DNA of 64,000 bases from contig NZ_REEZ01000002.1 of the NCBI RefSeq assembly GCF_003990445.1, positions 3,121 to 67,120 of the forward strand, in the 5' to 3' direction. A program made the translations under genes and the position numbers. The notes beneath the pieces were generated by a model. That model did not search any database, was not told where the DNA came from, and worked only from the letters and a program-made list of their open reading frames with translations. Every line of letters starts with the position of its first letter. Position 1 is the stretch's first letter. Shown here piece after piece: positions 1-64,000 of the stretch. The stretch comes from Pararhodobacter zhoushanensis (GTDB lineage Bacteria > Pseudomonadota > Alphaproteobacteria > Rhodobacterales > Rhodobacteraceae).

Positions 1-340
1 CGTCCTTCGGCGAAGTTTTTCGCAAAGCCGTCACAGAGCCTTGTTTTACTGGGTCAGACTGCCGGCCGCCCAAATCTTGCGCGATTGAGGGGCGTGAACG
101 ATGTTGCGCGAGCGGGATTCGGGGCGCAACTTCCTGACCATACGGACAGGATTGGCTCGAATCGTCCCCCTGCCAGACCAGAATCACCCGCCGGATTCGC
201 GACTCATGCAGGCCCCTGCCCCTGAAATCCGCCGAATCTGTCGGCTGTCCGTTCAGCCCCCGTGCAATCTGCCCGGCAATATGCATCATTGGGAATATCA
301 CGCGGCGGCAGCCCCTGCCCCTGCATCGAGGAGGACACTC
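1..340. other. No gene seen at window edge
   Basis: I see no supported gene here. An open frame begins at 101 and runs into the DUF302 gene, but its first 80 codons look like read-through of the leader: they lack any recognisable domain, and a signal peptide with a good ribosome site starts at 341. The promoter of the DUF302 gene probably lies in this stretch, but I could not pick a convincing -35/-10 pair. Confidence 0.6.
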
Positions 341-787
341 ATGACCCATCTGTTCCGCACCCCCCTGTACGCCGCCCTGCTGGCCGCTTCGCTGCCCGGC
401 ATCGCATCTGCTGACGAGTTCGTGCTGACCCCCAGCGGCATGTCCTATGAGGACACCACCTTCGCGCTGGAATCGGCCATCGTCGGCCGGGGCCTGAATA
501 TCGACTACACCAGCCATGTCGGCGAGATGCTGGAGCGCACCCGCGCCGATGTCGGCAGCGATGTGGTGCTGTTTACCAATGCCGAGATCTTCATGTTCTG
601 CTCGGCCACCACCTCGCGCGAAGTGATGGAGGCGGACTGGCGCAACATCGCCTACTGTCCTTACGGGATCGACGTGATCGAGCGTCCGGGGGAAGAGGTG
701 ATGATCGGCTATATGCGCCGCGACGCCGAGAGCATGGCACCGGTCAACGCGTTGCTGGCCGGGATCGTCGCCGAGATTACCGAATAA
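341..787 (+). CDS. DUF302 domain protein, exported
   Basis: A 148-residue protein. It starts at an ATG preceded by GAGGAG at 328-333 rather than at the upstream ATG at 101, because the downstream start gives a clean signal peptide (MTHLFRTPLYAALLAASLPGIASA). The mature part has features I associate with DUF302: a central segment with FTNAEIFMFCS, a conserved MEAD, and NIAYCPYGIDV near residues 105-115. DUF302 proteins are small and of unknown biochemical role; an exported form suggests a periplasmic function. It converges on msrQ, and the pair share a GC-rich hairpin. A link to methionine sulfoxide repair is only positional. Confidence 0.7.
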   Translation: MTHLFRTPLYAALLAASLPGIASADEFVLTPSGMSYEDTTFALESAIVGRGLNIDYTSHVGEMLERTRADVGSDVVLFTNAEIFMFCSATTSREVMEADWRNIAYCPYGIDVIERPGEEVMIGYMRRDAESMAPVNALLAGIVAEITE

Positions 788-797
788 GAGCGGCTGG

Positions 798-818
798 CCG
801 CCCGGATTTACCGGGCGG
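798..818. terminator. Hairpin between DUF302 gene and msrQ
   Basis: An 8-bp perfect stem, CCGCCCGG / CCGGGCGG, with a 5-nt loop that contains the msrQ stop codon. It lies between convergent genes and could serve both. There is no T-tract on either side, so termination strength is uncertain. Confidence 0.4.
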
Positions 819-1446
819 TCGCCGTTGCCTGCGGCGCTGTGCGCGCTACGGGTTTGCGTTTGGGCACCAGACGCAGGGCAAGCAGGAAGATCACCGCGCC
901 CAGATAGAGGAACGGCTCCATCGGGTAGCCCTTCACCAGCCAGACAAAGTGGATCGCCCCCAGCAGCACCGCCGGATAGGTCAGCTTGTGCAGCCTGCGC
1001 CATGCAGCGCCGCCGAGTTTGCGGATCGACGCGTTGTTCGAGGTGATCGCCAGCGGGATCAGCATCAGGAACGCGCCAAAGCCGATGGTGATATAGGGCC
1101 GCTTGACGATCTCGCCGCCGATCCGGGCGAGGCTTTGCAGGTCGAGCACCGCCCAGACCAGAAAATGCGCCAGCACAAAGCCGAAGGCCGTGACCCCCAG
1201 CGCGCGCCGGAACTTGATCAGGCTGATCCCGGTCCAAACCCTGAGCGGTGTCACCGCCAGCACGGCCACCAGCACCTGCAAGGCGACCAGCCCATAGCGG
1301 CGTTCCAGCGCGTTGATCGGCTCGGGCCCCAGCTGGCCGGAAACGCCCAGCCAGAACAGCCAGCCCGCCCATGCGGCACCGATCAGATAGACGGGCCACG
1401 CAGGAACCCGCCGGGTGGCCCGGTTAAGGCGTTGCGCGATGTCCAT
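808..1446 (-). CDS. msrQ: MsrQ heme-binding membrane subunit
   Basis: A 212-residue inner-membrane protein of the ferric reductase-like/MsrQ family, which passes electrons from the quinone pool or flavins to periplasmic MsrP. The sequence shows about six hydrophobic segments, histidines in FVLAHFLVW and AIHFVWL of the type that ligate heme b, and a basic C-terminus. The ATG at 1446 follows the msrP stop by one base (TGA-G-ATG), so the two are translationally linked; an open frame extends further upstream but would overlap msrP. Pairing with MsrP directly upstream makes the call firm. Confidence 0.92.
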   Translation of the reverse strand: MDIAQRLNRATRRVPAWPVYLIGAAWAGWLFWLGVSGQLGPEPINALERRYGLVALQVLVAVLAVTPLRVWTGISLIKFRRALGVTAFGFVLAHFLVWAVLDLQSLARIGGEIVKRPYITIGFGAFLMLIPLAITSNNASIRKLGGAAWRRLHKLTYPAVLLGAIHFVWLVKGYPMEPFLYLGAVIFLLALRLVPKRKPVARTAPQATATAR

Positions 1447-1447
1447 C

Positions 1448-2350
1448 TCAGTAGTTCTCCTGCAGGTCCATGCCGTCATAGAGCGAGGCAACCTGATCGC
1501 CGTAGCCGTTGAACATCAGCGTGTCCTGACGGCTGGAAAAGATCCCGCCACCAATGCGCCGCTCGCTGGCCTGCGACCAGCGGGGGTGATCCACTTCCGG
1601 GTTCACGTTGGAATAGAAGCCGTACTCGCGACGGTTCAGACGGTTCCAGGTGGTCGGCGGCTGGGTATCGGTCAGGGTGATGCGGACGATCGACTTGATC
1701 GACTTGAAGCCGTATTTCCACGGCACAACCACGCGGATCGGTGCGCCGTTCTGCTTGGGCATCGGTTGGCCATAGATCCCGGTCGCCAGCAGGGTCAGCG
1801 GGTGGCGCGCCTCATCCAGACGCAGCCCCTCGACATAGGGGAAGGGAATGACCTGCCGCGCGACGCCCGGCATGTTTTCCGGCTGCACCACGGTCTCAAA
1901 GGCGACATAGCGCGCGCTTGATTGCACGCCGACCTTGTCGAGCACATCGGCCAGCTCGACACCGTTCCACGGCACGACCATCGACCACGCCTCGACGCAG
2001 CGGAAACGGTAGATGCGCTCCTCAACGGTGAGGCCGCTCATCAGATCGGCCAGCGAGTATTCACCGGGGCGGTCCACCATCCCGTCAACCGTGATCGCCC
2101 ACGGGTCGGTGACCAGCGCACTGGCATAGGCCGCCGGATCATCCTTGCCGGTGCCGAATTCGTAATAGTTATTGTAGGTCGAGATCTGCTCGAGCGTGTT
2201 CGGCTCAAGCGCCTGCGCCCGGGCCGAGCCGCCGGCCATGGCCAGCGCGGCCGTGCCGCCGACACCCGCCATCAGTTGCCGCCGGTTCAGCCACAGCCCC
2301 TTGGGCGTGACGTCGGTGGGGGAAAGGTCGTTCTTCCAGCGATAGGCCAT
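1448..2350 (-). CDS. msrP: MsrP periplasmic methionine sulfoxide reductase
   Basis: A 300-residue molybdopterin enzyme that reduces methionine sulfoxide in periplasmic proteins, with MsrQ as electron donor. A twin-arginine signal is visible (N-R-R-Q-L-M at 22-27, followed by a hydrophobic Ala/Gly stretch ending in ARA), as expected for a protein exported folded with its cofactor. Cys118 in YRFRCVEAW is the expected molybdenum ligand of the sulfite-oxidase fold, and the basic [16 protein letters not shown] segment is typical. An in-frame extension upstream of 2350 lacks a signal and is rejected; AAGGAG stands just before the chosen ATG. Confidence 0.94.
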
Positions 2351-2409
2351 AAGCGGATCTCCTTGCGGTGCGCATCTGCGTTCAAGTGACCTTACGAGCC
2401 TAGAGACCG

Positions 2410-2450
2410 GAATGTTTCGTGTCGCGCGCGAAAAACTGCATAAAACATTC
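2410..2450. promoter_or_regulatory. Inverted repeat upstream of msrP
   Basis: GAATGTTT at 2410-2417 is matched by AAACATTC at 2443-2450, a perfect 8-bp inverted repeat with a 25-nt spacer that contains the palindrome TCGCGCGCGA. It lies 60-100 bases upstream of msrP and just past the stop of the decarboxylase gene, so it could be an operator or part of a terminator. Function is inferred from position only. Confidence 0.3.
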
Positions 2451-2456
2451 GTGAGA

Positions 2457-3860
2457 TCAGCGTTCGTCGGCCACCGCCTGTAACGCGGCCTCAATATCCG
2501 CCGCTGTCGTGCGGTGATTGGTGATCGCTGCACGCAGGCAGGTGACTCCGTTGACCGAAGTGGTCGAGAACACCGCCACCCCCGCCAGCTGCAACGCCTG
2601 CGCGATGCGGGTGTTGAGCGCGGATTGTTCCGCTTCCGACAAGCCCGCATCCGCCGTGAACACGCACAGGTTCGACACCACCGGCGCCATCAGCGCCATG
2701 GGCGCGCGGGCACTCACGCCGTCGCCCATCGCCTTTGCCAGCATACAGCACCGGGTGATCGCCGCCCCCAGCCCGTCGGCCCCATGCGCGCGGATCGCTG
2801 ACCACGCCTTGAGCGCGCGGTTTCCCCGCGACAGATCCACGCCGTAATCGCAAAACCACGGCTCGCCGCCGCCCAGCCCCGCCGATTGCGCCGCCAGATA
2901 AGCCGGGCGCGCGGCAAAGGCGGCGCGGTGCGTGGCCTCGTCGCGGATCAGCACCAGCCCGCAATCATAGGGCACGAACATCCATTTGTGGAAATCGCAG
3001 GCCAGCGAGTCCGCCCGTCCGATCCCGTCGCTCAGCGCCCGCCATGGCGCGCCCGCCAGCCGGGTCCACGCCCCGAATGCCCCGTCGATGTGCAGCCACA
3101 GCCCCTGCGCCTGCGCCAGATCGGCCAGCGCGTTCAGGTCATCGAAGCGCCCCAGATCCACCGACCCCGCCGTGCCGACCACCGCAAACGGTTGTCGCCC
3201 CGCGTCGCGATCCGCCTCGATCCGCTCGGCCAGCGCGTGCAGGTCCATGCCCTGCGGCCCCTCGGGGATCAGGCGCAGCGCGTCGTGGCCCATGCCCAGC
3301 AGCTCCATCGCCTTGCGCGCCGCGTTATGCGCCCCGGCCCCGGCATAGGCGGTCAGCGGCACCGCCCCCTGCCCGCGTGCGCGGACCTCGGGCATCACCG
3401 CCACGCGGGCCGAAGCCAGCGCGATCACCGTCGCCTGCGACGTGCCGGTCACGAACACCCCGCTTGAACCCTCAGGAAACCCCATCACCTGCCGCGTCCA
3501 GTCGATCACCGCGCGCTCGATCTCGACCGCGCCATGCGCTCGCCCGCCAAGGTTCGCGTTCATCGTCGCCGCGACCATCTCGGCCATCACGCCGCTGGCC
3601 AGCCCCGTGCCATGCACCCAGCCCCAGAAGCGCGGATGCGTGTTGCCGGTGCCATGCGGCAGCACGCTCTCGGCCAGTTCCTGCGCCAAAGCCCCCTCAC
3701 CGCGCGCCACACCGTCCAGCGCATAGCTGGCGCGGACGGCCTCGGGCAGCGGCTGCCATGGATGCTCCCGCGCGCTCGCCAGCCGGTCGATGCAGGCATC
3801 GAGCAGCGCATGAGCCTGCTGGCGGTACTCATCCCAGTTTTCGGGGTCGAGGTTGGACAT
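2457..3860 (-). CDS. PLP-dependent group II (aromatic) amino-acid decarboxylase
   Basis: A 467-residue member of the aromatic-L-amino-acid/glutamate decarboxylase family (fold type I). Visible marks are [12 protein letters not shown] near 75, [16 protein letters not shown] near 137-152 (cofactor phosphate region), HIDGAFGAW with Asp259, and DFHKW with Lys292, the Schiff-base lysine. The family decarboxylates tryptophan, phenylalanine, tyrosine, DOPA and similar acids to amines; the exact substrate cannot be read from the sequence. It is the last gene of a minus-strand set and its ATG abuts the stop of the upstream FAD oxidase. Neighbouring TTT transporter and aminotransferase genes suggest amino-acid or amine catabolism. 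Confidence 0.82.
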
Positions 3861-5210
3861 TTACAGCACCTTTCCCGGGTTCAGCCGGTTCTGCGGATCA
3901 AATGCCGCCTTGAGCGCCCGCATCGCCGCCAGCACCGGCGGCGGCAACGCGGCGTGCAGGGCGGCGCGTTTTTCCAGCCCGATGCCATGCTCGGCCGAGA
4001 CCGTCGAGCCGGAAAATTCCGCCAGCGTGTCATACACCAGCGCGTCAAACGGCGCGCGCCCGGTCCCTTCGGGCAGTGCGAACATCACATGTAGATTGCC
4101 GTCACCGACATGGCCGAACACCAGCGGCAGCGTGGGCGAGCGCGCCGTCAGCCGCTCGACATAGCCCTGCAAATCCGCCAGCCGTAGCCCCACGTCATAG
4201 CTGAGCGCCACGCCGTAGGCCGCATCAATCGCCCCGCTCTCCTCGCGGATGCGCCAGATCACCGCCCGGTCGGCCTGCGACTGCGCGATCACAGCGTCGG
4301 CCAGCAGCCCGGCTTCCAAGAGCGGCTCAAGACAGGTCTCCAACGCAGAACGGGCAGCAAGATCACTCGCCCCCGTCGCCTCGACAATCACATACAGCCC
4401 CTGCCCCGCCATCGGCAGCCGCGTCAGCCCCATCAGCCCGGCAACGGTGTCAAAATAGCCCGGCCACATCGCCTCGATCGCCGCCAGCCCTTCGCCCAGC
4501 CCCGCCCGCAGCGCGACCATCACCGCGCCCAAAGCGCCCGGTTCCAGCCCGATCAGCGCACAGGCACTTCCCACCGGACGCGGAAACACGCGCAGCGCCA
4601 CTTTGCTGACCAGCCCCAGAGTCCCCTCGGACCCGATAAACACCTGTTTCAGATCATAGCCTGCGTTGTTCTTGAGAAGCGGCACCATCAGGTCCAGCAC
4701 CGTCCCATCAGCCAGCACCACCTCAAGCCCCAGCACCGAGGCGCGCGTCATCCCGTAACGCAGCACCCGCGTGCCCCCGGCATTCGTCGCCACCATCCCG
4801 CCAATCGTGCAACTGTCGCGCGAAGCAATATCGACGCCTGCGATCAGGCCCAACGGTTCCAGCGCGGCATCCAAACCGGCCAAGGTCACCCCCGGCTCCA
4901 CCACCGCCACGCCCTGCGCCGCGTCCAGATCGACAATCCGCGCCATGCGCTCGAACGAGACGATGACCTGTCCCGGCGCGCTCGATGTCCCGTCAACCAA
5001 CCCGGTCAGCCCGCCCTGCGCCACCACCGACAGGCCCTCGGCAGCGGCCACACGCATCACGCCCGACAGCTCACCCACCGACGCGGGCCGCACCAGCAGC
5101 CCCGCCCCCTGCGAGCCCGCGCACCAGCCGGGATCGCGCAGGGCCAGACGCGCGGGCCCCAGCACATGCTCGGCCCCGACCACCCCGGCAAACGCAGCTT
5201 CAGCCGACAT
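3861..5210 (-). CDS. FAD-binding oxidase/dehydrogenase (GlcD/D2HGDH type)
   Basis: A 449-residue flavoprotein of the vanillyl-alcohol-oxidase/PCMH superfamily, like GlcD, D-lactate and D-2-hydroxyglutarate dehydrogenases. The N-terminal FAD half shows LVRPASVGELSGVMR, QGGLTGLVDGT, DIASRDSCTIGGMVATNAGGTRVLRYG and GSEGTLGLVS. The C-terminal half has VFGHVGDGNLHVMF and ends in STVSAEHGIGLEKR and DPQNRLNPGKVL, the usual substrate/metal motifs. It probably oxidises a D-2-hydroxy acid. The ATG at 5210 is preferred over one 39 bases upstream because it begins the alignable region. The stop is adjacent to the decarboxylase start, so both share an mRNA. Confidence 0.85.
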   Translation of the reverse strand: MSAEAAFAGVVGAEHVLGPARLALRDPGWCAGSQGAGLLVRPASVGELSGVMRVAAAEGLSVVAQGGLTGLVDGTSSAPGQVIVSFERMARIVDLDAAQGVAVVEPGVTLAGLDAALEPLGLIAGVDIASRDSCTIGGMVATNAGGTRVLRYGMTRASVLGLEVVLADGTVLDLMVPLLKNNAGYDLKQVFIGSEGTLGLVSKVALRVFPRPVGSACALIGLEPGALGAVMVALRAGLGEGLAAIEAMWPGYFDTVAGLMGLTRLPMAGQGLYVIVEATGASDLAARSALETCLEPLLEAGLLADAVIAQSQADRAVIWRIREESGAIDAAYGVALSYDVGLRLADLQGYVERLTARSPTLPLVFGHVGDGNLHVMFALPEGTGRAPFDALVYDTLAEFSGSTVSAEHGIGLEKRAALHAALPPPVLAAMRALKAAFDPQNRLNPGKVL

Positions 5211-5226
5211 CCAAGCCCCCGAACGG

Positions 5227-5262
5227 AAAACGCCGGGCGATCCTGTCACGGACCGCCCGGCG
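5227..5262 (-). terminator. Rho-independent terminator after tctA
   Basis: Read on the minus strand, a 9-bp stem CGCCGGGCG / CGCCCGGCG (5254-5262 with 5231-5239) is followed by TTTT at 5227-5230. It sits just past the tctA stop and before the FAD oxidase start, so the transporter operon may end here and the oxidase/decarboxylase pair may be a separate or read-through unit. Confidence 0.6.
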
Positions 5263-5285
5263 CGAAAAGCCCGATGCGTTACGGT

Positions 5286-6779
5286 CTATTCGGCCGCCAG
5301 GGCCGCCCGCACCCGCATGTCCCGCACACCGGTGCGGATGGCGTTGAACACCAGCCAGATGATCGCGATCACCAACAGCGCCGAGATCGGGCGCGAGACG
5401 AAATCGGCCAGCCCGTCGACCCGGCCCATCGCGGCCCGCAGCTTGACCTCCATGATCGAGCCCAGAACCATGCCCAAAATCAGCGGCACAATCGGCAGGT
5501 TGAGCCGTTTCAGGATCAGCCCGAACACCCCGAACCCGGCAGCCAGCATGCAGTCGATCACCGAATTGCGCAGGCTGTAGACGCCCACAAAGCTGAGCAG
5601 CAGGATCATCATCCCCAGATAGCGCGTCGGGATGCGGATCACCTTGATCAGGAAGTTCGACGACACCAGCATGAACAGGATGACGATCACGTTCAGCACC
5701 AGCAGCGCCAGATACAGCGCATAAACGAAATCCAGCTGATCGCGGAACAGCGCCGGGCCGGGGATGACGTTGTGCACGTAGAACACCGACAGCATCATCG
5801 CCGTCAGCGCCTCCCCCGGAATGCCCAGCGCCAGAAGCGGGATCATCGCCGCGGCCGGCACGGCGTTGTTGGCGCTCTCCGAGGCCACAAGCCCTTCGGG
5901 GCTGCCCTTGCCGAACATCTCGGGCGTTTTTGAGCGTTTGCGCGCGGTGGTGTAGCTGAGAAACTGCGCGGTGAACTCGCCCACGCCGGGGATGATCCCC
6001 ATCAGCACGCCATAGCCGCTGCCGGTCAGCGCGGTGCGCCAGTAGCGAAACACCTCGCCAATCGCGCGGAACATGGACCCTTCGATGGGTTTGGCCGTCG
6101 GTTTATCCTCGGGCTCGACCATCAGCACGAAAGCTTGCGAGAACGCGAACAGCCCCAGCACCACCACGATCAGATCCAGCCCCTGAATCAGCCAGTCCTG
6201 CCCGAAGGTGAAGCGCATGGTGTATTGCACGGGCTCCATGCCGACCGATTGCAGCAAGATGCCCAGCCCGGCCATCATCCCGGCGGCAGCGACCTGCCCC
6301 TTGTGTGCAGTGATCACCAGAACGACCCCCAGCAGCGCCGCCAGAAAGATCTCGCGTGAGCCGAACAGCGGCGCGACCTTGGCCAGAACCGAGGACAGCA
6401 AGACCAGCGCCAGAATAGAGACGATCGCACTGAAGAACGACGCGCCATACGCCAGCCCCAGCGCGCGCAGGGCCTGACCCTGCTGGGTCATCGGGTAACC
6501 GTCATAGGTGGTCAGCGCGTTGACAGCGGTGCCGGGCGTGTTGATAAGCACGGCGGGGAGCGAACCGCCATACATGGAGGATCCATAGATACCCAACAGC
6601 AGCGCCAGCCCGACCAGCGGGTCCAGCGAGAACGTGGCGGGCAGCAGGATCGCGATGGCGACGGCCGGGCCGATCCCCGGAATGGCGCCAATGATGACCC
6701 CGCCGACAGAGCCGACCAGCAAGGCCGCGATGACCTGCCACTGCATCAACAGGTGAACGGCGGAAATGATGTCTGACAT
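5286..6779 (-). CDS. tctA: TctA large permease of a TTT transporter
   Basis: A 497-residue, roughly 12-helix membrane protein of the tripartite tricarboxylate transporter family. Diagnostic segments are GAIPGIGPAVAIAILLPATF near 32-51, GIYGSSMYGGSLPAVLINTPGTA near 64-86 and the repeat-like GIIPGVGEFTAQFLSY plus SANNAVPAAAMIPLLALGIPGEA in the second half. TctA forms the channel and works with TctB and a periplasmic TctC. TTT systems carry citrate, aromatic acids such as terephthalate and many other carboxylates; here the substrate is unknown. It follows tctB by ten bases. Confidence 0.95.
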   Translation of the reverse strand: MSDIISAVHLLMQWQVIAALLVGSVGGVIIGAIPGIGPAVAIAILLPATFSLDPLVGLALLLGIYGSSMYGGSLPAVLINTPGTAVNALTTYDGYPMTQQGQALRALGLAYGASFFSAIVSILALVLLSSVLAKVAPLFGSREIFLAALLGVVLVITAHKGQVAAAGMMAGLGILLQSVGMEPVQYTMRFTFGQDWLIQGLDLIVVVLGLFAFSQAFVLMVEPEDKPTAKPIEGSMFRAIGEVFRYWRTALTGSGYGVLMGIIPGVGEFTAQFLSYTTARKRSKTPEMFGKGSPEGLVASESANNAVPAAAMIPLLALGIPGEALTAMMLSVFYVHNVIPGPALFRDQLDFVYALYLALLVLNVIVILFMLVSSNFLIKVIRIPTRYLGMMILLLSFVGVYSLRNSVIDCMLAAGFGVFGLILKRLNLPIVPLILGMVLGSIMEVKLRAAMGRVDGLADFVSRPISALLVIAIIWLVFNAIRTGVRDMRVRAALAAE

Positions 6780-6789
6780 GGTTGCCCCC

Positions 6790-7329
6790 TTACAGCCGGC
6801 TCATGGCGAAAGACCGGATGCTGTCGGGCAATCCGCTGTACAACGCCCCCGCCGGGATGCGCACGCCCAGCCCGGCCTTGAACACCAGCACCGTGCCCAG
6901 CCCGAACAACGCCGCCAGCCCCAGCGTCCGCCCCGTGCGATAACCCAGCCGCCAGCTGAGCGTCATGGCAAACAGCACCGTTGCGGGCAGGTAGCCAAGC
7001 AGCGGTACGATCACCACATAAGCGACGAACCACCCGACATATTCGAGCGAGCGCAGCCAGAGCAGCACCTCCTCGCGCCGTCCGGCCAGCCGGGGCGACA
7101 CCCATGTCGCGGCCAGATGCAGCAGGCCAAAGCCCAGCATCATCGCAACGCCGATGGTCGGCCAGAACGCCGGTTGTGCCGGAGCGGGCAGCCGCGGCAG
7201 CCAGCGCACCTGCCACGGAAGCAGGGCAGCCAGAACGGCTGACAGGGCAACAAACCCCAAGGCAAAGATCAGATCGCCCGGCCGACGCGACCGGCGGAAC
7301 ATTTCCAGAAAGCTGAGGACGCGCTGCAT
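6790..7329 (-). CDS. tctB: TctB small permease of a TTT transporter
   Basis: A 179-residue protein with four hydrophobic segments and weak sequence conservation, as usual for TctB. Family-like features are the basic N-terminus before the first helix, PRLPAPAQPAFWPTIGVAMMLGFGL and the WRLGYRTGRTLGLAALFGLGTVLVFKAGLGVRIPAG ending, which resembles the TctB end motif with P-G near the last helix. Position between tctC and tctA secures the call. A GAGGGA ribosome site precedes the ATG at 7329; a second Met lies nine codons later. Confidence 0.88.
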   Translation of the reverse strand: MQRVLSFLEMFRRSRRPGDLIFALGFVALSAVLAALLPWQVRWLPRLPAPAQPAFWPTIGVAMMLGFGLLHLAATWVSPRLAGRREEVLLWLRSLEYVGWFVAYVVIVPLLGYLPATVLFAMTLSWRLGYRTGRTLGLAALFGLGTVLVFKAGLGVRIPAGALYSGLPDSIRSFAMSRL

Positions 7330-7398
7330 GATGATCCCTCAAGTGGTGCGGGGCCCGGACAACCCGGACCCCGTCATGCGGTTTTCAGGATCGGCGGA

Positions 7399-8337
7399 TC
7401 ACTCGCCCAGGAAGGCGCTGATACGACCCAGCGTCTCGGTGTCACGGGCCATCTGCTCTTCGGACGCGGCGGCATCCATCCAGTAGATCAGCGCACCCGT
7501 GTCCGCGGCCAGCTGCGCGGCCTCGTCCGAGGCCATCACTTCCGCCGCCACCGCTGCGATGCGATCGCGGGCGTCCTGCGGCGTGTCGCTGCGCACGAAC
7601 AGGCCGTTCCAGGTCGACAGATCCAGCTCGGGCACCACTTCGCCGGCTGTCGGCACGTCGGGCAGGATCGAGATCCGCTGGTTGGTCACGGTGGCCAGAA
7701 CCGTCAGATCGTCCAGACAGGGGCGGATCAGTTGCAGCGTGGTGTTGATCACATCCGCATCGCCCGAAGCCAGCGTGTTGCAGTCGAGCGCATCAAACGC
7801 CGAGGTGCTGGCATAGGAAAAGCCCAGAGCCTGCGCCAAAGCCATCGAGTGCCGCGCGGGCGTCGTCTCGTCGCCGAAATGGCCCAGGGTGACCGCATGG
7901 TCCTGCGCATAAGCCGCCAGCTCTTCAAGCGTCTGATAGGGCGCATCGCCCGAGGTAGCGATGACAAAGGGATAGGTCACAAAGATACCGATCGGATCGA
8001 AGGGATCGGGCGTCAGCGGCGGGATGCCGATATGCGGACCGACCAGCGGCACGTCGATCACGAACGAGCCGACCGTGTAGCCATCCGCCGGGGCCAGCGC
8101 CACATCGACCGCGCCGGGGAACGGACCGCCGCCGCCGCCGGGCTTGTTCACCACGGCAGCCGGGACGCCATAGGTCTCCTGGAAGCGGTCGGCGATCATG
8201 CGGGTCAGCACGTCCTCAAGATCGCCCGGCGGCCAGGGCACGATGAATTCGACCGGGCGCTCGGGGTATTCGGCGGCAGCGGCCAGCGGCATCAGGGCGA
8301 GCAGCGCGGTTGAGACGGTTAGCAGCGTTTTTGTCAT
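7399..8337 (-). CDS. tctC: TctC periplasmic substrate-binding protein of a TTT transporter
   Basis: A 312-residue exported binding protein (Bug/TctC family). The signal peptide is MTKTLLTVSTALLALMPLAAAA and the mature chain begins EYPERPVEFIVPWPPGDLEDVLTRM, the characteristic first beta-strand and ligand loop of the family; most members have a G-G at the place where PPGDLED stands. The start at 8337 is chosen because AGGAG lies at 8345-8349 and because the upstream in-frame extension has no signal character. Ligand cannot be predicted; the operon also contains an aminotransferase, so an amino-acid-derived or amine-linked carboxylate is possible. Confidence 0.9.
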   Translation of the reverse strand: MTKTLLTVSTALLALMPLAAAAEYPERPVEFIVPWPPGDLEDVLTRMIADRFQETYGVPAAVVNKPGGGGGPFPGAVDVALAPADGYTVGSFVIDVPLVGPHIGIPPLTPDPFDPIGIFVTYPFVIATSGDAPYQTLEELAAYAQDHAVTLGHFGDETTPARHSMALAQALGFSYASTSAFDALDCNTLASGDADVINTTLQLIRPCLDDLTVLATVTNQRISILPDVPTAGEVVPELDLSTWNGLFVRSDTPQDARDRIAAVAAEVMASDEAAQLAADTGALIYWMDAAASEEQMARDTETLGRISAFLGE

Positions 8338-8487
8338 GGTTTGGCTCCTGTTGGGGTCCATAGTGGTGGTTTTTATATCGTATTTCACGTTCTTTTTATT
8401 GCAACCTGACCCGAATTCGCGGTGTGCATATCCTTTGGACATCCAGAACGCGTCTTGCTGGCATCCGGGTCAGGCTGAGCCCGGACC

Positions 8488-9861
8488 TTACGCCCGGGTT
8501 TCGGCATCGTAGCGCGCACAGCCATAGGTCAGCGCTTCGATGATCACGTCGATCTCGGCCTCGCCAATCACCAGCGGCGGCGACAGGATGATGACCGAGC
8601 CCGCAGGACGCACAATCGCGCCCTTTTCGCGGGCATAGCCGGCGATGCGCTCGACAATGCCGGTGCCGGGATCAATCGGCGTGCGGGTCTTCTTGTCGGA
8701 CACGAAATCCAGCCCGATCATCAGCCCCTTGCCACGCACCTCGCCGACCACCGAGCACGTATCGGCCAGCGGTTTCAGCCCGGCCATCAGCCGTTCGCCC
8801 ATGCGGGCGGCATTTCCCGGCAGATCCTCGCCTTCGACGATATCCAGAACCGCCAGCGCCGCGGCGCAGGCCAGCGGATGCCCGGTCGAGGTATAGCCAT
8901 GCATGATCACGCCCTCGGGCGTGAACCCGTCGTACCAGGCCGAGGCTACACGCTTGTTCAGCGTGGTCGCGCCCAAGGGCACGTAGCCCGAGGTAATCCC
9001 CTTGGCCAGACACATGATGTCGGGCTTCACCCCCCAACCGCGCGCGCCGAACATCGACCCGCTGCGGCCAAAACCGGTGACCACTTCATCCGCGATCAAC
9101 AGGATGCCGTGCTGGTCACAGACCGCCCGCAGCCGCGGCCAGAAATCCGCCGGCGGCACGATGACCCCGCCCGCGCCCTGAATGGGCTCGGCGATGAAGG
9201 CGGCGATGGTGCCTGCACCCTCGTGATAGATCGTGCGCTCCAACTGGGTGATCACCGCGTTGGTCAGCTCGGCCGGGTCTTCGGAATAGGGGTTGCGATA
9301 GGTCCAGGGCGAGTCGATCTGAAAACAGCCGGGCAGCAGCGGCTCGTACACGGTGCGGTAATAGGGCGTGCCGTTCACCGAAAGCCCGCCGAAATGCACG
9401 CCGTGATAGCCCTGTTTGAGCGAGATGAACTTGGTGCGCATCGGCTCACCGACCAGCTTCCAGTATTGCCGCGCCAGCTTGAGCGCGGTTTCCACCGCGT
9501 CCGAGCCATTGGCCGAGAACATCACCTTGTCGACCTCCTCGGTCGCGCCCATCTGACACACCCGCGCCGACAGCTCGATTGACGGCGCGGTGGCCGTCCC
9601 GGCAAAGGAAGAATAATAGCTGATGCGGTCCATCTGCGTGACGATCGCGGCTTTCACCTCGGCCCGGTTGTGGCCGACGTTGACGTTCCACAAACCGCCC
9701 AGACCATCGACCATGCGGTTTCCGTCGATATCCGTCACATAACAGCCATCACTGTCGACGATGATCTGCGGGCGATGCTCACGCGAAATCAGCGGGTGCG
9801 TCATCGGGTGGAATTGGTGAAGGGTGTTCTGGTCCTTCAGAAAGTTATTGCGGTCAAGCAT
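8488..9861 (-). CDS. Class III (omega) aminotransferase
   Basis: A 457-residue PLP enzyme of the class III family, which includes beta-alanine:pyruvate, putrescine and other omega-aminotransferases. Visible motifs are SANGSDAVETALKLAR at 116-131, ISLKQGYHGVHFGG, AEPIQGAGGVIVPP, LLIADEVVTGFGRSG with Asp258, and LAKGITSGY with the PLP lysine Lys287. It likely moves an amino group from an amine or omega-amino acid to pyruvate or 2-oxoglutarate, giving an aldehyde or oxo acid. It is the first gene of the minus-strand set leading to tctCBA and is divergent from the AraC regulator at 10,009, whose operator-like dyad lies between them. Confidence 0.88.
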   Translation of the reverse strand: MLDRNNFLKDQNTLHQFHPMTHPLISREHRPQIIVDSDGCYVTDIDGNRMVDGLGGLWNVNVGHNRAEVKAAIVTQMDRISYYSSFAGTATAPSIELSARVCQMGATEEVDKVMFSANGSDAVETALKLARQYWKLVGEPMRTKFISLKQGYHGVHFGGLSVNGTPYYRTVYEPLLPGCFQIDSPWTYRNPYSEDPAELTNAVITQLERTIYHEGAGTIAAFIAEPIQGAGGVIVPPADFWPRLRAVCDQHGILLIADEVVTGFGRSGSMFGARGWGVKPDIMCLAKGITSGYVPLGATTLNKRVASAWYDGFTPEGVIMHGYTSTGHPLACAAALAVLDIVEGEDLPGNAARMGERLMAGLKPLADTCSVVGEVRGKGLMIGLDFVSDKKTRTPIDPGTGIVERIAGYAREKGAIVRPAGSVIILSPPLVIGEAEIDVIIEALTYGCARYDAETRA

Positions 9862-9935
9862 CGCGCTGGTCCTGTCTGCGTTTAAGGGGGGCCTGAGCGC
9901 GCTCGGGCCAGTCTGACCTGATCCCGCGCCCGGAA

Positions 9936-9957
9936 TCCTGCGAAAAGTCTCGCAGGA
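9936..9957. promoter_or_regulatory. 8-bp inverted repeat upstream of aminotransferase
   Basis: TCCTGCGA (9936-9943) and TCGCAGGA (9950-9957) form a perfect inverted repeat around six bases, 75 bases upstream of the aminotransferase start. It could be an operator or a leader hairpin in the minus-strand transcript. Confidence 0.4.
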
Positions 9958-9982
9958 CTCGGTCCAAAAACCATTGGAACAC

Positions 9983-10007
9983 GCGCCAATTATCCGATAA
10001 TTTGCGC
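9983..10007. promoter_or_regulatory. 25-bp dyad directly before the AraC-type gene
   Basis: The 25 bases are a near-perfect palindrome: 11 of 12 pairs match around a single central base (9995), with outer arms GCGC and inner arms AATTATC/GATAATT. It ends two bases before the ATG at 10,009 and so covers the place where a ribosome site would be. This suggests autorepression or control of the divergent aminotransferase unit. The dyad is seen directly; the binding protein is inferred. Confidence 0.6.
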
Positions 10008-10008
10008 C

Positions 10009-11037
10009 ATGCAGCCTGCAAATCTGCCTTCTTCGTCGCTCTTTGCCGCCGTGCGCAGCTCGGTTCTGGCGACGATTGCGCGCAAGCTTGATGACTCGCG
10101 CCAGAACACAGACCTTCTGCTACGCCGCCACGGCATCAGCCGCAGCCTGCTGGACGATCCGTATGGCGCGGTGCCGATGGGCGCGTATCTTGCGTTCTTC
10201 GATGACGCAACGGTGCAAATGCGCGACCCGGCGCTTGGCGCGCGGCTGGGGCTTGAGATTCGCGCGGGCGATGTCGGCCCGGTCGGCATCCTGCTGTCGC
10301 TGTCAAGCAGCATTGCCACCGGGTTGCACCGCTTCGCCCGCTATACCAGCGCCTTGCAGCACATGACCGAAGCCTCGTTCGTCGAGACCGCCGATGCGCA
10401 TGTGTTCTCGTACCGGATCGCCACCGACAAAGCCTGGCCACGCGAGCAAGATGCCGAGTTTTCGATGGTCTCGCTGATGCAGATCCTGCGCAGCGGGTTC
10501 GGCAGCCGCACACCGCCGCTGGGCGTGCAGTTCGAGCACCCGGCCCCCGCCGATACCAGCGTGCTGGAGAAATGCTTTCGCTGTCCGCTGCAGTTCGGGC
10601 AGGCCGCCAACCGCATCCTGATTGACCCAGAATTCTCGAAACAGGGCGTCCGGGTCGAGGATGAACCGCTGATCACGGCGCTCGAGCGCCACATCGCGGA
10701 ACTGATCGGCCTGATCCCCGAGGCTGACACCGTGACCCAGCAGATCGAGGCGCTGGTCTCGGCTACCCTCGGCCGCGCGCCGGTCACGCTGGTCGCGCTG
10801 GCCGCGCGGATGGGGGAATCGCCGCGCACGTTGCAGCGTAAGCTGTCGCAGGAAGGGACCAGTCTGCGCCAGATCGTCACCGACCGCCGCCGCGCCACCG
10901 CCGACCGGCTTCTGGCGCTGGGAACCCGCGTCGGCGATGTCGCCACGGCGCTGGGCTACGCCGATGGCACCGCCTTCTGGCGTGCGCGCAAAGGCTGGGA
11001 GGAAAACGCGCCCGGCCCGCAAGAGCCGGACGCGTAG
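10009..11037 (+). CDS. AraC-family transcriptional regulator (OruR/ArgR-like N-domain)
   Basis: A 342-residue regulator. The N-terminal part resembles the Arabinose_bd domain of AraC-type regulators of the OruR/GliR kind: LLRRHGISRSLLDDPYGAVPMGAYLAFFDDA and LGARLGLEIRAGDVGPVGILLSLSSS. The C-terminal HTH_18 region begins around 250 with VTLVALAARMGESPRTLQRKLSQEGTSLRQIV. The second helix-turn-helix is recognisable (VATALGYADGTAF) but the following segment, normally F-x-R-A-F-K-R-W-x-G, reads AFWRARKGWEEN. It is divergent from the aminotransferase-tctCBA set and convergent with dctM, two bases apart. It most likely controls the divergent set. Confidence 0.85.
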   Translation: MQPANLPSSSLFAAVRSSVLATIARKLDDSRQNTDLLLRRHGISRSLLDDPYGAVPMGAYLAFFDDATVQMRDPALGARLGLEIRAGDVGPVGILLSLSSSIATGLHRFARYTSALQHMTEASFVETADAHVFSYRIATDKAWPREQDAEFSMVSLMQILRSGFGSRTPPLGVQFEHPAPADTSVLEKCFRCPLQFGQAANRILIDPEFSKQGVRVEDEPLITALERHIAELIGLIPEADTVTQQIEALVSATLGRAPVTLVALAARMGESPRTLQRKLSQEGTSLRQIVTDRRRATADRLLALGTRVGDVATALGYADGTAFWRARKGWEENAPGPQEPDA

Positions 11038-11039
11038 GG

Positions 11040-12326
11040 TCACATCATGTTGGGGATCAGCAGGACGATGATCGGGAAGGCCACGATCAGCGCCACCCGC
11101 AGTACATCCACCGCCAGAAACGGCGTCAGCCCGCGAAAGATCGTGCCCAGCGGCACATCCTTGACCACCGCGCGCAGCACAAAGGCATTCAGCCCGACCG
11201 GCGGGGTGATATAGCTGACCTCGGTCACGATCACGACGAAGATGCCGAACCAGATCAGGTCATAGCCCAAGGCCGACACGATCGGGTAAAAGATCGGCAC
11301 CGTCAGGGTGATCATCGACAATCCCTCAAGCACGCAGCCCAGCAGCAGATAGATCGCGGTGATCGCCAGCAGCGCCAGCAGCGGATCGTTGATCGACATC
11401 ACCAGTGACTGCACGTCGCGCGTCATCCCCGAGAGGTTGACGTAATTGGCAAACGTCAGCGCGCCGAACAGGATGAAGAACATCATCGCCGTGGTCTTGG
11501 CGGTTTCATAGAGCGTGTTCATCGTGTCTTGCAGGGTCAGACGACCCTGCACCAGCGCAAGCAGAAACGCGCCCCCTGCCCCCATCCCGGCACTTTCGGT
11601 CGGGGTGAAGACGCCAAGGTAAATCCCGCCCATCACAAAGACGAACAGGCCCAGCGCGCCGGTGATGCCCTTGAGCGCCCGGATACGCTCGATCAGCGGC
11701 AGTTTAGGCTCGACCGGCAGATCGGTTTGCAGCCGTGCCACCGAAATCCGCACCGCCAGCGCATAGAGCAGAACGCCCAGAATGCCCGGCAGGATTCCGG
11801 CCAGAAACAGCTTGCCGATGTCCTGCTGCGTCATGATCCCGTAGAACACCAGAATGACCGACGGCGGGATCAGAATGCCCAGCGTGCCGCCCGCCGCGAT
11901 GGACGCGGTCGACAGATGGTCGGGATAGCTGAAACGCCGCATCGACGGCATGGCGATCTTGGCCATGGTCGAGGCCGTCGCCAGCGACGAGCCACAGACC
12001 GACGAGAACCCGCCGCAGGCGACCACCGTGGCAATCGCCAGCCCGCCGCGCTTGTGCCTGAGCCAGGCATAGGCAGCCGTGTACAGATCCTGCGCGATGC
12101 CCGATTGCACCACGAAATTGCCCATCATCAGGAACAACGGCAGGATCGACAGCGTGTAGCTGCGGCTGTTCTCGGCATAGGTTTGACCCAGCAACGACAG
12201 CGCCGGGTTGATGCCGATGATCGACGCAGTGCCGACGGTGCCGACAAGCGCCAGCGCAAAGCTGATCGGCACGCCCAGCAACAGCAAGGCAAAGAGCACC
12301 GCGATTCCGATTTCCCACTCAGCCAT
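11040..12326 (-). CDS. dctM: TRAP transporter large permease (DctM)
   Basis: A 428-residue, about 12-helix membrane protein of the DctM family that couples substrate uptake to sodium. Typical segments: LFALLLLGVPISFALALVGT at the N-terminus, LPLFLMMGNFVVQSGIAQDLY, GGFSSVCGSSLATASTMAKIAMPSMRRFSY, GGTLGILIPPSVILVFYGIMT and FTPTESAGMGAGGAFLLAL. It overlaps dctQ by eight bases, so translation is coupled. Together with DctQ and DctP it forms one transporter; its location next to the MarR gene and the iac set makes an indole-acetate-like carboxylate a reasonable but unproven substrate. Confidence 0.95.
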   Translation of the reverse strand: MAEWEIGIAVLFALLLLGVPISFALALVGTVGTASIIGINPALSLLGQTYAENSRSYTLSILPLFLMMGNFVVQSGIAQDLYTAAYAWLRHKRGGLAIATVVACGGFSSVCGSSLATASTMAKIAMPSMRRFSYPDHLSTASIAAGGTLGILIPPSVILVFYGIMTQQDIGKLFLAGILPGILGVLLYALAVRISVARLQTDLPVEPKLPLIERIRALKGITGALGLFVFVMGGIYLGVFTPTESAGMGAGGAFLLALVQGRLTLQDTMNTLYETAKTTAMMFFILFGALTFANYVNLSGMTRDVQSLVMSINDPLLALLAITAIYLLLGCVLEGLSMITLTVPIFYPIVSALGYDLIWFGIFVVIVTEVSYITPPVGLNAFVLRAVVKDVPLGTIFRGLTPFLAVDVLRVALIVAFPIIVLLIPNMM

Positions 12327-12840
12327 CGGCGTGCTCCTTGCGACGCGGCAAGAGCTGGGCCAGCGTGATCAGCACGGCCAGCCCGCAAAGCACGGCCATG
12401 CCTTCGATCACCGGGGCCAGCGGGACTTTCAGCGACTGGGTTGTGCCGTTGTAGCCGCCGATCTGCACGCCCACGACCCAAAGCCGCCAGGCAATCGCTG
12501 CCAGCACCCCGGCCGAGGCCAACAGCACCAAAGGCTCGATCACCGCGCGCAGCCAGCCGGGCATGCGCCCTGTCAGCAGGTCAACCGTGACATGCTCGCG
12601 GTCCAGCGTGGTTGCGGGCAGCCCGACAAAAATCACCGCCGCCAGCAACAGTTCCGTCACTTCCGTCGCCCCCCGAACCGGCGCGCTGAACAGATAGCGG
12701 CCCAGCACATCGGTCACGGTCAGCACCATCATCACCATCAGCAGCACGCTGCAGACGATCTGGATCGCCAGTTTCAGCAGACGCGCCCCCCGATCGGGGA
12801 GCGCGCCAAAGCTGCTGGCCTTGTCGAGCCAGGATTGCAT
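12319..12840 (-). CDS. dctQ: TRAP transporter small permease (DctQ)
   Basis: A 173-residue four-helix protein. The motif LKLAIQIVCSVLLMVMMVLTVTDVLGRYLF followed by RGATEVTELLLAAVIFVGLPATTLDREHVTVDLL is characteristic of DctQ (conserved R-Y, G-A-x-E and R-E-H-V-x-V-D). It starts at 12,840, sharing one base with the dctP stop (TGATG), and runs eight bases into dctM. It stabilises the large permease and the binding-protein docking site. Confidence 0.93.
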   Translation of the reverse strand: MQSWLDKASSFGALPDRGARLLKLAIQIVCSVLLMVMMVLTVTDVLGRYLFSAPVRGATEVTELLLAAVIFVGLPATTLDREHVTVDLLTGRMPGWLRAVIEPLVLLASAGVLAAIAWRLWVVGVQIGGYNGTTQSLKVPLAPVIEGMAVLCGLAVLITLAQLLPRRKEHADG

Positions 12841-13862
12841 CAGTGTCCGGCCTCAAGTGCCGCCACTTCGTCCTGCAGCATCTGATACGCCGCCGCTCCG
12901 TCCACGCCGGTCTCGCTGACCAGCGCCAGATTGGCCGCGACCACCGGGGCAAACCGCGCGCGCAGCTGCGCCACGTCGGCCTCGGTCGCCTGATGGAGCG
13001 TCACGCTGTCCTCCATCGCCGCGCGGCCCGCCGCGTCGGCAGCGTTCCACATCTCTCCGGCGCGGCGCGCCAGCGCCTCACCCAGCAGGGGTTCGATCGC
13101 GGCCTGATCCTCGGCCGACAGACGGTCCCACGCGCCCTGGTTCATCACCATGAACATCGCGGTGTTATAGAGGCCGCCCGGCGCGGTGAAGGCACTGCTC
13201 ACCAGATCCTGCAGGTTGAAGAAATTCACCGTCTCGAACGGGAAAAAGATCCCGTCCGCCACGCCCTGACTGAGCAGCTCATAGGCCCGCGACGACGGCC
13301 CTTCGATCGGCACCGCCCCCAGCAGCGTCGCCAGATCATGCGCCACGGTCGAGCCGACGCGGATCTTCAGCCCGTCGATGTCATCGACGCTTTCGATGGG
13401 CGAGGACGAGAAGATCTCGCCCGGTCCATGGGTGAACACCGACAGCACCTTGACCCCCGCGTATTCGCCGGCTTGCGCCAGCATCGCGTCCTGCACGCGC
13501 CAATAGGCCACCGACGACACCACCGCGTCATCGCTCAGGAACGGCAGTTCCGCCAGCGCCGCCGTGCGGAACCGGCCCGGCGTATAGCCCTGCACCGAAT
13601 AGGTGATGTCCGCGACGCCGTTCAGCGCCAGATCGAACGCCGCCGAGGGCGGCCCCAGCGGCGCGGGCAGGATCTGGATCTGCACGCGGCCCTCGGTGAC
13701 CCGCGCGACATCCTCGGCGAAGGGCACCATCAGCTGCGCGACCTGCGGATGCGAGGGCGGCAGCCAGCTGTTGAGCGTCAGAACCGTCTGTGCCTCAGCC
13801 CCGCCAAACGCCAGCGCGGATGCCAGCCCGGTGACGCCGAGTAATTTCGAGATTGCATTCAT
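12840..13862 (-). CDS. dctP: TRAP transporter periplasmic binding protein (DctP)
   Basis: A 340-residue exported protein of the DctP family. The signal peptide ends near GGAEA, and the mature part begins QTVLTLNSWLPPSHPQVAQLMVPFAEDVARVTEGRVQIQI, the usual opening of this family. The conserved arginine region is GLKIRVGSTVAHDLATLLGAVPI, where the Arg normally holds the ligand carboxylate, and QGVADGIFFPFETV follows. The ATG at 13,862 is preferred over a GTG six bases upstream because GGAAGGA is spaced eight bases from it. Gene order is dctP-dctQ-dctM, divergent from the MarR gene at 13,986. Confidence 0.92.
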   Translation of the reverse strand: MNAISKLLGVTGLASALAFGGAEAQTVLTLNSWLPPSHPQVAQLMVPFAEDVARVTEGRVQIQILPAPLGPPSAAFDLALNGVADITYSVQGYTPGRFRTAALAELPFLSDDAVVSSVAYWRVQDAMLAQAGEYAGVKVLSVFTHGPGEIFSSSPIESVDDIDGLKIRVGSTVAHDLATLLGAVPIEGPSSRAYELLSQGVADGIFFPFETVNFFNLQDLVSSAFTAPGGLYNTAMFMVMNQGAWDRLSAEDQAAIEPLLGEALARRAGEMWNAADAAGRAAMEDSVTLHQATEADVAQLRARFAPVVAANLALVSETGVDGAAAYQMLQDEVAALEAGH

Positions 13863-13985
13863 TTTCACGTTCCTTCCTGTTGTTGAGTGTTATAGTTAGG
13901 CAAAACTGGGCCCGCTCTGGCGCTAGCCGGTCGCGGGCAAGCAGCGCGGCACTGCGCGGCGCGGGCTGTCTGAGGACTTCGAGCG

Positions 13986-14447
13986 ATGACGAACCAACCG
14001 CGCCTGGATGAAAATCCCAGCCAATTCAAACGCCACTGGCCGTTCTTCTGGGTCAGCCATGTCAGCGCGGGCTACGTGAACGCACTGGAACGGCGGATCA
14101 AACCGCTGGGGCTGGACATCGCCCGCTGGCGCGCGCTGATGTGCCTGTTTGAAGACGAATACCTGTCGATCTCGGAAATCGCGGATTTCTCGGCGCTCAA
14201 GCTGAACACCACGACCAAGATCGTGCAGCGGATGATCGGCGAGAAGCTGGTCACCACCCGCGTGCGCCCCAGCGACGGGCGCGTGACCGAGGTGTGCCTG
14301 ACGCCCGACGGCGACCGTCTGCGCAAAGCTGCGATGGAAGAGGCAAAGCGGATCTTCGAGGCGACCTTCGAGGCTTTTACCGACGACGAGGTCGCGCAGT
14401 TGAACACCTTGCTGGAAAAGGCGCAGATCCAGTTGCAAAAGCTCTGA
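13986..14447 (+). CDS. iacR: MarR-family regulator, probable IacR
   Basis: A 153-residue MarR-type dimeric repressor. The winged helix is visible as LSISEIADFSALKLNTTTKIVQRMIGEKLVTTRVRPSDGRVTEVCLTPDGDRL (about residues 57-110), with the wing arginine-aspartate pair (PSDGR) conserved. In the described iac clusters a MarR repressor, IacR, is relieved by IAA or a metabolite. Here the gene is divergent from the TRAP operon and convergent with iacG, at the far end of the minus-strand catabolic operon from its promoter. Naming as IacR rests on context and family, not on a residue signature. Confidence 0.75.
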   Translation: MTNQPRLDENPSQFKRHWPFFWVSHVSAGYVNALERRIKPLGLDIARWRALMCLFEDEYLSISEIADFSALKLNTTTKIVQRMIGEKLVTTRVRPSDGRVTEVCLTPDGDRLRKAAMEEAKRIFEATFEAFTDDEVAQLNTLLEKAQIQLQKL

Positions 14448-14463
14448 TCCCTGCGCGCCCATC

Positions 14464-14961
14464 TCAGCGTTCTGTCGCCAGATGGTGATAGTCCCGGCTG
14501 AACCACACCAGCCCCTGCCGCGCGGTCTCGCGCATCCGCACCGCGACGACCTCGCAGAAAAACACCGTGTGGGTGCCCTGCGCGTGGCTCGCTGTCACCT
14601 TGCAATCGAAGGCGACATTGGCATCGGCCAGCACCGGCGAGCCGGTCTCGGCCAGCGTCCAGTCGCCATGGGAAAAGCGGTCCACGCCTTCGACATAGCG
14701 CGCGAACAGACCCGACAGCGCCTGATGGTCGGCGGCCAGCACGTTGACGCAGAGCACCGCGTTCTGCACGAACCGGTCATGCGCAAAGGCGTTGCGGTTG
14801 ATGCAGACCAGCAGCGTCGGCGGGTTGTCGGTGACCGAGCACACTGCCGAGGCGGTGATGCCATGCCGCCCGCCCGGCCCATCGGTGGTGATCAGGTTCA
14901 CCGCAGCGCCCAGACGGCTCATGCCCTCGCGGAACGCCTGTTGTGTCTCGGTCAGTTCCAT
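14464..14961 (-). CDS. iacG: Flavin reductase (HpaC/RutF-like), probable IacG
   Basis: A 165-residue NAD(P)H:flavin oxidoreductase of the HpaC-like split-barrel family. The pattern FREGMSRLGAAVNLITTDGPGGRHGITASAVCSVTDNPPTLLVCINRNAF is the classic FMN-binding region, and a DYHHL motif closes the chain. Such enzymes supply reduced flavin to a partner monooxygenase; the partner here is most likely the acyl-CoA-dehydrogenase-like IacA. It is the last gene of the minus-strand operon and follows the ferredoxin-reductase gene by 14 bases. In described iac clusters IacG is the flavin reductase. Confidence 0.85.
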   Translation of the reverse strand: MELTETQQAFREGMSRLGAAVNLITTDGPGGRHGITASAVCSVTDNPPTLLVCINRNAFAHDRFVQNAVLCVNVLAADHQALSGLFARYVEGVDRFSHGDWTLAETGSPVLADANVAFDCKVTASHAQGTHTVFFCEVVAVRMRETARQGLVWFSRDYHHLATER

Positions 14962-14975
14962 CGCGCTGTCCCCTT

Positions 14976-15944
14976 TCAGATGTCCAGCACCAGCCGCGCA
15001 CCCTTGGCGCGCGAGCAGCAGGCGCAGATCAGATCGCCGTCTTCGCGTTCGTCGTCGGTCAGAAACTGGTCGCGGTGGTCGATCTCGCCCTCAAGCACGT
15101 CGGTGACACAGGTGCCGCAGACGCCCTCTTCGCATTTGACCTCAAGCTTCACACCCGCCGCCATCAGCGCCTTGGCGATGGTGTCCTTGGGACCGACCGT
15201 GACCGTGATCCCCGAAGCGCGCGCCTCGACCTCGAACCCCGCGCCGGTCAGATCCACATCCGCCGAGAAATACTCGCGGTGCACCTGCCCGCTGGCGTGC
15301 CCAGCCGTCTCGGCCGCGCCCAGAACCCAGTCCATGAAACCCTGCGGCCCGCAGACATAAAGATGCGTGTCCGCCGCCGGGGCGGGCAGATCGCGGGCCA
15401 GATCCAGCTTCTGCTCTGCCGCGCCATCGTCGAAGTGGAACACAACCCTGTCGGCAAAAGGCGCGTCGCGCAGCGTATCCAGAAACGCAGTGACGCCCTC
15501 AGAGCGCGTGCAGTAATGCAGCACGAAATCCCGGCCCAGCGCGTGCAGCCGCTGGGCCATGGCGATCATCGGCGTGATGCCGATCCCGCCGCCGATCAGC
15601 ACCGATTGCGCGGCGTCCTCGGCCAGCGGGAAATGATTGCGCGGACCCTCGACGCTCAGCTCGGCCCCGACGACCGCAAGCCTGTGCACAGCCTCCGAGC
15701 CGCCCCGGCTGGCCGGGTCTTTGAGCACACCGATCTCGTAAAACCCGGTTTCCGCCGGATCCGAGCACAGCGAATATTGCCGCCACAGGTCAAGCGTGTG
15801 CTCGACCAGATGCAGGTCCAGATGCGCGCCCGCGGTGAACGGCACCAAGGTGCCCTGCACCGGCTCCAACCGGATGCGGGCGATTGCGCCGCGGTCATCC
15901 AGCCGCTCGGTGACGCGCAGGGTCAGGGGGGTGCCAGTGCTCAT
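14976..15944 (-). CDS. iacF: Oxygenase reductase (FMN/NAD/2Fe-2S, PDR type), probable IacF
   Basis: A 322-residue phthalate-dioxygenase-reductase-like protein. The N-terminal flavin domain has FTAGAHLDLHL and RQYSLCSDP; the nucleotide domain has LIGGGIGITPMIAMAQRL and YVCGPQGFMDWV; the C-terminal plant-type 2Fe-2S domain has C-E-E-G-V-C-G-T-C (Cx4Cx2C) with the fourth cysteine in LICACCSR. It passes electrons from NAD(P)H to the Rieske oxygenase encoded just upstream. The ATG at 15,944 overlaps the SDR stop as ATGA; an upstream ATG at 15,977 would extend the overlap and is less likely. Confidence 0.88.
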   Translation of the reverse strand: MSTGTPLTLRVTERLDDRGAIARIRLEPVQGTLVPFTAGAHLDLHLVEHTLDLWRQYSLCSDPAETGFYEIGVLKDPASRGGSEAVHRLAVVGAELSVEGPRNHFPLAEDAAQSVLIGGGIGITPMIAMAQRLHALGRDFVLHYCTRSEGVTAFLDTLRDAPFADRVVFHFDDGAAEQKLDLARDLPAPAADTHLYVCGPQGFMDWVLGAAETAGHASGQVHREYFSADVDLTGAGFEVEARASGITVTVGPKDTIAKALMAAGVKLEVKCEEGVCGTCVTDVLEGEIDHRDQFLTDDEREDGDLICACCSRAKGARLVLDI

Positions 15945-16699
15945 CGCGGATAGATCCCGCCGTTCACGTCCCAGCACGCGCCATTGACGAACGCCGCCTT
16001 GGGGCTGGCCAGCATCACCACCATCTCGGCCACGAAGTCAGGATCGCCCAACCGGCCCACCGGAATGGCCGCCATGGCCTTGTCGATGCCGTCACCCAGC
16101 ACCTCACGCACCAGCGGCGTGTCCATCGGCCCCGGCGCGATGGCGTTGCAGGTCACCCCGAACGCCGCCAGATCGCGCGCGAATACCTTGGTCAGTGTCA
16201 GGATCGCGCCTTTCGAGGCCGCATAATGCGCACCCGTCGCCGTGCCGCCGTTCTGCCCGGCCAGCGAGGCCATGTTGACGATCCGCCCATAGCCGCGCGT
16301 CTTGAAATAGCGGCCAAAGATCTGGCTGCCGGCAAAGGTGCCGCCCGCGTTGGTGGTCAGGATGGCGTTGAAATCGGCCGGGTCGATGTCGAGCACCGGC
16401 TTGACCGCCGTGCGCGCGGCGTTGTTGACCAGCACCTCGACCGAGCCCCAGCGATCCACCACCTTGTCCAGCACCGCCTGAAAATCCTCAGGCTTTGTGA
16501 CGTCCAGCGTCGCGGCAACCGCCGTGTCGCCCGCCAGATCCAGCGCGTTGGCCAGTGCCAGCGCCGGTTCGTGCACGATGTCGGTGATGATGACGCGGTA
16601 GCCCGCGCGGTGCAGCGCGCGGGCGGCAACGGCACCAAAGCCGTTCGCCGCGCCGGTGATCACGGCGGTCTGGATTTGCTCTGGCAATGGGGCCCCCAT
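15941..16699 (-). CDS. iacE: Short-chain dehydrogenase/reductase, probable IacE
   Basis: A 252-residue classical SDR. The Rossmann motif is TGAANGFG (15-22), NNAA follows near 92, and the catalytic Ser145, Tyr159 and Lys163 lie in MASLAG and HYAASKGA. The C-terminal end VNGACWDVNGGIYPR is typical of the family. In the iac pathway an SDR of this kind acts on the hydroxylated indole-acetate intermediate. It overlaps iacD by one base and iacF by four, so it is embedded in the operon. Substrate assignment depends on the neighbours. Confidence 0.85.
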   Translation of the reverse strand: MGAPLPEQIQTAVITGAANGFGAVAARALHRAGYRVIITDIVHEPALALANALDLAGDTAVAATLDVTKPEDFQAVLDKVVDRWGSVEVLVNNAARTAVKPVLDIDPADFNAILTTNAGGTFAGSQIFGRYFKTRGYGRIVNMASLAGQNGGTATGAHYAASKGAILTLTKVFARDLAAFGVTCNAIAPGPMDTPLVREVLGDGIDKAMAAIPVGRLGDPDFVAEMVVMLASPKAAFVNGACWDVNGGIYPR

Positions 16700-17196
16700 C
16701 AGAACAGATAGCTGAGCGAGGTCAGCATCCCGTCAGAATTGAGCAACCGCGCCACCTTCTGCGCGATCTTGAACCCGCCGTCGGGCTGGCGGATCAGCGT
16801 GTAGGTGGTGTTGGCGGCGAACAGGCGCTGGCGGCCGAACTTGTCTTCGACCAGCTGCTCGGCGCAGCGGACGGTGACGGCATCGCCCTCGACTTTCTCG
16901 ATCACGAAGCGCGACATCGCCCGCACCGTCTGCGCCGCAGGCGCGGACGAGATAGAGAACCCTTGCCGGAAGCGCCCGATGCGGTCCCGCCGCATCTTGT
17001 CGTTGTCGTAGCACAGGTTCAGGCTGTTGGCGTAATCCTCGCCCTCGCCCATCGGCATGATGTAGAGCCCATCCTTGGTCCACAGCTCCAGCCAGTCCTC
17101 ATAGGCCTTGGCGTCGAGCATATCGGCCTCGGCCCAGATGAAGGCGGCGACCTGCGACAGCAGCGCAAGATCCTGAGTGTTGGTCACGTCCTTCAT
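16699..17196 (-). CDS. iacD: Ring-hydroxylating dioxygenase beta subunit, probable IacD
   Basis: A 165-residue small subunit of a Rieske non-heme iron oxygenase (NTF2-like fold). Recognisable segments are VAAFIWAEADMLDAKAYEDWLELWTKDGLYIMPM at the N-terminus and RQGFSISSAPAAQTVRAMSRFVIEKVEGDAVTVRC in the middle, ending in ARLLNSDGMLTSLSYLF, close to the usual beta-subunit end. The ATG at 17,196 overlaps the alpha-subunit stop as ATGA; a GTG 21 bases upstream is possible. The subunit is structural in the alpha3beta3 enzyme. Confidence 0.9.
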   Translation of the reverse strand: MKDVTNTQDLALLSQVAAFIWAEADMLDAKAYEDWLELWTKDGLYIMPMGEGEDYANSLNLCYDNDKMRRDRIGRFRQGFSISSAPAAQTVRAMSRFVIEKVEGDAVTVRCAEQLVEDKFGRQRLFAANTTYTLIRQPDGGFKIAQKVARLLNSDGMLTSLSYLF

Positions 17197-18467
17197 TGCG
17201 CCATCATCCTTTTCCACATCGCGTAGGCCGCGCGCATGCCGGTTTCGGCGCTGATATGCCCCTTCGGCCCCACTTCGCCGGGCACCTCGTCGATCAGCCC
17301 GCGGTTCACCAGAATCGGCAGCGCCTCGCCGCCCTTGGTCCCGCGCTGCACGCGCTCCCAGACCTCGGCGTCATCGGGCGAGCCAAAGCCCATCGGGCCC
17401 TGAAAATGCTCATGCAGCCGCAAACGCATCCGGTTGGCGGCGGCAGGACCGCCGTCCATGCCCAGCGCCAGGTGGCGGATATCGGTGCGCTCGACGGTGA
17501 CCGGGGTCAGCACGCGGAAGAAGGCCAGACTGAAGGACACGTTGGGGAACAGGTTCAGGTTGAACCCGGCCCCGCCAACGGCGCGCACGATCTTCTTGAC
17601 CTGAGCCTCGGGATACCCGTCGTCACGCAGCTCCTGCGCCAGCTCGGCAAAGCGGTCGGGGATCGGCGCGTCGAGATTGTCATCCAGATCGACCAGCTCG
17701 GGGATCATCACCATCACCGAATGGCCGTTGCCCAGATCCTCGATCCAGCCTTTGCCCTTTTCGAGAAAGTCGAACATGTCGTTCGTCTCGCCGTCGAGCG
17801 TCTGCATGAAGCTCTTGTGCACGACCGGGAAGTGGTAGCCGTCGGTGGTGTTCTCCAGCTGAACCTTCCAGTTCATCGGCACAGTGAACTGATGCTCGCC
17901 CAGCACCTTGATCGGGAACCCGCCGCCCTGCTTCATGAACAGGTCGATGTAGCGGCACACCTGCGGGCCAAGGAAATCGACCAGCGGCTCGGCGTCCTCG
18001 TTGAAGGTCGCGAACACCATGCCGTTGTAGCTTTCGGCCCGCAGCTTGAGCAGACCGTGCTGCGCCTTGTCGAAATCATCGCCGTATTGCTCAGGGTACG
18101 GCACGGCGCGCAGGCTGCCGTCCAGACCATAGCCCCAGCCGTGATACGGGCACTGGAACGAGCTGGTCTTGCCCTTCTTGACCTCACAGACCGTCGCCGC
18201 CCGGTGGCGGCAGCGGTTGACCATGACGTGGATCTTGTCCTTGCGGTCGCGCACCACGATCACCGGCTCAAGCCCGACGGTGGACAGCTTGAACGAGCCC
18301 TTGTCGGGGAATTCGCTTTCATGCGCGACCCAGACCCAGGTCCGCTTGAAGACGCGCTCCATCTCTTCGGCGAACAGCTCAGGGTCTTCGTACATCGCGG
18401 TCGCGATTTTGGAGTCGGCACTGTAAAGCGCGTCGAGATCGCTGAATTTTGGCGTGTCCAGGGACAT
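17193..18467 (-). CDS. iacC: Ring-hydroxylating dioxygenase alpha subunit, probable IacC
   Basis: A 424-residue Rieske oxygenase large subunit. The 2Fe-2S site is C86-x-H88 (NRCRHRAATVC) and C106-x2-H109 (QCPYHGW). The mononuclear iron site is DGYHFPVVHKSF with His212 and His217. The similarity pattern is that of the benzoate/anthranilate-type oxygenases. In the iac pathway IacCD with IacF hydroxylates the oxidised indole-acetate intermediate, leading to catechol. Here the downstream ring-cleavage genes look adapted to hydroxyquinol instead, so the true product should be checked. Confidence 0.92.
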   Translation of the reverse strand: MSLDTPKFSDLDALYSADSKIATAMYEDPELFAEEMERVFKRTWVWVAHESEFPDKGSFKLSTVGLEPVIVVRDRKDKIHVMVNRCRHRAATVCEVKKGKTSSFQCPYHGWGYGLDGSLRAVPYPEQYGDDFDKAQHGLLKLRAESYNGMVFATFNEDAEPLVDFLGPQVCRYIDLFMKQGGGFPIKVLGEHQFTVPMNWKVQLENTTDGYHFPVVHKSFMQTLDGETNDMFDFLEKGKGWIEDLGNGHSVMVMIPELVDLDDNLDAPIPDRFAELAQELRDDGYPEAQVKKIVRAVGGAGFNLNLFPNVSFSLAFFRVLTPVTVERTDIRHLALGMDGGPAAANRMRLRLHEHFQGPMGFGSPDDAEVWERVQRGTKGGEALPILVNRGLIDEVPGEVGPKGHISAETGMRAAYAMWKRMMAQ

Positions 18468-18471
18468 GGGT

Positions 18472-18843
18472 TCAGCTCCTGTGGGCTTGAGGGATTTCCA
18501 GCGCGCGGCCCAGACGGGCCTCGACGCTCATGTATTTCCAAAGGCGGTGCCCCTCGTCGCTCACCTCGATGGTGCGCAGCAGGTTGCAGGCAGCCTTGAC
18601 CGCGTCGCGGTTGGGGAAATCGACCAGCATGTACCAGGTGAAGGGAAACCCGCGCGAGGTGCCGACCATCGTCTGGTCATCATCGAAGGTGCCGATGATC
18701 GTGGCCCCCTCGATACCGGCGACGCCTGACATATAGGCCTGGGTTGCCTTCCAGACCTTGCCGATCTGGTCGAAGGGCAGATCGAAAAAGCTCTGGTGGT
18801 TGTTCATGCACAGCAAGGTGCGGATCGGGGTCTGGTCAGTCAT
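18472..18843 (-). CDS. iacB: Small protein, probable IacB
   Basis: A 123-residue protein with no motif that I can assign with certainty. It is soluble, has no signal peptide, and contains IEGATIIGTFDDDQTMVGTSRGFPFTWYMLVDFPNRDAVKAACN, which looks like an EthD/dimeric alpha-beta barrel pattern. Its place between the acyl-CoA-dehydrogenase-like gene and the oxygenase alpha subunit is that of iacB in described clusters, where the role is unsettled. An AAGGA site precedes the ATG. A part in handling an unstable intermediate is conceivable but unsupported. Confidence 0.6.
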   Translation of the reverse strand: MTDQTPIRTLLCMNNHQSFFDLPFDQIGKVWKATQAYMSGVAGIEGATIIGTFDDDQTMVGTSRGFPFTWYMLVDFPNRDAVKAACNLLRTIEVSDEGHRLWKYMSVEARLGRALEIPQAHRS

Positions 18844-18888
18844 GAAACGGTCCTTTCGGAAAATCAGGGGCAGCCCGCAGGGGGCGGA

Positions 18889-20034
18889 TCAGGGGAAGCC
18901 GGGCACAGTAGGCTGCTCGAACAGCGTGGCCCCGGCAGCGGTCCAGGTGCCCTCGCCCATAAAGGCGTGCTGGGCGACGCAGGCCGCGTCGATCATGCAG
19001 CGGCCCAGCGGATGCCCGGTGAACATCGCGTCCGAGCCGCCCAGAACGAAGGCCAGCCGCGCGGCCTCGGCCCCGTCGCGCGCGGCCTTGCTGGCTACCA
19101 TCCGCAGACGCACATGGGTCTGGCGGTCGACCTCGCCCTTGGAGAGCATCTGCTCCCAGGCCTGATCAATCGTGTCGTAAAACGCCGCCCGCGCGCCCAT
19201 CAGCAGACCCTCGGCCTTGGCGTATTCGGCCTGCACATAAGGGCGCGCGCCCGGGCTGGGGGCACCGGTGATCGACGCCCGGCGCATCGCGTCGCCGTGC
19301 AGCCAGTCCAGCGCCTCGCGCGCAGTGCCCAGCGCGACAACGGACAGCACCTGCGCCGCCAGCGCCATCGCCGGATAGTGGAACACACGGTCCTCCATCA
19401 TCGGCTTGCCCCCGCGGATAAAGGTCCACTCGGGCGCGACCACGACATCCTCGACCACCGTGTCGTGGCTGCCGGTCGCCGACAGACCGACCGAACGCCA
19501 GGTCTCGTCCACCGTCACCTTGCTGCGCGGCATCACCGCGACGCGCGGCAGCGGGCTGTTGTCGCCGCTCACCTTGATCCCGGCACCGACGATATCGGCC
19601 CCCATCACGCCCGAGCACCACGGCCAGCGCCCGCGCACCTTGAACCCGCCGTCGACAATCTCGGCCGGTTGCGGCGGGAACATCGCGCCCGCGAACACCG
19701 TGTCGGGGTTCTTGGCGAAGATCTGGGCGTAGGTGTCGACCGGCAGCGCGGCCAGATAGGTCGCCGAAACCCCGAAGCTGGCCACCCAGCCGGTCGAGGC
19801 GTCGGCGGCAGAGATATCCTCGATCAGACGGCAAAACTGCGACGGGGTCAGCCCGTCGCCGCCAAACCGCTCGGGCACAAAGGCGCGGTAAACACCGATC
19901 TTCTTCAGCTCGGCCACCATATCGACCGGCACATGGCGCAGCGCGGTGAACTCGGCCCGCCGGGCGCGGATCTGTGCCAGCACGCGGGCTTTCTCCGCCG
20001 CCAGATCGGGTTTCAGCTCGGTTGTCACACTCAT
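18889..20034 (-). CDS. iacA: Acyl-CoA-dehydrogenase-like flavin monooxygenase, probable IacA
   Basis: A 381-residue protein of the acyl-CoA dehydrogenase fold, closer to the class D flavin monooxygenases (HpaH/HsaA/IacA type) than to true dehydrogenases. Seen: FVPERFGGDGLTPSQFCRLIEDISAADASTGWVASFG near 50-90, GGFKVRGRWPWCSGVMGADIVGAG in the middle beta domain, and the C-terminal helix region ending AQHAFMGEGTWTAAG. The usual catalytic glutamate region of dehydrogenases is not evident. IacA hydroxylates the indole ring of IAA using reduced flavin, probably from IacG. The start shares one base with the amidase stop (TGATG). Confidence 0.82.
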   Translation of the reverse strand: MSVTTELKPDLAAEKARVLAQIRARRAEFTALRHVPVDMVAELKKIGVYRAFVPERFGGDGLTPSQFCRLIEDISAADASTGWVASFGVSATYLAALPVDTYAQIFAKNPDTVFAGAMFPPQPAEIVDGGFKVRGRWPWCSGVMGADIVGAGIKVSGDNSPLPRVAVMPRSKVTVDETWRSVGLSATGSHDTVVEDVVVAPEWTFIRGGKPMMEDRVFHYPAMALAAQVLSVVALGTAREALDWLHGDAMRRASITGAPSPGARPYVQAEYAKAEGLLMGARAAFYDTIDQAWEQMLSKGEVDRQTHVRLRMVASKAARDGAEAARLAFVLGGSDAMFTGHPLGRCMIDAACVAQHAFMGEGTWTAAGATLFEQPTVPGFP

Positions 20035-21197
20035 CAGACAGCGTCCTTTTCCTTGAAGGCCGGAAGGCTTTCGGCCAGCCATTTCGCAATGGCGCACAGC
20101 CGGGCATCGTCATTCTTGCGCCCCACCAGTTGCAGCCCGACCGGCAGCCCGTCGGACGGGCGGCGCGAGGGGATCACGATCGCGGGGTGGCCGCTCAGGT
20201 TGAACGGGCGCAAAAAGCGCGTCAGCGGCAGCACGGTCTTGGGGTCTTGCGCCTCGGTCAGCGTCGGCGGCACCATCGGCAGCGCCGGGGTGATCAGCGC
20301 CTCAGCCGTCGCGAGCACGGCGTCGACCTCGGCGGTGAACGCGGCGCGCACGGCTTCGGCCTGCGCCAGCTGGTCGGGGGTGATCGCGCGGCTGGCGGTC
20401 AGGCGGGCACGGATGTCAGCACCCAACGGCGCGCCCTCATCCAGCAGATGCCCGAAGGCCGCGACGGTTTCCGCGCCGATCACCGTCATGCCCGCCGCAA
20501 ACGCCGCCTCCAGCGAGGGCAGCGTCACGTAGTCGACCTCGGGCGCGCCTTCCATCAGGGCATAGACCAGCGCCTGACCGACCTCGTCGTCCAGCTCGGC
20601 CTTGATGCGCGCCAGACGCGGCGCGGCGGTCAGGGTAACGCGGGCAAAGCTCGGGTCCATCGCCTGCATCGCGGCGATCAGCATGTCCATGTCGCGGGCG
20701 AAAGCGCCGACGCAATCCAGCGACGACGTCGCCGGGCTCAGCCCCCTGCGCGAGATCCGCCCATAGGTCGGCTTGATGCCATAGACGCCGCAGCAGATCG
20801 CCGGTTGGCGCACCGAACCGCCGGTATCCGTGCCAACGCCGAAATCGCAGATCCCCGCCGCCACCGCCACCGCCGAGCCCGAGGACGAGCCACCCGGTAT
20901 CCGGTCCGGCCAGTGCGGGTTGACCGGCGTGCCGTAAGCCTCGTTCACCCCGGTCATGCCGTAGGCCAGCTCGTGCATGTTGGTCTTGCCGGTGATCCGG
21001 CACCCGGCGTTCAGCAACGCCTGCACCACATCGGCATGACGGTCAGCAGGCACTGCGTCGTCAAAGGCGCGAGAGCCGCAGCGCGTCGCGTAACCGGCAA
21101 TATCAATGCAATCCTTGACCACCACGCGCAGGCCGTCACCGCCCAGATCCAGCGGGGCGACAAGAGCGTGTTTTGCAACAGTCGGGCGGAGGGACAT
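20034..21197 (-). CDS. iacH: Amidase-signature hydrolase, probable IacH
   Basis: A 387-residue amidase-signature enzyme. The Ser-cisSer-Lys triad is visible: Lys28 in VVVKDCIDIAG, the cis-serine around 104 in GGSSSGSAVAVAAG, and the nucleophile Ser128 in GTDTGGSVRQPA. The protein is shorter than many family members (around 450-500). The family hydrolyses amides; in iac clusters IacH is an amidase-like protein whose exact step is uncertain, and indole-3-acetamide hydrolysis is another possibility. It is the first gene of the minus-strand operon, with the operator-like repeats directly upstream. Confidence 0.82.
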   Translation of the reverse strand: MSLRPTVAKHALVAPLDLGGDGLRVVVKDCIDIAGYATRCGSRAFDDAVPADRHADVVQALLNAGCRITGKTNMHELAYGMTGVNEAYGTPVNPHWPDRIPGGSSSGSAVAVAAGICDFGVGTDTGGSVRQPAICCGVYGIKPTYGRISRRGLSPATSSLDCVGAFARDMDMLIAAMQAMDPSFARVTLTAAPRLARIKAELDDEVGQALVYALMEGAPEVDYVTLPSLEAAFAAGMTVIGAETVAAFGHLLDEGAPLGADIRARLTASRAITPDQLAQAEAVRAAFTAEVDAVLATAEALITPALPMVPPTLTEAQDPKTVLPLTRFLRPFNLSGHPAIVIPSRRPSDGLPVGLQLVGRKNDDARLCAIAKWLAESLPAFKEKDAV

Positions 21198-21229
21198 GGG
21201 TGAGTCGGCTTTTCATTGCGTGATTTACT

Positions 21230-21244
21230 ACGTGAAAATTACTG
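21230..21244 (+). promoter_or_regulatory. Candidate iac operator, copy 1
   Basis: ACGTGAAAATTACTG, matching the consensus ACRTGAAWATTACYG. It lies 33 bases upstream of the iacH start, where a repressor would block the minus-strand operon. It sits inside a TTTAC/GTAAA inverted repeat. Confidence 0.5.
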
Positions 21245-21394
21245 TAAATGGAGAAGCGATCAAGCACCAATTTCGTATGATTTGCTGTTTTTTCATGGGC
21301 TTATGAGGTCAAGCACACAGCACTGCGGGCCGGTCGCCTGTGGCGGACCAGCCAGGGAGCGCCCTGTCTTCGGGCGATCATCTTTCTAACGATA

Positions 21395-21409
21395 ACATGA
21401 ATATTACCG
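21395..21409 (+). promoter_or_regulatory. Candidate iac operator, copy 2
   Basis: ACATGAATATTACCG, second copy of the consensus ACRTGAAWATTACYG, inside a GATAAC/GTTATC inverted repeat (21,391-21,414). Confidence 0.5.
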
Positions 21410-21460
21410 TTATCTTTTGCGCAATTCGCAAGACTGTTTTGCGGCGGTACGATCGGATTT

Positions 21461-21475
21461 ACGTGAATATTACCG
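21461..21475 (+). promoter_or_regulatory. Candidate iac operator, copy 3
   Basis: ACGTGAATATTACCG, third copy, 66 bases after copy 2 and 76 bases before the iacI start. With the flanking TTT it also matches the copy upstream of the maleylacetate reductase gene at 25,826-25,842. Confidence 0.5.
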
Positions 21476-21551
21476 CTTGACCCGAGACCCAGTGTCTTTA
21501 CCGTTCCCGCATCATCCCCCGGCCCCCAACGGCCGATGCTCAGGAGGCCCC

Positions 21552-22118
21552 ATGACCCAAGACACCCAACTCGCCGCCCTCACCCGCCGCATCGAGATCC
21601 TCGAAGCCGAGGCCGAGATCCGCCGGATTCAAGCCCGCTACATGTTCCTGTGCGACACGCCGATGCCGGAATTCGGCGTCGCCGATGATGCCGAACGCAT
21701 CGACCTGATCATGGCGCTTTATACCGAAGATGCCGTCTGGGAAGGCGTGGGCGAATACTACGACAACCAGTTCGGCCGCGCCGTCGGTGCTCCGGCGATC
21801 CGCAAGCACTTCGAGGGCTTCTGGGGCGGCAAGCAAGACCCGGCGCTGATCCTGAACTGCCATTACCTGACGTCCGAGCAGATCTACGTGAACGCCGATG
21901 GCGTCACGGCGGATGGACAGTGGGTCCACATGCAGCCCTGGCTCTTTTCCGACGGCAAGGCGCTGCTGCGCTCGTCGCGGCTGTTCAACGGGTTCCGCAA
22001 AGAGGCCGACGGCCAGTGGCGCATCACCCGGACGCGGACCGAGAACGTCTTTGTTGCCCCGCTGCCCGCGACCTGGGCGTCGGACTATCCGTCCAAGTCG
22101 ATGCTGATGAAACCCTGA
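21552..22118 (+). CDS. iacI: SnoaL/NTF2-like protein, probable IacI
   Basis: A 188-residue SnoaL_4/NTF2-like fold protein. It opens with a coiled-coil-like helix (LTRRIEILEAEAEIRRIQARYMFLCD), followed by MALYTEDAVWEGVG, GAPAIRKHFEGFWG, LILNCHYLTSEQIYV and ARTRTENVF-like strands typical of the fold. Members act as small isomerases, hydrolases or dehydratases. In described iac clusters IacI is a protein of this type needed early in IAA breakdown. Here it is alone on the plus strand, divergent from iacH. AGGAGG lies four bases before the ATG; an in-frame extension upstream runs through the operator region and is rejected. Confidence 0.75.
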   Translation: MTQDTQLAALTRRIEILEAEAEIRRIQARYMFLCDTPMPEFGVADDAERIDLIMALYTEDAVWEGVGEYYDNQFGRAVGAPAIRKHFEGFWGGKQDPALILNCHYLTSEQIYVNADGVTADGQWVHMQPWLFSDGKALLRSSRLFNGFRKEADGQWRITRTRTENVFVAPLPATWASDYPSKSMLMKP

Positions 22119-22140
22119 GGTCACGCGAAACATAGCAAAA

Positions 22141-22167
22141 GGGGCGGCCCGCAGGCCGCCCCTTTTT
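22141..22167. terminator. Bidirectional terminator between iacI and aldehyde dehydrogenase
   Basis: A perfect 9-bp stem GGGGCGGCC / GGCCGCCCC with a CGCA loop, an A-tract on the left and TTTTT on the right. It lies between convergent genes (iacI plus, aldehyde dehydrogenase minus) and fits a classic two-way intrinsic terminator. Confidence 0.9.
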
Positions 22168-22171
22168 GGTG

Positions 22172-23680
22172 TTAGCGATACGCGATGCAGACCGCCTTGG
22201 TTTCGAGGTAATTGTCCAGCGCCCCCGCCCCATGCTCGCGCCCGATGCCCGATTGCTTGACGCCCCCGAACGGCATGTTCTGGTCGGGAATGTTGTGGCT
22301 GTTGACCCAGACCGTCCCGGCCTGAATGCGCGGCACATAGCGCATCATCTTGTTGAGATCGCTGGTCCAGATCGACGCGCCCAGACCATAGCGCGTGTCA
22401 TTGGCCATGCGGATCGCGTCCTCGGGGTCGTCAAAGGGCGTCATGGTGACGACGGGGCCGAAAATCTCTTCCTGCATCAGGCCCATGTCCTGACGCACAT
22501 CGGTGAACAGCTCGGGTGCGACGTAGAAACCGGCCTCGGGCGCGCTGCCACCGATGACGGGCGTCGCCCCCTGCTCGATCCCGCGCGCGATGCAGGCTTT
22601 GACATGCGCCTGATGCCGGGCCGAGACCACCGGGTTGATCTGGTTGCCGGGGTTCAGGCCGGGGCCGATCGGCAGGCTGCGGGTGACATTGGCGATCACC
22701 TCCAGCGCCTTCTCATAGATGCCTTTCTGCGCATAGATCCGCGTCCCGGCGCAGCAGGTCTGCCCCGAGTTGAAGAACGCGCCGATCCCCGCCGCCGCCC
22801 CCAGCAGGTCCAGATCCATATCGTCGAACATCACCATCGGGGCCTTGCCGCCCAGCTCCAGCGTGACGCGCTTCATGTCCTTCATCGCCTGCACACCGAT
22901 CAGCTTGCCGGTCTCGGTCGAGCCGGTGAAGGTGATCTTCGCGATGCCCGGATGCGCCACCAGCGGCGCGCCCGCATCCTCGCCCATGCCGGTGATCACA
23001 TTGACCACGCCCTCGGGGAACCCGGCCTCAAGACACAGCTGCGCCAGACGGATCGAGGTCAGCGGCGTCTCTTCCGCCGGTTTCAGCACCACCGTGCACC
23101 CCGCCGCCAGCGCGGGCGCGATCTTCCACACCGCCATGTTCAGCGGGAAGTTCCACGGCGTGATCGCGGCCACCACGCCGACCGCCTCTTTGCGGGTATA
23201 GGCCTGATACTGCATGCCCGGCGGGATCGCGATGGACACATCCAGCGTCGCGCCCTGGATCTTCGTCGCCCAGCCCGCCATATAGCGGATGTACTCGGCC
23301 GAGGATTGCACCTCGACCAGACGCGAGAGCATGATCGACTTGCCGTTGTTCAGCGTCTCCAGCTGCGCGAGTTCCTCGCCGTTGTCGTCGATCAGCTGCG
23401 CCAGTTTCAGCATCAGGGTCTGCCGCGTGACCGGCAGCATCTGCGACCACGGCCCGGTGAACGCCGCCTGCGCCGCGCGCACAGCCAGATCCACATCTTC
23501 CGCCGTACCAGCCGGAACCTGTGCCAGTTCCAACCCGGTTGCGGGGTTATAGACCGGATAGGTCGCGCCCTTGGCCGCTGCGACCTGATCGCGGCCGATC
23601 AGCATCTTGGGAGCCGTGAGGAAATCGGCAACCGCCGGCGCGATATCCGAGACGAGGGCGTCAGGGGGGCTGATCTTCAT
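22172..23680 (-). CDS. NAD(P)-dependent aldehyde dehydrogenase
   Basis: A 502-residue class I-type aldehyde dehydrogenase. Catalytic residues are all visible: Asn177 in TPWNFP, Glu275 in LELGGK, and Cys309 in FFNSGQTCCAG; the cofactor motif FTGSTETG is at 251-258. The pattern is close to phenylacetaldehyde and betaine-aldehyde dehydrogenases. It is the last gene of the maleylacetate reductase-dioxygenase-aldehyde dehydrogenase operon. Its place beside the iac genes suggests oxidation of an aryl- or indole-acetaldehyde to the acid, which is inference. The start at 23,680 excludes an Arg-rich upstream extension that would overlap the dioxygenase gene. Confidence 0.88.
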   Translation of the reverse strand: MKISPPDALVSDIAPAVADFLTAPKMLIGRDQVAAAKGATYPVYNPATGLELAQVPAGTAEDVDLAVRAAQAAFTGPWSQMLPVTRQTLMLKLAQLIDDNGEELAQLETLNNGKSIMLSRLVEVQSSAEYIRYMAGWATKIQGATLDVSIAIPPGMQYQAYTRKEAVGVVAAITPWNFPLNMAVWKIAPALAAGCTVVLKPAEETPLTSIRLAQLCLEAGFPEGVVNVITGMGEDAGAPLVAHPGIAKITFTGSTETGKLIGVQAMKDMKRVTLELGGKAPMVMFDDMDLDLLGAAAGIGAFFNSGQTCCAGTRIYAQKGIYEKALEVIANVTRSLPIGPGLNPGNQINPVVSARHQAHVKACIARGIEQGATPVIGGSAPEAGFYVAPELFTDVRQDMGLMQEEIFGPVVTMTPFDDPEDAIRMANDTRYGLGASIWTSDLNKMMRYVPRIQAGTVWVNSHNIPDQNMPFGGVKQSGIGREHGAGALDNYLETKAVCIAYR

Positions 23681-23721
23681 GTCGCTGTCTTTCTGTAAAA
23701 AGGAACGGGAAACCGCAGCGC

Positions 23722-24561
23722 TCAGGCGCGCTGCAAAATGAAATCGAACGGCGCGCGCCAGATCTCGGACGCGGTATCGACCCGCTCGAAATCGACGATC
23801 AGCGCATCCTTGACGCCGAACACGGCGTCCGAGGTCAGGTAGGGATCGCCCGCCACGAAAGTGTGGGTGATCACGCGGCGAAAGCCCGGGGCGGAAACCA
23901 GAAAATGCATATGCGCGGGCCGCCACGGATGCCGCCCCAGCGCCGCCAGCATCTTGCCGACCGGCCCGTCATCGGGGATCGGGTACGAGATCGGGCGGAT
24001 ACCGCGAAACGCATAGCGCCCGTCCGGTCCGGTGCGGAAAATCCCGCGGTTGTTCCATTGCGGCTGGATGCCGGGCTGCTGCACGTCATAGAACCCGTCG
24101 GCATTGTCGGACCAGACGTCCAGAGAGGCACCTTCGACCGGGTTGCCGTCCAGATCGGTCACCCGCCCCTCGAACAGACAAATCTCGCCCTTGCCATCGG
24201 CGCTGATGCACGCGCCCATCGCCCGCTCAGGCGCGCCCTCGACGTGGAACGGGCCGAAAACCGTGGTCGGCGTCGCGCCCTGCTCGACGCGGTGGTTGAT
24301 CGCATCGACCAGCATCGACACGCCCAGCACATCCGACAGCAACACGAATTCCTGCCGCGTATCGCCACAGATCTGACCGGTCCGGGTCAGGAAATCGACG
24401 GCCACGCCCCATTCCTCTTCGGTCAGCTCTACGTCCTTGATGAAGGCGTGCAGGTGTTCGACCAGTGCCCCCATCACCCGGCGCAGGCGCGGGTCCGCAC
24501 CGTCGCTCATCCGGGCGTTGACTGTCTGGGTCGAGGTCTCTTCGGTCAGATAGGCGCTCAT
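23722..24561 (-). CDS. chqB: Intradiol ring-cleavage dioxygenase, hydroxyquinol 1,2-dioxygenase type
   Basis: A 279-residue non-heme Fe(III) dioxygenase. The iron ligands are visible: Tyr158 (DGFYDVQ), Tyr193 (ISYPIP), His217 and His219 (RPAHMHF). An N-terminal helical dimerisation domain precedes the catalytic barrel. The pocket segment VFGPFHVEGAP (101-111) and LLSDVLGVSMLVDAINHR are those of hydroxyquinol 1,2-dioxygenases; catechol 1,2-dioxygenases normally carry an I-E-G-P-L/Y-type segment there. The expected reaction is hydroxyquinol to maleylacetate. It overlaps maleylacetate reductase by four bases (ATGA), which strongly supports this. Activity on catechol as well is not excluded. Confidence 0.86.
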   Translation of the reverse strand: MSAYLTEETSTQTVNARMSDGADPRLRRVMGALVEHLHAFIKDVELTEEEWGVAVDFLTRTGQICGDTRQEFVLLSDVLGVSMLVDAINHRVEQGATPTTVFGPFHVEGAPERAMGACISADGKGEICLFEGRVTDLDGNPVEGASLDVWSDNADGFYDVQQPGIQPQWNNRGIFRTGPDGRYAFRGIRPISYPIPDDGPVGKMLAALGRHPWRPAHMHFLVSAPGFRRVITHTFVAGDPYLTSDAVFGVKDALIVDFERVDTASEIWRAPFDFILQRA

Positions 24562-25688
24562 GCTCTCTCCTCCAGCATCGGCGGTGCGCCCGCCTGCGCG
24601 CGGGCCAGCAACGCCCGCAAGGGGGCCGCCTCCAGCGCGCGCGGGTTCCAATAGGGATTGGCCAGCGCCAGCGCGGTGGCGCGGTCCAGCCCGTCCTCGG
24701 GCATGCCCAGCGCCGCCAGCGAGGTCGGCACACCCCCCTCAGCCGCCAGCGTGAACAGCGCCCGCGCCGGGTCCGGCCCCAGCACCCGCGCCAGCCGCGC
24801 CATCACGCCGGGGATCGCCGGGGCGTTATAGGCCAGCGCATGCGGCAGGATGACGGTGTGGGTTTCGGCGTGGGGCAGCCCGAAGCTGCCGCCCAGCGTG
24901 TGACAAAGCTTGTGATGCAGCGCCATGCCGACCGCCCCCAGACAGATGCCGCACAGCCACGCGCCATACAGCGCCTGCGACCGCGCCTGCCCGTTGCCCG
25001 GCTCGCGCACGATCACCGGCAGCGCGGCGCTGATCGCGCCGATCGCCTCAAGCGCCATCAGATCGACCACCGGATTGGCGTTCTGGGCATAGAGCGCCTC
25101 GACCGCGTGGGCGATGGCGTTCAGCCCGCTGGTCACCGACATCGACACCGGCAGGCCCAGCGTCAGCGCCACATCATAGATCACCACCTCGGGCAGCACC
25201 TTGTCGCTGCTCTGCGTGCGCTTCACGCCGCCCTCGGTCTCGCCCAGGATCGGCGTCATCTCGGACCCGGCATAGGTCGTGGGCAACACCACCTGTGGCA
25301 AATCCGTGCGCAGGGCCAGGGCCTTGCCCAGCCCGGTCGTCGAGCCGCCGCCAATCGCGATCAGCACATCCGCCTTGACGTCGCCCAGCACGCCCAGCGC
25401 GGTTTGCGTCACCTCGACCGGCGTGTGCATGGCCGCGCCGTCAAAGATCCCCACCGCCCGCGCGCCCAGCAACTGCGCCACCGCGTCGGCTTGGCCGCGT
25501 TGCTGCGGCGTCGACAGGATCAACGCGCGGCTGGCCCCCAGCGCGTCCACCTCGGCGGGCAGTTGCGCCAGTGTGCCGGTGCCGAACACCACGCGTCCGG
25601 GGCGGGCAACATAGGTGAAGCCCCGGCCATCGTAACCCGGAAGGGGCACGGGGCCGGCCGCGTGCAGGGGGGCATTGTCTTGCGTCAT
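24558..25688 (-). CDS. Maleylacetate reductase
   Basis: A 376-residue iron-alcohol-dehydrogenase-fold enzyme of the maleylacetate reductase branch. Seen: FTYVARPGRVVFGTGTLAQLPAEV at the start, AIGGGSTTGLGKALAL (NAD(P)H site), LPTTYAGSEMTPILGETEGGVKRT, and GMALHHKLCHTLGGSFGLPHAETHTVILPHALAYN, all typical of this branch. It reduces maleylacetate to 3-oxoadipate. First gene of an operon with the dioxygenase and aldehyde dehydrogenase. The ATG at 25,688 is preferred over longer frames, because the upstream residues fall in the divergent promoter region shared with the LysR gene. Confidence 0.9.
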   Translation of the reverse strand: MTQDNAPLHAAGPVPLPGYDGRGFTYVARPGRVVFGTGTLAQLPAEVDALGASRALILSTPQQRGQADAVAQLLGARAVGIFDGAAMHTPVEVTQTALGVLGDVKADVLIAIGGGSTTGLGKALALRTDLPQVVLPTTYAGSEMTPILGETEGGVKRTQSSDKVLPEVVIYDVALTLGLPVSMSVTSGLNAIAHAVEALYAQNANPVVDLMALEAIGAISAALPVIVREPGNGQARSQALYGAWLCGICLGAVGMALHHKLCHTLGGSFGLPHAETHTVILPHALAYNAPAIPGVMARLARVLGPDPARALFTLAAEGGVPTSLAALGMPEDGLDRATALALANPYWNPRALEAAPLRALLARAQAGAPPMLEERA

Positions 25689-25825
25689 CGGGTCCAGACC
25701 AAACTCAGGTGGCTGAGTGTGGCACTGCATAGTTGCGGGATAAATCACGTTAATTGGGAAACACTTTTGCAACACATGCAAGAATTCCGCCAGCCGCCAG
25801 AGCCGCGCCTTGAGCGCCCCCGCAG

Positions 25826-25842
25826 TTTATGTGAATATTCCC
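25826..25842 (+). promoter_or_regulatory. Related copy of the iac operator motif
   Basis: TTTATGTGAATATTCCC matches TTTACGTGAATATTACC at 21,458-21,474 in 15 of 17 positions. It lies between the divergent maleylacetate reductase operon (start 25,688, minus) and the LysR gene (start 25,869, plus), 27 bases from the latter. It suggests the lower pathway shares a regulator with the iac operon. Confidence 0.45.
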
Positions 25843-25868
25843 TTAAATTTCTTGCGCTGAGGTCAACA

Positions 25869-26789
25869 ATGGACCGCTTCTCGGAACTGACCGCTTTTGT
25901 GCGTGTCGCAGACGAACGCAGCCTGACCCGCGCCGCCGATACGCTGGGCATGTCGGTCTCGGGCGTCAGCCGTCACCTCAGCGGGCTGGAGAACCGGCTG
26001 GGCGTGCGGCTGGTCCAGCGCACCACCCGCCATCTGTCACTCACACCCGAGGGCGAGCGCTTCGCCGAGCATGCCCGCGACATCCTCGCCACGCTGTCGC
26101 AGGCCGAGGACAGCATCAGCCGTGTCTCGGTCGAACCGCGCGGAGTTTTGCGTGTCGGGGCCTCGCTGTCCTTTGCGCAGATCCACCTGATGCCGGTGAT
26201 CCGCGCCTTTACCCGCCGCTATCCGCAGGTTGACGTCGATCTGCAAATCTCGAACCGGTATTTCGACGTGATCGACAGCGACCTCGATCTGGCGATCCGC
26301 ATTCGCCGGGTCGAGATGGACAGCTCGGTCACCATCCGTAAACTGGCCGAGATCCCGCGGGTGCTGGCCGCCTCGCCCGACTACCTCAAGACCCATGGCA
26401 CGCCGCAAACCCCCGCCGATCTGGCCGCGCATGACCTGCTGCTCTACACCCTGTCGGATGACTGGGAACACCTTTCCTTCACCCGCGGGTCCGAGACCCT
26501 CCGCCTGCCGGTCAAGGGCCGCATCACCGCCAATGACGGCCAGCTTTTGCGCCGCGCGGCGCTGGACGGGATCGGCATCCTGACCCAGCCGATTTATGTG
26601 ATCGACGCCGATCTTGATGCCGGACGGCTGGTGCGCGTGCTGCCCGACTGGGATCTGCCGCGCCTGACCACCAATGTGGTCTTCCCCTCGCGCGTCCACC
26701 TGCCCGCGCGCACGCGCCTGTTCATCGACGCGCTGGTCGAGCATTTCCGCGCCCATGCCTTCGATGGCCGCTGGAACGCGCCGGTCTGA
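25869..26789 (+). CDS. LysR-family transcriptional regulator
   Basis: A 306-residue LysR regulator of the DsdC/AaeR-like branch. The N-terminal winged HTH is MDRFSELTAFVRVADERSLTRAADTLGMSVSGVSRHLSGLENRLGVRLVQRTTRHLSLTPEG; an effector domain follows from about residue 90. It is divergent from the maleylacetate reductase operon and is the natural candidate to control it, probably in response to a ring-cleavage intermediate. The long open frame upstream of 25,869 lies antisense to the reductase gene and is not part of this protein. It converges on the IclR gene with eight bases between. Confidence 0.88.
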   Translation: MDRFSELTAFVRVADERSLTRAADTLGMSVSGVSRHLSGLENRLGVRLVQRTTRHLSLTPEGERFAEHARDILATLSQAEDSISRVSVEPRGVLRVGASLSFAQIHLMPVIRAFTRRYPQVDVDLQISNRYFDVIDSDLDLAIRIRRVEMDSSVTIRKLAEIPRVLAASPDYLKTHGTPQTPADLAAHDLLLYTLSDDWEHLSFTRGSETLRLPVKGRITANDGQLLRRAALDGIGILTQPIYVIDADLDAGRLVRVLPDWDLPRLTTNVVFPSRVHLPARTRLFIDALVEHFRAHAFDGRWNAPV

Positions 26790-26797
26790 CGCGCGGC

Positions 26798-27559
26798 CTA
26801 GAACAACACCCGCGCGACGCCGTCCTGCACCGCCTTCAGCTGCGGCAGGACGGCGTCAACCAGCTCTGTCGCGCTGCGCTGCGCCGCCGCCACGCCGACA
26901 TTCAGCGCCGCGACCACCGTCCCGTGCCCATTGCGCAGCGGCACCGCCAGAGAGCGCAGGCCGATCTCGACCTCCTGATCCACCAGCGCAAAGCCCTGCC
27001 CGCGCACCTGAACCAGCAGCGCCTTCACCGCCTCAAGATCCGTCACGCTATAGACCGTCCGCGGTGCCAGATCCGAGCGTTCCAGCAACCTCCACGCCCG
27101 CCCCTCGGGCAGCGCCGCCAGCAGCACCCGCCCCATCGACGTGCAATGCGCCGGCAAGCGCGAGCCCGGCATCAGCCCGATCGACATCACCCGCTTCTGC
27201 GCCGCGCGGGCGACATAGACGATCTCGGTCTCGTCCAGCACGCTGACCGAGACGCTCTCGCCGATCCGTTCCGACAGTTGCTCCAGCCACGGCTGCACCA
27301 CCTGCGCCAAGGGCATCGCCGCCAAAGCGCCGATCCCCAACCGCAAGACCTTGGGCGTCAGGGTAAAGAACTTGCCGTCGTGCTGCAGATAGCCCAGCTC
27401 GGCCAGTGTCAGCAGACAGCGCCGTGCACCGGCGCGGTCAAGCCCCGCCGCCTCGGCGGCTTGCGACACCGACAGCCGCGCCCCCTGCGCGCCAAACCCC
27501 TCCAGCACCGCCAGCCCCTTGGCCAATGAGCCGATGAAATCGGTGGATTTGATCGCCAT
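26798..27559 (-). CDS. IclR-family regulator (PcaR/PcaU type)
   Basis: A 253-residue IclR regulator. The N-terminal wHTH (SLAKGLAVLEGFGAQGARLSVSQAAEAAGLDRAGARRCLLTLAELGYL) is followed by the effector-binding domain with LSERIGESVSVSVLDETEIVYVARAA and LPAHCTSMGRVLLAAL. The phrase around DRAGARRCLLTL and GY-L is typical of the Pca-type IclR activators of beta-ketoadipate genes. It is divergent from pcaIJF, with a repeated 13-bp motif between, so it very probably controls them. The ATG at 27,559 is chosen over one 36 bases upstream because conserved sequence begins there. Confidence 0.88.
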   Translation of the reverse strand: MAIKSTDFIGSLAKGLAVLEGFGAQGARLSVSQAAEAAGLDRAGARRCLLTLAELGYLQHDGKFFTLTPKVLRLGIGALAAMPLAQVVQPWLEQLSERIGESVSVSVLDETEIVYVARAAQKRVMSIGLMPGSRLPAHCTSMGRVLLAALPEGRAWRLLERSDLAPRTVYSVTDLEAVKALLVQVRGQGFALVDQEVEIGLRSLAVPLRNGHGTVVAALNVGVAAAQRSATELVDAVLPQLKAVQDGVARVLF

Positions 27560-27573
27560 GCGAACATTACCCC

Positions 27574-27604
27574 TCAATATCCGAACAAAGTTCACTATCC
27601 GAAT
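27574..27604. promoter_or_regulatory. Tandem 13-bp motif between IclR gene and pcaI
   Basis: TCAATATCCGAAC at 27,574-27,586 and TCACTATCCGAAT at 27,592-27,604 form a direct repeat with start points 18 bases apart (11 of 13 identical). Such spacing puts both on nearly the same DNA face. Likely IclR-type operator for its own gene and for pcaIJF. Confidence 0.55.
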
Positions 27605-27665
27605 AATCCGCTTTGTCCGTCAACCCCCGCGCGCTATCGCTGAGCCAGTTTCAGAGGAGCCCTCT

Positions 27666-28373
27666 ATGGACAAGACACGCGACTCGCTCGCCGCCGCCGT
27701 GGCGGATATCCGCGATGGCATGACGGTGATGATCGGCGGCTTCGGCGGCGCCGGCTCGCCGATCGAGCTGATCCACGCGCTGATCGACCACGGCGCGCGC
27801 GACCTGACGGTGATCAACAACAACGCAGGCACCGGCCACGCCGGGCTGGCCGCGCTGATCGAACAGGGCCGCGTGCGCAAGATGATCTGCTCGTTCCCGC
27901 GCTCGGCCAATGCCGAGGTGTTCAACGCCGCCTATCTCGCCGGTCAGATCGAGCTGGAACTGGTCCCGCAAGGCACGCTGGCCGAGCGTATCCGCGCCGG
28001 TGGTGCAGGCATTCCTGCGTTTTACACCCCCACCGGCTATGGCACCGATCTGGCCAAGGGCAAACCGCAGCACGACTTCGACGGCCGCATGTATGTGCTC
28101 GAACGCTGGCTGAAAGCCGACATCGCGCTGATCAAGGCCGAAGAGGCCGACCAGCACGGCAACCTCACCTACCGCATGGCCGCGCGCAATTTCGCGCCGC
28201 TGATGGCGATGGCCGCCGCGCACACCATCGTGCAGGCCAGCCGCATCGTGCCGCTCGGGGCCATCAACCCCGAGCATGTCATCACCCCCGGCATCTTTGT
28301 GAACGCCGTGGTCGCCGTTCCCAACCCCGCGCAGGAAGAAGTCCTGACGCGCGAACAGGTGGTCTATCCATGA
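27666..28373 (+). CDS. pcaI: 3-oxoadipate CoA-transferase subunit A
   Basis: A 235-residue family I CoA-transferase alpha subunit. Seen: IRDGMTVMIGGFGGAGSPIELIHAL near the start (CoA-transferase signature), VINNNAGTGHAGLAALIEQGRVRKMICSFPRSAN, and FYTPTGYGTDLAKGKP. With PcaJ it moves CoA from succinyl-CoA to 3-oxoadipate. The ATG at 27,666 has AGAGGAG at 27,652-27,658; a longer in-frame start would overlap the IclR gene. The stop overlaps pcaJ as ATGA. Confidence 0.95.
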   Translation: MDKTRDSLAAAVADIRDGMTVMIGGFGGAGSPIELIHALIDHGARDLTVINNNAGTGHAGLAALIEQGRVRKMICSFPRSANAEVFNAAYLAGQIELELVPQGTLAERIRAGGAGIPAFYTPTGYGTDLAKGKPQHDFDGRMYVLERWLKADIALIKAEEADQHGNLTYRMAARNFAPLMAMAAAHTIVQASRIVPLGAINPEHVITPGIFVNAVVAVPNPAQEEVLTREQVVYP

Positions 28374-29053
28374 GCACGCTCGACACCGTCAAACTCACCA
28401 GCGCCCAGATCGCCTGGCGCGCGGCGCAAGACATCGAGGATGGCGCTTACGTCAACCTCGGCATCGGCTTTCCTGAGATGGTCGCGCGTTTTCAAGTCGC
28501 CGGTCGCCGCGCGATCTATCACACCGAGAACGGCCTGCTCGATTTCGGCCAGGCCCCGGCAGCGGGGCAAGAGGACTGGGATCTGATCAACGCCGGCAAA
28601 CGCGCCGTGACGCTGAACCCCGGTGCATCCTTCTTCCACCACGCCGACAGCTTCGCCATGGTGCGCGGCGGGCATCTGGATGTGGCGATCCTTGGCGCGT
28701 ATCAGGTCGCGCAATCGGGCGATCTGGCGAACTGGTCCACCGGGCCGGGCGGCGTGCCCGCCGTCGGTGGCGCGATGGATCTGGTCCACGGGGCCAAGCG
28801 CGTCGCCGTGATCACCGAGCACACCACCAAAAAGGGCGAACCCAAGCTGGTCGAGCACTGCACCCTGCCCCTGACCGGCGTGGCCTGCGTCACGCGGGTC
28901 TATACCTCGCTCGCGGTGATTGATATCGACGCCGGGCGCTTTGTGCTGCGCGAGAAACTGGCGGCGCTGTCGCTCGATGACCTGCAAAGCTTGACCGGTG
29001 CCCCCCTGCACATCGACACCCCCCTGCAAGACCTGAACGTCCCGGAGCTGTAA
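28370..29053 (+). CDS. pcaJ: 3-oxoadipate CoA-transferase subunit B
   Basis: A 227-residue CoA-transferase beta subunit. The catalytic glutamate is Glu53 in YHTENGLLDFG, and NLGIGFPEMVARF and GGHLDVAILGAYQVAQSGDLANW follow the family pattern. It begins inside the pcaI stop (ATGA) and its TAA is directly followed by the pcaF ATG, so the three genes form a tight operon. The product, 3-oxoadipyl-CoA, is the substrate of the next enzyme. Confidence 0.95.
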   Translation: MSTLDTVKLTSAQIAWRAAQDIEDGAYVNLGIGFPEMVARFQVAGRRAIYHTENGLLDFGQAPAAGQEDWDLINAGKRAVTLNPGASFFHHADSFAMVRGGHLDVAILGAYQVAQSGDLANWSTGPGGVPAVGGAMDLVHGAKRVAVITEHTTKKGEPKLVEHCTLPLTGVACVTRVYTSLAVIDIDAGRFVLREKLAALSLDDLQSLTGAPLHIDTPLQDLNVPEL

Positions 29054-30256
29054 ATGACCGACGCCTATATCTGCGACTATATCCGCACCCCCATTGGCCG
29101 CTTCGGCGGCGCGCTGGCCCCCGTGCGCACCGATGATCTGGCCGCGATCCCGCTGCGTGCGCTGGCGGCGCGCAACCCCGGCGTCGATTGGGACGCGGTG
29201 GGTGACCTGATCCTCGGCTGCGCCAACCAGGCTGGTGAGGATAACCGCAACGTCGCGCGCATGGCTGCCTTGCTGGCGGGCCTGCCGGTTTCTGTGCCGG
29301 GTACCACGATCAACCGGCTCTGTGGCTCGGGCATGGACGCGATCATCACCGCCGCCCGCGCTATCAAGGCAGGCGAGGCCGAACTGATGATCGCCGGCGG
29401 CGTCGAAAGCATGACCCGCGCGCCCTTCGTGATGCCCAAGGCCGACAGCGCCTTCTCACGCAACAACGCGGTCTACGACACCACCATCGGCTGGCGCTTC
29501 ATCAACCCGGCGATGAAGGCGGCGTATGGTGTGGATTCGATGCCCGAAACCGGCGAGAACGTCGCGCAGGATTTCGGCATCAGCCGCGCCGATCAGGACG
29601 CCTTCGCCCTGCGCTCGCAGCAAAAGGCGGGCGCGGCGCAGGCCTCGGGGCGTCTGGCGCGCGAGATCACGCCGGTCGAGATCAAGACCCGCAAGGGCAT
29701 CACCACCGTGGACGCCGACGAGCATCTGCGCCCGCAGACCACGCTGGCCGATCTGGAGCGCCTGAAACCCATCGTCCGCGCCGATGGCACGGTGACGGCG
29801 GGCAATGCCTCGGGCGTCAATGACGGGGCGGCGGCGGTGATCATCGCTTCGGAAGCCGCCGCGCGCAAATACGGCCTGACCCCCATCGCCCGTATCCTGG
29901 GCGGTGCAACGGCGGGCGTGCCGCCGCGCATCATGGGCATCGGGCCTGCCCCGGCGTCTCAGGCGCTGATGGACCGTCTGGGCCTGACCCAAGCCGATTT
30001 CGACGTGATCGAGCTGAACGAGGCCTTCTCCTCGCAAGGCCTCGCCACCCTGCGCCAGCTCGGCATCGCCGATGACGACGCCCGCGTGAACCGCAATGGC
30101 GGCGCCATCGCGCTGGGGCACCCGCTGGGGATGTCGGGTGCTCGCATCACCGGCTCGGCGGCGCTGGAGCTGATGGAAACCGGCGGTCGTCGCGCGCTGG
30201 CTACCATGTGCATCGGCGTCGGTCAGGGCATCGCCATCGCCATCGAGCGCGTCTGA
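29054..30256 (+). CDS. pcaF: 3-oxoadipyl-CoA thiolase
   Basis: A 400-residue thiolase. The nucleophilic Cys90 is in INRLCGSGMDA; the second-half motifs NEAFSSQGLATLRQLG, NRNGGAIALGHPLGMSGARI (catalytic His) and TMCIGVGQGIA (second catalytic Cys) are complete. It cleaves 3-oxoadipyl-CoA with CoA to acetyl-CoA and succinyl-CoA. The assignment as PcaF rather than a generic acetyl-CoA acetyltransferase rests on the opening DAYICDYIRTPIGRFGGAL and on the pcaIJ linkage. Confidence 0.95.
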   Translation: MTDAYICDYIRTPIGRFGGALAPVRTDDLAAIPLRALAARNPGVDWDAVGDLILGCANQAGEDNRNVARMAALLAGLPVSVPGTTINRLCGSGMDAIITAARAIKAGEAELMIAGGVESMTRAPFVMPKADSAFSRNNAVYDTTIGWRFINPAMKAAYGVDSMPETGENVAQDFGISRADQDAFALRSQQKAGAAQASGRLAREITPVEIKTRKGITTVDADEHLRPQTTLADLERLKPIVRADGTVTAGNASGVNDGAAAVIIASEAAARKYGLTPIARILGGATAGVPPRIMGIGPAPASQALMDRLGLTQADFDVIELNEAFSSQGLATLRQLGIADDDARVNRNGGAIALGHPLGMSGARITGSAALELMETGGRRALATMCIGVGQGIAIAIERV

Positions 30257-30293
30257 CCTTGACCCCGGCGGCGCGGGGCGCGACACCGCGCCC

Positions 30294-31235
30294 ATGCGCC
30301 GCCAGACCCTTCTCTACCGCGCCTTCGGGCACCCGCTCGACCAGCTGACGCTGGACGAAACCGAGCTGCCCCCAGCGCCCGACGCGCTCACCGTCGCGAT
30401 GACCCTCGCCCCGGTGAACCCGTCGGACCTGATCCCGATCACCGGCGCCTATGCCCAGCGCATCACCCCGCCACTGGCAGCGGGCTATGAGGGGGTCGGC
30501 CGCGTCATCGCCGCCCCGCCCGCGCACAAGGCCCTGATCGGCCAGCGCGTCCTGCCCCTGCGCGGCGAGGGCACCTGGCAGACCCATCTGCACGCCGACC
30601 CCGCTCTCGCCATCCCGGTGCCGGGTGACATCCCCGACACCACCGCCGCGCGCGCCTATATCAACCCGCTCGCCGCGTTGACGATGCTCGACCTCTGGCC
30701 CGTCGCCGGGCGTCATGTGCTGCTCAGCGGCGCGGGGTCCAGTTGCGCCGATTATCTCGGCCTCTGGGCGCTCGCCCGGGGCGCGGCCTCGGTCACCGGC
30801 CTCTTTCGCTCGCCGTCCCGCGTCCCGCGCCTGCAAGCACTCGGGATCACCCCCGTCGCGCAATCTGACACCGCTGCCGTCCTGAACGCCGCCCGCCGTG
30901 CCGATCTGGTGTTCGATGCGTTGGGCGGCCCGGTCGCCACCGCAGTGCTGGAGGCCCTGCACCCCGAGGCCGCGCTCACCGGCTACGGCTTGCTGACCGG
31001 CCAGCCACTGCGCCCTTCAGGCCCGGTGCGCGCCCGCCACGCGCGGTTTCACCTGCGCGACAGCCTCGCCCCGCTCAGCCCCGCCGCGTGGCAAACCCGT
31101 TTCGCCCGGCTCTGGCCGCTGCTGCGCACCGCGCCCCTGCCGGAAACCGCCGAGTTCGCCCTGACCGACTGGTGCGCAGCCCTGACCGAGGCCCAACGCC
31201 CCGGTGGCCGCAAACCCCTGCTCCGCCTAAGTTAA
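30294..31235 (+). CDS. Zinc-independent MDR-family oxidoreductase
   Basis: A 313-residue medium-chain dehydrogenase/reductase like quinone oxidoreductases and trans-2-enoyl-CoA reductases. The GroES-like half has LAPVNPSDLIPITGAYAQRITPPLAAGYEGVGRVI, which is the family pattern without zinc ligands, and the Rossmann half has HVLLSGAGSSCADYLGLWALARGAASVTGL. The nucleotide motif is altered (GAGSSCADY instead of a clear A-x-x-G-x-x-G). It follows pcaF by 37 bases on the same strand, and its last four bases overlap the convergent xylB. Substrate unknown; a role in the aromatic pathway is only positional. Confidence 0.7.
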   Translation: MRRQTLLYRAFGHPLDQLTLDETELPPAPDALTVAMTLAPVNPSDLIPITGAYAQRITPPLAAGYEGVGRVIAAPPAHKALIGQRVLPLRGEGTWQTHLHADPALAIPVPGDIPDTTAARAYINPLAALTMLDLWPVAGRHVLLSGAGSSCADYLGLWALARGAASVTGLFRSPSRVPRLQALGITPVAQSDTAAVLNAARRADLVFDALGGPVATAVLEALHPEAALTGYGLLTGQPLRPSGPVRARHARFHLRDSLAPLSPAAWQTRFARLWPLLRTAPLPETAEFALTDWCAALTEAQRPGGRKPLLRLS

Positions 31236-32665
31236 AGCGCCTTCAACGCCCCATAGGCCGCGCGATACCGCGCCAGCCCCTCGGCAAAGGCCGGGGCCAG
31301 CGCCGTGTCCGGCTCGTGGCTGCGCGCGACCGGCGGCTGGGTGGCGATCTCGGCCCCCGCCCCCGTCGCCGCCATCATTCCCAGCCGCGCCGCGCCCAAA
31401 GCCGCGCCGAACTCGCCCTGCTCGGGCACGTCCAGCGGGAAGCCCAGAACCGTCGCCAGCATGTCCAGCCAGTGCCCCGACCGCGCCCCGCCGCCAATCG
31501 CCAGCGCCCGGTCGATCCGCGTGCCGGTCGCGCCCAGCGCGTCGCGGCAATCGGCAAAGGCATAACTGACCCCCTCCATCACCGCCCGCGCCGCCGCCTG
31601 CGCGTCGGTCGCGTGGTCCAGATGCAGGAACTGCCCGCGTATCGCGCTGTCATTATGCGGCGTCCGCTCGCCGCCCAGATAGGGCAGGAACAGCGTGCGC
31701 GACGGGGCGCGCAACTCCCCCAGGCCCTGCGTCAGCTGCGCGGCACTCTGCCCGGTCAGCTTGGACAGCCAGTTCAGCGCATCCGTCGCCGCCAGAATGA
31801 CCCCCATCTGATGCCATGTCTCCGGCAGCGCGTGGCAGAACGTGTGCACCGCTGTCGCCGGATCGGGCCGGTAGCCATCATTCGCCGCGAACAGAACGCC
31901 GGATGTCCCAAGGCTCAGAAATGCCGAGCCATCTTTCACCACGCCCGCGCCAATCGCCGCCGCCGCGTTATCCCCGCCGCCGCCGGCAACGACGAGCCTT
32001 GGCAGGTCAATATCAATCGCCAGCTTGTCGCGCAGGTCGCCGCTGGCTGCGCTGCCCTCGATCAGGCGCGGCATCTGTGCCCGCGACAGCCCGCACGCCG
32101 CCAGCAGCTCGTCCGACCAGTCACGCGCGCCGGTGTCCAGCCAGCTGGTCCCCGCCGCGTCCGACATCTCGGCGACATACTCGCCGGTTAGCACGTAGCG
32201 CAGATAGTCCTTGGGCAGCAGGATCATCGCGATCTTGTCGAAGATCTCGGGCTCGTTGCGCCGCACCCATTCCACCTTGGGCGCGGTGAAACCGGGGAAC
32301 ACGATATTCCCGGTCACCGCCCGGAAACGCGGGTCGGCGTCCATCTCGGCGGCCTCGGCATGGCTGCGGGTGTCGTTCCACAGCATGCAGGGGCGCAGCA
32401 CGTCGCCGTTCTTGTCCAGCAGAACCGCGCCGTGCATGTGCCCCGACAACCCGATGCCGCGCAGTCCCCGGCAGTCGTTCTGCGCGCGGATCGCCCTGAG
32501 CGCATCCGTCGCCGCGCGCTCCCACGAGGCGGGGTCTTGCTCGGACCACCCGTCATGCGGCCGCTGCACGCTGAGCGCAACGGTATGCTCGGCCAGCACG
32601 CGCTGGTCATCATCCATCAGGATCGCCTTGAGCGACGACGTTCCCAGATCCAGTCCGATATACAT
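31232..32665 (-). CDS. xylB: Xylulokinase
   Basis: A 477-residue FGGY-family sugar kinase. It opens with [27 protein letters not shown] (ATP/phosphate loop), then [46 protein letters not shown], where the H-M-H-G motif is typical of xylulokinases, and [19 protein letters not shown] in the second half. It phosphorylates D-xylulose. It lies at the end of the xylF-xylH-xylG-xylB operon, four bases after xylG. No xylose isomerase (xylA) is in the window, so that step must be elsewhere. Confidence 0.93.
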
Positions 32666-32668
32666 AAC

Positions 32669-33430
32669 TCAGGCCGCCAGATGGTCAGGTTTCTTGCCCA
32701 GAATGATCATTCCCAGAATATCATCCTCGGTCACTTCATCGACTTTGACCACGCCGACCAGCTCGCCGTTCTTCATCACCGCCGCCCGGTCGCACAGCTT
32801 TTTCACCGCATGCACATCGTGGTCGATCAGGAAGATGCCCAGCCCCTGCTTTTTCAGCTCCTTGATCAGATCGGCCACCATCTGCGTCTCTTGCGGACCC
32901 AGCGCTGCGGTCGGCTCGTCCATGATCAGCACGCGCGCGTTGAAATAGACCGCGCGCGCAATCGCCACCGATTGCCGTTGCCCGCCCGACAGCGCCGAGA
33001 CCGGCGCCTTGAACTTGCGGAAATTGGGGTTGAGCCGGGCGAAGATCTTGCGCGTCTCAGCCTCCATCCGGCCGTCATCGACAAAGCCCAGTTTTGTCGT
33101 CAGCTCGCGGCCCAGAAACAGGTTTGCCGCCGCATCAAGGTTATCGGCCAGTGCCAGCGTCTGGTAGATCGTCTCGATGTTGTACTCCCGCGCGTCGCGG
33201 GGGTTCTGGATGTCGACCTCGACCCCGTCGACAAAGATCTGCCCGGCATCCTTGCGATACGCGCCCGAAAGGCATTTGATCAGCGTCGATTTGCCCGCGC
33301 CATTGTGGCCCAGCAACCCGACAACCTCACCGGGGTACAGATCCACACTCACACGGTCCACGGCCTTGATGCCGCCGAAAGACACCGAGATATCGCGCAT
33401 CTCGATCAAAGGAGTTCCCGTCCGGTCCAT
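32669..33430 (-). CDS. xylG: D-xylose-type ABC transporter ATP-binding protein
   Basis: A 253-residue single-domain ATPase. The Walker [10 protein letters not shown] is at 41-49, the signature LSGGQRQ near 142, Walker [12 protein letters not shown] near 165, and the H-loop LIDHDVH near 200. Unlike E. coli XylG, which has two ATPase domains (about 510 residues), this protein is a single domain, as in many alphaproteobacterial sugar systems, and probably works as a homodimer. The ATG at 33,430 shares one base with the permease stop; a longer open frame continues upstream only because it overlaps xylH in another frame. Confidence 0.9.
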
Positions 33431-34854
33431 CACATCACCCCTTTCTTGCGCATCCATTGCCACACGAGCACCGCCAGAACAGCAGCCCCCAGCCCGAACG
33501 GCCAGCCAAACCACAGCCACATCAGCACGGGCAGCACGATCAGATGCACCGCCAGAACCTTGGGCCGGATCGCGGCCACGCGGTAGGCGATGTCCAACAG
33601 CACGGCCTCGACCAGCACCACACCGACAACGATGTTCTGGAACGGCGCGTCCACACCGACCATCGCCATGCCCGATTGCAGCGACTGCATGATCAGCGCC
33701 CCCAGGATCGCGCCATAGATCGTGCCGATACCGCCCGACAGCGCTGTGCCGCCGATCACCGCCGCCGCGATCACCCGCAGCTCGTCCAGCGTGCCGATGT
33801 CGTTGGCATGGTTGGTCAGACGGGCCGAGGCGACAACCGCCGACAGCCCGCACAGAAAGCCCATCAGGGCGAAAACCTTGACGGTCAGCAGGCGGGTATT
33901 GATGCCCGACAGCTCGGCCGAATCCGGGTTGCCGCCGGTGGCAAAGATATAGCGGCCCAGCCGCGTCTTGCGGGCGATCACCGTCATCACCACGGCCAGC
34001 ACGATCAGCAACAGGACCGAGATCGGCAGACCATACCCCATCGCGAAATCGGGCGGCAGAACCTCGCCGCGTTCCTCGAAGATGCGGCGCAAGCGGCCGA
34101 CGGGCACCTGATAGGCGTTGAGGATCGCCACGAAGCCAAGGATCGCACCGGCAAAGATCGCCGCCATGACGACCTCGGCCCACAGCGGCTTGACCGGGAA
34201 CTCATGCGCCAGCTTGGCGCGCCGGGCCGAGAACACCGACCACACCGCCGCCGCCGCGGCCAGAACCGCCAGCACCCAGCTGAGCGTCACGCCCAACGTG
34301 CCGTTGATGCCGCCAAACAGCTGAAACGTTTCATCCAGCGGGCCGATGGTCTGGCCGCCGGTCAGATACCACGCCACGTTGCGCCAGACGAGCAAGCCGC
34401 CCAGCGTGACAATAAAGGAGGGGATCGTCAGATAGCCGATCAACCAGCCCTGCGCCGCCCCGATCACCGTTCCGGCAACCAGCCCGACGGCAATGGCAAC
34501 CGGCGCGATCAGCGGACTGCCCAGCTCCAGCCCCAGATAGCCGGGCAACCAGTTTTGCTGCGTCATCGCCATGAAGGCCGAACAGGTCGCCAGCAACGCG
34601 CCGACCGACAGGTCGATGTGCCGCGTCACGATGACGAACACCATCCCGGTGGCCATGATCGCCACGCTGACCGTCTGGATCGACAGGTTGAAAATGTTGC
34701 GCGGGCTCAGGAAACGCCCGCCGGTCATGTAATTGAAGGCAAGGCAGATCACCAGAAAGGCAAGAAGCATGCCCAGCAGACGCGTGTCGATCTCTAGGGA
34801 ATCGAGCAGCGAGCGGCGCCGGGGTTGCTCGACGGGGCGCGCGGTATCGCTCAT
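33430..34854 (-). CDS. xylH: D-xylose-type ABC transporter permease
   Basis: A 474-residue permease of the ribose/xylose (BPD_transp_2) type with at least ten hydrophobic segments. Seen: [37 protein letters not shown] near 45-80, where ID-L-S-V-G is the family mark, and [37 protein letters not shown] plus [34 protein letters not shown] in the second half. Length suits the long XylH-type permease rather than the short RbsC. ATG at 34,854 is chosen over an upstream GTG. Confidence 0.92.
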
Positions 34855-34919
34855 GGCGGTCTCTCTCACTCAGGGGGGGGGCGGACGGGCACCGGCAAAG
34901 CCACGGTGCGTCAGGGAAA

Positions 34920-34947
34920 GGCCCCGGCGAAAACGATCGCCGGGGCC
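34920..34947 (-). terminator. Hairpin between xylF and xylH
   Basis: A perfect 11-bp stem GGCCCCGGCGA / TCGCCGGGGCC around AAACGA, directly after the xylF stop in the minus direction. Such hairpins after the binding-protein gene usually act as partial terminators or mRNA stabilisers, which would make XylF more abundant than the permease and ATPase. Confidence 0.6.
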
Positions 34948-34958
34948 AGACTGTCAGA

Positions 34959-35984
34959 TCAGTTGCACGGTGCCGGGCCGTTGGTCACGCCTTGGCACAG
35001 GGCCTCTTGCGTGATCCAGCCGGCATCGACGACCACATCCAGGTTTTCCGCAGTGATCGGCACCGGTGCCAGGAAACGCGACACCATTTCCGTGCCCGAC
35101 GGCGAGGTCCAGGCCTGCGCGCCCTCGATGTCAGCCATCGCGGTCCCGTTGGCCATGGCCACGGCGATCTCAGCGGCCACCCGGCCCAGATCACGCGCGT
35201 CTTTCCACACCGACACGGTCTGCGTGCCCAGCGCCACACGGTTCAGTGCGGCATGGTCGCCGTCCTGACCCGAGACGGGAATGCCCTGCATCCCCTGCGC
35301 CGTCAGCGCCGCGACAACACCACCAGCGGTGCCGTCGTTCGAGGCCACGACCGCGTCCACGCCGTTGTCGGTCGCGGTCAGGATCTGCTCCATGTTGCGC
35401 TGCGCGTTGGCAGGCAGCCAGCCGTCGGTATAGGCCTCACCGACGATGGTGATCGCACCGCTGTCAATCGCGGCCTGCAGCACTTCTTGCTGACCCCCGC
35501 GCAGGAAGTCCGCGTTCGGATCGGTGGGCGAGCCCTTGATCATCACATAGCGGCCCGTGGGGGCGGCGGCGAACACGGCTTCGGCCTGCATCCGGCCAAC
35601 TTCGACGTTGTCGAAGGTCAGGTAGAAGGCCCGCGAATCCTCGATCAGGCGGTCATAGGCAACCACCGGGATGCCCTCATCCGCTGCGGCCTGCACCGCC
35701 GGACCGATGGCTTGCGCGTCCTGCGCCAGAACGATCAGCGCGTCCACACCCTGCGCGATCAGCGCCTCGATGTCGCTCAGCTGCTTGGCCGAGGACGACT
35801 GCGCGTCCGACGACACATACTCGGCCCCTGCCGCTTCCAGCGCTGCGACAATTGCCGCCTCGTCGGTGCGCCAGCGCTCCTCTTGAAAGTTGGACCAGCT
35901 GACGCCAACCGTGATTGCCTGAGCTGCGAATGATGTGGTGATACCCGCTGTCGCAACGACAGCGGCGAATACTGCTTTACGCAT
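34959..35984 (-). CDS. xylF: D-xylose-binding periplasmic protein
   Basis: A 341-residue exported sugar-binding protein of the periplasmic-binding-protein type I family. The signal peptide is MRKAVFAAVVATAGITTSFAAQA. The mature start ITVGVSWSNFQEERWRTDEAAIVAALEAAGAEYVSSDAQSS and the later YDRLIEDSRAFYLTFDNVEVGRMQA, KGSPTDPNADFLRGGQ and VASNDGTAGGVVAAL are the XylF pattern. A GGAGGAG site precedes the ATG at 35,984. It is the first and likely best expressed gene of the operon and is divergent from the ROK repressor. Confidence 0.93.
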   Translation of the reverse strand: MRKAVFAAVVATAGITTSFAAQAITVGVSWSNFQEERWRTDEAAIVAALEAAGAEYVSSDAQSSSAKQLSDIEALIAQGVDALIVLAQDAQAIGPAVQAAADEGIPVVAYDRLIEDSRAFYLTFDNVEVGRMQAEAVFAAAPTGRYVMIKGSPTDPNADFLRGGQQEVLQAAIDSGAITIVGEAYTDGWLPANAQRNMEQILTATDNGVDAVVASNDGTAGGVVAALTAQGMQGIPVSGQDGDHAALNRVALGTQTVSVWKDARDLGRVAAEIAVAMANGTAMADIEGAQAWTSPSGTEMVSRFLAPVPITAENLDVVVDAGWITQEALCQGVTNGPAPCN

Positions 35985-36187
35985 GCATCTCCTCCCTGGT
36001 GATGCCCCGAATCCGGGGTGCGGGGTTGACCCGACAGCAAAAGCATAGGATCTTTTTTTCACCTGTCAAAATAAATATTCCCTTATTGCCTTACGAAACC
36101 CGCCGGATTAGCGTGATACGCCATAAGTTTGCGCGAACCGTAGGCCAATCGCGTTTCCGCCGCAGCGCAGCGAGGGTTAATAATTCG
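35985..36187. promoter_or_regulatory. Divergent xylF/xylR promoter region
   Basis: A 203-base spacer between the xylF operon and the ROK repressor. It is AT-rich in the middle (36,050-36,090, with TTTTTTTCACC and AAATAAATATTCCC). I found no long dyad, so the repressor site is not located. The segment AATATTCCCTTA also occurs in the LysR/maleylacetate reductase spacer, which may be chance. Confidence 0.5.
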
Positions 36188-37480
36188 ATGAATGAACATA
36201 TGTCCCCCGCGCCTCTGCCTCCGGTTGTCACCGCGCCCGAGGGATACGCGGGCTGCGGCCCCCTGCTGCCCGGCCCCGCCACCGACTCCAAACCCTTGCG
36301 CCAGCGCGTGTTCGAGCATGTCCGCGCCACCGGCATCGCCGCCCGCGCCGATGTCTCGCGCGCGCTGGGGATCAGCGCCGGGTCGGTGACGCAGCTGACC
36401 TCGGACCTGATCGCCCAAGGCTATCTGTGCGAGACCGCCGAAATCACCCGCGACCGTCGCGAACCGGCGCGCGGACGCCCCGCCGTCTCGCTCGCCGTGG
36501 TGCCCAAGGCGCACCGCGTCATCGGCATCAAGCTGTCGGACGAACGCCACACCGCTGTTCTGGCCGATTTCTCGGGCACCATTCTGGCCGAAGCCATGCT
36601 GCCCACCCCACCGGTGCGCAAATCGCTCGACCAAATCTGCGACGAAACTGCCGAACTGGTCGCGCGCCTGCTGGCCGAGGCTGACCTGCCCCTCGACGCC
36701 ATCTCGGCCATCGGCATCGGCCTGTCGGGTCTGGTCGAGCCTGAAACCGGCGCCGTGCCATGGTCGCCGCTGCTCATCGGCACTGACCTGCCCGCCCGCG
36801 ACGCGCTGACGCAGCGTCTGGGCCGCCCGGTCCTGATCGAAAACGATGCCAACATGCTGACGCTGGCCGAACTGTGGTTCGGTGCCGGGCGCGCCATGTC
36901 CGATTTCGCCGTCGTCACCATCGAGCACGGCGTCGGCATGGGGCTGGTGGTCGGCAACCGGCTCTATCGCGGCACGCGCGGCATGGGGATGGAACTGGGC
37001 CACACCAAGGTGCATCTCGACGGCGCGCTCTGCCGCTGCGGTCAGCGCGGCTGCCTTGAGGCCTATCTCGCCGATTACGCCCTCGCCCGCGAGGCTGCTA
37101 CCGCGTTGGGCCGCAACCCGCGCAATCAGGCCAGCCCGCAAGCGATGCTCGAAGCCCTGTTCGCCGAGGCCAAGACCGGCAACATGGCCGCCCGTTCGAT
37201 CTTTCGCCGCGCCGGGCGTTATCTGGCGCTGGGTCTGTCCAATGTCATCCAGATCTTCGACCCTGAACTGGTCATCCTGTCGGGCGAACGCATGCGCTAT
37301 GACTATCTCTACGCCGACGAGGTCATCGCCGAGACCCTCGCCCTGACCCTCAACCACGGCCGCCAGCCCTGCCGGATCGAGATCCACAACTGGGGGGATA
37401 TGGTCTGGGCGCGCGGCGCCGCCGCTCTAGCGCTCAGTTACGTCACCGACACAGCGCTTGGTCAGGGAGCGGTGGCATGA
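36188..37480 (+). CDS. xylR: ROK-family repressor (XylR type)
   Basis: A 430-residue ROK repressor. The N-terminal wHTH is LRQRVFEHVRATGIAARADVSRALGISAGSVTQLTSDLIAQGYL (about 38-82). The ROK sugar-kinase-like domain follows with GIGLSGLVEPETG, IENDANMLTLAELWFGAG, and the zinc motif GALCRCGQRGCLEAY (CxCGxxGCxE). It is divergent from xylF and is the expected xylose-responsive repressor of the transport operon. The ATG at 36,188 is used; a longer in-frame start would run back across the promoter. The last four bases overlap the CRTAC1-like gene (ATGA). Confidence 0.88.
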   Translation: MNEHMSPAPLPPVVTAPEGYAGCGPLLPGPATDSKPLRQRVFEHVRATGIAARADVSRALGISAGSVTQLTSDLIAQGYLCETAEITRDRREPARGRPAVSLAVVPKAHRVIGIKLSDERHTAVLADFSGTILAEAMLPTPPVRKSLDQICDETAELVARLLAEADLPLDAISAIGIGLSGLVEPETGAVPWSPLLIGTDLPARDALTQRLGRPVLIENDANMLTLAELWFGAGRAMSDFAVVTIEHGVGMGLVVGNRLYRGTRGMGMELGHTKVHLDGALCRCGQRGCLEAYLADYALAREAATALGRNPRNQASPQAMLEALFAEAKTGNMAARSIFRRAGRYLALGLSNVIQIFDPELVILSGERMRYDYLYADEVIAETLALTLNHGRQPCRIEIHNWGDMVWARGAAALALSYVTDTALGQGAVA

Positions 37481-38949
37481 TCTGGCGGTTCGGTCTGGTT
37501 CTGCTGGCCTCCCCGGCCCTGGCCACCCCGCAGTTCGAGGATCTTTCCGCCACCCTGCCCGAACATCTCTACGCCGGCGGCTGGGAGCATTTCGTCGGCG
37601 GTGGCGTCGCGGTCTTTGATTGTAACGGCGATGCGTTGCCTGAAGTGCTCGCCGCCGGTGGCACAAATCCGATGCTGTTCCTGCTCAACAGCGGGGAAAT
37701 GGCGTTCACCCCTGCGCCTTTTCCAACAATCACCGACAGCACCGGCACCTACCCGCTGGACATGGATGGCGACGGATTTCTTGACCTCTACGTCCTGCGC
37801 GTCGGTGCCGACCGCGTGTTGCGCGGCGGCCCCGATTGCAGCTTTGAGGACGTGACCGAGGTCTGGACCCTGCCGCAACAGGACCGCTGGACCACCGCCT
37901 TCACCGCCTGGTGGGAGGGCGAGCGCCCCACGCTCGCCATCGGCCATTACGTCGATCGCGGCAATCCCTCCGGCCCGTTTCAGGCCTGCGACTCCAACAC
38001 CCTGCTGACCCCGCAAGGCGAAAGCTGGCGCGCCGAACCGCTCGAACCCGGCTTCTGTGCCCTCTCCATGCTCGCCGCCCGCGACGCGCGCGACCGCCCC
38101 ACCCTGCGCATGTCCAACGATCGGCATTACTACGTGCGCGGCGGCTATGAGCAGATGTATGACATCGCCGAGCACCGCTTCCTGACGCCCGAGGACGGCT
38201 GGCAGCACGTCTCGCTCTGGGGCATGGGCATCGCCTCACGCGACCTGACCGGCGACGGACGGGACGAGGTGATGCTCACGTCGATGGGCGACCAACTGCT
38301 ACAAATCGCACAACCCGACGGAACCTACGCGGCAGCACCCTACTCGATTGGCACTTATGCAACCTTGCCGCATGACGGCAGCGACGGCCGCCCCTCGACC
38401 GGCTGGCACGCGCAATTCGGTGATGTTGACAACGACGGATTGTCAGACCTTTTCATCGCCAAGGGCAATGTCGACCAGATGCCGACCAATGCCATCCACG
38501 ACCCCAACGACCTGCTGATGCAGTCCCCGGATGGCACCTTCCACCAACAAGCGACCCAAGCGGGCATCGCCACTGCCGAGCGCTCACGCGGCGCGGCGCT
38601 GGTTGATCTGGACAATGACGGCCTGCTCGACCTGATCGTCGTCAACCGCCGTGCCCCGTTGGAGCTCTACCGCAACACCACCGCCGACACCGGCCACTGG
38701 CTTGCCGTGGATCTGCGCCAACCCGGCGGCAATACCCGCGCCATCGGCGCGCGCGTCACCGTCACCACCGACAGCGGCAGCCAGTCGCAACAGGTCACCG
38801 TCGGGGGCGGCCACGCCGGGGGGCAATCGGTGCCGCTCCACTTCGGCCTCGGCCCCGCCACCACGGCGCAGATCCGTGTCGACTGGCCGGATGGCACGAC
38901 CACGCAAACCGACGCGACACCCAACCAATCGCTCACCCTGACGCGCTGA
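37477..38949 (+). CDS. Exported FG-GAP/VCBS protein with ASPIC/UnbV domain (CRTAC1-like)
   Basis: A 490-residue exported beta-propeller protein. A signal peptide (MIWRFGLVLLASPALA) is followed by FG-GAP/VCBS repeats with calcium-type D-x-D/N-x-D-G loops: VFDCNGDALPEV, DMDGDGFLDLYV, DLTGDGRDEVML, DVDNDGLSDLFI, DLDNDGLLDLIV. The C-terminal 90 residues (WLAVDLRQPGGNTRAIGARVTVTTDSGSQSQQVTVGGGHAGGQS, then IRVDWPDGTTT) are an ASPIC/UnbV domain. Function unknown. It overlaps the xylR stop, so it is co-transcribed with a sugar repressor, and converges on the MauG-like gene. Confidence 0.85.
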   Translation: MIWRFGLVLLASPALATPQFEDLSATLPEHLYAGGWEHFVGGGVAVFDCNGDALPEVLAAGGTNPMLFLLNSGEMAFTPAPFPTITDSTGTYPLDMDGDGFLDLYVLRVGADRVLRGGPDCSFEDVTEVWTLPQQDRWTTAFTAWWEGERPTLAIGHYVDRGNPSGPFQACDSNTLLTPQGESWRAEPLEPGFCALSMLAARDARDRPTLRMSNDRHYYVRGGYEQMYDIAEHRFLTPEDGWQHVSLWGMGIASRDLTGDGRDEVMLTSMGDQLLQIAQPDGTYAAAPYSIGTYATLPHDGSDGRPSTGWHAQFGDVDNDGLSDLFIAKGNVDQMPTNAIHDPNDLLMQSPDGTFHQQATQAGIATAERSRGAALVDLDNDGLLDLIVVNRRAPLELYRNTTADTGHWLAVDLRQPGGNTRAIGARVTVTTDSGSQSQQVTVGGGHAGGQSVPLHFGLGPATTAQIRVDWPDGTTTQTDATPNQSLTLTR

Positions 38950-39010
38950 CGGGCGCAGGCCGGGCGGGCGGGTGTCGCGGCCGAGGTCGCGCAGGCGACC
39001 CGCCCCGGCC

Positions 39011-40345
39011 CTAGGGGTTGGGCACCACCAGCCCCGAGGGTACCGCCTCGGGCACCCCCAGCCGTCCCTCAACCGCCACCGGATCGGTCAGCGTCTGCAA
39101 GAACGCCACCAGCGCCGCGATTTCCCCGGGTTCCAGCACCGGCCCGCCTTCTGCTGCCGCCGCAATCGCCGCCACTTGCGCCGGGTCGTCCATCACCGCC
39201 CAATCCGAGACAGCCAGCGAAGGCAGCACCGCTTCGCTGCGGTCATACCCCGCCAACGCTGCGCCCTGCCCGTGCCCGGCCAGAAACGCCTCCAGCGTCC
39301 GGTGCGCCCCCGCGTGCCCATAGGGCGCGGTCAGCGCCACATTGCGCAGCGCCGGCGTGCGGAACGCATACCAGTCCGCCGCCGCCCCGGTCACCCGGTA
39401 GCGCCCCTCGTCGCGGTGATGCGTCTCGAACCGCGCGCCCTTGCCCGGCCCCAGCTGCGGCTCGCCCATCGCGTGAAAGCTGTGATCGGTCAGGAACGGC
39501 CCGGAATGGCAGCCCGAACAGCCCGCAGGCCCGTAAAACAGCGCCATCCCCTCACCCGCCAAAGGCCCCATCGTCGCCTCGCCGCGCAGCACCGCGTCAA
39601 ACGGCGCGCTGTCACTGCGGAATTCGAACTCCATGAAGGCCGCAATCGCGTTGCTCACATCGGTAAACCCGATCGCCCGCCCCGCCGCGATCTCAGGGTA
39701 CACGGCGGCGAAACGCTCGGCATAGCCCGGCACCGCCGCCACCCGCGCCGCCAGCCGCGCCCAGGCCCCGTCCGGTCCGGTCAGCATGCCCAGCCGCACG
39801 GCGGTGGAAATCTCGTTCTCCTGATAATGCCCGGCCATTTCATCCGGCGAGACCACGGGGAACATCGTCTGCGCCGACAGCATCGAGTCGAACCCGACCA
39901 GCATATCCTCGTCCAGCGGTGTCCGCATGCCGTTTGGCCGCGATGGGTCCACCTCGACCCGCCCGTCATGAAACATCGAGCGATACTCGACCGCGCCCAG
40001 ATTCCACAACGCCTGCGCGTTCCGGGGCACGCGTTCCTCGGGCAGATTATCCGCATCCGCGCGCCGCAGCGGCCCCAAACCAATCCCGCCGTCGCCCAGC
40101 CCCAGCGACACGCCGTCCGAGGTGCCAAAGGCCGGATGATGACAGGTTGCGCAGGCGACTTCGCGGTTGCCCGACAGGATCGGATCGTAGAACAACAGCT
40201 GCCCCAGCGCCGCCGCCGCCGGATCGACCGGGCGGAAATCGGCGTCGCTCAGCGGCGCGGGCAACCCGGTGCCTGCCGTGCCCCCGGCCTGCAAGCCCAA
40301 GCCCCCGGCGACCACCACGACCACGCCGCTCACCCAGATCCGCAT
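39011..40345 (-). CDS. Di-heme cytochrome c peroxidase (MauG/CcpA-like)
   Basis: A 444-residue exported di-heme protein. A signal-like N-terminus (MRIWVSGVVVVVAGGLGLQ) precedes the first heme site C65-A-T-C68-H69 in REVACATCHHPAFG, and the second site is GCSGCHSGPFL near 270. Other family marks are LGQLLFYDPILSGN and RTPALRNVALTAPYGHAGAHRTLEAFL. Such proteins are periplasmic peroxidases or post-translational modifiers such as MauG. No amine dehydrogenase genes are nearby, so the substrate is unknown; pairing with the CRTAC1-like gene may be meaningful. Confidence 0.88.
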   Translation of the reverse strand: MRIWVSGVVVVVAGGLGLQAGGTAGTGLPAPLSDADFRPVDPAAAALGQLLFYDPILSGNREVACATCHHPAFGTSDGVSLGLGDGGIGLGPLRRADADNLPEERVPRNAQALWNLGAVEYRSMFHDGRVEVDPSRPNGMRTPLDEDMLVGFDSMLSAQTMFPVVSPDEMAGHYQENEISTAVRLGMLTGPDGAWARLAARVAAVPGYAERFAAVYPEIAAGRAIGFTDVSNAIAAFMEFEFRSDSAPFDAVLRGEATMGPLAGEGMALFYGPAGCSGCHSGPFLTDHSFHAMGEPQLGPGKGARFETHHRDEGRYRVTGAAADWYAFRTPALRNVALTAPYGHAGAHRTLEAFLAGHGQGAALAGYDRSEAVLPSLAVSDWAVMDDPAQVAAIAAAAEGGPVLEPGEIAALVAFLQTLTDPVAVEGRLGVPEAVPSGLVVPNP

Positions 40346-40418
40346 CCCGCCCCTCCCTGCGTTATCGCTAGCAGGGTGGCACGGCCCGGCCGATCGCGCA
40401 ATACGGCGGCAGGCGGGC

Positions 40419-41354
40419 TCAGAGCACGTTGAGCAGCACCAACACCCCGGTCACCGTCACCACCGACAACCCCGTCGCCACGATCAGCGCCGTCGAGCAG
40501 ACCTCGCGCAGGCCAAACGGCGCGGCGAGGATCGGATAGATCGTCAACATCGGCACGGCAGCGAACAAGATCCCCACCGGAATCAGATCGGCGGGCACGC
40601 CGGGTATGGTGAACAGCAGCGCCGCCACCAGCAGCGGATGCACCACCAGCTTGCCGATGCTCACCGCCGAGACCCGCCGCCAATGCCCGCTCACCGACAT
40701 CGACGCCACCGTCCCGCCGATCACGAACAGCGCCACGGGAGCCGCCGCCATCGCCAGCGCCGTCACCGCCCGCTCGACCGGCACGCCCATCGACAGCCCG
40801 GTCGCGCGCCAGACCAGAGCCAGCGCCACGGCGATCAGCAGCGGATTGGCGATGATCCGCCCCAGCGCCTCGCGCAGCACCGCGCCCAGCTTGCGCTCGT
40901 TCGAGCCCGAAACCCCGGTCAGGATCTGCACCAGCGGAATGATCACCGCGTTCTCGACCGTCATGGTCATCGCGAAAACCACTGCCCCCTGCGGGCCAAA
41001 GATCAGGCTGGCAATCGGAAAACCCAGAAAGCCCGAATTGGAATTCGCCATGCCCAGCGCCAGAATCCATGAATCAGGCGCGGCCTGACGCAGAAACAGC
41101 CGCATCGCCGCGTAGCCCAGCAGCAGCGTGATCACAGACCCGCCCATATAGGCCAGAAAGAACGACGGGTTCAGCCCGCCCTCGCCGTGTGGCATCGCTA
41201 CGGCAAAGACGATCAGCGCGGGCAGGCAGATCTTGAGTGCGAACTGCGCCAGCGCGCCGATATGCCCCTGCCCGAGATAGCCACTGCGCACGGCAACATA
41301 GCCGAAGACGATCATCAGATAGATCGGCAGCGTGGTCAGAAAGATCTGGATCAT
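40419..41354 (-). CDS. AEC-family transporter
   Basis: A 311-residue, ten-helix membrane protein of the auxin efflux carrier (Mem_trans) family. Typical: FLTTLPIYLMIVFGYVAVRSGYL at the start, FALKICLPALIVFAVAM, MANSNSGFLGFPIASLIFGPQGAVVFAMTMTVENAV in the middle and GGTVASMSVSGHW later. Despite the family name, bacterial members move malate, malonate and other carboxylates; the name gives no support for auxin transport here. Stand-alone gene. Confidence 0.88.
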   Translation of the reverse strand: MIQIFLTTLPIYLMIVFGYVAVRSGYLGQGHIGALAQFALKICLPALIVFAVAMPHGEGGLNPSFFLAYMGGSVITLLLGYAAMRLFLRQAAPDSWILALGMANSNSGFLGFPIASLIFGPQGAVVFAMTMTVENAVIIPLVQILTGVSGSNERKLGAVLREALGRIIANPLLIAVALALVWRATGLSMGVPVERAVTALAMAAAPVALFVIGGTVASMSVSGHWRRVSAVSIGKLVVHPLLVAALLFTIPGVPADLIPVGILFAAVPMLTIYPILAAPFGLREVCSTALIVATGLSVVTVTGVLVLLNVL

Positions 41355-41485
41355 GGCAGTTTCCGGCTGGTTTCAGGGTTGGTTAACACGGCAACCAGCC
41401 ACAGGCGAGGGGGTCCGCCCCTCCCTCGTCAGGCGCACCCCGGCAAGCCGCGCCGACAGCGCGTCACCGCTGCGCGGCACACGCC

Positions 41486-41851
41486 TTATTGCGCTGCACT
41501 CGCGTCATAGGCCGTCCGTGCGTCATCGATCCTGCCCAGATTTTCGATGGCCCAGCGGCTCAGCGCCGTCACCGGCTGGCGAAACGACTGGCCCAGCGCG
41601 GTCAGCGTGTATTCCACCTTGGGCGGGATGGTCGGATGATAGGTCCGGCTCACCAGCCCGTCGCGCTCCATTTCCTTCAGCGTCAGGCTCAACATGCGCT
41701 GCGAGATGCCCAGCGTGCGCTTGAGTTCGTTGAAGCGCAACGTCCCGTGCTCGGCCAGCGAGACGACGACAAGCACGCTCCACCGGTCGCCCACCCGCGA
41801 CAGAACGGCGCCGATCCGTTTGCAGTCAGGGCATTGTTCGCTGTCCAGCAT
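41486..41851 (-). CDS. HxlR-family transcriptional regulator
   Basis: A 121-residue HxlR-type wHTH protein: MLDSEQCPDCKRIGAVLSRVGDRWSVLVVVSLAEHGTLRFNELKRTLGISQRMLSLTLKEMERDGLVSRTYHPTIPPKVEYTLTALGQSF. Cys7 and Cys10 in CPDC could sense electrophiles or oxidants, as in related YodB/QorR proteins. It is divergent from the nitroreductase gene, and a perfect 12-bp inverted repeat lies between them. The ATG at 41,851 starts the conserved region; an upstream frame would run across the operator. Confidence 0.9.
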   Translation of the reverse strand: MLDSEQCPDCKRIGAVLSRVGDRWSVLVVVSLAEHGTLRFNELKRTLGISQRMLSLTLKEMERDGLVSRTYHPTIPPKVEYTLTALGQSFRQPVTALSRWAIENLGRIDDARTAYDASAAQ

Positions 41852-41862
41852 GGTGGTTCCCT

Positions 41863-41935
41863 TTTTGTAACCGAGGGTCAGACATGTGCCTTCTTGAAGC
41901 ACGCTTCGGTTCTCAATACATCGTCGGTTACAAAA
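41863..41935. promoter_or_regulatory. Perfect 12-bp inverted repeat in HxlR/nitroreductase promoter
   Basis: TTTTGTAACCGA at 41,863-41,874 is repeated in reverse complement as TCGGTTACAAAA at 41,924-41,935, a perfect 12-bp match with 49 bases between. One half lies 11 bases upstream of the HxlR start and the other 41 bases upstream of the nitroreductase start. Likely two HxlR dimer half-sites controlling both directions. Confidence 0.7.
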
Positions 41936-41976
41936 GAATACCGCCCATTGCGGGCTTTGACAATCGGAACCAAGAC

Positions 41977-42618
41977 ATGACGACCAAGACCCTGAGCGAC
42001 CACCTGAACTGGCGCTACGCAACCAAGAAAATGGACCCGGCGAAAGCAGTGCCGCAAGACAAGGTCGACGCCATCGTCGAGGCGATCCGCATGGCCCCGA
42101 CCTCAAGCGGCGTGCAACCGTTCGAAGTGATCGTCGTGACCAACCCGGAACTGCGTGCGCAGCTTGCAAAAGCGGCGGGCGGTCAGGCGCAGATCACCGA
42201 CGGCTCGCATGTTCTGGTTTTCGCCGCGTGGGACAACTACACCGCCGAGCGTATCGACGAAGTGCTGGCGCTGAATGTCGAAGCCCGCGGCGAAACGCCG
42301 ACGCTCACGACCTATTACGAAGGTCTGAAAGCCGCGTACCTGCCGCGTGACGCCGACGTGAACTATGCCCACGCCGCGCGTCAGGCCTATATCGCGCTGG
42401 GTGTTGCGCTGGTGGCCGCGGCGGAGCAGGAAGTCGACAGCACGCCGATGGAAGGGTTCAGCCCGGACGCCGTGGACGCGATCCTTGGCCTGCGCGAGCG
42501 CGGGTTGCGCTCGGTCGTGCTGTTGCCGCTGGGCTACCGCGAACCCGCTGGCGACTGGTTGCTGCCGATGGCCAAGGTCCGCAAATCACACGACTCCCTC
42601 ATCACCCATCTGGACTGA
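41977..42618 (+). CDS. Nitroreductase-family NAD(P)H oxidoreductase (NfsB-like)
   Basis: A 213-residue FMN protein. The opening LSDHLNWRYATKKMDPAKAVPQDKVDAIVEAIRMAPTSSGVQPFEVIVVTN carries the nitroreductase FMN contacts (R-Y-x-T-K-x, A-P-T-S-x-x-x-Q-P), and GLRERGLRSVVLLPLGYREPAGDWLLPMAKVRK the C-terminal ones. It probably reduces quinones, nitro groups or other electrophiles. Divergent from HxlR and likely repressed by it until an electrophile arrives. Confidence 0.9.
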   Translation: MTTKTLSDHLNWRYATKKMDPAKAVPQDKVDAIVEAIRMAPTSSGVQPFEVIVVTNPELRAQLAKAAGGQAQITDGSHVLVFAAWDNYTAERIDEVLALNVEARGETPTLTTYYEGLKAAYLPRDADVNYAHAARQAYIALGVALVAAAEQEVDSTPMEGFSPDAVDAILGLRERGLRSVVLLPLGYREPAGDWLLPMAKVRKSHDSLITHLD

Positions 42619-42744
42619 GCTGAGACCGGCCGCCACGGCACCCTTGGCAGCCCCTCACCGCTTCTGAAAACCCTGAAAGGCGCCCGGCACCCCGCCGGGC
42701 GCCTTTTGCATGGCCCGCCAGCACACCGGCACCGGGCCTTTCGC

Positions 42745-43425
42745 TCAGCTCTCCAGATCCGTCCCCGCGGCCCGGTTGCGGAACTGCCGCAGCCGGATCG
42801 AATGCGCGGCGGCGACATGCGCCCGCATCGCGCTTTCCGCGCCCAGCTCATCGCGCGCCCTCAGCGCCACCAACACCGCCTCATGCTCGGTCACCGCGTT
42901 GCGCGCGCGCTCATCCTCTTCCAGTGTCGTCGGGCCCAGCAGCAACAGCGTCTTTTGCAACCCGGCCAGCGAGCGCGCCAGATAGCGGTTGCGCGCCGCG
43001 TCCAGCAGGGCGGCGTGGAACTGCCGGTTCAGTTCATACAGCCGCGCCGGATTGCCAAACCCCGCCGCCATCTCGGCATTGATCGCCGCCAGCTCGTCCA
43101 GTTCGACGACCGAGGCCGCCCGCGCCGCCAGCCGCGCCGCCGTCCCCTCCAGCACGCCGCGCATCTCATAAAGTTCAGTGACTTCGCCCGGGTCCAGACT
43201 GCGCACCGCCGCGCCGACACGGGCGACGTGGATCACCAGCCCGTCCGCCTCAAGCTGGCGGATCGCCTCGCGCACCGGGGTGCGCGAGATGCCAAGACGG
43301 CGGGCCAGATCCGCCTCAAGCAGCCGGTCGCCGGGCACCAGCGACCCGGCGCGGATTTCGGCCAGCAGGCGGCGGTAAGCGTCTTGGCCTTGCGGCAGAT
43401 CGGCACTGGGTTCGGAATGTTTCAT
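42745..43425 (-). CDS. GntR-family regulator (FadR/FCD type)
   Basis: A 226-residue GntR regulator. The wHTH is YRRLLAEIRAGSLVPGDRLLEADLARRLGISRTPVREAIRQLEADGLVI, and the all-helical FCD domain follows with EVTELYEMRGVLEGTAARLAA, NRQFHAALLDAARN and EHEAVLVALRARDELGAESAMRAHV, including the metal-ligand histidines expected in FCD. It is divergent from the AbrB-type permease and probably controls that gene and the downstream gamma-glutamyltransferase-like gene. ATG at 43,425 is preferred to a start 54 bases upstream that would cover the operator. Confidence 0.88.
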   Translation of the reverse strand: MKHSEPSADLPQGQDAYRRLLAEIRAGSLVPGDRLLEADLARRLGISRTPVREAIRQLEADGLVIHVARVGAAVRSLDPGEVTELYEMRGVLEGTAARLAARAASVVELDELAAINAEMAAGFGNPARLYELNRQFHAALLDAARNRYLARSLAGLQKTLLLLGPTTLEEDERARNAVTEHEAVLVALRARDELGAESAMRAHVAAAHSIRLRQFRNRAAGTDLES

Positions 43426-43450
43426 AGGCACCTTGCAGATTGCATCCATA

Positions 43451-43473
43451 GGTATACAATCGCACACAATACC
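43451..43473. promoter_or_regulatory. Candidate GntR operator
   Basis: GGTAT at 43,451-43,455 pairs with ATACC at 43,469-43,473, and GTATAC at 43,452-43,457 matches the core of FCD-type GntR sites (GT-N-AC type). It lies between the divergent GntR and AbrB-type genes. Confidence 0.45.
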
Positions 43474-43490
43474 CGTCAAGGAACGCTGAC

Positions 43491-44558
43491 ATGCCCGCCC
43501 TCCGACTCACCTCGCTCTCACCCTGGCAACGCAGCGCGCTGACACTGGGGCTGGCCATGGTCGGCGCTGTCGTGTTCAGGATGATCGGCCTGCCCCTGCC
43601 TTTCCTCTTCGGCCCGATGTTCGCCTGCCTGCTCGCCGCGCTGCTGGGCCTGCCCCTGCGTGGCACCGGCCAGATCGGCATCGGCGCGCGCACGATCCTT
43701 GGCATCGCCGTCGGTGCCACGCTGACCCCGGCGCTGATCGCCACCCTGCCGTCGATGATCGGCTCGATCCTGCTGATCCCGCTCTACATCGCGCTGATCG
43801 GCCTGATCGGCGTGCCCTTCTTCCGCAAGGTCTGCGGCTATGACGCGGCGACGGCGTGGTATTCAGCCATGCCCGGCGGGCTGCAGGACATGATCATCTT
43901 CGGGGCCGAGGCCGGGGCCAACCCGCGCACCCTGTCGCTGATCCACGCCACCCGCGTGCTGATCATCGTCACGCTGGCCCCGATCCTGATCACGCAGGTC
44001 TTCGGCGCGTCGATGTCCCACCCCGTCGGCGAACCCGCCCGCGATCTGCCGGTCAGCGAGATGCTGATCATGGCCGCCGCCGGGCTGATCGGCTGGAAGG
44101 GCGGCGAGAAGATCGGCCTCTTTGGCGCGTCGATCCTTGGCCCGCTGATCGTCACCGGCGCGCTCTCGCTGGCCGGGTTCATCCACCACCGCCCGCCCGC
44201 CGAGGCGATCTATGTCGCGCAGTTCTTCATCGGTTCGGCCATCGGCGTCGGCTACACCGGCGTCACGATGCGCGAGATCCGGCGCGACGTGGCAGCGGGC
44301 GTCGGCTTTGTGCTGATCCTCGCCCTGCTGGCCGCGATCATGTCGGAAATCGTCTATTCCCTTGGCCTCGCCCACTCGGTCGAAGCGTTTCTCGCCTTCG
44401 CCCCCGGTGGTCAGGCCGAGATGACCGTCTTGGCCATCGTCGCGGGCGCGGATCTGGGCTATGTGGTTGTCCACCATATCCTGCGCATCCTTCTGGTGAT
44501 CACCGGCGCTCCCATCGCCGCCCGCCTGATGCGCATCCGTCAAAAGGACGCGCCATGA
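43491..44558 (+). CDS. AbrB-family membrane protein (putative permease)
   Basis: A 355-residue membrane protein with about ten helices, of the PF05145-type family sometimes mislabelled ammonia monooxygenase. The internal duplication is visible: GLPLPFLFGPMFACLLAALLGL with SAMPGGLQDMIIFGAEAGAN in the first half and GASILGPLIVTGALSL with AFAPGGQAEMTVLAIVAGADLGYVVVHHILRI in the second. It is probably a transporter, but the substrate is unknown. The stop overlaps the following gene as ATGA. Confidence 0.85.
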   Translation: MPALRLTSLSPWQRSALTLGLAMVGAVVFRMIGLPLPFLFGPMFACLLAALLGLPLRGTGQIGIGARTILGIAVGATLTPALIATLPSMIGSILLIPLYIALIGLIGVPFFRKVCGYDAATAWYSAMPGGLQDMIIFGAEAGANPRTLSLIHATRVLIIVTLAPILITQVFGASMSHPVGEPARDLPVSEMLIMAAAGLIGWKGGEKIGLFGASILGPLIVTGALSLAGFIHHRPPAEAIYVAQFFIGSAIGVGYTGVTMREIRRDVAAGVGFVLILALLAAIMSEIVYSLGLAHSVEAFLAFAPGGQAEMTVLAIVAGADLGYVVVHHILRILLVITGAPIAARLMRIRQKDAP

Positions 44559-46348
44559 GCTTCACCACCCGGCCCGAACTCTCCGGCACCTTCGGCATGA
44601 CGTCCTCGACCCACTGGATCGCCTCAGCGGTCGGCATGTCGGTGCTGGAGCGCGGCGGCAACGCCTATGACGCCGCCGTTGCCATGGGCTTCACGCTGCA
44701 TGTCTGCGAGCCGCATCTGAACGGCCCCCTGGGCGACATGCCCGCGATGATCTGGCCCGCCGATGACGACCAGCCGACGATGATCTGCGGTCAGGCCACC
44801 GCCCCCGCCGGGGCCACGATCACCCATTACCGCGATCAGGGGCTGGACCTGATCCCCGGCTCGGGCCTGCTGGCCACGGTCATTCCCGGCGCCTTCGATG
44901 CGTGGATGCTGATGCTGCGCGACCATGGCACATGGCCGCTGGCCGATGTGCTCGCCCCCGCGATCGCCTATGCCCGCAACGGCGTGCCGATGCTGGCCAA
45001 TGCCGCCAGCGCCATCGCGGGGCTGGCCGATTTCTTCCGCGACGAATGGCCGACCTCGGCCGCCGTCTGGCTGCCGGATAACGCGGTGCCCAAGGCAGGT
45101 GCGCTGTTTTGCAACCCCGATCTTGCCGCGACATGGGAGCGCCTGTTGGCCGAGGTCGCCGGAACCAAAGGCCGCGAGGTGCAGATCGACGCTGCCCGCA
45201 AAGTGTTCTCCCAAGGCTTCATTGCGCAGGCCATCGACGACTGGATGCGCACGGCGCATGTGATGGACGCCAGCGGCGCGCGTCATAAAGGTGTGCTCAC
45301 CGGGCAGGATATGGCCGGATGGTCGGCCAGCTACGAATCCGCGCTCACTGTGCGTCATGGCGGCTGGCAGGTCTACAAGGGCGGCTTCTGGTCGCAAGGC
45401 CCGGTGCTTCTGCAGGTGCTGCAAACCCTTGCCGGTGACCCGCTCGCGTCGATGGACCCGACCGGTGCGCAGTTCGTTCACCTTGTCACCGAGGCGCTCA
45501 AACTCGCCTTCGCCGACCGCGAGGCGCATTACGGCGACCCTGCCGATGCCGAGATCCCGGCCGAGATCCTGCTCTCGCGCGCCCATGGGCTTGAGCGCCG
45601 CGCGCTGATTTCCGAGCGCGCCTCGGACCAGCTGCGCCCCTCGATGCTGCACGGGTTCGAGGGACAGGCCGACGCCGCCGTCTTCCGCCAGCGCTGGCTG
45701 GCCAAGCGGGCCGACAACACCGGGCCGGGGATTGGCGAGCCGACGATGGGCCACCTCAAAGCCCCCGGCGATACCGTGCATCTGGATGTGGTGGACCGCT
45801 GGGGCAACATGGTCAGCGCCACGCCCTCGGGCGGCTGGCTGCAAAGCTCGCCCGTCGTGCCGGGGCTGGGCATGCCGCTCAATTCGCGCGCCCAGATGTT
45901 CTGGCTGGATGAGGGCTTGCCCACCTCGCTCGCCCCCGGTCGCCGCCCGCGCACCACGCTGTCGCCGTCCTTTGCGCGCGGCCCCGATGGGACGCGCGTG
46001 GCCTTCGGGACACCCGGCGGCGATCAGCAGGACCAATGGCAATCGGCCTTCCTGCTGCGCCTCATTCACCATGGCATGAACCTGCAAGAGGCCATCGACG
46101 CGCCGCTGTTCCACACCGAGCATCTGCAGGCCAGCTTCGACCCGCGCGGCTTTCGCGCGGCGCATCTGCTGGCCGAACCGGCCTTTCCGCAGGCGACGCT
46201 GCAAGCCCTGCGCGACGCCGGACACGACCTGCAAGTCGCCGCCCCGTGGTCCGCAGGCCGCCTGACCGCCGTCAGCCGCCGCCCCGACGGCCTGCTGCGC
46301 GGCGCGGCCACACCGCGGCTGATGCAGGCCTATGCGGTGGGGCGATGA
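44555..46348 (+). CDS. Gamma-glutamyltransferase-family Ntn-hydrolase
   Basis: A 597-residue member of the GGT family. The likely self-cleavage and nucleophile residue is Thr407 in GDTVHLDVVDRWGNMVSATPSGGWLQSS, with SRAQMFW and PGRRPRTTLSPSF downstream and FGTPGGDQQDQWQ near the end. There is no signal peptide, unlike periplasmic GGT, so it is probably cytoplasmic. Members of this branch include oxamate amidohydrolase and cephalosporin acylase-like enzymes, so the real reaction is an amide hydrolysis of unknown substrate. Co-transcribed with the AbrB-type permease under the GntR regulator. Confidence 0.85.
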   Translation: MSFTTRPELSGTFGMTSSTHWIASAVGMSVLERGGNAYDAAVAMGFTLHVCEPHLNGPLGDMPAMIWPADDDQPTMICGQATAPAGATITHYRDQGLDLIPGSGLLATVIPGAFDAWMLMLRDHGTWPLADVLAPAIAYARNGVPMLANAASAIAGLADFFRDEWPTSAAVWLPDNAVPKAGALFCNPDLAATWERLLAEVAGTKGREVQIDAARKVFSQGFIAQAIDDWMRTAHVMDASGARHKGVLTGQDMAGWSASYESALTVRHGGWQVYKGGFWSQGPVLLQVLQTLAGDPLASMDPTGAQFVHLVTEALKLAFADREAHYGDPADAEIPAEILLSRAHGLERRALISERASDQLRPSMLHGFEGQADAAVFRQRWLAKRADNTGPGIGEPTMGHLKAPGDTVHLDVVDRWGNMVSATPSGGWLQSSPVVPGLGMPLNSRAQMFWLDEGLPTSLAPGRRPRTTLSPSFARGPDGTRVAFGTPGGDQQDQWQSAFLLRLIHHGMNLQEAIDAPLFHTEHLQASFDPRGFRAAHLLAEPAFPQATLQALRDAGHDLQVAAPWSAGRLTAVSRRPDGLLRGAATPRLMQAYAVGR

Positions 46349-46468
46349 TCGCAATTTTCCAACATTCCAAGCCGACCAGACCGATAAACCGGTCGAAGAC
46401 CTAGCATAAAATCAATCTCACACCGTGATCCGCCAAATGTCTGATCTTTTGCCAGCCGAGTCCCAGCT

Positions 46469-47224
46469 ATGGACCTGATCGCCCCCTACCTGCCCCCCGA
46501 CGTCTCGCTCACCGTCGCCCTTGTCCTCATGGCGATGAGCTTCCTGTCTAGCTTCATCACCATCGCCTTCGGCATCGGCGGCGGCGGGTTGATGCTGGCG
46601 GTCATGGCCTCGCTGTTGCCGCCCATGGCGCTGGTGCCGGTGCATGGCGTGGTGCAATTCGGCTCGAACGCCGGGCGCACGGCGATGATGACGCGCTATA
46701 TACGCTGGAGCGCGGTCTGGTGGTTCGCCGCCGGGATCATCCTTGGCATCGCCATCGGCGCATCCATCGTCATCGCCATCCCGCCCTCGGTCCTCCTGAT
46801 CGGCGTCGGGCTGTTCCTGATCTGGACGGTGCTGGCCAAACCGCCCGCATGGATGCGCGACTGGCCGCTGGTGACGGGCACGATCACCAGCATCCTGTCG
46901 ATGTTCTTCGGCGCTTCCGGCCCCTTCGTGAACACCTATGTCAAATCGCTCGACATGGACCGCCACGCCCATGTGGCGACCACCGCGTCGCTGTTGACCC
47001 TGCAACACCTGCTCAAATCCGTGGCCTTCGGCGCGCTCGGCTTCGCCTATGCCGCCTGGGCCCCGTTCATCGCCGCCCTCATCCTGTGCGGCCTGGCGGG
47101 CACATGGACCGGCAAACGGGTGCTCAACCGCCTGACCGACGCCCGCTTCAAACAGGCGCTGAACATCATCCTGTTCCTGCTGGCGCTACGGCTGATCTGG
47201 TCGGGAATCGAGCGGCTGTTCTAA
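46469..47224 (+). CDS. TSUP/TauE-SafE family permease
   Basis: A 251-residue membrane protein with about eight helices of the TSUP family. The duplicated TauE/SafE pattern is visible: FLSSFITIAFGIGGGGLMLAVMASLLPPMALVPVHGVVQFGSNAGR in the first half and FFGASGPFVNTYVKSLDMDRHAHVATTASLLTLQHLLK in the second. Members export sulfite, sulfoacetate or other small anions. It starts 120 bases after the GGT-like gene on the same strand; a shared transcript is possible. Confidence 0.88.
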   Translation: MDLIAPYLPPDVSLTVALVLMAMSFLSSFITIAFGIGGGGLMLAVMASLLPPMALVPVHGVVQFGSNAGRTAMMTRYIRWSAVWWFAAGIILGIAIGASIVIAIPPSVLLIGVGLFLIWTVLAKPPAWMRDWPLVTGTITSILSMFFGASGPFVNTYVKSLDMDRHAHVATTASLLTLQHLLKSVAFGALGFAYAAWAPFIAALILCGLAGTWTGKRVLNRLTDARFKQALNIILFLLALRLIWSGIERLF

Positions 47225-47337
47225 GCCCCCCTGTCGCCCGCAACTGGACAATTGGCGCAATTTGCGACTAACTCGCCCGACACGCCGAGCCCCACCGGCC
47301 CGAAAGCCGAACGCTCTGCAACCCCAGGGAGGACACC

Positions 47338-48264
47338 ATGAATTTCACCAAAACTCTCGCCCTTGCGGCACTGGCGACCGCGCTCGCCGTCCCCGCCACG
47401 GCCCAGCAACGCGTCTCCATCGGCACCGGCGGCACCGGCGGGCTGTTCTACGTGCTGGGCGCCGGCATGGCCGACCTGATCACCGAGCACATGCCCGACA
47501 CCACCGCCCGCGCCGAAGTCACCGGCGCGTCGGTCGAGAACATCCGCCGCACCGCTGCCGGTGAGATGGAGATGGGCTTCTCGTCCTCGTCGACGCTGTA
47601 CGAGGCCGCCAACGGCATCGGCGCGTTCGAAGGCGATCCGCAGGATGTCGCCTCGATGGCCTATCTCTACCCCGCGGTGCTGCAGATCGCCACGACCGCG
47701 CAGACCGGCATCACCTCGATCTCGGACCTCGCCGGGCACCCGGTCAGCATGGGCCCTCCGGGTTCCAACGCGGCCGTGCTGGCCATGCGCCTGCTCGAAG
47801 CCTATGGCGTTTTTGACGCCAACAACGCGCAGTTCCTGTCCTACAGCGAGGGCGTCGATGCCCTGACCAACGGCACTGTCGATGCGGCTGTCGTGCTGGC
47901 CGGTGCGCCGGTCGCGGCGCTGATCGACCTTGATGCGCGCGCCGATATGGTGCTGCTCGGCGTCGATCCGGCCACCGTGGCGGGCATGCTGGAAGAGTTC
48001 CCGTTCTACCAGCTCTACGACATCCCCGGCGGCACCTACCCGGATGTCACGCAGGACGTGACCGTGATCAACGACCCGGCGACGATCTTCACCCGCACGG
48101 ATGCCGACCCGGCTCTGGTTGAGGGCATGACCGCCGCCATCTTCGATCACCTCGACCAGCTGATCCAGGTCCACGGCATCGCCCGCCGGATCAACAACAC
48201 CGACGCGATGAACGTGCCGATCCCGATGCATCCGGGCGCGGCTGCCTATTTCGCGGCTCACTGA
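47338..48264 (+). CDS. TAXI-type TRAP substrate-binding protein
   Basis: A 308-residue exported binding protein of the TAXI family. After the signal peptide (MNFTKTLALAALATALAVPATA) comes RVSIGTGGTGGLFYVLGAGMADLI, the diagnostic opening, then VENIRRTAAGEMEMGFSSSSTLYEA and GHPVSMGPPGSNAAVLAMRLLEAYG. TAXI proteins studied bind glutamate/glutamine or similar. GGGAGGA precedes the ATG. It is followed by the fused permease gene after 13 bases. Confidence 0.93.
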   Translation: MNFTKTLALAALATALAVPATAQQRVSIGTGGTGGLFYVLGAGMADLITEHMPDTTARAEVTGASVENIRRTAAGEMEMGFSSSSTLYEAANGIGAFEGDPQDVASMAYLYPAVLQIATTAQTGITSISDLAGHPVSMGPPGSNAAVLAMRLLEAYGVFDANNAQFLSYSEGVDALTNGTVDAAVVLAGAPVAALIDLDARADMVLLGVDPATVAGMLEEFPFYQLYDIPGGTYPDVTQDVTVINDPATIFTRTDADPALVEGMTAAIFDHLDQLIQVHGIARRINNTDAMNVPIPMHPGAAAYFAAH

Positions 48265-48277
48265 ACGGAACGAAACC

Positions 48278-50191
48278 ATGATCAACGACTGGCTCTCGGC
48301 GCTCAGACTTGAGGCGCCAAACCGCTCAACCGCCGAGACCACGCTGATCTCTCTCATGGTCGCCACCCTTGCGGTGGCGGCCACGGCACTGGTGATATAC
48401 GGCGCGTATTTCGGCCTGATCACCGCGCTCGTCTTGCGCGCGATGTTCTTTTCGCTGATCGCCGCCGGAGGCCTGCTGGTGGTGGGGCTCAAAAGCAAAT
48501 GGCTCTGGCTGCGCGCCCTCAGCTATGCGCTGGCGCCGCTGGCCTTGCTACCGGGCCTGCACATCCAGGACAGCTACATGGCCATCGTCATGCGCGGTGG
48601 CATGGCGCAAAGCATTGATATGTGGATCTTCGCCGGGCTGATGGCGGCGCTGGTCCTGCTGGTCATCCGCAGCGTCGGCTGGGCGCTGCTCATTCTGGTC
48701 CTGCTGGCCGTCGGCTATGCCATGCTGGGCCACCTGATCCCCGGCGAATACGGCCATCGCGGCTATACCCTGCGCCGCCTTGCCTCGATGCTGATGCTCT
48801 CAACCGAGGGCATCTACGGCGTCCCGATGGGCGTGGCCGTGCAGTATATTTTCCTCTTCGCCCTGCTCGGCAATTTGCTGATGAAGATCGGCACCGGCGA
48901 GGTTTTCGTCGATCTCGCGCGCGGCCTCACCGGGCGGATGCGCGGCGGGCCGGGCCTGACGGCGGCGCTGTCGTCCACAATGCTGGGCACGATCAACGGC
49001 TCGGCCGTCGCCAATGTGGTGACCACCGGCACCTTTACCATCCCGCTGATGAAACGCGCGGGCTACTCGGCCAATCTTGCCGGCGCAATCGAGGCTGCAG
49101 CGTCGTCCGCCGGGCAAATCCTGCCCCCGGTGATGGGTGCTGCCGCCTTCCTGATGGCCGAGATCATCGGCGTTCCCTATGCCACCATCGCGCTGGCCGC
49201 GCTGATCCCCGGCCTGCTTTACGTGCTGGCCCTGATGATCGCCGTCTGGCTGGAAGCCGGTCGTCTGAACCTTGCGCGCGACACCTCCGCCGGGCTGCAT
49301 CTGCTCAAGGATGTGCTGATCCGGCGCGGCTATCTGCTGCTGCCGCTGCTGGGCCTGATCGGCTTTCTGGCCATGGGCTACACCCCCACCCGCGCCGCCG
49401 TGATGTGCATGGTGGTCGCGCTGGTCATCTCGCCGTTCCGGGCCGAGACGCGAGTCGGCCTCGTCGCTCTCACCCTCGTCTGCCGCGACACGCTGATGGC
49501 GACGCTGCCCATTGTCGTTGCCGTCGCCGCCGCCGGGGTGGTGATCGGCGTGCTCAACCTGACCGGGTTGGCGCTGATGCTGTCGGGCCTGATCGTCGAT
49601 GTCGCCGGGGGCAGCCTTTTTGGCCTGCTGGCCCTCACCGCTCTGGTGTCGTTCTTTCTGGGCATGGGCCTGCCGACCTCGGCGGCGTATCTCTTGCTCG
49701 CCGTGCTGGTCGCGCCCGCGCTGACCCGCATGGGGATGGAGCCCATCGTCGCCCATATGTTCATCTTCTATTATGGCCTCGTCTCGGCCATCACGCCCCC
49801 GGTCGCGCTGGCCGCCTATGCGGCGGCGTCGATTTCGGGCGGGGATGCGAACAAGACCGCCGTGGAAGCCGTGCGTCTGGGCTTTGTAAAACTGCTGGTG
49901 CCGTTCCTGTTCGCCACCATGCCGGGCCTGTTGATGGTGGGCACCGCGACAGAGATCACCCTCTCTGCCGCTATGGCCGCCGTCGGCGTCAGCGGTCTGA
50001 CGCTGGCCTTTGGCGGCTGGTTCCTGGCCCCCTTGTCGGGGCTGGAACGCCTCGCTCTGGCCGTCGGCTCGGCGCTGGTCATCTGGCCCAGCCCGGTCAC
50101 CGACAGCGAACCGCAAATCATCGCCGCCCGTCTCGTCGGTCTGGCGCTGGTTGCTGTGCTGATCTTCCGCCAGACCCGCAAACCAGCGTAG
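48278..50191 (+). CDS. TRAP transporter fused permease (4TM/12TM)
   Basis: A 637-residue membrane protein combining DctQ-like and DctM-like parts, the usual partner of TAXI receptors. The DctM-like core shows GLTGRMRGGPGLTAALSSTMLGTINGSAVANVVTTGTFTIPLMKRAGYSANLAGAIEAAASSAGQILPPVMGAAAFLM, and SFFLGMGLPTSAAYLLLAVLVAPALTRMG plus FIFYYGLVSAITPPVALAAYAAASISG later. With the preceding gene it makes a complete TRAP-TAXI importer, perhaps for an amino-acid-like product released by the nearby GGT-family enzyme. Confidence 0.93.
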   Translation: MINDWLSALRLEAPNRSTAETTLISLMVATLAVAATALVIYGAYFGLITALVLRAMFFSLIAAGGLLVVGLKSKWLWLRALSYALAPLALLPGLHIQDSYMAIVMRGGMAQSIDMWIFAGLMAALVLLVIRSVGWALLILVLLAVGYAMLGHLIPGEYGHRGYTLRRLASMLMLSTEGIYGVPMGVAVQYIFLFALLGNLLMKIGTGEVFVDLARGLTGRMRGGPGLTAALSSTMLGTINGSAVANVVTTGTFTIPLMKRAGYSANLAGAIEAAASSAGQILPPVMGAAAFLMAEIIGVPYATIALAALIPGLLYVLALMIAVWLEAGRLNLARDTSAGLHLLKDVLIRRGYLLLPLLGLIGFLAMGYTPTRAAVMCMVVALVISPFRAETRVGLVALTLVCRDTLMATLPIVVAVAAAGVVIGVLNLTGLALMLSGLIVDVAGGSLFGLLALTALVSFFLGMGLPTSAAYLLLAVLVAPALTRMGMEPIVAHMFIFYYGLVSAITPPVALAAYAAASISGGDANKTAVEAVRLGFVKLLVPFLFATMPGLLMVGTATEITLSAAMAAVGVSGLTLAFGGWFLAPLSGLERLALAVGSALVIWPSPVTDSEPQIIAARLVGLALVAVLIFRQTRKPA

Positions 50192-50200
50192 CCGCAAAGA

Positions 50201-50234
50201 AACCCGGCCTTGGGACAAATCCTAAGGCCGGGTT
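50201..50234. terminator. Hairpin between TRAP permease and pobA
   Basis: A perfect 11-bp stem AACCCGGCCTT / AAGGCCGGGTT separated by 12 bases, lying between two convergent genes. There is no long T-tract, so it may act on both strands as a moderate terminator. Confidence 0.6.
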
Positions 50235-50298
50235 AATGCGACGGGTCAAGCCGTTGTTATCTCAGGAAACGCAGGTCTGTCCCATCGTGGGACATCCC

Positions 50299-52454
<2,156 letters not shown>

Positions 52455-52467
52455 GCGCCCGATCATC

Positions 52468-52523
52468 TGTCCCTAAATATCCTCGGGGGGTGAATTCGCT
52501 GCAAGCGAAGAGGGGGGTCCGAA
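52468..52523 (+). repeat. Interspersed hairpin repeat, copy 1
   Basis: A 56-bp element that matches the minus strand of 58,352-58,407 at all but two positions. It contains AAATATCCTCGGGGGG and a G-tract/C-tract hairpin (stem continuing to about 52,535) between the convergent pobA regulator and hisA. It probably serves as a two-way terminator; short frames inside it are not genes. Confidence 0.8.
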
Positions 52524-52616
52524 GCCCCCCCTTCTTGCGCGCCGCACCAGCGGCGCGCCGGGTCGCCCAAGGGCGCGGCGGCGTCAGCCGTCTCGGCCGA
52601 GGGCGAAACCGCCCGC

Positions 52617-53339
52617 TTACGCTTTCAACGCCGCCAGCGCTTCAGCCAGATCCAGCTTGCCATCATAGAGCGCCCGTCCCGAGATCGCGCCATCCAGCGG
52701 CGCACCGCTGTCGCGCAGCGCGATCAGGTCGGCCAGCGACGACACCCCGCCCGACGCGATCACCGGGATCGAGGTCGCCCGCGCCAGCGCTGCCGTTGCC
52801 TCGACATTCGGCCCCTGCATCGCCCCGTCGCGGTCGATGTCGGTGTAGATGATCGCGGCCACCCCGGCGTCCTCGAACGCGCGGGCAAGGTCGGTCACCA
52901 TCACATCCGTCTCTTCCGCCCAGCCCTTCGTCGCCACGCGCCCCTGGCGCGCGTCGATCCCCACGGCCACCTGCCCCGGAAACGCCCGCGCCGCCTCGCG
53001 CACCAGCGCCGGGTTTTCCACCGCCACCGTACCCAGAATAACCCGGCGCAGGCCCTTGCTCAGCCACGCTTCGATCGTCGCCATGTCGCGGATGCCGCCG
53101 CCCAGCTGGCAGGGTACGCTGACCGTCTTGAGGATGCTCTCCACCGCGCCCGCGTTAACCGGTTTACCGGCGAAAGCGCCGTTGAGGTCGACCAGATGGA
53201 TCCACTCGGCCCCCTGATCGGCAAAGGCCTTGGCCTGCGCCGCCGGGTCGTCGTTGAACACCGTCGCCTGCTCCATCGCGCCTTTGTACAGGCGCACGCA
53301 CTGGCCGTCTTTCAGGTCGATGGCGGGGTAAAGGATCAT
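52617..53339 (-). CDS. hisA: HisA, ProFAR isomerase
   Basis: A 240-residue TIM-barrel enzyme of histidine biosynthesis that isomerises ProFAR to PRFAR. Seen: [19 protein letters not shown] with Asp8, [32 protein letters not shown] (phosphate site), [16 protein letters not shown] with the second catalytic Asp, and [16 protein letters not shown] at 53,339 matches the family start; a longer upstream frame runs into the symporter promoter. The gene stands alone here, without hisF or hisH. Confidence 0.95.
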
Positions 53340-53536
53340 GGGGTCGCTCCGGGGTTGCTCGGGCGTCGGTTTAGCGCCGCGCCGCGCCGGATGCAAACCC
53401 TGACTGCCGGGACAATTGCTTGACCGTATAGTCAAAAATCTAGCAAATTCAAAGAGAAAGCCGTTTCCTTCTTGCACGGCTTTCCGTGCCCACCTAAACC
53501 ACCCCATCCCGAAAGACGGGCAAGGAGAGTGGAACG

Positions 53537-53725
53537 ATGAACACTGGTCGCAACTTCGGCCCCTGGCTGGCCGCCCTGGCCATTCTGGTCGTGGCCGGGG
53601 GATTTGTCCCCTACGGCCTGCTCGCCGGTCACCGGGGCTGGTTCACCACGCTCTTCTGGGGCGGCTTTGGTCTGGCCGTGGTGGTGCTGATCGCCGCGGG
53701 CGTCAAAGGCTGGAAGGACGAATGA
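53537..53725 (+). CDS. Small two-helix membrane protein preceding SSS symporter
   Basis: A 62-residue protein with two hydrophobic helices ([22 protein letters not shown] and [22 protein letters not shown]) and a charged C-terminus (KGWKDE). GGAGAG stands before the ATG, and the stop overlaps the start of the sodium:solute symporter (ATGATGA region), so it is co-translated. It resembles small accessory subunits such as YhdT that accompany SSS carriers. I do not recognise a named family with certainty. Confidence 0.75.
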
Positions 53726-55191
53726 TGCTGTCACCTCTCACCATCTGGGCCGCGATCGCCGCGTTTACCGTCTTTGGCCTTGGCCTTGCGTGGCGCGCCA
53801 CGCGCGAAAACACCGGCACGGCCGAGGATTACTACCTCGGTGGCCGCAGCTTTGGCGGCCTCGTCGCCGGGCTCAGCTATGCGGCCACCACCTATTCCGC
53901 CTTCATGCTGGTCGTGCTCACCGGCCTGACCTATCGCGGCGGCATCGGCGCGCTGGGGTTCGAGCTGATCTATTTCGCCGGTCTCGGCCTTCTGGTCATC
54001 TTCGCCCCGCGTTTCTGGCTGGCCGCCAAGCGCTGGGGCTTCATCTCGCCGGCGGAAATGCTCGGCGCACGCTACGGGTCGGTCTGGGTCGCGCGGGCGG
54101 CGGCGCTGGTCGGGCTGATCTTCCTGATGCCTTATTGCACGACACAGATGGCCGGTATCGGCCTGCTGCTGTCGGGTGTCACCGGCGGTGAGATTTCGCT
54201 CTTTCAGGCCGTCGCCACCGGCGCGCTGCTGGCGGCAATCTGGACGCTGTTCGCCGGTCTACGCTCGGTCGCCTGGACGGATGCGGTGCAGGCGGTGGTG
54301 ATGGTGGTCTCGGCCGCGCTGGCAATCGGCTTCGCCGTGGCGGCCATCGGCGGCTGGGGAGAATTCGCCCGCGTTTCGATGGAAACCCAAAGCGAGCGGC
54401 TCAGCGTCCCCGGTCCGGGCCTGTGGAGCCTCAACACATTCGTTGCCCTGTCGCTGCCGTGGTTCTTCTTCGCCATCTCGAACCCGCAGGTCAGCCAGCG
54501 GTTGTTCATCCTGCGCGATATGGCCTCGATGAAGCGGATGATCTTCTGGGTGCTGGGCTTCGGTCTGATCTTTACCCTGATCGCCGTTGTCTGGGGCTTT
54601 GCCGCGCTGCAACTGGCACCGGGGCTCGAGAACACCGCAACCGCCACGCCCGCGCTGCTGATCTCGGGCGCGATCCCGGCACCGGTTTCGGTGCTGCTGA
54701 TCCTTGGCATTCTGGCTGCCGCGGTGTCTACGCTGGACAGCATCGCGCTGACGCTGGCGGCCATGGTCGCGCGCGATCTGATGACCGACGCCCAGCCCAA
54801 GGCGCAGATCCTGACCGGGCGCATCGTGGTGATCTTCGTCATCCTTTTCGCCAGCCTTTTCGCGCTGCAAAAGGTGCAGATTGTTGACCAGTTGGCCGCT
54901 TTGTCTGCTGCCGGTCTGATGGTCACCGTCCCGGCGATCATCGGTGCCTTCTTCTGGCGCCGGGCAACAGCGGCGGGGGCGCTGGCGTCGATCCTCGGCG
55001 GCGCGGCGTTGGCGGTGTGGATGGCAATGATCCAGGGCGTAAGCGTGTTCAACCCGGTGCTGGCACTCAGTGTCGGCGGCGCTTGCCTTGTGCTGTTCGT
55101 GCTGGTCTCGCTGCTCACCAAACCCAAAGCCAAGGCGCTCGATTTCGCCGCCGAACTGCGCGCCGATCTCGACAAACACGGCGCATGGTAA
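53722..55191 (+). CDS. Sodium:solute symporter (SSS family)
   Basis: A 489-residue, about 13-helix symporter of the SSS family (PanF/PutP-like). Diagnostic: AEDYYLGGRSFGGLVAGLSYAATTYSAFMLVVLTGLTYRGG near the start, GFISPAEMLGARYGS, LFAGLRSVAWTDAVQAVVMVV and ISNPQVSQRLFILRDMASMKRM. Substrate not predictable. It follows the small membrane protein with a stop/start overlap; the doubled ATG at 53,722/53,725 leaves a one-residue uncertainty. Downstream lies repeat copy 2. Confidence 0.9.
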   Translation: MMLSPLTIWAAIAAFTVFGLGLAWRATRENTGTAEDYYLGGRSFGGLVAGLSYAATTYSAFMLVVLTGLTYRGGIGALGFELIYFAGLGLLVIFAPRFWLAAKRWGFISPAEMLGARYGSVWVARAAALVGLIFLMPYCTTQMAGIGLLLSGVTGGEISLFQAVATGALLAAIWTLFAGLRSVAWTDAVQAVVMVVSAALAIGFAVAAIGGWGEFARVSMETQSERLSVPGPGLWSLNTFVALSLPWFFFAISNPQVSQRLFILRDMASMKRMIFWVLGFGLIFTLIAVVWGFAALQLAPGLENTATATPALLISGAIPAPVSVLLILGILAAAVSTLDSIALTLAAMVARDLMTDAQPKAQILTGRIVVIFVILFASLFALQKVQIVDQLAALSAAGLMVTVPAIIGAFFWRRATAAGALASILGGAALAVWMAMIQGVSVFNPVLALSVGGACLVLFVLVSLLTKPKAKALDFAAELRADLDKHGAW

Positions 55192-55200
55192 ACCACGCCC

Positions 55201-55263
55201 CATTTTCTGTCTGAAAATATCCACGGGGGGTGTCCAGAGGGGGGAGCGTGCTCCCCCCTCTGG
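55201..55263 (+). repeat. Interspersed hairpin repeat, copy 2 (variant)
   Basis: The first 31 bases (ATTTTCTGTC and AAATATCC with CGGGGGGTG) match the minus strand of copy 3 with three differences; the hairpin part differs: a perfect 14-bp stem CCAGAGGGGGGAGC / GCTCCCCCCTCTGG with a 2-base loop (55,234-55,263). It lies between the convergent symporter and EamA genes and probably terminates both. Confidence 0.75.
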
Positions 55264-55306
55264 CGCAGGAGCGCGAGGGGCGCGCAGCCCCTCGCATTCC
55301 CCGCTC

Positions 55307-56185
55307 TCAGCCGCGCAACCGCCGCCAGAGACGCCCGTCGATCACTGCCAGACCCAGCGCGATCAACGCCATCCCCGCGACCTGGCGCGCGAGCAACGCC
55401 TCCCCCAGCACCAGCACACCCAAGGCAATGGCGCTGACCGGGATCAGGAACGTCACCAGAAACGCATTCACCGCCCCGGCGCGGGCGATCAGGCCGAAAT
55501 AGAGCTGATAGGCCAAGGCCGTCGACAGCACCGCCAGCCCCACCAGTGCCGCCAGAACCGGCCAGCCCGGCATCGGCAGGCTCCACGGCTGATCCACCAC
55601 CAGCACCACCGGCAGCAACATCAGCGCCGCGCAACTGACCTGCCCGAAAGCCGCGCTCAGTGGTGGCATGCCGCGAAACCGGCGCCCCCAGACCCCGGCC
55701 AGCGCATAGCTCAGCGCCGCGCCCAGACAGGCCGCCTGCGCCAGCACCGTGCCCGAACCCCAGGCCCCGCCCATCATCACCGCGACACCGGCAAACCCCG
55801 CCAGCACGCCCAGCGCCTTGGGCCAGCTCAATCGCTCGTCCCGCGTCGCCAGATGCGCGACGACCACGCCCCAGAGCGGCGTTGTTGCGTTCAGGATCGA
55901 GGCCAGCCCGCTTGAAATCTGCCCCTGCGCCACGACGAACAGGGTGAAGGGCACGACATTGTTGAAAAACCCCATCACCGCCAGTGCGGCCCAGACCCGC
56001 CAGCCTTTGGGCATCGGCACCCGGATCAGCGGCAAGACCACCGCCAGCACCAGCGCTGCCAGCCCGACGCGGGCCAGCACAATGGTCAGCGGCGGCAAGA
56101 CCGGCACGGCGACGCCGACAAAGAAAAACGAGCCGCCCCACAGGACGGACAAGACGATCAGGCGCAGCCAGTCGGACCCGGACAT
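55307..56185 (-). CDS. EamA/DMT-family transporter
   Basis: A 292-residue, ten-helix transporter with two EamA repeats: LIVLSVLWGGSFFFVGVAVPVLPPLTIVLARVGLAALVLAVVLPL in the first and ALSYALAGVWGRRFRGMPPLSAAFGQVSCAALMLLPV plus VTFLIPVSAIALGVLVLGEALLARQVAGMALIALGLAVI in the second. Such proteins export amino acids or other metabolites; substrate unknown. Single gene on the minus strand. Confidence 0.9.
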   Translation of the reverse strand: MSGSDWLRLIVLSVLWGGSFFFVGVAVPVLPPLTIVLARVGLAALVLAVVLPLIRVPMPKGWRVWAALAVMGFFNNVVPFTLFVVAQGQISSGLASILNATTPLWGVVVAHLATRDERLSWPKALGVLAGFAGVAVMMGGAWGSGTVLAQAACLGAALSYALAGVWGRRFRGMPPLSAAFGQVSCAALMLLPVVLVVDQPWSLPMPGWPVLAALVGLAVLSTALAYQLYFGLIARAGAVNAFLVTFLIPVSAIALGVLVLGEALLARQVAGMALIALGLAVIDGRLWRRLRG

Positions 56186-56236
56186 TCTACCCTCAGATGC
56201 GATCAGGGCCTCAGCATGCCCGCGCCTGTTGTGACC

Positions 56237-56265
56237 GTTCCGGGCCGCCTTGCGCGACCCGGAAC
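56237..56265 (-). terminator. Hairpin after the DUF2147 gene
   Basis: GTTCCGGG at 56,237-56,244 pairs with CCCGGAAC at 56,258-56,265 around 13 bases, 12 bases past the stop of the minus-strand DUF2147 gene. No T-tract, so only a moderate candidate. Confidence 0.4.
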
Positions 56266-56276
56266 CTGCGCAAAGC

Positions 56277-56669
56277 TCAGTCGGCGCGCGTCCAGATCTG
56301 GTCGCGGCAGATAAACAGCACGCAGCCCGCGACCGTCAGCTGGCTGCCCGCCAGATCCATCCGGGCGCGGTAGGTCTGGTCGCGGTCGGGCGCATAGATC
56401 TGCCCATCGCGGTATTCGCCATTGCCGCGCGGCTCCATGTCCCAGACGATCTGGCGTCCGGCATTGGCCGAGGCGAAGGTCTCGCCGCTGGCATTGCGCG
56501 ACTCGGTCAGAGTGCCGCACAGCCGGTCGCCGCACATCGACATGGTGATGATGCCGGAATTGCCGTTGTCATCGGGCTGCGTGGCCCAGCGGCCCTCGGC
56601 CGGATCGGCCAGCGCGGCGCTGGCGCAAAAGGTCAGTGCGGCGGCCAAAGTGAGTGTGATGGTTTTCAT
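56277..56669 (-). CDS. DUF2147 domain protein, exported
   Basis: A 130-residue exported protein. Signal peptide MKTITLTLAAALTFCASAALA, then DPAEGRWATQPDDNGNSGIITMSMCGDRLCGTLTES and GQIYAPDRDQTYRARMDLAGSQLTVAGCVLFICRDQIWTR, the DUF2147 pattern (W near the start, D-P-x-x-x-x-Y and G-C at the end). Four cysteines could form two disulfides. Lipocalin-like fold, role unknown. Confidence 0.8.
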   Translation of the reverse strand: MKTITLTLAAALTFCASAALADPAEGRWATQPDDNGNSGIITMSMCGDRLCGTLTESRNASGETFASANAGRQIVWDMEPRGNGEYRDGQIYAPDRDQTYRARMDLAGSQLTVAGCVLFICRDQIWTRAD

Positions 56670-56751
56670 GGTGAACGTCCCTCCCTACTGCGCGAAATCA
56701 TCGGGCCTGACCCTGCATCTGGCAAGAGCCACGATGCCCCCTGCCGCGCCG

Positions 56752-57174
56752 TCAGCTTGAGACCGCGCACATCGCCTCTTCGATCAGGTCCATGTCCGAG
56801 GCCGGGATCTCGAACAGCCCATACCGGAACCGAGCGCCCCAGTTCGGCCCGCCAAAGGACAGATGCGCCAGCAGGGGCCGGATCGGCGCATCGCGGGTCG
56901 CGTGCCAGCGGACGTCGCGGCGGAACGGTTGAAAATCGCCGCTCATCGCACCGACATAGGGCGCGCCCTCGGCCACCACCCCCAGAGCGGTGAAGGCCTG
57001 CACCGGTGCCCCGGCGCGGATCTGCTCGTTCGGGGAGTAATAGACCACGCGGTCGCCCGGGGTCAGGCGGCGCAGGGGCGCCGCCTTTCCGTGGTTGACC
57101 TGCATGAACCCACCCGCGCGCCCGATCCTGACGTGTTCGGCCGAGGCGACGGCGATCCAGCAGCGCGCGCTCAT
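56752..57174 (-). CDS. EVE domain protein
   Basis: A 140-residue single EVE (PUA-like) domain: [45 protein letters not shown], then [66 protein letters not shown] domains bind modified bases in nucleic acids. The start overlaps the stop of the VOC gene as ATGA. Confidence 0.88.
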
Positions 57175-57545
57175 CGCGCGCTCGGGACATAGGGGCGCAA
57201 GCGGTGGCCGTCGGGATCGGCGGCGGTGAAATTGAGGCCAAAGTCGAGCTGCGTCACCGGCTGCAGGATGGTGACCCCCTCGGCCTTGAGCCGGTCATGC
57301 AGCGCCTGCAGCGCGTCGGCGTCGGGCAGCGTCACGGAAAGTTCGGACGAGGCCGGGGCGACATCGTCCGCCGCCGGGGTGACTTCAGTGGTACGCCACA
57401 GCCCCAGCTGGACGCCGTTGCCCAGAACCAGCAGGGCGAAATCGGGCGCGTCATGGACAACCGGCGCGCCCAGTGCCCCGGCATAAAAGCGGGCGCTGGC
57501 CGAGGGGTTGCTGACATAAAGGATGAACATCGAGGTGCGTTGCAT
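57171..57545 (-). CDS. VOC-family (glyoxalase-like) protein
   Basis: A 124-residue VOC fold protein: [48 protein letters not shown] and [18 protein letters not shown]. The beta-alpha-beta-beta-beta halves and the D-P-D-G-H motif are clear. It may bind a metal or act as a resistance or isomerase protein; the substrate is unknown. It forms a unit with the WYL regulator upstream and the EVE gene downstream. Confidence 0.85.
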
Positions 57546-57591
57546 GGGCTCTCTCCAAGGTTTCGATGACCCCTTGTCGCGCAGGCCAGTG

Positions 57592-58296
57592 TCAAACCAT
57601 GTCAGCATCCCCAGCCAGCCGCACCTTTTCCGCATCGCGCCAGTCGCGCAGCAATCGCAGGCGGCGCACCGGATAGCGCTGATCGGTGACCGTGCAGGCG
57701 GCGATGCGGTCATTGCGGAAATGGCGCACGGACTGGCGCAGCTCGCACCACGCGACGATGACCTGCGTTGTGTCGAAGAACCCCATGGCAAAGGGCCAGA
57801 TCACGCGCTGGCTTTCGGCATTCGTCTTGTCGCGATAAAGGATCTCGGCCTTGCGCTCGTCGCGGATTGCACCGCGCAGCGCGGGCATGAACGGTGCCGA
57901 TACACTCGGCGCGCGCGGCACCAGCAGGGGCGAGGTGTCGACGAACAGGCGCAGATCCTCGGGCAGCACCGCGCCGATGCGCGCCAGGGCCTCGCCCGCG
58001 GCACCCGCCAGCGCCGGATCGCCGCGCCCGGCGACCAGCCGCGCGCCCAGCACCAGCGCTTCCAGCTCATCGCGCGAAAACATCAACGGCGGCAGCAGGA
58101 AACCGGGGCGCAGGACATAGCCGACCCCGGCCTCGCCCTCGATCACCGCGCCCTGCGCCCGCAGCGCGTCGATGTCGCGGTACACGGTGCGCAACGAGGT
58201 GCCGGTTTCCTCGGCGATCCGCGTTGCCGCCAGCGGGCGGCGATGGCGGCGCAGGATCTGCAGGACGGCAAGGAGGCGTTCGGAGCGGGTGGTCAT
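57592..58296 (-). CDS. WYL-domain transcriptional regulator (YafY type)
   Basis: A 234-residue regulator with an HTH_11 wHTH (RSERLLAVLQILRRHRRPLAATRIAEETGTSLRTVYRDIDALRAQGAVIEGEAGVGYVL) and a WYL domain (LRGAIRDERKAEILYRDKTNAESQRVIWPFAMGFFDTTQVIVAWCELRQSVRHFRNDRI). It probably governs the VOC-EVE genes that follow; a frequent arrangement for such regulators. ATG at 58,296 starts the conserved part. Confidence 0.88.
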   Translation of the reverse strand: MTTRSERLLAVLQILRRHRRPLAATRIAEETGTSLRTVYRDIDALRAQGAVIEGEAGVGYVLRPGFLLPPLMFSRDELEALVLGARLVAGRGDPALAGAAGEALARIGAVLPEDLRLFVDTSPLLVPRAPSVSAPFMPALRGAIRDERKAEILYRDKTNAESQRVIWPFAMGFFDTTQVIVAWCELRQSVRHFRNDRIAACTVTDQRYPVRRLRLLRDWRDAEKVRLAGDADMV

Positions 58297-58351
58297 GCGC
58301 GCAGGATCGCGCAGGCGGGGGGCGATCACAAGCGGCACAGAAGGGGGGTCC

Positions 58352-58407
58352 TCGGACCCCCCTCTTCGCTTGCAGCGAATTCACCCCCCGAGGATATTTG
58401 CGGACAG
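58352..58407 (-). repeat. Interspersed hairpin repeat, copy 3
   Basis: Inverted copy of 52,468-52,523 (54 of 56 identical). Its hairpin AGGGGGGTCC / GGACCCCCCT is perfect around TC (58,342-58,363). Unlike copies 1 and 2 it lies between divergent genes (WYL regulator and gor), so termination alone does not explain it. Confidence 0.8.
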
Positions 58408-58488
58408 AAAATGGCGCGGCGCCCGCGCTTGCCCTTGCGGGATGGGCCGCTTAGGTAAGGGCGGAACCTGATGCGACGGAGACCCAGC

Positions 58489-59844
58489 ATGCCCGATTTC
58501 GACTATGATCTTTTCGTCATCGGCGGTGGCTCGGGCGGGGTGCGGGCGGCGCGGATTGCGTCGAGCGATCACGGCGCCAAGGTGGCGATGGCCGAAGAGT
58601 TCCGCATGGGTGGCACCTGTGTGATCCGGGGCTGTGTGCCCAAGAAGCTGATGGTGTTCGCCGCCGGGCATGGCGCCTCGATCGACGAGGGCGCGGCTTA
58701 CGGTTGGCAGGTTGAAAAGGGCCGGTTTGACTGGACCAGGTTCCGTCACCGGCTGGATGCCGAGCTGAACCGGCTGGAGAGCATCTATACCCGCAACGCC
58801 GAAACTGCGGGCGTGACGATTTACCACCAGCGCGCCACCGTGGCCGATCCGCATACCGTCGTGCTGGCTGATGGCCGCCGCGTTACGACCAAGCATATCC
58901 TGATCGCCACCGGCGGCACGCCGTTCATCCCCGAGCCGTATCGCGGTGTCGGCGCAATGACCTCGAACGAGATTTTCCTGATGGACCGAATGCCCGCCTC
59001 GGTGCTGGTGCTGGGCGGCGGGTTCATTGCGTGTGAGATGGCGGGCATCCTGCAAGGGCTGGGCTCCAGCGTCACGCAGATGTACCGCGGCCAGCAAGTG
59101 CTGCGCGGGTTTGACGCCGATCTGCAGAACCATGTCGCCGCGGCGCTGACCCAGCAGGGCATCGCGCTGGAGGTGAACACCGACCTGACCGCGCTGGAAA
59201 AGCTGAACGATGGCCGGTTCCGCGCCTGCGACACGCAGGGACGCGAGCGGATCTTTGAAGCCGTGCTCTTTGCCACCGGCCGGGTGCCCAACACGCAAGG
59301 GCTGGGACTGGAAGAGGCAGGCGTCGTGCTGGACAAGGGCGCGGTCAAGGTGGACGACTGGTCGCAGACCAACGTGCCGTCGATCTTTGCCGTGGGCGAC
59401 GTGACCAACCGCATCCAGCTGACGCCGGTCGCTATCCGCGAAGGCCATGCCTTTGCCGATACCGTCTTTGGCGGCACCCCCGTCAAGGTGGACCACACCA
59501 ACGTCCCCAGCGCCGTCTTCACCCGGCCCGAGGCGGGCACGGTAGGGATGAGCGAGGAAGAGGCGCGCGCGCAGGGTGAGATCGAGGTGTATCTGGCCAG
59601 CTTCCGGCCCATGCAGACCGCCTTCATCGACGCCGAGACGAAAGCGCTGTTCAAGCTGGTCGTGGACAAAGCCTCGCGCCGGGTTCTGGGTTGTCACATT
59701 GTCGCACCCGGCGCCGGTGAGCTGATCCAGATCGCCGCCGTCGCGGTCAAGATGGGCGCGACAAAAGACGATTTCGACGCCACAATGGCCGTTCATCCGA
59801 CGATGAGCGAAGAGCTGGTGTTGATGCGCAAGCCGACTCGCTGA
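58489..59844 (+). CDS. gor: Glutathione-disulfide reductase
   Basis: A 451-residue class I pyridine nucleotide disulfide reductase. FAD motif DLFVIGGGSGGVRAARIAS (7-25); redox pair Cys44 and Cys49 in GGTCVIRGCVPKKL; NADPH motif VLVLGGGFIACEMAGIL with a following R-G pattern; C-terminal HPTMSEELV with the catalytic His. It keeps glutathione reduced. The ATG at 58,489 has a GGAGA site; an upstream ATG 18 bases away lacks one. Confidence 0.94.
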   Translation: MPDFDYDLFVIGGGSGGVRAARIASSDHGAKVAMAEEFRMGGTCVIRGCVPKKLMVFAAGHGASIDEGAAYGWQVEKGRFDWTRFRHRLDAELNRLESIYTRNAETAGVTIYHQRATVADPHTVVLADGRRVTTKHILIATGGTPFIPEPYRGVGAMTSNEIFLMDRMPASVLVLGGGFIACEMAGILQGLGSSVTQMYRGQQVLRGFDADLQNHVAAALTQQGIALEVNTDLTALEKLNDGRFRACDTQGRERIFEAVLFATGRVPNTQGLGLEEAGVVLDKGAVKVDDWSQTNVPSIFAVGDVTNRIQLTPVAIREGHAFADTVFGGTPVKVDHTNVPSAVFTRPEAGTVGMSEEEARAQGEIEVYLASFRPMQTAFIDAETKALFKLVVDKASRRVLGCHIVAPGAGELIQIAAVAVKMGATKDDFDATMAVHPTMSEELVLMRKPTR

Positions 59845-59849
59845 CTGGT

Positions 59850-59868
59850 CCCGCACCGCTTGTGCGGG
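59850..59868 (+). terminator. Hairpin after gor
   Basis: CCCGCAC and GTGCGGG pair around five bases directly after the gor stop. No long T-tract. Confidence 0.45.
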
Positions 59869-59983
59869 TAAAATGACAGTCAGCCGCAGGGAGCAGGGGG
59901 CGATTGCGCTTGAATCCGCGCCCTTCGTGCCCAATTGAGTCGGTGATACCGAGATGATGACAGACCTGAACCAAGGAGAGGCC

Positions 59984-61153
59984 ATGTCAGGCAACAGTGG
60001 AGGCCCGTGGGGCGGCGGCGGTGGAAACCGTGGCAGCTCGGGCGGGGGGAACCGCCCCAACGGCGGCGGTAATGACCCCCAACGCCCGCAGATCCCCGAA
60101 ATCGAGGATTTGGTGAAAAAGGGCCAGCAACGGCTGAAAGTCCTGATGGGCGGTAACGGCGGTGGCAGCAGCAATGGATCGGGCGGCGGGCGTGGCCCGG
60201 GCGGCCCGGGCCTGTCAGGGCGGGGTATCGCGCTGGGCGCTCTGGCGCTGGCCGGGCTGTGGCTTTACGTCTCGGTCTATTCCGTGCGCCCGGAAGAGCG
60301 CTCGGTCGAGCTTTTGTTCGGGCAGGAATACAGCACCGGCACCTCGGGTCTGAACTTTGCGCCCTGGCCGTTCATTTCGGCCGAGATCGTACAGGTCACG
60401 ACCGAACGCGTCACCGAAGTCGGCACCGGGCGCTCGGCGCTGGATACCGGCCTGATGCTGACGCGCGACGAAGCGGTGGTCGATATCGAATTCCAGGTCG
60501 TCTGGAACGTCCGCGACCCCAGCAACTATCTTTTCAATCTGGCAGATCCTGCCAATACCGTCCGCGCTGTGGCGGAATCGGCGATGCGCGACATTATTGC
60601 GCGCTCGGAACTCTCGCCCATTCTCAACCGCGATCGCGGCACCATTGCCGCTGAATTGCTGCAGGCCGTGCAGGGCGTGCTCGACACCTATCAGTCGGGC
60701 ATCAACGTGATCCGGATCAACTTTGACCGCGCCGATCCGCCGCGTGAGGTCATCGACAGCTTCCGCGAAGTGCAGGCCGCGCGCCAGGAACGTGACCGGC
60801 TTGAGCGTCAGGCCGATGCCTATGCCAACCGTGTCGTCGCCGGTGCCCGCGGTGAAGCCGCGCAGGTGCTGGAAGAGGCCGAGGCCTACCGTGCCGAGGT
60901 GGTCAACAACGCCGAAGGTGAAGCGAGCCGCTTCCTGGCCGTGTGGGAAGAGTACCGTAACGCCCCCGAAGTGACGCGCGAGCGGATGTATCTGGAAACC
61001 ATGGAGCGTGTGCTCGGTGGCATGAACCTGACGATCCTCGACAATGTCGGCGGCTCTGACGGTCAGGGCGTCGTGCCCTATCTGCCGCTCGACATGGTGC
61101 GCAATGCACCCGCTGGCACCTCCAGCCGCACCACGAACCAGGGGAGCAACTGA
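59984..61153 (+). CDS. hflK: HflK, FtsH-modulating membrane protein
   Basis: A 389-residue SPFH/stomatin-family protein. A Gly/Asn-rich N-terminus (about 1-75) precedes one transmembrane helix (ALGALALAGLWLYVSVYSVRP) and the periplasmic SPFH domain with RPEERSVELLFGQ, TLD-type DEAVVDIEFQVVWNVRDP and a long coiled-coil (FREVQAARQERDRLERQADAYANRVVAGARGEAAQVLEEAEAYRAEVVNNAEGEASRF). With HflC it encases FtsH and modulates proteolysis. AAGGAGAG precedes the ATG at 59,984. The stop shares a base with hflC. Confidence 0.93.
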   Translation: MSGNSGGPWGGGGGNRGSSGGGNRPNGGGNDPQRPQIPEIEDLVKKGQQRLKVLMGGNGGGSSNGSGGGRGPGGPGLSGRGIALGALALAGLWLYVSVYSVRPEERSVELLFGQEYSTGTSGLNFAPWPFISAEIVQVTTERVTEVGTGRSALDTGLMLTRDEAVVDIEFQVVWNVRDPSNYLFNLADPANTVRAVAESAMRDIIARSELSPILNRDRGTIAAELLQAVQGVLDTYQSGINVIRINFDRADPPREVIDSFREVQAARQERDRLERQADAYANRVVAGARGEAAQVLEEAEAYRAEVVNNAEGEASRFLAVWEEYRNAPEVTRERMYLETMERVLGGMNLTILDNVGGSDGQGVVPYLPLDMVRNAPAGTSSRTTNQGSN

Positions 61154-62181
61154 TGAAACGTCTCACGCTGTTTATCCCCGTTTTGGTGATTGCCGTCGCG
61201 CTGGCGCTGTCGTCGCTGTTCATCGTCGATGAGCGCGAAAACGTGCTGGTGCTGCAGTTCGGTCAGGTCAAACAGGTCCGCACCGAACCCGGTCTCTATT
61301 TCCGCATCCCGCTGATCCAGGAAGTCGTGCGCTATGACGCGCGTATTCTGGGCCTGCAAACCCAACCGCTGGAAGTGACGCCCGCCGATGACCGCCGTCT
61401 GGTCGTCGACGCCTTCCTGCGCTGGCGCATCGCTGATGTGCAACGGTTCCGCCAAGCTGTCGGCGTGGACGGTGTGCGCGCGGCTCAGGGGCGCATCGAG
61501 CGCATCCTGAACGCAGCGATCCGTGAGGTTCTGGGCTCGGTGCCGTCCAACGCGGTGCTGTCTGAGGATCGTACGGGCCTGATGAACCAGATCCGCGATC
61601 AGGCCCGCCGCGAGGCGCTGGCGCTGGGTGCGGACGTGGTTGACGTGCGTCTGACGCGCACCGATCTGCCCGAGCAGAACCTTGCTGCCACCTACGCCCG
61701 GATGCGGGCCGAACGTGAACGCGAGGCCGCTGACGAGATCGCGCGCGGTAACGAAGCCGCGCAGCGGGTGCGCGCCCTGTCCGACCGTACCGTGGTCGAA
61801 CTGGTGTCGAGCGCCCGTCGTGACAGCGAGATCGTTCGCGGTGAAGCGGACGCGGCGCGGAACCGGATCTATGCCGACGCGTTCGGCCGCGACCCCGAGT
61901 TCTTCGCCTTCTCGCGCTCGCTCACCTCGTATGAGCGCGCCTTGACGGGTACCAATGCTTCGATGGTGCTGAGCCCGGACAGCGACTTCTTCCGCTTCCT
62001 GCGGCAGATCGACCCCACGGGAACCGGTGCGCAGATCACCGCTGACAATGCCGATGATGCGGCAATGGCAGCCGAGGAGGCTCCGGCGGCAGACGCGGCT
62101 CCGGCCACTCCGGCGGAAACCCCCGCTCCGGCCCCGGCTGAAGCGCCCGCCGAAGAACCCGCAGCCGCTCCGGCAAACTGA
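61153..62181 (+). CDS. hflC: HflC, partner of HflK
   Basis: A 342-residue SPFH protein: one N-terminal membrane helix, LFIVDERENVLVLQFGQVKQVRTEPGLYFRIPLIQEVVRYDARILGLQTQ, the coiled-coil ARMRAEREREAADEIARGNEAAQRVRALSDRTVVELV and RIYADAFGRDPEFFAFSRSLTSYERAL. It ends in an unusual Ala/Pro/Glu-rich tail of about 50 residues (from about 293) that E. coli HflC lacks. Translationally coupled to hflK by TGATG. Confidence 0.93.
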   Translation: MKRLTLFIPVLVIAVALALSSLFIVDERENVLVLQFGQVKQVRTEPGLYFRIPLIQEVVRYDARILGLQTQPLEVTPADDRRLVVDAFLRWRIADVQRFRQAVGVDGVRAAQGRIERILNAAIREVLGSVPSNAVLSEDRTGLMNQIRDQARREALALGADVVDVRLTRTDLPEQNLAATYARMRAEREREAADEIARGNEAAQRVRALSDRTVVELVSSARRDSEIVRGEADAARNRIYADAFGRDPEFFAFSRSLTSYERALTGTNASMVLSPDSDFFRFLRQIDPTGTGAQITADNADDAAMAAEEAPAADAAPATPAETPAPAPAEAPAEEPAAAPAN

Positions 62182-62187
62182 CCTTCC

Positions 62188-62210
62188 TGCGCCCCCGCTT
62201 CGGGGGCGCA
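62188..62210 (+). terminator. Hairpin terminator after hflC
   Basis: A perfect 10-bp stem TGCGCCCCCG / CGGGGGCGCA with a CTT loop, seven bases past the hflC stop, followed by GCCTTATT. A short T-rich stretch makes intrinsic termination plausible. Confidence 0.6.
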
Positions 62211-62228
62211 GCCTTATTGGACCCCCGC

Positions 62229-62684
62229 ATGACACCCGCCGACATCGACCACCCGCTGCTGGAGCCGGGCGAGCCCCTGCTCGCCACCTTCGCCCCGGAC
62301 CGCAACCGGTACTGGCGCGATCACGGGATCATGGCGGTCGGGCTGATGGCGCTGGCAGGTGGTGTGCTCTGGCTGATCGGCTCGCCCTACCCCGCCATCG
62401 GCTCGCTGGGCGCTATTCTCGCTGTCGCCGTGCGCGGCCTCTATCTGGCGGGCGAGACCTTCAAGATGCGCTGGCTGCTGACCGACCGGCGGCTCATTCT
62501 GGCCGGTGGCGTCCGCTCGGTGAATTTGCTTGAGATCGACAAGGCGCGGCCCCTGTTGGGCGACGTGCAGCTGATCACCAGATCGGGCGACAAATATCTG
62601 CTTAAATTTCTGGCGGACGAGACCGAGGTGATCACCAAGATCACCAACGCCCGCGATGCCCGCGCCAGAAACCGCCCCGCCTGA
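62229..62684 (+). CDS. Bacterial PH-domain membrane protein
   Basis: A 151-residue protein with two N-terminal membrane helices (IMAVGLMALAGGVLWLIG and AIGSLGAILAVAVRGLYLAG) and a C-terminal bPH-type domain (TFKMRWLLTDRRLILAGGVRSVNLLEIDKAR, then DVQLITRSGDKYLLKFLADETEVITKITNA). The W-x-L-T-D-R-R motif is the usual bPH mark. Function unknown. ATG at 62,229; a TTG 12 bases upstream is possible. Confidence 0.75.
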   Translation: MTPADIDHPLLEPGEPLLATFAPDRNRYWRDHGIMAVGLMALAGGVLWLIGSPYPAIGSLGAILAVAVRGLYLAGETFKMRWLLTDRRLILAGGVRSVNLLEIDKARPLLGDVQLITRSGDKYLLKFLADETEVITKITNARDARARNRPA

Positions 62685-62758
62685 CCCGCGCACGGGCCGT
62701 TTACTGGACAGAAAGGCGAGACGGGCCAGCATAGACCTTGTGAAATTGGGGATATGCC

Positions 62759-63274
62759 ATGCCTGCGACCAGTTTTTCCGCCGCCCTCTTCCTTATCCCG
62801 CTGCTGGTGCTGCTGTTCAGCACCCAAGCGCTGGCCCCGGTGCGCCGCGCTTTTGCCACCCGAAAACCCGTTGTCGAACTGGCCCGCGATGAGCGCCTGA
62901 TCGCCGTGATCCGCCCCGATCCCGGTGTCTTGGCCTTGCATGCGCTGGGGATCGCCGCGCTGGTGATCGCAGCGGCGCTGGTCGAACAGGTGCTGTTCGG
63001 CGCCAGTCCCGGCACCGCCTATCTGCCGCTCATGCCCTTTGCCCTTGCCGCGCTGGTGCATCTTCTGGCGCAGGGCAGCGCACAATGGCTGGTCACCGAC
63101 CGCCGGGTGATCACCGCGCTGGGGGCCTCGTTGCCGCTGTCGGACATTGCCCGGATCACGGTTGGCGCGGTGTCGGTGCAGCTGGATGGCTCCGGCACGC
63201 AATCGGTGCGTTTGGTCGGCCTGCCCGACGCGCCCGCCACCGCCCGGCTCATCCGACACGCGCTTGAGCAGTAG
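62759..63274 (+). CDS. Second PH-like membrane protein
   Basis: A 171-residue membrane protein with an N-terminal helix (AALFLIPLLVLLFSTQALAP), two further hydrophobic segments, and a PH-like core with QGSAQWLVTDRRVITALGASLPLSDIARITVGAVSVQLDGSGTQSVRLVGLPD. The W-L-V-T-D-R-R motif again matches bPH domains, so it is a distant relative of the preceding gene. Unknown role. Confidence 0.7.
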   Translation: MPATSFSAALFLIPLLVLLFSTQALAPVRRAFATRKPVVELARDERLIAVIRPDPGVLALHALGIAALVIAAALVEQVLFGASPGTAYLPLMPFALAALVHLLAQGSAQWLVTDRRVITALGASLPLSDIARITVGAVSVQLDGSGTQSVRLVGLPDAPATARLIRHALEQ

Positions 63275-63355
63275 CGCCCCGGCCCGTCCGGCGTTATAAG
63301 CCCGCCCGAACCCGGTGGCTTGAGGGCCGCCCGGACGGCAAGCAAGGCGGCGCGC

Positions 63356-64000
63356 ATGATCCTTCACTTTTCCAACGCTCGGCTGATCGACCCCGAGGCG
63401 GGCACCGATGCCACAGGCTCGCTGACCGTCGAAAACGGCCGCATAACCGCCCTGAACGCGCCCGCGCCCCAAGGGGCCGAGGTGATCGACGCACGCGGCA
63501 GATGTCTGGCACCGGGGATCGTCGATTGGGGCGTCCATGTCGGTGAGCCGGGCGCGCGCCACAAGGAAAGCTACCGCTCGGCCGGACAGGCCGCCGCGGC
63601 GGGCGGGGTGACCACGTTCATCACCCGCCCCGACACCCTGCCGGCCACGGACACCCCCGAATCCCTCGACTTTCTCGCCCGCCGCGCCAGCATCGAAGCC
63701 CCGGTCAACGTGCGCCACATGGCGGCCCTGACCCGCGGCCGCGAAGGGCGCGAGATGGCCGAGATCGGCTTCCTGATGGACGCCGGGGCCGTCGCCTTTA
63801 CCGACGTCGAACACGTCACCCGCGACACCAAGGTGCTGTCGCGCTGCCTGACCTATGCGCGCTCACTGGGCGCGCTGGTGGTGTGCCACCCGCAAGACCC
63901 GGGGCTGAGCGCCGGGGCGGCGGTGACCTCGGGAAAATTCGCCTCGCTGCGCGGGTTGCCGGGCGTGTCGCCGATGGCCGAACGGATGGGGTTTGACCGC
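63356..64000 (+). CDS. Dihydroorotase-like protein, partial at window end
   Basis: The first 215 codons of a class I dihydroorotase/PyrC-like amidohydrolase: ILHFSNARLIDPEAGTDATGSLTVENGRITALN, then APGIVDWGVHVGEPGARHKESYRSAGQAAAAGGVTTFITRPDTLPATDTPESL, GAVAFTDVEHVTRDTKVLSRCLTYA and LGALVVCHPQDPGLS. The metal motif D-x-H-x-H-x-R-E-P-G is altered to DWGVHVGEPG: the first histidine and the arginine are lost. It may be a non-catalytic PyrC'-type partner of aspartate transcarbamoylase, which would fit the family, but the rest of the gene is outside the window. Confidence 0.75.
   Translation, partial: MILHFSNARLIDPEAGTDATGSLTVENGRITALNAPAPQGAEVIDARGRCLAPGIVDWGVHVGEPGARHKESYRSAGQAAAAGGVTTFITRPDTLPATDTPESLDFLARRASIEAPVNVRHMAALTRGREGREMAEIGFLMDAGAVAFTDVEHVTRDTKVLSRCLTYARSLGALVVCHPQDPGLSAGAAVTSGKFASLRGLPGVSPMAERMGFDR

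Follow-up and report, generated by a model that had tools for sequence, protein, structure and literature searches.

The stretch of DNA analysed here (the window: 64,000 nt of Pararhodobacter zhoushanensis, contig NZ_REEZ01000002.1 of assembly GCF_003990445.1) carries a complete iacR/iacA-I set (13986-22118) that adjoins a single operon for a predicted maleylacetate reductase (MAR), hydroxyquinol 1,2-dioxygenase (HQD) and arylacetaldehyde dehydrogenase (ALDH) (22172-25688). Gene content, operon layout and family assignments were observed directly: every gene is an open frame at the position given in Table 1, homologues of iacA-I and iacR stand together, and a minus-strand run (14464-21197) holds iacG, F, E, D, C, B, A and H in that order. 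The initial annotation, which had read nine genes as iacA-I plus iacR, is borne out by the open frames and by family matches; for the iacB-like protein the Pfam and NCBIfam searches returned zero matches. TRAP genes lie near iac in many related loci as well.

Table 1. Genes in and around the iac and HQD-MAR operons of the window
Feature	Position	Strand	Basis and remarks
Aromatic-amino-acid-decarboxylase-like protein	2457..3860	-	Best PDB match 4obu, 197 bits; lead only
TctC, TctB, TctA transporter	5286..8442	-	TctC by PF03401
Class III aminotransferase	8488..9861	-	PRK07481 above cut-off; proposed amine deaminase
AraC-type regulator	10009..11037	+	Divergent from aminotransferase; same position in Sagittula
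TRAP transporter DctM/Q/P	11040..13868	-	DctM and DctP by Pfam
MarR-family regulator (iacR)	13986..14447	+	
Flavin reductase (iacG)	14464..14961	-	PF01613
2Fe-2S/FAD ferredoxin reductase (iacF)	14976..15944	-	PF00111 and PF00175
Short-chain dehydrogenase (SDR, iacE)	15941..16699	-	PF13561; YxxxK present
Ring-hydroxylating dioxygenase beta subunit (iacD)	16699..17196	-	PF00866
Ring-hydroxylating dioxygenase alpha subunit (iacC)	17193..18467	-	PF00355 and PF00848; Rieske and D-H-H motifs
iacB-like small protein	18472..18843	-	Position conserved, 39-75% identity in related iac loci
Acyl-CoA-dehydrogenase-like monooxygenase (iacA)	18889..20034	-	PF08028
Amidase (iacH)	20034..21197	-	PF01425
SnoaL-like protein (iacI)	21552..22118	+	PF13577
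Predicted arylacetaldehyde dehydrogenase (ALDH)	22172..23680	-	Co-directional with HQD, 41-bp gap
Predicted hydroxyquinol 1,2-dioxygenase (HQD)	23722..24561	-	Sequence comparison
Predicted maleylacetate reductase (MAR)	24558..25688	-	Sequence comparison
LysR-family regulator	25869..26789	+	Divergent from MAR
PcaR-type IclR regulator	26798..27556	-	TIGR02431 above cut-off
pcaI, pcaJ, pcaF	27666..30256	+	TIGR02429, TIGR02428, TIGR02430 above cut-offs; 3-oxoadipate to succinyl-CoA and acetyl-CoA

The proposal that a hydroxyquinol-type dioxygenase gene overlaps that of a maleylacetate reductase also held, as the two share 4 bases (ATGA) and both family assignments agree with it. The best solved relatives of HQD are a 6-chlorohydroxyquinol 1,2-dioxygenase (8r2x, 435 bits), PnpC (3n9t, 280 bits) and a hydroxyquinol 1,2-dioxygenase (1tmx, 274 bits), versus 144 bits for the best catechol 1,2-dioxygenase in the PDB, and HQD falls below the cut-offs of the NCBIfam catechol and chlorocatechol models. 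It retains two tyrosines and two histidines (Y158, Y193, H217 and H219, in GFYDV, SYPIP and RPAHMHF), which, by family roles, we take to be iron ligands. Among characterised enzymes, those for hydroxyquinol, rather than those for catechol or chlorocatechol, are nearest to HQD by sequence, and HQD is predicted to act on hydroxyquinol. The top solved relative of MAR (3jzd, 422 bits) is named only 'iron-containing alcohol dehydrogenase', and the second and third, within 4 bits of it, are maleylacetate reductases (3hl0, 420 bits; 3w5s, 418 bits). Maleylacetate, the substrate of MAR, is not yielded by catechol ortho-cleavage. The best NCBIfam model for ALDH, phenylacetaldehyde dehydrogenase StyD (NF045735), gives 680 bits against a cut-off of 850, and the second-best PDB match is a phenylacetaldehyde dehydrogenase (4o5h, 523 bits); ALDH is thus arylacetaldehyde dehydrogenase-like by these scores and is not classed as StyD.

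The link between iac and HQD recurs. We compared 81 iac loci, namely the window and the best 80 of 476 confirmed stretches (some shortened by contig ends), a choice that makes the set lean to IacC proteins near that of the window. In 26 of the 81, iacC has an HQD gene no more than 10 kb away; these loci are scattered over the IacC tree and differ in gene order. Chance would yield about one linked locus or fewer (a rough estimate from 1-2 such genes per 4-5 Mb genome, randomly placed), and the proximity exceeds this. Gene presence was scored by tblastn, because mechanical gene calls missed genes, and identity thresholds were set after the layouts had been inspected. ALDH (at least 60% identity) accompanies 17/26 HQD loci versus 5/55 others (p = 3e-7); nine of the 26 lack it at this cut-off, and four of these nine carry a 35-37% identical ALDH beside HQD. 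The sample of HQD-unlinked loci comprised 50 of the 55 (L128, L137, L138, L139 and L143 left out), and a collapsed test kept a single locus for each combination of genus and gene pattern (54 entries), with loci shorter than 17 kb dropped. HQD linkage requires 13 changes across the 86-row IacC tree, at least 6 of them on well-supported branches, the trees being quick searches with no bootstrap; the well-supported branches provide only 6 independent contrasts (sign test, median p 0.125).

An ApbA-like reductase and/or a class II aldolase marks 29 of the 81 loci (both in 24, TRAP in 21), and at the thresholds used HQD, ALDH and amine-deaminating genes were found in none of these 29. In Halomonas/Vreelandella, near-identical IacC proteins lie beside HQD-MAR (L108) and beside ApbA/aldolase (L107). 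Rhizobium wuzhouense and R. lemnae hold catA-catC-catB, APC-TynB-Rid-FAD oxidase, MAR-HQD-ALDH and iac genes in one stretch, and with two lower branches they probably form two ring products; in both species, as in R. oryzicola and Acidocella, homologues of catA, catB and catC as well as HQD are on the iac contig. Among the neighbours, a LysR homologue adjoins the MAR/HQD genes in Rhizobium, Azospirillum and Gemmobacter, the TctA and TctB of the window are 80% and 55% identical to the Sagittula copies, and a P450 adjoins the cluster in Sagittula and Phaeobacter.

A catABC branch elsewhere in the window's genome, which, if required for IAA use in place of HQD-MAR, would by the initial annotation speak against a variant pathway, was looked for and not found: in this genome (99.99% complete) the search detected no CatB, CatC or CatA-type enzyme, and hence no catABC to which the iac product could pass. 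Both of its two intradiol dioxygenases resemble hydroxyquinol enzymes more closely than catechol ones, on which ground the second (C34:354923) was rejected as CatA. Catechol meta-cleavage was likewise rejected, or at least weakened, as, of the two strongest extradiol matches, one scores above the cut-off for the homoprotocatechuate dioxygenase HpaD and the other falls well below that for catechol. Across relatives, 17 of 24 HQD-linked genomes have CatC and 17 of 23 ApbA-group genomes lack it, so that a missing CatC does not distinguish the HQD group and does not, taken alone, speak for hydroxyquinol. Of the 25 HQD-linked loci other than the window, this sample covers 24 (all but L093); it also takes in 3 same-contig loci and, of the 29 ApbA/aldolase loci, 23 (L128, L134, L135, L138, L139 and L140 lie outside it).

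The HQD link also tracks amine deamination, which points to 5-hydroxytryptamine. The gene for 'tyramine oxidase subunit B' (TynB), scored in the 50 genomes of the CatC sample and 6 more, occurs in 24/27 HQD-linked genomes versus 1/23 of the ApbA/aldolase group (p = 1e-9), and within Halomonadaceae in 5/6 HQD-linked genomes versus 0/6; by its name, this enzyme could serve tyramine rather than an indoleamine. The HQD-linked genomes without TynB (Roseibium, Stappia and Halomonas ventosae) all have a class III aminotransferase within the cluster or close to it. TynB was searched for and not found in the window's own genome, so that deamination there would rest on the aminotransferase, which lies ~4 kb away from iac on the far side of the TRAP genes, and whose 78-81% identical counterpart directly precedes MAR and HQD in Sagittula, Roseibium and Stappia. 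Only 3 of the 26 HQD loci have an aminotransferase within 10 kb (the window, L117 and L125), and since Acidocella (L125) has TynB as well, the two deaminases are not strict alternatives. The decarboxylase-like gene was dropped as a fixed pathway member, as none of the 141 other loci longer than 5 kb gave a match, with the window as positive control.

We give about two chances in three to the reading that the cluster mineralises 5-hydroxyindoles, likeliest serotonin and/or 5-hydroxyindole-3-acetate (5-HIAA), via hydroxyquinol, and we infer every substrate and enzymatic step from gene content and recurrence. After uptake by the TRAP/Tct transporters, the aminotransferase would convert serotonin to 5-hydroxyindole-3-acetaldehyde and ALDH would convert this to 5-HIAA. 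The IacA of Caballeronia accepts many analogues with altered side chains, yet tryptamine is not among them (PMC7225977), which suggests that an amine would first have to be turned into the acid. IacA (with IacG) and IacE would then oxidise C2 and C3, and the dioxygenase IacCDF would attack ring carbons C3a and C7a, because freeing catechol from indole acetate (IAA) requires the same. If C5, para to C7a, carries a hydroxyl, the ring freed would be 1,2,4-trihydroxybenzene (hydroxyquinol), and IacH would hydrolyse the side-chain amide. HQD would turn hydroxyquinol into maleylacetate, MAR would turn maleylacetate into 3-oxoadipate, and PcaIJ and PcaF would complete its breakdown. The 5-hydroxyl is placed on the substrate because MAR-HQD needs hydroxyquinol and no additional ring hydroxylase was seen recurring in the HQD-linked loci, where many neighbouring frames carry no identification. 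A broader model stands, as a whole, at even odds: a widespread and repeatedly assembled serotonin mineralisation (aminotransferase or TynB/Rid/FAD oxidase as deaminase, ALDH, iac acting on 5-HIAA, HQD and MAR), a parallel route from tryptamine/IAA to catechol in the Rhizobium islands, and a window organism that is a 5-hydroxyindole specialist unable to complete IAA degradation. Of the three explanations that had been offered initially, a different indole compound and the release of a trihydroxybenzene are thus favoured together, and a dioxygenase that takes catechol is not.

HQD-MAR may instead serve another aromatic, for example of resorcinol type, as a mere neighbour that shares the 3-oxoadipate end while the iac genes degrade IAA. 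The window's pcaR and pcaIJF do adjoin HQD-MAR, and the same HQD family occurs away from iac in clusters with branched-chain ABC transporters and MAR (L150, L153, L155, L157-L159 and L165) that look like a separate use of HQD. We nevertheless consider a mere neighbour unlikely, as the pairing recurs in several families with differing gene orders, HQD-MAR is operonic with the predicted arylacetaldehyde dehydrogenase, HQD linkage tracks the amine oxidase genome-wide and the search of the window's genome turned up no catechol branch that could serve IAA. That same genome, with iac but no CatA-type enzyme found, and the kinship of the HQD and catechol dioxygenase families could suggest that HQD cleaves IAA-derived catechol in place of CatA. 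Muconate could then go no further without CatB and CatC, and MAR would be left without substrate; moreover, the three Rhizobium species and Acidocella have the cat homologues in addition to HQD on the iac contig, and where catABC and HQD-MAR share one island HQD is unlikely to be a substitute, all of which makes this option very improbable.

The amine module would also fit tryptamine, and IacA and IacC are oxygenases, so that the substrate could be plain IAA or tryptamine, with iac or an unseen enzyme adding the third hydroxyl to give hydroxyquinol. This is decidedly unlikely given the lack of a recurring hydroxylase among the frames identified in HQD-linked loci, the near-identical Halomonas/Vreelandella IacC proteins found beside either lower module, and the cat genes retained in the twin-branch clusters. 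A halogen or methoxyl as the ring substituent (bromo-, chloro- or methoxyindoles), with MAR and HQD acting after dehalogenation or demethylation, would accord with 6-chlorohydroxyquinol dioxygenase as the best solved HQD relative and with the P450 genes of Sagittula and Phaeobacter; however, the genes flanking HQD-MAR in the window (ALDH, LysR, PcaR, pcaIJF and iacI) include no dehalogenase, chloromuconate cycloisomerase or dienelactone hydrolase, and we hold this to be highly improbable.

The favoured 5-hydroxyindole reading is a hypothesis testable at the level of genes, namely that environmental bacteria consume serotonin and 5-hydroxyindole acids from plants and animals. It suggests that an iac set need not mean auxin use, as the neighbours point to a second ring product in 26/81 loci, and if true, assigning IAA degradation to a genome on its iac genes alone would be misleading. 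Among the open-access PMC papers listed, judged by titles, abstract beginnings and passages, none described an iac-hydroxyquinol or bacterial serotonin-mineralisation pathway, and none combined serotonin with maleylacetate reductase.

The known hydroxyquinol lower pathway consists of hydroxyquinol 1,2-dioxygenase and maleylacetate reductase, for example in 4-nitrophenol or resorcinol degradation, and its known uses start from simple phenols; the window shares both enzyme families, but here they are joined to a pathway that removes an indole ring. With the ApbA/aldolase loci the window type shares the iac core and often the TRAP transporter. The plasmids of Acinetobacter sp. SH20PTE14 and Novosphingobium sp. 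EMRT-2 (L169 and L171) share the iac core (IacC 63-64%, IacE 48-58%) but differ in carrying catB and catC (Acinetobacter) or catBCA-pcaD (Novosphingobium) near iac, with no HQD or MAR within 12 kb. Against the Acinetobacter cluster, IacA, C, D, E, F, H and I of the window are 32-63% identical (IacC 63%), IacR 34% and IacG only 24%, and IacB is unmatched; IacB does match Novosphingobium (57%) and Caballeronia (43%). In one study, Acinetobacter growth on IAA is halted by 5-chloro-IAA, and its authors propose processing to a chlorocatechol (PMC12502551). Pseudomonas putida 1290 has the same upper gene set (iacABCDEFG-R-HI, IacA-IacI and a MarR-type regulator, likened here by family only), but it degrades IAA to catechol and has catR-catBCA upstream of iac (PMC6624763), whereas in the window's genome catB and catC were not detected and HQD-MAR, ALDH and the aminotransferase adjoin iac. 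Auxin-degradation genes joined to genes predicted for amine removal and for opening a trihydroxylated ring are most readily read as a route that consumes serotonin-like 5-hydroxyindoles.

The initial annotation recognised a complete iacA-I set with iacR in near-iac order, and this is borne out by open frames and domain matches. The minus-strand order, H-A-B-C-D-E-F-G, is close to the iacHABICDEFG of Acinetobacter in the excerpt of PMC12502551. Beyond the maleylacetate reductase gene (MAR) lie a divergently oriented LysR gene, the gene of a PcaR-type regulator and then pcaI, pcaJ and pcaF, so the steps from 3-oxoadipate onward are encoded next door; the opposite flank carries genes for two transporters (TRAP and TctCBA), an AraC regulator and a class III aminotransferase. 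The run formed by the aminotransferase gene and TctCBA ends, behind a GlcD-like gene (3861-5249), in an aromatic-amino-acid-decarboxylase-like gene (2457-3860). The latter could supply an amine by acting on an amino acid, but the 141 other loci gave no match to it or to the GlcD-like gene. A TAT-signal molybdopterin-type oxidoreductase with its membrane partner (808-2650; MsrP/MsrQ-like by eye) is apparently unrelated.

Genes of the iac cluster and the adjoining ring-cleavage genes (window positions)
Gene	Position	Strand	Observation
iacR	13986-14447	+	open frame
iacG, iacF, iacE, iacD, iacC, iacB, iacA, iacH	14464-21197	-	open frames; domain matches fit iac roles (none for iacB)
iacI	21552-22118	+	open frame
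ALDH (aldehyde dehydrogenase)	22172-23680	-	open frame
HQD (intradiol dioxygenase)	23722-24561	-	open frame
MAR (reductase)	24558-25688	-	open frame

The annotation's hydroxyquinol-type dioxygenase (HQD) overlapping MAR also holds up, the overlap being four bases and the gap between HQD and ALDH 41 bases. The best solved relatives of HQD are 6-chlorohydroxyquinol dioxygenase 8r2x (435 bits), PnpC (280) and hydroxyquinol 1,2-dioxygenase 1tmx (274), against 144 bits for the top catechol enzyme, and scores lie far under the cut-offs for both the catechol and the chlorocatechol family model. MAR matches maleylacetate reductases at ~420 bits and an iron-containing alcohol dehydrogenase without a specific name at 422.

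A catABC branch elsewhere, named beforehand as evidence against the hydroxyquinol link, was searched for without success: neither CatB nor CatC was found in the window's genome (4.83 Mb, 99.99% complete; window's contig 696 kb), and both of its intradiol dioxygenases, HQD and a second on contig C34, are closer to hydroxyquinol enzymes. Of four extradiol matches, the strongest two are HpaD, which exceeds its cut-off, and a protein scoring far under the catechol 2,3-dioxygenase cut-off. CatC occurs in 17/24 HQD-linked genomes versus 6/23 genomes of the contrasting ApbA/aldolase group, so its lack is no mark of the HQD group and says only what Pararhodobacter zhoushanensis can do with catechol. 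The C34 gene (G000:C34:354923, locus L002) adjoins a citrate-synthase-like gene (by eye) and an IclR-like gene; with similar genes near iac in L071, L089, L095 and L136 it forms a second group ~40-47% identical to the window's HQD. Two further Rhodobacteraceae genomes with iac sets (G794, L101; G811, L129) gave no intradiol dioxygenase, CatC or catechol 2,3-dioxygenase-like match at the thresholds used.

IacC was found at E up to 1e-100 in 12 of 394 genomes of the window's family, the window's genome counted. The neighbourhood comparison proposed at the outset, Rhodobacteraceae included, covered 81 loci (the window and the best 80 of 476, the nearest ones, from a scan of named genomes), with thresholds picked after the gene layouts had been seen. 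The link recurs: HQD (at least 60% identity) lies within 10 kb of iac in 26 of these 81, with MAR in 25 (the exception, L093, ends at a contig end). HQD-linked loci span Rhizobium and relatives, Agrobacterium, Azospirillum, Acidocella, Celeribacter, Phaeobacter, Halomonas, Salinicola and Larsenimonas, and the list is extended by plasmid records from Sagittula, Martelella, Shinella and Gemmobacter. Layouts vary, with MAR-HQD-ALDH ahead of iac in Rhizobium, MAR-HQD behind TRAP in Celeribacter, and iacI followed by MAR-HQD-APC-ALDH-aminotransferase in Halomonas ventosae, whose ALDH is just 35% identical to the window's. The HQD label requires 13 changes on the IacC tree (86 rows), at least 6 of them on starred branches, and iac linkage requires 6 on the HQD tree. 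Relatedness is only partly controlled for: six well-supported independent pairs gave a mean of 4.5 in the expected direction and 0.1 in the opposite one (sign test, median p 0.125). In L132 (Halomonas olivaria, about 8451-18320) iacA, iacD and iacI each appear split in two and the iacC match is short, so this cluster may be decaying or contain sequence errors. Next to the HQD-linked clusters of Sagittula (L060:21501-24808) and Phaeobacter (L144:15481-18784) are genes for a P450, a glutamine amidotransferase and a glutamine-synthetase-like protein, a set similar to gamma-glutamyl-amine catabolism genes.

Among the same 81 loci (window and best 80 of 476), ALDH accompanies 17/26 HQD loci versus 5/55 others (p=3e-7), and an aminotransferase, tyramine oxidase subunit B (TynB) or FAD oxidase lies within 10 kb in 10/26 versus 5/55 (p=0.004); in the collapsed set (n=54) the values are p=5e-5 and p=0.012. 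An ApbA-like reductase and/or class II aldolase is near iac in 29 of the 81 (both in 24; e.g. L018:16589-18391), and at the thresholds used all 29 are free of HQD, ALDH and amine-deaminating genes. In Halomonas/Vreelandella these genes hold the same post-iacI place as MAR-HQD (L107 versus L108). Genome-wide, TynB is present in 23/24 HQD-linked versus 1/23 ApbA/aldolase genomes (Halomonadaceae, 5/6 versus 0/6), in 1/3 with HQD farther off on the iac contig, and in 6/6 with ALDH or amine genes yet no linked HQD; four of the latter six loci (L079, L082, L086, L131) have another HQD-MAR pair elsewhere in the genome, 51-65% identical. Halomonas ventosae, Roseibium and Stappia, without TynB, have an aminotransferase beside MAR-HQD, and the window's genome, where TynB was not found, has one in the neighbourhood. 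Two unrelated deaminating systems seem to serve the same role, although both occur in Acidocella. Several HQD-linked clusters (L061:9037-10158; L062, L065, L068, L070, L111) contain a class II histone-deacetylase-like amidohydrolase, which in L154 and L182 stands next to HQD or TynB; it might remove the acetyl group from N-acetyl amines, N-acetylserotonin for example.

If HQD simply replaced CatA and took catechol, an option raised initially, cat genes and HQD would hardly be kept together. In Rhizobium wuzhouense, however, a single stretch unites pcaD-catA-catC-catB with APC-TynB-Rid-FAD oxidase and LysR-Dabb-MAR-HQD-ALDH-iac, catB-catC-catA of R. lemnae directly adjoins Dabb-MAR-HQD-ALDH-iac, and R. 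oryzicola, Acidocella, Azospirillum lipoferum 4B and Halomonas campaniensis carry both branches on the iac contig, somewhat farther apart. Mere replacement is thus unlikely. In the catechol freed from indole-3-acetate (IAA) by iac enzymes, the two hydroxyls mark indole C3a and C7a. With a hydroxyl pre-set at C5, the freed ring would be 1,2,4-trihydroxybenzene, the substrate of HQD; a hydroxyl at C6 instead would lead to the identical triol. Serotonin, after deamination and aldehyde oxidation, would enter the iac steps as 5-hydroxyindole-3-acetate, which would account for the amine and aldehyde genes, and we infer that these steps act on the 5-hydroxy substrate. In PMC7225977, Caballeronia glathei IacA oxidised 8 of 11 tested side-chain variants and left tryptamine unoxidised, so an amine would first have to be converted. 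According to PMC12502551, 5-chloro-IAA stopped Acinetobacter from growing on IAA, and the authors' hypothesis is that the iac enzymes process substituted IAA into substituted catechols. We consider it probable, at roughly two in three, that the cluster converts 5-hydroxyindoles to hydroxyquinol; our confidence is slightly lowered by the lack of TynB in the window's genome and by an aminotransferase within 10 kb of iac in just 3/26 HQD loci (of the window and best 80 of 476).

The described iac pathway does end at catechol, as the initial annotation stated: Pseudomonas putida 1290 makes catechol and has iac with catR-catBCA (PMC6624763). The window shares its upper iac gene set, and that catechol branch was not found in the window's genome; a trihydroxybenzene product and another indole substrate are the readings we favour. 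Judged from gene content, the cluster appears to follow the iac scheme but to release another ring product.
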